Below, piece by piece: positions 1 to 22,925 of a stretch of DNA of 22,925 nucleotides. The position numbers were made by a program, and so were the translations under genes. This DNA comes from a virus: the IMG/VR virus record IMGVR_UViG_3300035698_006228, positions 1 to 22,925 of that record. One strand, 5' to 3'. The stretch's first letter is position 1, and each line of letters starts with the position of its first letter. The notes beneath the pieces were generated by a model. The model made no database searches, was not told where the DNA came from, and saw only the letters and a list, made by a program, of their open reading frames with translations.

Positions 1-441
1 AACAGAATCTGTTGGAGTTCCTTGTGGGTATAGTGTTAGAAATCTATATGTTCCAACAGTTCGTGTACCAGTTTGTTCACTACAAAATCGCTCTTGACTC
101 GCATTTCCTACAACTGCATAATTTACATTTGCAAAATCAACATCCCATGTAAGTATGTAATCACCGGTTCCATTATCAGTTAATGATGCAACATTAAAAC
201 TATCATTGATAGCAGCTGTACCACTTCCATTAAAACTCACCCATGTTTTAATTCTAGCATCACCATCCAATCGATCTAATCGAGTTTTAACATCAGCATC
301 TGTACCTTTTGGATTCGTACCTAGTTCAGTTTCAACTGCAGTTATTTCATCACCTCGATCATTTTGGTGACTTGCTAATACATCATCTACATCATCAGAT
401 AATGTTGAAAATGCTTTAATTGCACTTGGATATGATGCCAT
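1..441 (-). CDS. Tail fibre-like structural protein, C-terminus cut by window edge
   Basis: An open frame starts at the ATG at 441 and runs 147 codons off the left edge. An AAGGAG site lies 9 nt upstream, and the hub stop is 13 bases before the start. The N-terminus (MASYPSAIKAFSTL) leads into a helical stretch with N-D-R-G-D-E-I-T-A-V-E-T-E-L-G-T-N-P-K-G. This matches a recurrent phage fibre or appendage motif (about N-x-x-x-x-E-I-x-A-I-E-x-E-L-G-x-N-P). A beta-rich part follows with TWVSFNGSGTAAINDSFNV and then GTGDYILTWDV, the W-x-x-F-x-G pattern found at the distal ends of many phage fibres. I infer that it is an appendage attached below the hub, given its place just after the hub gene. 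Receptor specificity cannot be read from this fragment. Confidence 0.75.
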   Translation of the reverse strand, partial: MASYPSAIKAFSTLSDDVDDVLASHQNDRGDEITAVETELGTNPKGTDADVKTRLDRLDGDARIKTWVSFNGSGTAAINDSFNVASLTDNGTGDYILTWDVDFANVNYAVVGNASQERFCSEQTGTRTVGTYRFLTLYPQGTPTDSV

Positions 442-454
442 AATATGATACTCC

Positions 455-2337
455 TTATGTTATATTCTGTCTTTGTTGATCTAATGTAAATTCTAATTGT
501 GCTAAACGATCTGTCAATCCAGTTAATGGCCGACCTAATTCAATCGATGTTATTACACTATCTCCAATTAATGTATAACTAATCGATTCGATCTGATAAC
601 CAAACGCACCACCATACTTTGTACTATTTCCATATGTAATAGTAGTACCATACGGCACTGCCGTATCCCCATCATTGACGGCTAGCAATCCTAATGGAAC
701 TGTTTTTTCAATCAACCTTTTATTTGGTGGTAGCCCAACAGAACCTCGTCTATCTCTAATAGATAAATCTGATAATAATGATGTGCCCAATTGTGTCGCA
801 ACAGCTTGTGTTGTAACCGAACTATTTTGCACAATCAATTGTCGTGTACCAAATGTAGCAATTGAATCTGCATCTTCAATTGCTGCTGGTTTAAACACAA
901 GATCGTTTTCATCTTTACCACCAATTATTAAAATAGAATTTCTAATGGCTTGAAAATCATCTTCATTCTCATGATATCCAACATTCACTCCTTTAAAAAA
1001 ACTATGATTTATTGTTGTTGATTTAGTAAGAAAATACAATTCACCATTTCGATCAACACCCCATTCATAACCACCAGCAAGTTCAATAATTTTTTGAATA
1101 ACCCGATCAGCGGTTTCATTACTAAAAGTCAATGTATCTGGTGTGAATGTTGTTACTTCAAATGTCCCCAATCCTATATTAACTAATGGCGTGACTGTTG
1201 TCATTATGTCAGATAATATTTCAGACAATTCAGTACTTGTATATACAGCATCAATGACAACACGATCTAATCGATCACGTAGTCCACCAATTTTTACAGT
1301 TTTTTCTTTTATATTACTATCTGATGTTTGTATGACTTGAACATATCCTGTATACCAAAGGTCTTCGCCTTTAGTTTTTCCATACTTTACAGTGTTCTGA
1401 TTTGTCGATGCATTACCATTACCATTATTATATAATTTTTTTACTTGAGTTTCGTGTATTGGTTTATCATACATGTGTATATTATCCATTGAACCATTCC
1501 ATGCATTCGTGATATAACTTAAATAGAAATCGTTTCCTGCAAGATTTGGGGTAGTGCTTGGCATTGCATCACCGATGAATGTTAATGGTATTCGAACACC
1601 ATTCAAATACATTTTAACTTTATCTGAATCGTGTAATTGGGAAAGATCCATAACTAAGGCCACATGAAAAAATTCATTTATAGTTACTAGATTATCATAT
1701 TTAAAATATGCGTAAGAATCTGCACCACTACCACGTATTTGAAAATATATAACCTCACTGGTATGTGTATACATTCTAACATCTGAACTACCATCTGTTT
1801 TATTAAATATGAATACTGTTTGATTCAATTCTTCTTGTTTCAACCAACAAGAAAAAGAAAATCCTGTAGTATTATCTAATTCTGTAACATCTCCGCAATT
1901 AACATTTACATTTGCACTACCGGTGTGTGCTTGTGAAAAACTTAATGCAGTACCTACTTTACCATTTATTGTCATGTTGCTAGCATCAATAGAAGATGTC
2001 CCGGTATAATTTCCAACAACATCGGTAATTGTAGTTCCAGTTAATTCGTCCAATTTCCAATGTGATAATGCAGGAATAAACCATCCATATTTTTCTGCAT
2101 AGTATTTATAAGTTCCATATTTATTATTTTCATAGATCTCATCGGTTATTTGTAAAATTTGTATAAGATTATTTCCGTTGATATCTACCAGATCATCTTT
2201 TGGTGCATCTAATGTACATGCTCCACAACCACCCATTCGATCATATGACCATGTTAATTTTGTGGGGTTTCTAACAGTATCTAAAAATACTCTATCAGAA
2301 TTTAAAATTCAACAAAAAATCCGCTTAACGTTTGCAT
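455..2337 (-). CDS. Tail hub (Tal-like) protein with inserted LamG domain; frame break near 2304-2307
   Basis: The intact frame runs from 2236 (an ATG opening MGGCGACTL) to a TAA at 455, 593 residues. The real N-terminus appears to start at the ATG at 2337, six bases after the Dit stop codon ends (in reading order) and with AGGTGG upstream. That frame reads MQTLSGFFVEF and then hits TAA at 2302-2304. One extra T in the T4 run (2304-2307) would join it to LNSDRVFLDTVRNPTKLTWS and on into MGGCG, giving 627 residues. In the 593-residue numbering, residues about 56-274 form a LamG/concanavalin-like jelly roll (HWKLDE start, FSFSCWLKQ, the W-N-G-S-M-D-N-I end). It is inserted in hub sequence that resumes at about 280 with YGKTKGEDLWYTGYVQV. 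The C-terminal part (GGYEWGVDRNGELYFL, then IESISYTLIGDSVITSIELG) is typical of siphovirus hub proteins. It would sit at the tail tip under Dit, and the LamG may bind surface glycans. Confidence 0.75.
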
Positions 2338-2340
2338 AAA

Positions 2341-3111
2341 TTAATACCACCTAGTTCGCCATTGTATTGTAATGTTTGCTTGTATCCCGCCAATGTATTG
2401 TATGCTATTTGTTCCAGCCAATAGTTGTATGAATTTTCCAGAAATGTTTTTTGAATCATCTACTCCATTGTTTAACACTCTACTCAATTCAGCTTGTGTC
2501 GAATCTATAATCAATGCAGAATTTGCACCGATTGTACCACTGTATTTCAACACTTGTTCAGGATCGTCACTTAAATTTGATAATGTAAATCCATCGATAT
2601 CACTTGTTGTGCTTGATGCTATTGTTATAACAACAGGCGTTGATGCATTACCACCATTGGACAATGATAGTATCAATTCTGGTGATGTTGCTGGTGATAT
2701 CACTCCTGATGTATTTAACGTCGACCCTTGCCATAATGCACTTGGACTTATGAATGTTAATTCAAATTGCCAAGCCAATCCTGCACTACCAAGTATTGGT
2801 CGATCTGCATATTGTAAAATTTTCGCTTCTACAAAACGATCATTATAAAAATATAAATTATTTATTCCAGTCTGCCGAACGCCTGATCGTAATGCATCTA
2901 AGTGTGTACGTAAAAGATCTAGATCTGTACCAACAACACTTCCGCGTAATCTAAGTTGTCGTTCTACTGTAAATGTTGAATCAGGAATGCTAACACCATT
3001 ACGATTTATAATATTTTGAACATCAACATTTTCATCTAGTACTTCTTGCCATTCTTCAACAACACTATCAAAATTAAATGTTCCATACACAATACTAATG
3101 TTTGTTGCCAT
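2341..3111 (-). CDS. Distal tail protein (Dit-like, siphovirus tail component)
   Basis: A protein of 256 residues whose start overlaps the tape measure stop (TAATG at 3109-3113). The N-terminal half (about 1-130) has the Dit belt pattern: a long loop with ERQLRLRGSVVG, a helix DLDLLRTHLDALRSG, then WQFELTFISPSALWQG, a variant of the F-x-A-x-D-P-x-W motif that ends this domain. The C-terminal half (about 140-256) is a galectin-like beta sandwich: LSNGGNASTPVVITI, SALIIDSTQAELSRVLNNG, then FIQLLAGTNSI and a final WRTRWY. Family knowledge: Dit forms a hexameric ring joining the tail tube to the hub. Its position between tape measure and hub is the usual one, which strengthens the call. Confidence 0.85.
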   Translation of the reverse strand: MATNISIVYGTFNFDSVVEEWQEVLDENVDVQNIINRNGVSIPDSTFTVERQLRLRGSVVGTDLDLLRTHLDALRSGVRQTGINNLYFYNDRFVEAKILQYADRPILGSAGLAWQFELTFISPSALWQGSTLNTSGVISPATSPELILSLSNGGNASTPVVITIASSTTSDIDGFTLSNLSDDPEQVLKYSGTIGANSALIIDSTQAELSRVLNNGVDDSKNISGKFIQLLAGTNSIQYIGGIQANITIQWRTRWY

Positions 3112-5969
3112 TATAGTCTAGCTCCTGAAAATCGTGGTTTTTCTAATTCAAGCCCAATGGTTCTTGATATTTTTCGTGCTAACGATTCGATATTAGTTGG
3201 ATTTGAAATGTCTGCATTTTCAATTTTTATATTTATATTATTTGTCATTCCACCATTACCAGAACCTAAAAATTCATCTACTCTATTTAATGGTATGATA
3301 GCCTCTGGACCAGCTTCACCAACCATTGCAAATGTTGGACTAGTAACGACACCACCAGTTGCGAACGTTGGAAGTCCAGAAACTTCTTGTTTATTATTTG
3401 CTCCTGGAGCAATTTCTACATTACCAACAAATCCACCACCAGTCACACCACCAGGTGCGAACGTTGGAAGTCCAGAAACTTCTTGTCTATTATTTGCTCC
3501 TGGAGCAATTTCTACATTACCAACAAATTCACCACCAGTCACACCACCAGGTTCGAACGTTGGACCAACTACAATACCTGCTGCGACAATACCAGCTGCA
3601 CCAGCTGCAGCTGCTGCACCGAATGTAACAATACTAACCGCTAATGCTAATGGAGCCCATATTGCTAATAGTGCTGCACCAATAGAGGCACTAACTGCAC
3701 CAAATAATAATAATGCTGCAATTGAAGTTGCTGTCTGTATTGCAGCAGTTGCAACAAATACAGCAGTTACTTTCACCATGCTACCAATGATATCATCAAA
3801 TCCTTGAACTAAACTCTGTGCAGCATTTGATGCAAAAGTCAATCCTTCCGTTAACATGCCAACAGATTTAATTGTATCCTCTGGAACTTTTGGTATTTTA
3901 AGTAAGGCCTCTTCTAAATTTTCACCACTACCAAACCCAACTATTGGACCAGACGAAGAAAATTCATCAAATTTATCAATGACATCATCTTTTGCTTTTC
4001 CTAATACTTTGAAATTTTTTGTTAACTTTTCGGTTTCATCATTAATTTCACTATCACGACCGCCAGTTTTTGCTTCAGCACGAATTGGATCTGCGGCTAC
4101 TGGGGTTGTCGTGCCAGTTTTTGCTCTAAAAAATCCACCTAATAATCCACCACCGGCCGCAAATTTTCCTAACTTTGTTCCTGATGCTGCTGATGTCATC
4201 CGGTTAAATAATTGAGTGATTCCAATTAATTGAAAAGATAATTCTACAAACAAATTAGCAAGTTTATCAAAAAATGCACGTTCTAATGTTTTACCTAATT
4301 CTTTAACTGCATCACCAAGATCATTAACATCTCGCAATGCTACACGAAATAAATCTGAAAATGCATCTTGAAATGAATCAGTAGACAATGTAAGAAAAAC
4401 AAATTCTTCATCAAGATCCTCTACTGATTTAGCTACCGTTTGAACTTTTTTATCTTGATTGTCTAATTCATCATTTGTTTGTTCAGTTTTATTTTTTGCA
4501 CGTTCTTGTGTTTTTGAAAAATTTAATAATTGCTCAATCAAGATCGCATAATCAACACCAAGTTGTTCTATCAATAATGCATTATCAACTAACAGTGGTA
4601 ATATTTTATTAACTGCATCACCAACAGATCGTTCTAATGCAAATCCGAGTTTTTTAGCACCCGGTATCAGTTGTAATATTTGGGCAAATGCTTCTGTCAC
4701 AGACAGTGTAAATACAACAATAGCTTGTGCCCCAGAAATTAATATAAGAATCAATGATGATAATGCTGTTGTCGCTGTTAATAACACAAATCCTAATACT
4801 TCTAAAATTGGCATCATCTGTTGCAATACAGACAACACAATTTCTAAATTAGATCCTAAAACTTTTATCAACGGACCAGCTTTACTTACATTTGCAGTTA
4901 ATTTATCTAAGAAGTCATTATATCTAGAACCAACAACTTCACCAATTCTAATTCTAAAAACTTTAAACGCAGAATTTAATCGTGCTTGTTTAAATTCGGT
5001 TGATGCCATGACTTTCACTAATTCTTTTTGAATTGCACCATCACGATCAAGCGCATCATTCATTGCTTGAATGAATCGTGTTGCATTTCCTGAAACTGCT
5101 GCTAATGTAGAATGTGCTCTGATGTTTGGAATTATTTGTTTTTGAATGTCAATATGTAAGTTTGTTAATTTTATTAATGTGTCTGCAAAATTATCACCTT
5201 CTACTGCTACTGCTCCTAATTCAACACCATATTTTTTTGCAATTGCAACCTGAGCACCAGTGGTTTTTGTTAATCCATTTATTATAGCTCTTAATCCAGT
5301 CATTACTTCATCGGTACTTAATCCAAGATCCTGAGTGACAACAAATGCACCAGCCAATTGATTCATATTAACTTTTAATGCTGCTGCAATACCGACAACT
5401 TTACCGAGGGCTTCTGCTAATTCACCAACGGTTACACGAGCAATTCGTTGTGTTGTGATAAGAAAATTTGCGGCATCCCCTGCACTTTTAAATTGATCTG
5501 ATGCATTACACATTAATGTAACAACTGCTTTTGTTGCGGATGCAGTATTTGCAAACCCAGCAACAGCTAATTTAGTTGATGCTGTTAATACATCTAATGC
5601 TTGTGCGGTATCTGTAATTCCAGCAGATATAATATCAAATCCCGCAGCATTGAGTTCTTTTGTACTTTTACCAAATTCTATGGACAATCGTTTTATGCTA
5701 TTTGACAATTGATTAAAAATAGGAGCAGTGTCTTTTACTAATGTAGAAATTTTAATAATTCCAGTTTCATAAGAAGCAAATACCGCAATGGTTTTTTTCA
5801 TTTCCATTGTTAACTTACGAACTGCTATTGTAACTGCAGCTAATCCAATCAAATTTTTAAATGCACGATTTATTTGATTAGCTGCTCCTGATAAATTATT
5901 ACCAGCTTTTTTAAAAGCACCAGACGCTTTACCTTCACCAATGATTGTTACTTTTACATTATTTGCCAT
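3111..5969 (-). CDS. Tail tape measure protein
   Basis: A protein of 952 residues, the tail-length ruler, with AGGA 8 nt before the start. The N-terminus is helical. Residues about 85-345 match the phage tape measure core (LDVLTASTKLAVAGFANTAS, VTLMCNASDQFKSAGDAAN, VGELAEALGKVVGIAAALKV, then LGLSTDEVMTGLRAIINGL). Strongly hydrophobic segments lie at about 380-440 and 735-800, as expected for a protein that enters the host envelope during DNA ejection. The C-terminal part has two near-identical 32-residue units beginning FEPGGVTGG and FAPGGVTGG. It then has the common tape measure ending F-A-T-G-G-V-V-x-x-P-T-F with GEAGPEAIIPLNRVDEF. At roughly 1.5 angstrom per residue the tail would be about 140 nm. 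That figure rests on the general ruler rule and is not measured here. Confidence 0.93.
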   Translation of the reverse strand: MANNVKVTIIGEGKASGAFKKAGNNLSGAANQINRAFKNLIGLAAVTIAVRKLTMEMKKTIAVFASYETGIIKISTLVKDTAPIFNQLSNSIKRLSIEFGKSTKELNAAGFDIISAGITDTAQALDVLTASTKLAVAGFANTASATKAVVTLMCNASDQFKSAGDAANFLITTQRIARVTVGELAEALGKVVGIAAALKVNMNQLAGAFVVTQDLGLSTDEVMTGLRAIINGLTKTTGAQVAIAKKYGVELGAVAVEGDNFADTLIKLTNLHIDIQKQIIPNIRAHSTLAAVSGNATRFIQAMNDALDRDGAIQKELVKVMASTEFKQARLNSAFKVFRIRIGEVVGSRYNDFLDKLTANVSKAGPLIKVLGSNLEIVLSVLQQMMPILEVLGFVLLTATTALSSLILILISGAQAIVVFTLSVTEAFAQILQLIPGAKKLGFALERSVGDAVNKILPLLVDNALLIEQLGVDYAILIEQLLNFSKTQERAKNKTEQTNDELDNQDKKVQTVAKSVEDLDEEFVFLTLSTDSFQDAFSDLFRVALRDVNDLGDAVKELGKTLERAFFDKLANLFVELSFQLIGITQLFNRMTSAASGTKLGKFAAGGGLLGGFFRAKTGTTTPVAADPIRAEAKTGGRDSEINDETEKLTKNFKVLGKAKDDVIDKFDEFSSSGPIVGFGSGENLEEALLKIPKVPEDTIKSVGMLTEGLTFASNAAQSLVQGFDDIIGSMVKVTAVFVATAAIQTATSIAALLLFGAVSASIGAALLAIWAPLALAVSIVTFGAAAAAGAAGIVAAGIVVGPTFEPGGVTGGEFVGNVEIAPGANNRQEVSGLPTFAPGGVTGGGFVGNVEIAPGANNKQEVSGLPTFATGGVVTSPTFAMVGEAGPEAIIPLNRVDEFLGSGNGGMTNNINIKIENADISNPTNIESLARKISRTIGLELEKPRFSGARL
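3361..3564 (-). repeat. 96-bp tandem repeat, two full copies plus a short third, inside tape measure gene
   Basis: Copies start at 3361 and 3457, and a partial copy starts at 3553 and fades after about 12 bases. The period is exactly 96 bp (32 codons), so frame is kept. The two full copies differ at only a few positions (for example near 3393 and 3432). In protein terms each copy encodes F-x-P-G-G-V-T-G-G-x-F-V-G-N-V-E-I-A-P-G followed by A-N-N-(R/K)-Q-E-V-S-G-L-P-T. The near identity suggests a recent in-frame duplication. Confidence 0.9.
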
Positions 5970-5980
5970 AAGATAAATCC

Positions 5981-6631
5981 TTAATCAATTAATTTTGTTA
6001 CATCAAATACTGGTTGAACTTTTTTTCTATATCGACTAGCTTGTTTTTTTATTAAATTCTTTTTATCTGTAAGATGTTTATTTTTTTCTTTTAATAATGC
6101 ATTCACTTGAAAAAAAGTTAATGATCCAATTTCATCAATTGACATATAGAATGGATGTGTTTTCAACACATAAATTAATCTACGCCAATCATACGAGGGA
6201 CGAACAAGTTTTTTATTTATTCGTTCTTGTCCGCCCCGACGACGTTTTTTGTATCTAATCCACTTAATGTAAATATTGCATTAACAAGGGTCACAACTTC
6301 ATTAATATTTGTTATAGTAAATTTGTCACCGAAATCTTCAAATGATAATTTAAAATCTAAATTCTTACCAAGTGCCAACCAAACACAATATAACATTACA
6401 TTGATTCTACGATTTTTGCCAGATGCTGACATTTCTTGTAAAGTTTCACCAGTATAATCTTCTAGTTTTGCCAAATCTAATAATTTTAATCCAAACAACT
6501 TCCATTTTTTTTTCTTCATTTGGAAATTGCAATTCGGTTGAGGTTTCCCCTAATAATACTCTGATTGAATTTTCATCAATTGGGGGTTCTTCTTTAACTT
6601 CTGTTGGGTTCTTTTCGGCTTCCGATGACAT
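5981..6631 (-). CDS. Tail assembly chaperone G-T fusion made by -1 frameshift
   Basis: The frame ending at TAA 5981 is open upstream through the end of G to the slippery site at 6244-6250. After a -1 shift the protein continues KKRRRGGQERINKKLV, RPSYDWRRLIYVLKTHPFYM, SIDEIGSLTFFQVNALLKEK and ends in a basic helical tail. The W-R-R-L-I-Y-V-L-K-T-H-P-F segment, then helix-rich sequence lying directly before the tape measure, is the layout of lambda gpT-type extensions. With the A9 break also bridged, the fusion is about 216 residues. Family knowledge: G binds the tape measure as a chaperone, and G-T recruits tube protein while being absent from the virion. The stretch after 6169 could alternatively be a separate GTG-started gene of 62 codons. 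However, that GTG has no SD, and the frame is open well upstream of it. Confidence 0.85.
6197..6250 (-). promoter_or_regulatory. Programmed -1 ribosomal frameshift signal (slippery heptamer plus hairpin)
   Basis: On the minus strand the heptamer A_AAA_AAC lies at 6250-6244, in register with the G reading frame (codons ACA AAA AAC). A 6-nt spacer (GTCGTC) follows. Then GGGGCGGACAAG (6237-6226) can pair with CTTGTTCGTCCC (6208-6197), a 12-bp stem with two G-U pairs and a 17-nt loop that contains the G stop codon. Slippery site, spacer length and stem all match canonical -1 signals, and the -1 frame is open into the T extension. Confidence 0.88.
6217..6631 (-). CDS. Tail assembly chaperone G; interrupted by +1 frame break in A9 run
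   Basis: The start is the ATG at 6631 (AAAGGAGGG at 6637-6645, about 6 nt away). It is not the TTG just before it. The first frame reads MSSEAEKNPTEVKEEPPIDE, then SIRVLLGETSTELQFPNEEKK up to the A9 run at 6505-6513. Read straight through, it ends 17 residues after the last lysine, at a stop at 6446. The second frame continues WKLFGLKLLDLAKLEDYTGE, then RINVMLYCVWLALGKN, LSFEDFGD and ends at TAA 6217. The two halves join exactly if the run were A8, giving 137 residues, a normal length for phage chaperones of this type. The joined sequence (short beta-like start, L-x-x-L-E-x-Y-T-G, L-x-F-E-D-F-G-D) and the position two genes after the tail tube support the call. An internal start at ATG 6519 lacks an SD and would remove the conserved beginning. 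Confidence 0.8.
6505..6513 (-). other. A9 homopolymer at the frame break inside chaperone G
   Basis: Nine consecutive A residues on the coding strand (GAAGAAAAAAAAATGG). The upstream frame and the downstream frame of G differ by +1 across this run, and removal of one A restores a single frame. It may be an assembly indel, a mutation, or a site of RNA polymerase slippage or +1 ribosomal shifting. Confidence 0.85.
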
Positions 6632-6860
6632 CAATACCCTCCTTTAGTTTACTCGCTTCATCAAATTTTCTTAAATCATCAGCATAAAAATGTTGAGGCA
6701 TATATTTTCCATTCACAATTCGCATAAGATTTAATTTAACTTTATTTGAACGATCTGTGTTTGCATTAATTTCAAAAAAAATTAAATCCGTTTGCTTTTG
6801 TCCATTAAAAAATATCTCAGTCTCGTCACCCCTACCCTGTGTCAGTATTACAATTTCCAT
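6594..6860 (-). CDS. Small conserved-position tail protein of unknown function
   Basis: A protein of 88 residues with a good SD (AAGGAG, about 6 nt from the ATG). It lies between the tail tube gene and chaperone G and overlaps the start of G by 38 bases. The sequence (MEIVILTQGRGDETEIFFNG, then KVKLNLMRIVNGKYMPQHFY and DDLRKFDEASKLKEGIDV) suggests a small alpha/beta fold with no membrane segment or catalytic motif. I do not recognise a family. Its position suggests a tail assembly role, perhaps an accessory chaperone, but this is inference only. Confidence 0.7.
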   Translation of the reverse strand: MEIVILTQGRGDETEIFFNGQKQTDLIFFEINANTDRSNKVKLNLMRIVNGKYMPQHFYADDLRKFDEASKLKEGIDVIGSRKEPNRS

Positions 6861-6894
6861 AACCGCTCCTTAATTTTCAATGTAACTTTACAAA

Positions 6895-7860
6895 TTAAAC
6901 ACTTGTAACAGTATTACGCAATACTAATGTTGCTTCATCCAATGTTGCACTTCTACGTGATTTAAAATCAGCAGTGTATGTAATTCGACCTTCATCAGAA
7001 ACTTGAATCGGTGCTGCTTCAATCGTGCTCAATGGCAATGTCATCGTGAATGAATTATAGTACCCACCTTCTATGGTATCCCCAACAGCACTGATCAATA
7101 ATGAACGATTTGTTGCATTTTTAAAATCAGTAAAAATTGTTGTGTTTGCAAATTCAAGTTCAAAATTTCCATTTACTTCTAAACGACTACTTCTAACAGG
7201 TTGTTTCCGCTTTCTACTACCAATAAAAATTCTATCAGCATCGAGATTATTATTTAATGTTACAGAAAATGCAGACACTTGTTGTAATGCACTATTCCAC
7301 TGTAATGTAACATCGGGCGCAGTAAATCCATTAACAGTTGGTTGTGATTGAGTTGATGCCGTACCGGTATCTAAATCTCGACCAATAACATCCATATTCA
7401 AAGTCATAAATGCTTCAAGACTTTGATTAATTGTAGCCGATTGAACATTTGCACCAGTAACAAAAAAACTGGTTCCACCACGATTAACTTCCATCGTTAA
7501 TCCAACTGGTAATGTATCTGCAATTGTAAATGTATGATCATATACATTTGGTGCTGAAGATGGTGATGGTTGTGAAGTTGTTACGGTTCCGAACATATGT
7601 TTAAACAGCAACTCCAATCCTTCATATAAAATTTCAACTTCCATAGAACCTGATACATCTAATCTACCTCTACGAAATCGTGATGAACTGTATCCAATAG
7701 AATCAATTCCATTAGTTTCAATTCGAGCATCTTCTCGTGCAAGACTATCACCACCTGCAATCAGTGGTAAAAACTTAGTCGATGGTAATACTCTTGTTGT
7801 GTATCCAACCTGTTCAACAAATCCTAAAAAACTTCCAACACCTACATTTGGCTGTCCCAT
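6895..7860 (-). CDS. Major tail tube protein
   Basis: A protein of 321 residues with a strong SD (AGGAGG 6-7 nt before ATG), in keeping with high expression. It is beta-rich throughout. The N-terminus has GSFLGFVEQVGYTTRVLPST and the ARIETNGIDSIGY segment. It continues with GRLDVSGSMEVEILYEGLEL and LLFKHMFGTV, the pattern of the larger siphovirus tube proteins in which a tail-tube beta sandwich is duplicated. A second half (about 165-315) echoes it with RSSRLEVNGNFELEFANTTI and FTDFKNATNRSLLI. Location between tail terminator and chaperone/tape measure genes is standard. The tube polymerises around the tape measure. The two related halves suggest pseudo-hexameric stacking of trimers, as known for some tube proteins, but this cannot be settled from sequence. 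Confidence 0.85.
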   Translation of the reverse strand: MGQPNVGVGSFLGFVEQVGYTTRVLPSTKFLPLIAGGDSLAREDARIETNGIDSIGYSSSRFRRGRLDVSGSMEVEILYEGLELLFKHMFGTVTTSQPSPSSAPNVYDHTFTIADTLPVGLTMEVNRGGTSFFVTGANVQSATINQSLEAFMTLNMDVIGRDLDTGTASTQSQPTVNGFTAPDVTLQWNSALQQVSAFSVTLNNNLDADRIFIGSRKRKQPVRSSRLEVNGNFELEFANTTIFTDFKNATNRSLLISAVGDTIEGGYYNSFTMTLPLSTIEAAPIQVSDEGRITYTADFKSRRSATLDEATLVLRNTVTSV

Positions 7861-7890
7861 TACATTCCTCCTATTATCTATTCTCGTTTA

Positions 7891-8115
7891 TTAATTAATA
7901 TGTTTTTTCTTTTGTCGAACTTCTCGAACCCCATGTTTTGGAAATTCATTTAATTTTCTATCAAATGATTTTACTCGCTCAACTTTTGTCCAATTTTCTT
8001 TACTAACTGTTTCCATTTCACCATCTGTAAATGTCACAATGTCACCACGTTTAACAATTCCTTTACCCTGAACACTAACATTATTTATTGATCCAACATA
8101 TTTATATTTAGCCAT
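7891..8115 (-). CDS. Small basic protein, unknown function
   Basis: A protein of 74 residues with AAAGGAG 9-10 nt before its ATG, lying between the tail terminator and the tube gene. The N-terminal 45 residues look like a small beta-barrel (KYKYVGSINNVSVQ, GIVKRGDIVTFTDGEMETVS, NWTKVE), similar to short domains often found in head-tail joining regions. The C-terminus is strongly basic (FDRKLNEFP..., REVRQKKKHIN). A minor tail or stabilising protein is possible. No family is recognised with certainty. Confidence 0.65.
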   Translation of the reverse strand: MAKYKYVGSINNVSVQGKGIVKRGDIVTFTDGEMETVSKENWTKVERVKSFDRKLNEFPKHGVREVRQKKKHIN

Positions 8116-8130
8116 ATAATCGTTCTCCTT

Positions 8131-8622
8131 TTACGAGGTACTTGTGTGTGTGATTACTTGCACAGTTACTGCGCTTGCAACTAAATTTGCACTCAGTGCG
8201 AACACAAAGCCATCTTCAATAGGTTCGTATTCAACATTAGTTGGTGTCATCCGTTCTACTTGTGCATTAGTTAATGTCAATCCTGACAATCTATTATTAT
8301 TTAATATTACTTCTGTAATTGCATTTGTTGCATCAATCTTATCTTCTAACACAAGATCTGCAACAGCAAAAGTTTTTACAAATACAATTCTATATGTATA
8401 TGTAACTGTATATCGTAAATCAGTCGTTCTAATTTTTATATCAGCACCTGGTTGTGGTTTAACAAACACACCAGGAATGACACTATTTAATTCAGCAGCA
8501 CTTTCATAAAATGAAATGTCTCCTAAATTTACAGATTTCAATCCTAACGAACTAACCAATGCAGTGTGAATTAATGATCTGATCTTTTCACCAATTTCTT
8601 TTGTATATAAGATTTGTGACAT
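8131..8622 (-). CDS. Probable tail terminator protein
   Basis: A protein of 163 residues whose ATG follows directly on the stop of the gp10-like gene. It starts with a helix (TKEIGEKIRSLIHTALVSSL), has a loop with AELNSVIPGVFVKPQPGADI, a beta strand pair around RYTVTYTYRIVFVKTF, and a long helix DATNAITEVILNNNRL. It ends with strands (FVFALSANLVASAVTVQVIT). This helix-strand-strand-helix-strand order with a central Y-x-Y-x-I/V-x-F is what tail terminator proteins (lambda gpU and SPP1 gp17 type) show. The place after the gp10-like gene and before the tube gene agrees. The protein would cap the finished tube and join it to the head. Confidence 0.7.
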   Translation of the reverse strand: MSQILYTKEIGEKIRSLIHTALVSSLGLKSVNLGDISFYESAAELNSVIPGVFVKPQPGADIKIRTTDLRYTVTYTYRIVFVKTFAVADLVLEDKIDATNAITEVILNNNRLSGLTLTNAQVERMTPTNVEYEPIEDGFVFALSANLVASAVTVQVITHTSTS

Positions 8623-9087
8623 TTAATTCAACCCCAATTCTGCAATTAATGTATTCAACTTAGTTTCCATTATATTAATTATTCTAGGACGTGATTGTTC
8701 TAGTCCCCGATGTAAAAATAATTTAGGTGCAATGCCTCTACCTTTTTTCACCAACAGTCCACTTTTCAATGCGGTTCTTAATCCAACAATGTCATTTTCA
8801 TCTATACGATTATCGTATGTTCCAAATTCTTGATATGGTGCATATGGTGCAGCCTGTCCACCAGCAAAAACAACAGCATGCAATGTATGTGTATTAACAA
8901 CACCTTTCATACTAGCTCGCAACGACCCTGTTTGTCGTGGTGTTAATGGTATTGCACGTGTGATAACTTCTTGTGTGCTTTCGTATAATCCAGCTGCAAT
9001 TTGTTGTTTTAATCTATTTGGAAATTCATATGCAAGTTTATTAATAACTTGAGTATGACCTGATATTCTAATTTTTAATTTTGTCAT
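8623..9087 (-). CDS. HK97 gp10-like head-tail / tail completion protein
   Basis: A protein of 154 residues overlapping the previous gene by a TAATG junction. It has the family hallmarks: an N-terminal helix (HTQVINKLAYEFPNRLKQQI), AIPLTPRQTGSLRASMKG, then HAVVFAGGQAAPYAPYQEFG followed by TYD, i.e. P-x-x-T-G-x-L-R-x-S and Y-A-x-Y-x-E-F-G-T. It then has a helical end with APKLFLHRGLEQSRPRI. Family knowledge: HK97 gp10-type proteins act at the neck in tail completion. The neighbouring head closure and tail terminator genes fit. Confidence 0.88.
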   Translation of the reverse strand: MTKLKIRISGHTQVINKLAYEFPNRLKQQIAAGLYESTQEVITRAIPLTPRQTGSLRASMKGVVNTHTLHAVVFAGGQAAPYAPYQEFGTYDNRIDENDIVGLRTALKSGLLVKKGRGIAPKLFLHRGLEQSRPRIINIMETKLNTLIAELGLN

Positions 9088-9440
9088 TATGATATTACTC
9101 TATTACGTTCTTTTAATAAAACTTCTAAATGATGGTTCATTGCAAAATATTTTCTTTTTTCTAATGACTTTACTTCGTATTCAACAGCATCTTCATCGAT
9201 AACAATATCTTCTATTTTCATATTTACACTAATATTTGTAAATAAACGATGTGTTGCATTTGGCACACGACCAATAAATCCAGTAACAATATCACCTCGT
9301 AATGGTTCGAATCTACCACGGTTCTCTGTGCTAATGGTTGAAAGTGTTTTTGTACTTTTACCAGTTGTTGTTGTATACGCAGTTCTTTTGATCGTATACA
9401 AATCTGTAAATAGATTGTTTAAAATACTATTGTCCGCCAC
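9087..9440 (-). CDS. Head closure / head-tail joining protein
   Basis: A protein of 117 residues with a GTG start at 9440 (GGA about 7 nt upstream), overlapping the connector gene by 14 bases. It is beta-rich with a typical pattern: DLYTIKRTAYTTTTGKSTKT, then ENRGRFEPLRGDIV, followed by THRLFTNISVNMKIEDIVID and EYEVKSLEKRKYFAMNHHLE. This is the layout of SPP1 gp16/HK97-type head-tail joining proteins, where H-x-L-x-x-x is followed by D-x-V-x-x-x-x-x-x-Y-x-V and a final H-x-E-V. It would plug or extend the connector before tail docking. The assignment rests on pattern and gene order. Confidence 0.78.
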   Translation of the reverse strand: MADNSILNNLFTDLYTIKRTAYTTTTGKSTKTLSTISTENRGRFEPLRGDIVTGFIGRVPNATHRLFTNISVNMKIEDIVIDEDAVEYEVKSLEKRKYFAMNHHLEVLLKERNRVIS

Positions 9441-10101
9441 GATTTATTCCAGTCTGCCCTTCTGTTGAAAACATACGAATATCTTTATACATATCTAGTG
9501 AACTTAAAATTTGTGCAGGGACTCCAGCAAATTTATTATTGGCTGTATCATTTGGCGTATATTTTACACTAAATTGTCCAAGCCGATAACTATCAATGCC
9601 TAACCTCATATCTTTATTTCTAAAGAAAAATGCGACTAAATCTATTTGTGCCATCACTAATGTTTTTGGAATACTCGCAGTTGCATATCCTGCAATATAC
9701 ACAACTTTTATATTTTTATCCCCTTTTGAAAATACCACACCATCGACACATAAAATTTCACCAGCATTTTCACCATCTGGATCATCTTCATCAATAATAA
9801 TATAATCACCTTCTACGGTAGTTGTATCTTTTATTAACAATGTGCCGCTACCAAATGTTCTATTTGGATCATCATGTATTGTTGTGACACTAATTATTGG
9901 ATATTCTCGCAATGTAATTAAAGATGTCATGCCATCACCAGATTGTAATTCAGTAATAGTACGACTAAATATATTACGACCTAAATAATCTTGTATCATT
10001 TTAGTTGTTCGACTGATCATATTTGTTATCAATGAATCATCATTTGTACTAGTTATTTGTAAAAATTCTTTTACTTCATTTAGTTTTGCAAAATCTGCCA
10101 T
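9427..10101 (-). CDS. Head-tail connector (gp6/gp15-like adaptor)
   Basis: I chose the ATG at 10101 (224 residues; MADFAKLNEVKEFLQI) because GAGG lies 6 nt upstream. The in-frame ATG at 10119 lies inside the preceding glycosyltransferase gene and has no SD. The protein begins with the adaptor helices (LNEVKEFLQITSTNDDSLIT, MISRTTKMIQDYLGRNIFSR). A beta-rich insertion follows with SLITLREYPIISVTTIHDDP and an acidic loop DEDDPDGENAG. It then has the family signature VYIAGYATASIPKTLVMAQI and a helix with DLVAFFFRNKD. G-Y-x-x-x-x-x-P-x-x-L-x-x-A is characteristic of phage gp6-like connectors, which form the ring below the portal. The stop is TAG. Confidence 0.87.
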   Translation of the reverse strand: MADFAKLNEVKEFLQITSTNDDSLITNMISRTTKMIQDYLGRNIFSRTITELQSGDGMTSLITLREYPIISVTTIHDDPNRTFGSGTLLIKDTTTVEGDYIIIDEDDPDGENAGEILCVDGVVFSKGDKNIKVVYIAGYATASIPKTLVMAQIDLVAFFFRNKDMRLGIDSYRLGQFSVKYTPNDTANNKFAGVPAQILSSLDMYKDIRMFSTEGQTGINRGGQ

Positions 10102-10102
10102 G

Positions 10103-10801
10103 TTAAACCTCAATCCCAATCATTTTATTTATACGATTCATTGTATATTCATCAGGGCATTTTAATCCATAATGTGAAACTTTTGGATGCAGTTCTTGAT
10201 GGTGCAATAAATTATCACAATCTATAAACATTGAAATTCCTTCTGCATTGCATCTCATAGAAAAGAAAAAATCTGCACCCATGCCAGTTCCACCAACTAT
10301 ACGATGTTCATTAGTTTCTGGAATTATATAATTCCAATTAGTTCTAAACCATGGCAATCCAATTTTATCAAACACAGATTTTTTAATTAAACATCCACCA
10401 AATCCAACAGCATATACTTGAACTAATTCACCAGGTCTATACAATCGTTCATCTAATTCTGGATATGTAATCGTTGAATGTTTTTTAAACAATAATAATT
10501 TTTGTTGTTTGCCTCGTGTACTTGTTAAACAACTTATTACTGATAAATTGTGACTGTACATTGTTGCAATTGTTGTATCTAAATCAATATCTTCTGGTGT
10601 CATGTCACTATCAATCATAAAAATATATTTATAACCACCGTTATACATTTTACTAATCAATATACTACGAGCGACTTCTTGTGGTAAATTCATAACAATC
10701 TCAACATCAAAATTTGTTGAATCCAACCACTTTTGTAAATTCGTTGGTAGTTCCCGTGAAATTCTTGGCATTGCGACCAATACATCAGTATATATAGCCA
10801 T
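10103..10801 (-). CDS. GT-A fold glycosyltransferase (family 2-like) within head-tail gene cluster
   Basis: A protein of 232 residues. It shows a Rossmann-like start (DVLVAMPRISRELPTNL), then YNGGYKYIFMIDSDMTPEDI, where DSD at 64-66 is the metal-binding DxD motif. An acceptor-side segment follows, with AVGFGGCLIKKSVFDKIGLP and WFR. Next is GGTGMGADFFFSMRCNAEGI (a variant of the G-E-D-x-x-F motif, with D177) and IDCDNLLHHQ with paired histidines at 200-201. It has no signal peptide or membrane segment, so it acts in the cytoplasm with a soluble sugar donor. It lies between the post-capsid gene and the connector, and the connector start is coupled to its stop. I infer that it glycosylates a virion protein, or a cell-wall or DNA acceptor. 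Donor and acceptor cannot be read from sequence. Confidence 0.85.
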   Translation of the reverse strand: MAIYTDVLVAMPRISRELPTNLQKWLDSTNFDVEIVMNLPQEVARSILISKMYNGGYKYIFMIDSDMTPEDIDLDTTIATMYSHNLSVISCLTSTRGKQQKLLLFKKHSTITYPELDERLYRPGELVQVYAVGFGGCLIKKSVFDKIGLPWFRTNWNYIIPETNEHRIVGGTGMGADFFFSMRCNAEGISMFIDCDNLLHHQELHPKVSHYGLKCPDEYTMNRINKMIGIEV

Positions 10802-10812
10802 AATAGCCTTTT

Positions 10813-11595
10813 TTATAAAACGGTTGGTTTTATTTTTTTATGTTTTTCACCAGCATCTAAATCATCTGATGGATCGTCAAATTCTAATTCTGAGGCAATA
10901 TCATCTATATCAATTTCTTTGCCAGCTTGCGTAGTTGTTATTGCATCAAGATCTTCTTCTGGGATATTTGCTGGATCATTTTCAAGTTCAATATCTTTTT
11001 TCTTTAGACCATGTTTCTTTTTCGTTTTAACTGCGCTATCATTTTTATGTGGATAACAATATCGTAAATTTGTTTTTTGATTTCCACCAATCTCATCTTC
11101 ATTTGCTTTAGCAAATGTTACATATGCATTCAACCCAATAAAATCATTGTTACGCACAATGTATAATAATTCTTCTATTGATTTAATAATATGAACTTTC
11201 ACTTTATCTGCTTTAAGATTTGCAGTAAACCTACTGAATAATGTAATAGATTTATCGACACCAACTTTTCGTATGCCACCATTAACAATAGTAACTTTAT
11301 TTTGTCTTACATACCGATTAGCAGCACCTTCTGTAATATTTCGTATAAGTTTTTCGCCCACTGCAGAATCATCTGAACTTATAATGTGCCATTTATCTGG
11401 AAAATCATGTGTTAATTGTAATGCTTTTTTTTCACTGATAACTGCTTCTTGCCCAGATCGTATAGATAAACTTGAAATATTTAAATCAGCATCATCCCCT
11501 CTATAAATATCTGAACTTACATTCTTTATTGTAACCGTGTTTATCTTCACATCTTCTACATTATGTTTTTTTATTTTTTTAACTGTTAATGCCAT
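10813..11595 (-). CDS. Unknown structural-region protein with acidic C-terminal tail
   Basis: A protein of 260 residues with AGGAG 9-10 nt before the ATG. Residues about 15-75 look like a small beta domain (INTVTIKNVSSDIYRGDD, LSIRSGQEAVISEKKALQLT, PDKWHIIS), a pattern seen in short phage proteins placed after the capsid gene. The middle part has KVHIIKSIEELLYIVRNNDF and FIGLNAYVTFAKAN. The C-terminal 70 residues are low-complexity, first lysine-rich (KTKKKHGLKKK) and then acidic (PEEDLDAI, DIDDIASELEFDDPSDDLDA), with a final KHKKIKPTVL. I do not recognise the full protein. Decoration, neck or assembly roles are possible. Confidence 0.7.
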   Translation of the reverse strand: MALTVKKIKKHNVEDVKINTVTIKNVSSDIYRGDDADLNISSLSIRSGQEAVISEKKALQLTHDFPDKWHIISSDDSAVGEKLIRNITEGAANRYVRQNKVTIVNGGIRKVGVDKSITLFSRFTANLKADKVKVHIIKSIEELLYIVRNNDFIGLNAYVTFAKANEDEIGGNQKTNLRYCYPHKNDSAVKTKKKHGLKKKDIELENDPANIPEEDLDAITTTQAGKEIDIDDIASELEFDDPSDDLDAGEKHKKIKPTVL

Positions 11596-11639
11596 GATAT
11601 AAATCTCCTAATTTACAATTTCAATTTACCGTTATATGG

Positions 11640-11670
11640 GAGGGTGTTTTTATTACTGACGAACACCCTC
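11640..11670 (-). other. Stem-loop between capsid gene and downstream genes
   Basis: GAGGGTGTT (minus strand 11670-11662) pairs with AACACCCTC (11648-11640), nine bp plus a possible G-U pair, with a loop of about 11 nt. No T tract follows on the minus strand, so it is not a canonical terminator for these genes. It could protect the 3' end of capsid mRNA or attenuate read-through. Confidence 0.6.
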
Positions 11671-11731
11671 AAAAACGCCATTTTTTTTATCCTTGGTTTC
11701 ACGTCCATATTATTGAACTACACATAATCTA

Positions 11732-11769
11732 GATAAATAATATTTATCGCTCCCAAGCATTAAAGCGAT
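11732..11769. repeat. Overlapping palindromes just downstream of the capsid stop
   Basis: GATAAATA (11732-11739) and TATTTATC (11741-11748) form a perfect 8-bp inverted repeat around one base. ATCGCT (11746-11751) and AGCGAT (11764-11769) form a second inverted repeat that shares bases with the first, so the two hairpins are mutually exclusive. Protein binding or RNA processing are possible roles. Confidence 0.6.
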
Positions 11770-11790
11770 TATCAACACTCTAGCTATCTA

Positions 11791-13320
11791 TTAGTTCACT
11801 AGAATATCAATAACAGTAGCAACTAGATCATTGTTCGTAGTATCTTCTGTTGGTTCAAAATCCAGTCTCTGTTTGACAACCATAACCATTTGATCGGTTT
11901 GGATATCTTCAAAAGTTTTCAACGTAATTGAACGTCGATCACCATACCAGAAACGAGTTTTGTTTACCACATGAAGAGTTGTACGGCCAACATTCGTTCC
12001 ATCATACACACCAGACGCACCAACATCCTCGCGGATATATTCGGATACAATAACCGGCATACCATCAAATGCACCTAATTGACCAGTAAGTATAGTTGCT
12101 TTTGCACCTAACTTATCTAATGTCCTAAAATCATTGAAACCATTAGAATCACTTTCGGCTAACATCTGATGAAATCCATTCACACCAGCTACAATTGCCA
12201 ATTCAGCAGGATTGATACCAAACTTATCCAGTGTCTTACGAGCATTACGAATGTCAGCAGCAGCTAAAGCATTTCCACCAGCATCAATTTTGCCGTTTGC
12301 ACGAGTTATTTTACGATAACCATCCCACGCTTTTCGAGCATCTGTTGCTGAAGTAACATCACCATCTTGGTGAGTCGCTGAATCATCTCCATTAATAGTA
12401 GCAGTTTCAACGCCATTAGCCAATGCAGTTGCAATTTTTTGTCTAACAAAATCAATGATATTAATAATACTAGCTTCATTAATTTCCTCAGAAAAAATTG
12501 TACGCACTGCTAACTTTTTAGCGGTGAACGTGACACTAGATGTTCCTGGAGTAGATGATGTTATGCGTCCAGCTTCCGTTGCGTCTACAGTAGCTTCAGT
12601 AGCCAGTACAGCAGTAGCATCAGATCCTTCCAATGGAACAGTAAACGGATTTGATGTCATAGGAATGCGATCATGAAGAGCAGCCACTTTTAATGCCAAT
12701 CGTTGTTTTTCAATCAACTGTGCAGAAAAATTTGTTGGAACAAATTCATCGCCAGAACCAGAAACGGTTGACACTAAAGCTTTCGCTGCAAAATCCTCTG
12801 CCATCTCAGAATACTCTTGCCACATTTTCAATTCTTTAGGATTCTTTTGAAGGACTTTCGACACAATCAAAAGTTCATCATTCATATCATGAAGTTCTCT
12901 TAATTCTTCGCCAAATCGCTTCACCCATCTACGGGGAACCATTCCAGTAATTGCATGTTTAAAAGTAAACTGATTTGAAAGTTTGCCTTTCAATCTTCCG
13001 TGCATACGAGCACCTGGATCTTCGGCATCAACACCACTAAATCCACCTTTACGTGCAACTGCAGATCGGCTTTCATGATCTTCTTTAGCTTTTTTATCAA
13101 GAATTTCAGCAACCATCGCTTTTAATTTTTCAGGATTAGTTTGCATACTCTTAATGCGATCGCTAACTTCATGAAGCAACCCACGTACATCTTTTTCAGC
13201 TACATGTACATCACTCGCAGGATCAGTAACAACTTCCGTAACAGCAGCAACATTTACTTTTCTTTGCTCTTCTTGTTGCTTTTCACTCATTACTTTTTCA
13301 TCGTTCGTTTTTTCAGCCAT
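11791..13320 (-). CDS. Major capsid protein, HK97 fold, with N-terminal scaffold-like domain
   Basis: A protein of 509 residues with the strongest SD in the window. Residues 1 to about 185 are charged and helical (EVSDRIKSMQTNPEKLKAMV, GEELRELHDMNDELLIVSKV, MWQEYSEMAEDFAAKALVST), resembling the delta/scaffold domain that the prohead protease removes. The mature HK97-type part starts near SGSGDEFVPTNFSAQLIEKQ. It continues with RIPMTSNPFTVPLEGSDATA, KKLAVRTIFSEEINEASIIN and the A-domain segment ILTGQLGAFDGMPVIVSEYI, and ends with RTTLHVVNKTRFWYGDRRSI and MVVKQRLDFEPT. All are standard for the phage capsid family. There is no separate scaffold gene, and the protease-ATPase gene lies immediately upstream. 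A cut near residues 180-190 is inferred, not shown. Confidence 0.95.
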   Translation of the reverse strand: MAEKTNDEKVMSEKQQEEQRKVNVAAVTEVVTDPASDVHVAEKDVRGLLHEVSDRIKSMQTNPEKLKAMVAEILDKKAKEDHESRSAVARKGGFSGVDAEDPGARMHGRLKGKLSNQFTFKHAITGMVPRRWVKRFGEELRELHDMNDELLIVSKVLQKNPKELKMWQEYSEMAEDFAAKALVSTVSGSGDEFVPTNFSAQLIEKQRLALKVAALHDRIPMTSNPFTVPLEGSDATAVLATEATVDATEAGRITSSTPGTSSVTFTAKKLAVRTIFSEEINEASIINIIDFVRQKIATALANGVETATINGDDSATHQDGDVTSATDARKAWDGYRKITRANGKIDAGGNALAAADIRNARKTLDKFGINPAELAIVAGVNGFHQMLAESDSNGFNDFRTLDKLGAKATILTGQLGAFDGMPVIVSEYIREDVGASGVYDGTNVGRTTLHVVNKTRFWYGDRRSITLKTFEDIQTDQMVMVVKQRLDFEPTEDTTNNDLVATVIDILVN

Positions 13321-13332
13321 GTGTTTTTTACA

Positions 13333-13340
13333 CCTCCTTT
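13333..13340 (-). promoter_or_regulatory. Strong ribosome binding site for the capsid gene
   Basis: AAAGGAGG on the minus strand, followed by TG, matches the 16S anti-SD almost completely. The ATG lies 12 nt after GGAGG, a slightly long spacing. It fits the high capsid expression expected. Confidence 0.7.
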
Positions 13341-13367
13341 CGTCCAGAATAGGATAATTTATAATAA

Positions 13368-16300
13368 CTAATCAATAAAATTTTCATTTATCAATTTAGT
13401 TAATTTTTCTGCAATATCATCATCCGACATAACTATACTGGCATCGAGTGATTCATTAACACTTTTTAATAAATATTTACATACAGCTTCTTCAGTATTA
13501 TTTTCAAGTAGATCAATTAAAAATTCCATAATTTTTAATAACGTATCACTATCAACATTATCTTTAACCATAGTATCAATAATGTCATTCATAATATCTT
13601 GCGGCACATTGTATATTTTTTCATTCAAACTTTTTGATATATGTGATTTTGATTTCATTGTCGCATACATATCTTTCATTTTTGTTTCAGCTTTACTACC
13701 ATATTCAATTCGAATACCCATAATCTTTTTTAATGATTTTTTTAAATCCTCTATCATAATATTCTCTCTATTATTATCAACAGAAAGTAACATTGCATAT
13801 ATTATTAATTCTTTTAAATGTGAACCAGTCAATCCATCACTGTCTTTTGCAATAACCTTTAAGGATTCATCCCTATTATCAATAACCATATTTACTGAAT
13901 GTATTTTTAAAATATCAAATCTTAACGATTCATCAGGTAATTCAAATTTTATAACATCATCAAATCTACTTGGTCTATCAATTAAAGCTTTTGGAATGTT
14001 ATGTGGAAAATTGGTGCATAGAATTGTGACCAATCCATCCATCGATTCTAATCCATCCATTTGAGTTTTTATAATATCAATACAAGATGAAGATGTTACG
14101 TAATTATCGATATCTTCCGCAAATATAATACATGGTGATAATTCTTTAGCCATATCAAATATGTATTCTATATCAGATGGATATATTAAATCACGAGCAG
14201 TTGCCCATATAAATGTGACATCAGACTTTGACATTAATATTTTTCCAGTTAAGGTCTTGCCAGTACCTGGTTCGCCAGCAAAAATCATTCCTCGTTTAAA
14301 TGGCAAATTATTTTTTATGTACATATCTTTTTTATTAAAAAAATCTAATGTACTAACTTTTATACTTTGCTTTTTATCTTCTGGTAATTTAACATCATCA
14401 AATTCATATTTCACTATTGGTAAAAATTTACCTTCAACATCTAATGTTTCATTTTTATAAAAGTTGTGATCTGCCATCCATCGTTTATGCGTATTAAAAA
14501 ATTCAATAACGTTGTCTGTGCAGGTATCTTTATAATATGTCCCTATATTTATTCCACTGTATATTGTGTACAATTGAAATACAATAGGAACACCATCTTC
14601 ATTTTTTGTAAACACAAAACCTTCTATTAACAGTTCTTCTTTTTTTTCGCGGCCAGTTTGCAAATATGCATATTCACACCTAACTAATTCACCCCGATAT
14701 CCTAAATTAATTATTTTTTCAATCTTATACTTTTCATTTACTAATACTTCAAAAAATGATTTTATTGCCAATGCAATTTTAAATCGTCTAAAACTAAATC
14801 CAATATGTTTTTGTATATGAGATGGTACCCCAATAAAATCATCTATTGTTCCACCTTTTGTTATAGGTCGAAAATCTTTTTTAGATTCACAATACTTTTT
14901 TAAATTTTCATGTTCTATTAAAGTTTTAGATTCATTATATGATTTATCTTCTGGATTTTCTTGTGTTGAATCACCTTCTTGGTCTTGTGTAGATTCTGGA
15001 TCTGATGCTTGATCTAGATTTATTACATATTCATGTTTATGATTGTCCACAATTTCTGTAGCATTCAATTCTCGAATAGGATGTTCATGATCTTGGTTCA
15101 TAGCTGCTAATCCATCAACTGATGTAATCTGGCCATTTTCATCACGTTCAACATATATCTTATATTCATGTGTGTGGCTTGTTGTTGCATCACTAGATTC
15201 CGAACCAGTCGTTCCAGTATATTCGACTTTTTCATTTTCAGCTTTTGTTTCAACCAATGCCTTCACTGTTTTAACAAGTTCATCGGATGACATATTTTTC
15301 AAACACATTTTCTTTTCATGCATCTGTTCAATCAACTTATTTCTAAATAATGTACTATCTTTAGAAACGGCTATTTGATTTGTCACTGTATCTTTATCAT
15401 TATCACCAATAATATCCGTACCATGTTTTAATGCTTTTGCTAATGAAAATAAACTTTGTCTGTTTGATGGTATGCTAACAACAGACACTTCAAATAATTC
15501 TAAATCTGTAATGCGTCTAACTTCAAGTTTTTCATCAAACACAGCATCTTTAATCATAAACCCAATACTGAATGCTTTTAAAATATTTTCTTTAATTTTT
15601 TCACCAATCTTTTCTTCAGTCTTACTAATACTTGCTCTAATGAACAATCCACCTGTTGGTTGCTTTATACTTTTATTGCCAAACATTAATTCTTCATTTG
15701 GTTTAACAATTTTAACATCAATTACTTTTCCAATTGGTTCCATCCAATTATGCATATAGCACAAAACAGGATTGTCCATAAAAGAACTCAATGTTGTTTT
15801 AAATGCAGCGTGATCTACAATATCTAAATCTCTATCTATTTCACCAGTAGATGCAAATCCTTCAATTATTAATTCATTTCCTGAACCTTTTTGTTCTACA
15901 GCTTTTAATTCTACGTGACTGTATACCAATTTTGGACGTTCCATTATATCAGTCTGTTTCATGCTTGTTGCCTCCTTACCATCTGTGTTTTTACGGTCAT
16001 ATAAAATGTACTGAATACCATCATCGACCATCTGTTCTTTTTTTGTTTGTGTTTCACACAACTCATAATCAAATTGAATATATGTAATTGTATTATCAGT
16101 TTCAATTTTTTTAGCTATATTATATGAATGGGTGTTCATCCATGTAATGATTTCATCACTATCATATATTTCTTTATCAAATACAATTGATTGTGGAATA
16201 AGTGCCTTTACAGTTTTAATGCAAACACCTAATTCAAAATCTATATATTTTGGTATGCCAATTATACGTTTCACACCAACTACAAATGATGAACTTTTCG

Positions 16301-16499
16301 GTACAATAACATTTATGTCAATATTTCGATTAGATAACCATGTTTGTATTAATCCAATAGAATTCCAATATTTTCTATTAAATGCAATGTTAACAATCTG
16401 ATCAACTTTTACACACTTACCAACAGAATTTTTTAAATAATCTCCCATTCGATGATTAGATTTTTCTGAATTTGGTGTTGATTTATTCATTGAATCCAT
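13368..16499 (-). CDS. Prohead protease fused to AAA+ ATPase
   Basis: One continuous frame of 1043 residues with AAAGGG 9 nt before the ATG. Residues 1-150 form an N-terminal part, including QSIVFDKEIYDSDEIITWMN and the T-x-x-Y-I-Q-F-D segment often seen ahead of phage proteases. Residues about 190-355 are an HK97-type prohead protease: IIEGFASTGEIDRDLDIVDH, the likely catalytic His250 in CYMHNW, Ser311 in LKAFSIGF, and LELFEVSVVSIPSNRQSLF with Glu337. A charged linker (360-540) carries HTH (442-444), HEH (471-473) and HKH (487-489). Residues about 540-735 are unassigned. Residues 735-930 form an AAA+ module: Walker A GEPGTGKT (742-749), Walker B IIFAEDID (791-798), sensor 1 TILCTN (825-830), likely arginine finger in DRPSRFD (841-847), and sensor 2 region GLTGSHLKELIIYA (889-902). 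A helical tail ends the protein. The protease role in head maturation is known. The coupled ATPase role is inferred. Confidence 0.93.
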   Translation of the reverse strand: MDSMNKSTPNSEKSNHRMGDYLKNSVGKCVKVDQIVNIAFNRKYWNSIGLIQTWLSNRNIDINVIVPKSSSFVVGVKRIIGIPKYIDFELGVCIKTVKALIPQSIVFDKEIYDSDEIITWMNTHSYNIAKKIETDNTITYIQFDYELCETQTKKEQMVDDGIQYILYDRKNTDGKEATSMKQTDIMERPKLVYSHVELKAVEQKGSGNELIIEGFASTGEIDRDLDIVDHAAFKTTLSSFMDNPVLCYMHNWMEPIGKVIDVKIVKPNEELMFGNKSIKQPTGGLFIRASISKTEEKIGEKIKENILKAFSIGFMIKDAVFDEKLEVRRITDLELFEVSVVSIPSNRQSLFSLAKALKHGTDIIGDNDKDTVTNQIAVSKDSTLFRNKLIEQMHEKKMCLKNMSSDELVKTVKALVETKAENEKVEYTGTTGSESSDATTSHTHEYKIYVERDENGQITSVDGLAAMNQDHEHPIRELNATEIVDNHKHEYVINLDQASDPESTQDQEGDSTQENPEDKSYNESKTLIEHENLKKYCESKKDFRPITKGGTIDDFIGVPSHIQKHIGFSFRRFKIALAIKSFFEVLVNEKYKIEKIINLGYRGELVRCEYAYLQTGREKKEELLIEGFVFTKNEDGVPIVFQLYTIYSGINIGTYYKDTCTDNVIEFFNTHKRWMADHNFYKNETLDVEGKFLPIVKYEFDDVKLPEDKKQSIKVSTLDFFNKKDMYIKNNLPFKRGMIFAGEPGTGKTLTGKILMSKSDVTFIWATARDLIYPSDIEYIFDMAKELSPCIIFAEDIDNYVTSSSCIDIIKTQMDGLESMDGLVTILCTNFPHNIPKALIDRPSRFDDVIKFELPDESLRFDILKIHSVNMVIDNRDESLKVIAKDSDGLTGSHLKELIIYAMLLSVDNNRENIMIEDLKKSLKKIMGIRIEYGSKAETKMKDMYATMKSKSHISKSLNEKIYNVPQDIMNDIIDTMVKDNVDSDTLLKIMEFLIDLLENNTEEAVCKYLLKSVNESLDASIVMSDDDIAEKLTKLINENFID

Positions 16500-16516
16500 T
16501 GTGTATTACCCTTTCA

Positions 16517-16858
16517 TTACGGCGAATAATGATATGATGCTAACACTGATGTATTAACACCACCGGTTGTTGTTATACCAAGACCTTCACCCGGCAATGT
16601 TTTTAATGTTTTATATAATTCTTGATCTATTGGTAATGGGACTCCTGCTATAAGATCAAATGCTGGAGTGATTGCAGTTGAACTACCTTTACTTAATAAT
16701 GTAACGGTGCCTGAACCAGAATTAACAATTAAAATTCTATCAATAATAATACGTTGCTTTCCAGCAGGCGCATTATCTCCAGGTGCAATCAATTCTTCAT
16801 TTGATTTGTTTCCTGTTAATTTAGTAGACAAACTTCTTTTTTTTAATCCATCAGCCAT
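16517..16858 (-). CDS. Small beta-rich protein between portal and protease genes
   Basis: A protein of 113 residues. Its ATG overlaps the portal stop (TAATG), with GGAG upstream. After a basic N-terminus (LKKRSLSTKLTGNKS) the rest reads as a beta sandwich: QRIIIDRILIVNSGSGTVTL, TPAFDLIAGVPLPID, LPGEGLGITTTGGVNTSVLA and a final SYHYSP. The ending resembles small phage proteins with a G-x-G-L-x-I-x-x-x-x-x-x-x-x-V-x-x-x-Y pattern that I associate with decoration or fibre-base proteins. I am not certain of a family. A capsid decoration or neck role is inferred from position only. Confidence 0.65.
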   Translation of the reverse strand: MADGLKKRSLSTKLTGNKSNEELIAPGDNAPAGKQRIIIDRILIVNSGSGTVTLLSKGSSTAITPAFDLIAGVPLPIDQELYKTLKTLPGEGLGITTTGGVNTSVLASYHYSP

Positions 16859-19173
16859 TATGATTTCTCCTTATTTTGTAATAGTGCATTGTATAATTTA
16901 ACTTTACATTCTTTCATTAACAATTCATTAAATGTATAATGAAGTTTTCGTTTCACAATTTTAAATCCATCAGTAAATCGTACTTTTCGTTTACATCGTT
17001 TACCATGTATTGCACGAGTTCCAATTCCAGTTCCTGACACATAGGATTCAATGCATCTACAATTAATAACTTCTTCTGGCGGTGCACCCGATGCATGCGG
17101 ATGTAATAATCCATTTGCTGGATATGGTTGATCTAATGGTAATGGGGTTTCGTTTGAAATCGTATCATTTTGCATATGGGTAAATCGTACTTTATCATCT
17201 CGAACACTAATCCATACTTTAAGTAAATTAAGATCTGGCATTATTGCTTTCGTTTGTTCCATACCTAATCTTCTTCCACGAGACAACCCGGTATTCACTT
17301 CAGTTTCTACGATAGTATTAATTCGGCTATCAATTGCTTTACCTGTTAATTCTGTTTTCATACTACGACGAATGTCAACCAATGATGCACCCTCATCCAA
17401 TGCATTAGTTAATATTCGACGTATTCTTTTTTTTGTTGTTTCTGTTATTGATGTAGATGATTCAAATGCTCTATTTTTAATAAATTCTCTAAACAATGGA
17501 TCTGTTAAATTTAATCCAGGTGATGTTCCTAAATTTAAATCAATCGCAATTTCTAATATTGAACTGTTGCCTCCTGCTGCAGTTATTCCTTCTAATATAG
17601 GTGTTAATAGTATTACTAATTTATCAACATTTTCTGCTTCTAGAAATATTGAATCAACTGAAACGCTTTTACTATAATATTTTTTACGTTTATATTTCAT
17701 TAATCGAGATAATTTTTCTTGTACACTTGCTTCTAATTCGATGAAATATGTTTTTAAATTTTGAGTTAATGTTTGTTCAAACGGTTGCCGTATAATATCA
17801 CTTTGTTTTATAAGAAACGCAGCTTTCTCTTTTGATACACTATTAACAGAAATAGGGATCTCAGTATTTTCTGTATTAAGTATTGGCATTCCAGTTTCAA
17901 TATCAATTTGTTGGGTATTCATTGGAACGTTTAATACATCACCAGTAGGTATGGTTTCATATCCCAATTCTAAACGAGCTTCATTTGTAGTAATAATACC
18001 CCCTGTTTTTATTTCATTTACACGTTTCGCATCATCGTTTGATATAGCACTCAATGCGTCTACACTAGACAATATGAATTTAATTTCTAAATTACCATCA
18101 TTAACATTAAATCGTTCAAAATCAGGAGTCAACTGTTGATTTATAGCAGCTTCTACTTTTTTAATTTTATGCACCATTGTAGTTTCCCAAAACACTTCAC
18201 GTTGTACTTGTGCATTTGCTCGTATTGCTGTGTCAAACACACCAACCATTGCAGGAGGAACCCCAAACACAGCCAATATTTCTTCTCGATTAAATTTTCT
18301 TAATTGTAAAAATTCTAAATCTTTTGGAGCAAACCCAAGTTTATCAACTTTAATATCACTGCCTTGTGTGACCAATGCTGAATGTGCTTTATTAACTCCA
18401 CCAAATGTTTGTTTTATTTGGCTTGCTAATCGTTTAAAATTTTTACCGGTCATTGTATCTTGCACAATAAACATCATATCTGGTCGTGCTGAATTAGAAA
18501 AAAACTTTTTATTATATGCTATAGAATTTTCTTCTTGCATTAATGCATCTGATGCAGAACTTAATGGTGATAATCCCCAATAATCATTCATAGGATGTGG
18601 GTACTTTAAATGCAACACATTACGAGTTTCAAATGTTTTTCGTGCACCATTAATTTCAAAGATATATTCTTTTATATAATGTGTGCTATCTGGTACGATT
18701 TCTATTCTAGTTGGTCGTAATAAATATATTGATGTAATAACATTGAATTCATTTCTTACTAATTCCCAAAAACAATTACCAGTAGATTCTAAATATGTAT
18801 ATGTTAATTCTATTAAATCATGTTGTGTCATATATGGATTTGGATTTCTTAATAATGTTAACAATGGATGCGATACATATTCTTCCATTTCACCATCAGA
18901 ATCTGTACTATATAATGCTAATGGAATTCCAGCAGCAGCATTACTAATTGTAAAAATGGATGCATACACCCATACAAACCTTTCGTACGAGCTTAAAAAT
19001 CTTTGCATATTCTTTGTTGGTTTACCTTGACTTGAGTATTGTGATTGACCAGCTAATTCAACTAATACACTTGTTGCCTTTTCATTGATTTGTTGTTTAG
19101 AAATTGCAACAGGAATTCGTTTAACATTTTTTGTATTCATAATTTTCTGTGATGTTTGTTTTTTTATTGTCAT
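16858..19173 (-). CDS. Portal protein fused to MuF head morphogenesis domain
   Basis: A protein of 771 residues. Residues about 60-420 are an HK97-type portal: YERFVWVYASIFTISNAAAG, HPLLTLLRNPNPYMTQHDLI, the TYLESTGNCFWELVRNEFN strand-helix pair, VLHLKYPHPMNDYWGLSPLS, then NREEILAVFGVPPAMVGVFD, the last being the clearest portal signature. Residues about 600-710 are a MuF-type domain: SRINTIVETEVNTGLSRGRR, VWISVRDDKVRFTHMQND, LHPHASGAPPEEVINCRCIE (D-x-x-V-R-x-x-H ... N-C-R-C). The domains are joined by a helical stretch (440-600). A basic C-terminal tail follows (KRCKRKVRFTDGFKIVKRK). The portal is the dodecameric gate for DNA. MuF proteins are minor head proteins, some ejected with DNA. Fusion into one chain fixes them at equal copy number unless it is processed, perhaps by the nearby protease. 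Confidence 0.92.
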   Translation of the reverse strand: MTIKKQTSQKIMNTKNVKRIPVAISKQQINEKATSVLVELAGQSQYSSQGKPTKNMQRFLSSYERFVWVYASIFTISNAAAGIPLALYSTDSDGEMEEYVSHPLLTLLRNPNPYMTQHDLIELTYTYLESTGNCFWELVRNEFNVITSIYLLRPTRIEIVPDSTHYIKEYIFEINGARKTFETRNVLHLKYPHPMNDYWGLSPLSSASDALMQEENSIAYNKKFFSNSARPDMMFIVQDTMTGKNFKRLASQIKQTFGGVNKAHSALVTQGSDIKVDKLGFAPKDLEFLQLRKFNREEILAVFGVPPAMVGVFDTAIRANAQVQREVFWETTMVHKIKKVEAAINQQLTPDFERFNVNDGNLEIKFILSSVDALSAISNDDAKRVNEIKTGGIITTNEARLELGYETIPTGDVLNVPMNTQQIDIETGMPILNTENTEIPISVNSVSKEKAAFLIKQSDIIRQPFEQTLTQNLKTYFIELEASVQEKLSRLMKYKRKKYYSKSVSVDSIFLEAENVDKLVILLTPILEGITAAGGNSSILEIAIDLNLGTSPGLNLTDPLFREFIKNRAFESSTSITETTKKRIRRILTNALDEGASLVDIRRSMKTELTGKAIDSRINTIVETEVNTGLSRGRRLGMEQTKAIMPDLNLLKVWISVRDDKVRFTHMQNDTISNETPLPLDQPYPANGLLHPHASGAPPEEVINCRCIESYVSGTGIGTRAIHGKRCKRKVRFTDGFKIVKRKLHYTFNELLMKECKVKLYNALLQNKEKS

Positions 19174-19178
19174 AGCAC

Positions 19179-19412
19179 TTAATCCTCAAGTTCAAATTTA
19201 TGCACGGTTCCTAAATCTTTGTTATCTTGCATTGTATTAAATTCAGACATTTCTTCTTCATCTTCAATATCAACAATTGGACAAAAACATCGTGGACAGG
19301 TATCTAATTCGACATCTTCATCATCACCACCATTATCCATATCAAATACATTATCAATTTGAATTGCTGAAAATCCACAATTTTTACATTTAATAACAAT
19401 TTTATTTCTCAT
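19179..19412 (-). CDS. Zinc-ribbon protein, acidic
   Basis: A protein of 77 residues starting within the terminase stop (ATGA overlap at 19412-19409) and ending just before the portal gene. It has two CxxC pairs, CKNC (9-12) and CPRC (39-42), the latter followed by another Cys, separated by an acidic spacer (FDMDNGGDDEDVELD). This is a zinc ribbon of the rubredoxin-like/transcription-factor type. The C-terminal part is acidic (VDIEDEEEMSEFNTMQDNKD). Small zinc-ribbon proteins are common next to phage terminase and portal genes. Function is unknown. A role as terminase partner is inferred from coupling only. Confidence 0.75.
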   Translation of the reverse strand: MRNKIVIKCKNCGFSAIQIDNVFDMDNGGDDEDVELDTCPRCFCPIVDIEDEEEMSEFNTMQDNKDLGTVHKFELED

Positions 19413-21040
19413 ACGGACACCATAGAAACTTCACTTGTCCCAATTTTACTATGTTTACCTTTTCTATCTTTACGTTTTGGAGCCCAGTTTAACAAACCAC
19501 ACAAGGCAGCATCTGGACCATGGTCATCTCGTTTCACATAATTACCATGATCATCATACCGGTATCCTGATAATTGATTTACAAACTTTTCATATCCAGG
19601 ATTTAAATCACCATTATAATATTTAATAATCCGTAACCGATCTTTTTCCAATAAATTTTTTATATTCTTTACACCAAAATCTTTCCAAACATTAAACGGC
19701 ACAGATATTGTATGAACATGATCACATAATTTATTATTTTCATATGCGCCTTCTGCATCTGCCAATACCATATCATGACCATCTTGTTTAGCACGATCTT
19801 TAATATGATCAACGGTTTGATCAATTCCTAAATGTGTGAAATATTCCACACGATATATGTAAATTTTTTTGTTATAAAAAAATGCATAAATGATTGCACA
19901 TTCATTTGCGAACCCCCAATCTACTCCAATGGATTTATTTAATCGTCGTAATGTTTTTTGACTCAATAAAAATTCTTCAACCAATGCTTCATCAATTTTA
20001 TCTCCTGGATATACTTTACCTTTACGTTGTGCTTTCCTACCTAAATATTCAACTTCAAATGTTTCGCTATCGGTTTCTATATATGCTTGAAAAATTTCAC
20101 GTAATTGAATCCATCCTTCTGTTGCTTTTTTCCAATCATATTCTTTCATATATCGTTTTGTCCAATTACCTTCTTTCGAACATTTAAATATCAATCCATC
20201 ATGTCTTGCACGGCCTCGACAATATCCTTTTTTTGATATAACATCATCAGCACCATATGTATCTTTTCTTAATGCATCATAACAACCATTCTTTGGATCA
20301 TCCTTTACACTAACCCAGCATTTGCGTGTGCAATGCTCACACACATCAAATATATCCCACCAGAATCGCGTATAACCTTGTTCTCTGGCTTTGTCCCAAA
20401 CTTCTTCAAAGGTATCATCTATTCTATGCTGAGTGCTTGCACGGATGATTGCTGATGGATTGGCACTATCAACAACTGGTTTCGCAGACTTTACAATCTT
20501 GGGATCTTGGATTTCGCATTCTTCATCTATAAATAACAGTCCACCTTTTTTTGGTCCTCCTGGATGCGGTGAACGTACTGATCTACTAGATGTTGCTAAT
20601 ACATTAATCCATGTACCATTTCTTTTTTTAGTTCGTTTTTGAATACTAGATTCAATGTGGCGTGCTACGGTTGGATCTAGTATAAATTCTTGCACGATTT
20701 CATATGCTTTATCTGCTTGTGCTTTCGAACCACCAAGATTAACACAATCATAATCAAAAAAATGAAACAATGGAAATTCAATTCCACCAGCAATTGAAAA
20801 AGTCTTACCACCACCACGAGGTGCACGAACAACAGAACGAATAATAGAATGGTCTCTTGCTTTATTTAAATGCCACACAATCATTTGTCGTATTTTAGGA
20901 ACCAATATTAATCCAGCTTTTCTTAGAAATGCTAAAATATCATCTGTTGTGAAATCATAATGCACAACTTCTTCCTGTAGCATTTTAGACATTTGCTTAT
21001 AGAAATCAATTTCGGTTTTTAAATCAAATTCTGCTATCAT
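19409..21040 (-). CDS. terL: Terminase large subunit (ATPase plus nuclease)
   Basis: A protein of 543 residues that packages DNA into the prohead. The ATPase domain has Walker A APRGGGKT (73-80), Walker B LLFIDEE (168-174, catalytic E173/E174) and a coupling motif ASTQ (201-204). The RNase H-like nuclease domain has its first acidic residue at D374 (GVDWGF), a second at D428 (LADAEGAY) and a third group in RDDHGPDAA (D505-D510). Between the two domains lie six cysteines, C234, C237, C241, C253, C274 and C287, in a stretch that looks like a zinc-binding insertion. The stop is TGA, overlapping the next start. No separate small terminase gene is recognisable in the window. It may lie outside or be one of the unrecognised proteins. 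Confidence 0.95.
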   Translation of the reverse strand: MIAEFDLKTEIDFYKQMSKMLQEEVVHYDFTTDDILAFLRKAGLILVPKIRQMIVWHLNKARDHSIIRSVVRAPRGGGKTFSIAGGIEFPLFHFFDYDCVNLGGSKAQADKAYEIVQEFILDPTVARHIESSIQKRTKKRNGTWINVLATSSRSVRSPHPGGPKKGGLLFIDEECEIQDPKIVKSAKPVVDSANPSAIIRASTQHRIDDTFEEVWDKAREQGYTRFWWDIFDVCEHCTRKCWVSVKDDPKNGCYDALRKDTYGADDVISKKGYCRGRARHDGLIFKCSKEGNWTKRYMKEYDWKKATEGWIQLREIFQAYIETDSETFEVEYLGRKAQRKGKVYPGDKIDEALVEEFLLSQKTLRRLNKSIGVDWGFANECAIIYAFFYNKKIYIYRVEYFTHLGIDQTVDHIKDRAKQDGHDMVLADAEGAYENNKLCDHVHTISVPFNVWKDFGVKNIKNLLEKDRLRIIKYYNGDLNPGYEKFVNQLSGYRYDDHGNYVKRDDHGPDAALCGLLNWAPKRKDRKGKHSKIGTSEVSMVSV

Positions 21041-21041
21041 A

Positions 21042-21554
21042 TTATTGTGGGATCCCTACATTAGTACGATTTAAATATTTAGTTCCTGCAGCTACACCAA
21101 CTGTTGCTAGATTTTCTACATTATCCATAATATCTTTTTGTTCATAATCTATTTGATTGCCAGCACGTTTCGTACTAAACTCAACACCTTTTGTACTCAA
21201 CATCCGAACACCAACCGATGCAACCGGAACCTTTGTGTATTCACCGGCTTCATTCTTTTCATATTCATATTCTGTGATGCTACCATATGTAGCACAACCA
21301 ATAAGCATACACATACAAACAACCATAACAGCTTCAATAAGTTCTTTTCTTATATGCATTAACTCTTTCTCTAACATTCGTAATTCGTTTTTTATTTTTT
21401 CAGTACATTGAAATCTACACTTTATTGTTTTTAATTTATGAATCATAAAAACAATTTCATGTATGATTCTATTAACTGTTGCTGCAGTCATGGTAACTTT
21501 TGTTTTATCATTTATCATAACATTACCCATTTTGCATATAATTTCTAATGACAC
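21042..21554 (-). CDS. Membrane-associated protein with internal lipobox, start uncertain
   Basis: The longest reading (170 residues) starts at a GTG at 21554, but GGA touches that codon, so it has no usable SD. ATGs at 21530, 21518 and 21491 are alternatives. Residues 20-70 are helical with several Cys (IHKLKTIKCRFQCTEKIKNE). At residue 66 an internal ATG (21359), preceded by GAGAAAGAG, opens MHIRKELIEAVMVVCMCMLI followed by GCATYGS. This is a complete lipoprotein signal with lipobox L-I-G-C (Cys87). From that start it would be a lipoprotein of 105 residues. From the upstream starts it would be a single-pass membrane protein. The rest (YEYEKNEAGEYTKVPVASVG, DIMDNVENLATVGVAAGTKY) is typical of small phage lipoproteins. 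A role in lysis or exclusion is possible. Confidence 0.65.
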   Translation of the reverse strand: MSLEIICKMGNVMINDKTKVTMTAATVNRIIHEIVFMIHKLKTIKCRFQCTEKIKNELRMLEKELMHIRKELIEAVMVVCMCMLIGCATYGSITEYEYEKNEAGEYTKVPVASVGVRMLSTKGVEFSTKRAGNQIDYEQKDIMDNVENLATVGVAAGTKYLNRTNVGIPQ

Positions 21555-21918
21555 TCCATAGAATACTTACAATTCCCCCAGATATCGAAATAACAATTAT
21601 CCACTTAACAAAAAATTGTAAACACTCAATCCAAAAACCATGATTCTTTATAGTTGTTTTCACGTCAGTAAGCTGCAAATAATCTTGATCAAGCTTATCT
21701 TTTATATCTTTAATTGTAAGGGACATGCCGTTATCAATTCTATCCTTAATATGGGTCACTGTGTTTTTAACATCCTGCATGACTAAATCTCTTTCATGTT
21801 GCTTATTTGTGACTTCTTGAAATTTATTCATACATTCTTTCAGTGGGTGTTTCTCCCGTAAATTTTCAAATTTTTCTAAACATTCTGGATGCGGATATAC
21901 GTGAGATTCATCAGACAC
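21523..21918 (-). CDS. Coiled-coil protein with C-terminal membrane anchor (XhlA-like layout)
   Basis: A protein of 131 residues with a GTG start at 21918 supported by GGGAGG 7 nt upstream. The N-terminal part has SHVYPHPECLEKFENLREKH and several His/Cys. The middle is a coiled coil (HERDLVMQDVKNTVTHIKDR, TIKDIKDKLDQDYLQLTDVK). The C-terminus has one membrane helix (FFVKWIIVISISGGIVSILW). This is the order of XhlA-type phage proteins (short coiled coil, then one membrane segment), which act with holin and endolysin in some phages. No endolysin gene is visible here, so a lysis role is inferred. Its last bases overlap the next gene. Confidence 0.7.
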   Translation of the reverse strand: MSDESHVYPHPECLEKFENLREKHPLKECMNKFQEVTNKQHERDLVMQDVKNTVTHIKDRIDNGMSLTIKDIKDKLDQDYLQLTDVKTTIKNHGFWIECLQFFVKWIIVISISGGIVSILWSVIRNYMQNG

Positions 21919-21930
21919 AGTAAAGCCTCC

Positions 21931-22482
21931 CTACTGGTTAACATACTCACGTAAAAACTGCACTAAAAATTCAAACGTGAATTCATTGCTAATTAAGTAT
22001 TGATTGAACACATACATCACATCATCACTATCAAATTCACCATCACTATCAAAATCCATGGTACTGGTCATTGTTACTGTAAAATCTTCAACATTAATCA
22101 TTTCACCATCTGGACTAGCAGCTTGTAAATCCGATACTGTAAGTGTAAGGATATTATCATTCGTTGGCATAATTTCAAAAATTAAATTATCACCTTCGAG
22201 TACTGTATTATCTAAACCATACACCAACCACTTTGTTCCATTTGCGACTAATTCTTTATTTGGAAATTCCTCTCGAATTTCAATGAACTCACCACCGGTT
22301 ATTTCAACATTCATACTATTTATTGCAGCAATCCATGTATGTTCTGGCATTTGTACTCGCACCGATTTACTTTGACCCGGTGTATATTTATCACCAGAAG
22401 TCACCGTTACATCTGCAGCAAATGATATAGATATTGAAAATCCTAAAACCGTTATTACAATTGCCAACAATTTTCTAAACAT
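21931..22482 (-). CDS. Secreted cohesin-like plus dockerin-like protein
   Basis: A protein of 183 residues with a strong SD (AGGAGG 6 nt before ATG). A Sec signal peptide spans 1-22 (MFRKLLAIVITVLGFSISIS, cut near FAA/D). Residues about 23-140 form an all-beta module like cohesin or related carbohydrate-surface domains: VTVTSGDKYTPGQSKSVRVQ, IAAINSMNVEITGGEF, GDNLIFEIMPTNDN, then TLTVSDLQAASPDGEMINVE. Residues 143-154 are an ideal EF-hand-type loop, DFDSDGEFDSDD, as in one dockerin repeat, followed by a helix (VMYVFNQYLI) and a short helical end. A second calcium loop is missing, so the dockerin is half-length. It would be exported from the host cell. Attachment of virion or host surface proteins is a possible job. 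Confidence 0.72.
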   Translation of the reverse strand: MFRKLLAIVITVLGFSISISFAADVTVTSGDKYTPGQSKSVRVQMPEHTWIAAINSMNVEITGGEFIEIREEFPNKELVANGTKWLVYGLDNTVLEGDNLIFEIMPTNDNILTLTVSDLQAASPDGEMINVEDFTVTMTSTMDFDSDGEFDSDDVMYVFNQYLISNEFTFEFLVQFLREYVNQ

Positions 22483-22496
22483 AATTTCCTCCTCGA

Positions 22497-22802
22497 TTAT
22501 TCTATTGCTAGTTCAACAACCGGCACATCTTTTAATGCTGCAATTACCTCTACAAGATTATCAATTCGATTTTGTAACTGAGCAATCTTTGCTTGATTGG
22601 CATCTCTTGCCTGGACTGCTTCGGTTTGCTGTCGTCGTATCTTTACTAACTTTTCAATGATTTGTGTTTTGGTAAAATTCTTTTTAACAACAACTTCAAC
22701 GCTAAACCCGTCCTCAAAGATAATTGCAGAGTGAGCGGTTATCGGGGTTAAGAACAGTAATATTAATAATAATCGTTTAATCACTTTGGCCAGTATCCCC
22801 AC
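22497..22802 (-). CDS. Secreted coiled-coil protein
   Basis: The longest reading is 101 residues from a GTG at 22802. A second GTG at 22784 gives a more typical signal peptide (MIKRLLLILLFLTPITAHSA, with AHSA as the likely cleavage end), but neither has a clear SD. The gene overlaps the LamG gene by 26 bases with the long start (8 with the short one), suggesting translational coupling. After a short beta-like piece (IIFEDGFSVEVVVKKNFTKT) the protein is a coiled coil with heptads (IIEKLVKIRRQQTEAVQARD, QAKIAQLQNRIDNLVEVIAA). It ends in LKDVPVVELAIE. It would be periplasmic or extracellular. No catalytic motif is seen, and the function is unknown. Confidence 0.65.
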   Translation of the reverse strand: MGILAKVIKRLLLILLFLTPITAHSAIIFEDGFSVEVVVKKNFTKTQIIEKLVKIRRQQTEAVQARDANQAKIAQLQNRIDNLVEVIAALKDVPVVELAIE

Positions 22803-22925
22803 TTATTCCGTTGGTATATAAATCAATTACTTCCGCAGTTGTTATCGCTCTATCAAACACTATTGCTTCATCTATAAGCCCGTCAAATTCACGATCAGCA
22901 TCAGACCTTGCTCCAATAGCAAACT
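22777..22925 (-). CDS. C-terminal end of a LamG-type lectin-like protein, cut by window edge
   Basis: A frame open from the right edge to TAA at 22777-22779 (48 residues visible). It ends with the typical final strands of LamG/concanavalin-like domains: FAIGARSDADREFDGLIDEA, then IVFDRAITTAEVIDLYTNG, i.e. F-x-G-x-I-D-E-x-x-x-F-D-R-x-(I/L)-T-x-x-E-V-x-x-L-Y-x-x-G. The C-terminal tail is short (ISGDTGQSD). The same kind of domain is inserted in the tail hub at the other end of the window. The full length and N-terminal domains lie outside. Confidence 0.75.
   Translation of the reverse strand, partial: FAIGARSDADREFDGLIDEAIVFDRAITTAEVIDLYTNGISGDTGQSD

Follow-up and report, generated by a model that had tools for sequence, protein, structure and literature searches.

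A prohead protease and an AAA+ ATPase joined in one head gene of uncultivated tailed viruses

We report a viral gene in which an S78-type prohead protease and an AAA+ ATPase are joined in one polypeptide. The gene lies in a 22.9-kb IMG/VR virus record (IMGVR_UViG_3300035698_006228), one metagenomic fragment of 22,925 nucleotides that was analysed whole and is referred to here as the window. Both modules are intact and strictly conserved, and they are kept together, or as neighbouring genes, between the portal and the capsid. We read the gene, with moderate confidence, as a head gene of a siphovirus-like tailed virus whose single product combines the serine protease of capsid maturation with an AAA+ ATPase of the single-ring type.

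The frame had been predicted from the DNA letters alone as 1043 uninterrupted codons, with no strand given; its coordinates (13368..16499) proved exact, and it opens from an ATG on the minus strand with a Shine-Dalgarno-like GAAAGGG 9 bases 5' of the start. Pfam, PHROGs and NCBIfam concur in placing a prohead-protease domain at about residues 197-352 and, at about 700-940, an AAA domain of the classic clade. The AlphaFold2 model consists of two folded blocks joined by a disordered linker, with pLDDT mostly above 90 at residues 210-350 and around 90 at 570-930, and low confidence at 1-205 and 355-570. The gene divides into the following parts.

13368..16499, minus strand: whole fused gene, prohead protease, linker and AAA+ ATPase, 1043 amino acids plus stop
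15912..16499, minus strand: N-terminal extension, residues 1-196, low-confidence structure
15444..15911, minus strand: S78 prohead protease domain, residues 197-352, from Pfam, invariant residues and a herpesvirus-protease fold
14793..15437, minus strand: linker, residues 355-569, mostly disordered
14295..14792, minus strand: ATPase N-domain, residues about 570-735, family-specific, pLDDT about 90, family profile A6
13662..14288, minus strand: AAA+ module, residues 738-946, Pfam 71.5 bits, conserved in 76/76
13371..13661, minus strand: helical C-terminal tail, residues 947-1043, from sequence and the AlphaFold2 model

Most relatives lack the N-terminal extension and start shortly before the protease. 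The linker varies from 47 to 333 residues across the family; in the window protein it contains a small His-rich beta segment (444-495), and L013 has one too. A separate AAA+ product from an internal start was considered and is unlikely for the window gene, but may occur elsewhere in the family. Some kind of candidate, a Shine-Dalgarno motif with a start codon in the linker, is present in 32 of 70 relatives; the linker of the window gene has no in-frame start with such a motif, and those of L245, L250 and L256 have no in-frame ATG whatsoever. The last three fused proteins carry long, charged, coiled-coil-like tails C-terminal to the AAA+ module, and in the split locus L249 a comparable tail sits at the C-terminus of the protease; such tails are possibly a scaffold segment.

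Within the protease half, the motifs named in the original prediction are present as placed or at equivalent positions, His250 at 15750-15752, Ser311 at 15567-15569 and FEVSVVSIPS at residues 336-345, and Pfam assigns residues 197-352 to Peptidase_S78 (47.5 bits, cut-off 21). The NCBIfam equivalog TIGR01543 scores 48.3 bits, below its cut-off of 59. Because the match is above the Pfam cut-off yet below that of TIGR01543, this half appears to be a divergent S78 member at most, and Pfam alone finds Peptidase_S78 at E<0.001 in 21 of 53 fused relatives. Ser311 is conserved in 76/76 fused proteins and His250 in all 75 that reach that position; Glu337 and Ser339 are likewise invariant among the 76. 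The protease profile found no sequence relative in the PDB. The predicted protease block alone, from a 58-row alignment, has a mean pLDDT of 88, and the protease model (mf6dc54bf4fa4) has herpesvirus capsid-maturation proteases in its top 33 PDB matches, the best being the HCMV protease (E 4.2e-4).

The other half is a classic AAA ATPase with Walker A, Walker B, a sensor-1 asparagine and two arginine fingers. Pfam matches AAA at residues 738-853 with 71.5 bits against a cut-off of 21.2, and both predicted domains thus score above their Pfam cut-offs. Walker A is GEPGTGKT (742-749; 14253-14276), Walker B is IIFAEDID (791-798; 14106-14129), sensor 1 is N830 and the arginine fingers are R842 and R845. 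Lys748, Glu795, Asp796, Asp798, Asn830, Arg842 and Arg845 are invariant in 76/76 fused proteins, as is the E-D order of Walker B in place of the usual D-E, an order also seen in BCS1-type ATPases. The module had been predicted to be complete; all of these elements stood, with the exception of sensor 2, where a G-[AS]-H motif (892-894) occupies the expected place and no canonical arginine could be shown. Comparison of the 76 sequences also showed that the aromatic-hydrophobic-glycine pore loop 1 is not conserved; the loop is variable, and any aromatic-small pair occurs in this region in 42 of the 76 members.

By profile the AAA+ module is closest to PAN, FtsH and Cdc48. The best PDB match of the full predicted model is YjoB, across the whole YjoB chain, followed by PAN, Rpt and FtsH; YjoB reportedly acts as a chaperone. 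The named ATPase families tested with NCBIfam models (FtsH, PAN, Cdc48 and IetA) all fell far below cut-off. Two identities were rejected on this basis: FtsH scores 94.6 bits against 600, and the protein contains no M41 HExxH zinc site, while the anti-phage ATPase IetA (IteA; NF042959) scores 42.8 bits against 510. The ATPase N-domain has no sequence relative in the PDB.

Overall identity to the window protein is 23-29% for most relatives; since the catalytic residues are invariant despite this, both active sites have been maintained. Among close pairs, dN/dS is mostly 0.02-0.17 in the N-domain and AAA+ module, indicating strong purifying selection, and it is also low in the protease in those comparisons with unsaturated synonymous sites. 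Values for the protease and linker are less informative because synonymous sites there are often saturated.

The fused gene sits in a head module transcribed in the order TerL, portal-MuF, a protein of 113 aa, the fusion itself (1043 aa) and the HK97-type capsid protein; genes for head-tail adaptor, neck, tail tube, tape measure and Dit come next. The predicted position of the fusion upstream of the capsid gene was borne out, with portal-MuF on the other side.

19409..21040, minus strand: terminase large subunit, phrog_2 at 5e-15
16858..19173, minus strand: portal-MuF fusion, upstream of the protease-AAA+ gene, PF04860 at 2.6e-67 and phrog_2662 at 2e-100
16517..16858, minus strand: 113-aa protein between portal and fusion, no family match in Pfam or PHROGs
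11791..13320, minus strand: HK97-type major capsid protein, PF05065 at residues 193-492 of 509

The gap between the fusion and capsid genes contains the Shine-Dalgarno sequence of the capsid gene, AAAGGAGGTG. About 190 residues precede the capsid fold in the capsid protein; they are presumed to be a delta domain and are the likely substrate of the protease. Directly behind the capsid region, a glycosyltransferase-like protein is encoded (10103-10801, minus strand; phrog_1574), a PHROG that recurs in related loci. Elsewhere in the window, a predicted secreted protein (21931-22482, minus strand) carries a DxDxDGxxDxxD calcium-binding, dockerin-like tail and has no Pfam match.

The original prediction had proposed a search for the same fusion beside capsid genes in other viral contigs. 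IMG/VR was scanned with profiles built from the AAA+ part only, with one further scan using the whole family alignment, and 73 de-duplicated loci, the window included, encode an S78 protease and the AAA+ in the same open frame; the original prediction thus withstood its own refuting condition, the lack of any homologue with both domains. De-duplication dropped identical tails only, and the 73 loci still include related sequences. The association with the protease is not circular, because loci were selected by their ATPase. In 13 further loci the protease is in a separate nearby gene, and five end at a contig edge. The one remaining full-length case, L260 (3789-6536), has a divergent protease-like N-terminus ahead of the AAA+, with VSIGF and LLEVSA motifs, that the S78 profile missed. 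Among the 73 fused loci, 42 have the portal upstream and the capsid downstream, 30 have one of the two and one has neither; the fusion and the capsid frame lie a median of 104 bases apart.

Fusion or adjacency of AAA+ and protease is kept in every locus that is read far enough. An AAA+ tree of 92 family rows has two clades, with the window in the smaller (14 rows), and the fused or split state changes at least seven times on it. The ATPase gene precedes the protease gene in L249, L252, L254, L255 and L259, where the ATPase stop and the protease start share 1-8 bases, mostly as ATGA; several such overlap cases belong to clade A. The two genes are 31-41 bases apart in L015, L165 and L185. Three of the 13 split loci are untidy. 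In L196, protease and AAA+ overlap in different frames (1134-1670 and 1601-4102) near a duplicated stretch, a frame break that may be a sequencing error or a frameshift. L261 (5140-9624, 1495 aa) and L273 (334-5802, 1823 aa) are very long multi-domain frames in which the AAA+ lies behind stretches that, by eye, resemble metallo-beta-lactamase and/or a LigD-like ligase, with the protease encoded in a later frame. L012 and L015 have different portal (phrog_113) and capsid (phrog_371) families, and the association therefore spans two head lineages; their protease carries a second head-maturation-protease domain, phrog_976.

One pair of loci divides the gene. In L225 and L228, 99.4% identity extends over a 10.4-kb block (about 8140-18537) that starts in the linker and takes in the AAA+ and capsid genes. 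The protease half across the same pair has only 38% protein identity (measured between L228 and L241, a locus with 99.9% identity to L225), and the portal side upstream also differs, placing the recombination point inside the fused gene, in the linker. This one recombinant pair suggests joint inheritance of the AAA+ half and the capsid side, and of the protease half and the portal side.

As to hosts, L207 carries a tRNA-Tyr of bacterial type, with a long variable arm and an encoded CCA. The N-domain profile, for which the positive control worked, found no fused relative in genomes sampled from archaeal and bacterial phyla: about 295 from the phylum of a Methanoperedens locus, 327 from that of a Woesearchaeota locus, 396 from that of a Pedobacter locus, 399 from that of a Clostridiales locus, 228 from that of a Sifarchaeum locus and 100 from that of a Bipolaricaulota locus. 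Its only two matches, L243 and L244, are cellular archaeal ATPases, and ordinary cellular AAA proteins were among the matches listed in a scan of cellular genome contigs. In both L243 and L244 the AAA ATPase lies beside a gene that by eye is like RNase P Rpp30, and a weakly similar region stands just before the AAA+ module.

Each half has known counterparts. HK97-type prohead proteases with a Peptidase_S78 domain (PF04586), for example those of T5-like Klebsiella phages and Serratia phage Kamaji, are alike in domain, catalytic Ser and His, position before the capsid gene and a herpesvirus-protease-like fold (predicted here); unlike the fusion, they are about 170-430 residues long in the records examined and have no ATPase. 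Herpesvirus assemblins (the HCMV, HSV and PRV maturation proteases) match the protease model in fold and are likewise synthesised as fusions with an assembly factor, namely the scaffold, but they too have no ATPase. YjoB and the classic-clade ATPases PAN, Rpt, Cdc48 and FtsH have the AAA+ module in common, with the YjoB match spanning the whole chain, but no S78-type protease, and their family models score the fusion far below cut-offs. Stand-alone AAA ATPases of N4-like phages (Erwinia phage Frozen gp37, Pseudomonas phage Arace01) contain a related module at about 23% identity; these genes are unfused, lie outside the head module and adjoin genes for another AAA protein and a metallopeptidase. 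Prohead protease/capsid fusions (NCBIfam NF045541), as found in thaumarchaeal proviruses (PMC6563490), likewise join the protease to another head-assembly protein, but the partner there is the capsid protein, whereas here it is an AAA+ ATPase.

The original prediction knew of no standard phage architecture of this type, and we found none in known phages or the searched literature. Among 50,697 phages and 72,556 plasmids no record covers both halves or reaches 80% coverage of a family member. Single-protein scans in which the query was the fusion or TerL gave no match, and in a library of viral structure models prohead proteases and AAA ATPases are separate proteins. The literature search returned no description of an S78-AAA+ fusion; subscription papers and preprints were mostly outside its scope, and an earlier description is possible.

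We favour, at about an even chance, the view that the AAA+ half uses ATP to remodel the capsid or procapsid, in a fixed ratio with the protease, and is not part of a degradative AAA+ protease. The AAA+ half would assemble into a ring that would spend ATP on remodelling capsid or procapsid proteins, as a capsid-assembly chaperone or a remodeller of scaffold or delta domains. Through the fusion, protease and motor would reach the assembling procapsid in equal numbers. The protease would then cut the N-terminal delta domain of the capsid protein and may release itself from the motor. It could free itself in this way after assembly, because prohead proteases are known to auto-cleave, as described for SPN3US gp245 (PMC7411985). 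Tethered in this way, ring and maturation protease would constitute an ATP-powered capsid-maturation machine, making an energy-consuming step of head assembly separate from DNA packaging, a proposal that we regard as evenly balanced. The target of the AAA+ could instead be the portal, the ends of the DNA or a protein of the host; portal-MuF remodelling, which the original prediction had raised, gained no specific support, and in L225/L228 the AAA+ half goes with the capsid side.

A remodeller or chaperone is more likely than a protease that unfolds and destroys, because the pore loop is not conserved, the best structure match is YjoB and the linker is flexible. A viral Lon- or FtsH-type protease, in which the ring would unfold capsid delta domains or scaffold and thread them into the attached protease, where cleavage would depend on ATP, is unlikely. 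Protease and AAA+ do share a chain as in FtsH and Lon, the profile affinities are to PAN, FtsH and Cdc48, and the residues of both active sites are invariant; yet the canonical Ar-hydrophobic-Gly loop is not conserved in sequence (with some aromatic-small pair in 42/76), the long, disordered linker of 47-333 residues differs from the rigid coupling in FtsH, and two-protein versions exist. To our knowledge, moreover, prohead proteases need no ATP to cut exposed sites. The idea of ATP-driven unfolding and feeding, originally drawn from ClpXP, Lon and FtsH, is weakened because the canonical aromatic loop is not conserved; the mechanism set out in the original prediction is plausible overall.

Slightly less probable again is that fusion serves co-expression only, with the protease freeing itself early and the released ATPase doing an unrelated job on portal, DNA or host. 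Auto-cleavage of prohead proteases (PMC7411985), the stand-alone AAA+ genes in the early region of N4-like phages and the separate exchange of the two halves by recombination would all fit, but a free ATPase need not remain beside the protease through seven fused/split changes, and every locus with enough readable sequence, in two capsid/portal lineages, has them fused or adjacent. A missed stop or chimeric contig, conceivable for a single metagenomic fragment, has a negligible chance of explaining the gene, as 73 de-duplicated loci, drawn from many metagenomes, show this domain order within a single open frame, which rules out chance or misassembly.

Capsid maturation in HK97-like viruses and herpesviruses is regarded as needing proteolysis and DNA packaging, without a dedicated protein-remodelling motor. 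A widespread family of protease-AAA+ fusions would supply evidence from nature that such a motor exists, and whether ATP is used in capsid maturation beyond the terminase becomes a directly testable question. The family would also give an annotation to a gene in many uncultivated viruses. Its presence in many uncultivated tailed viruses suggests that they build their shells with a previously undescribed energy-driven step.
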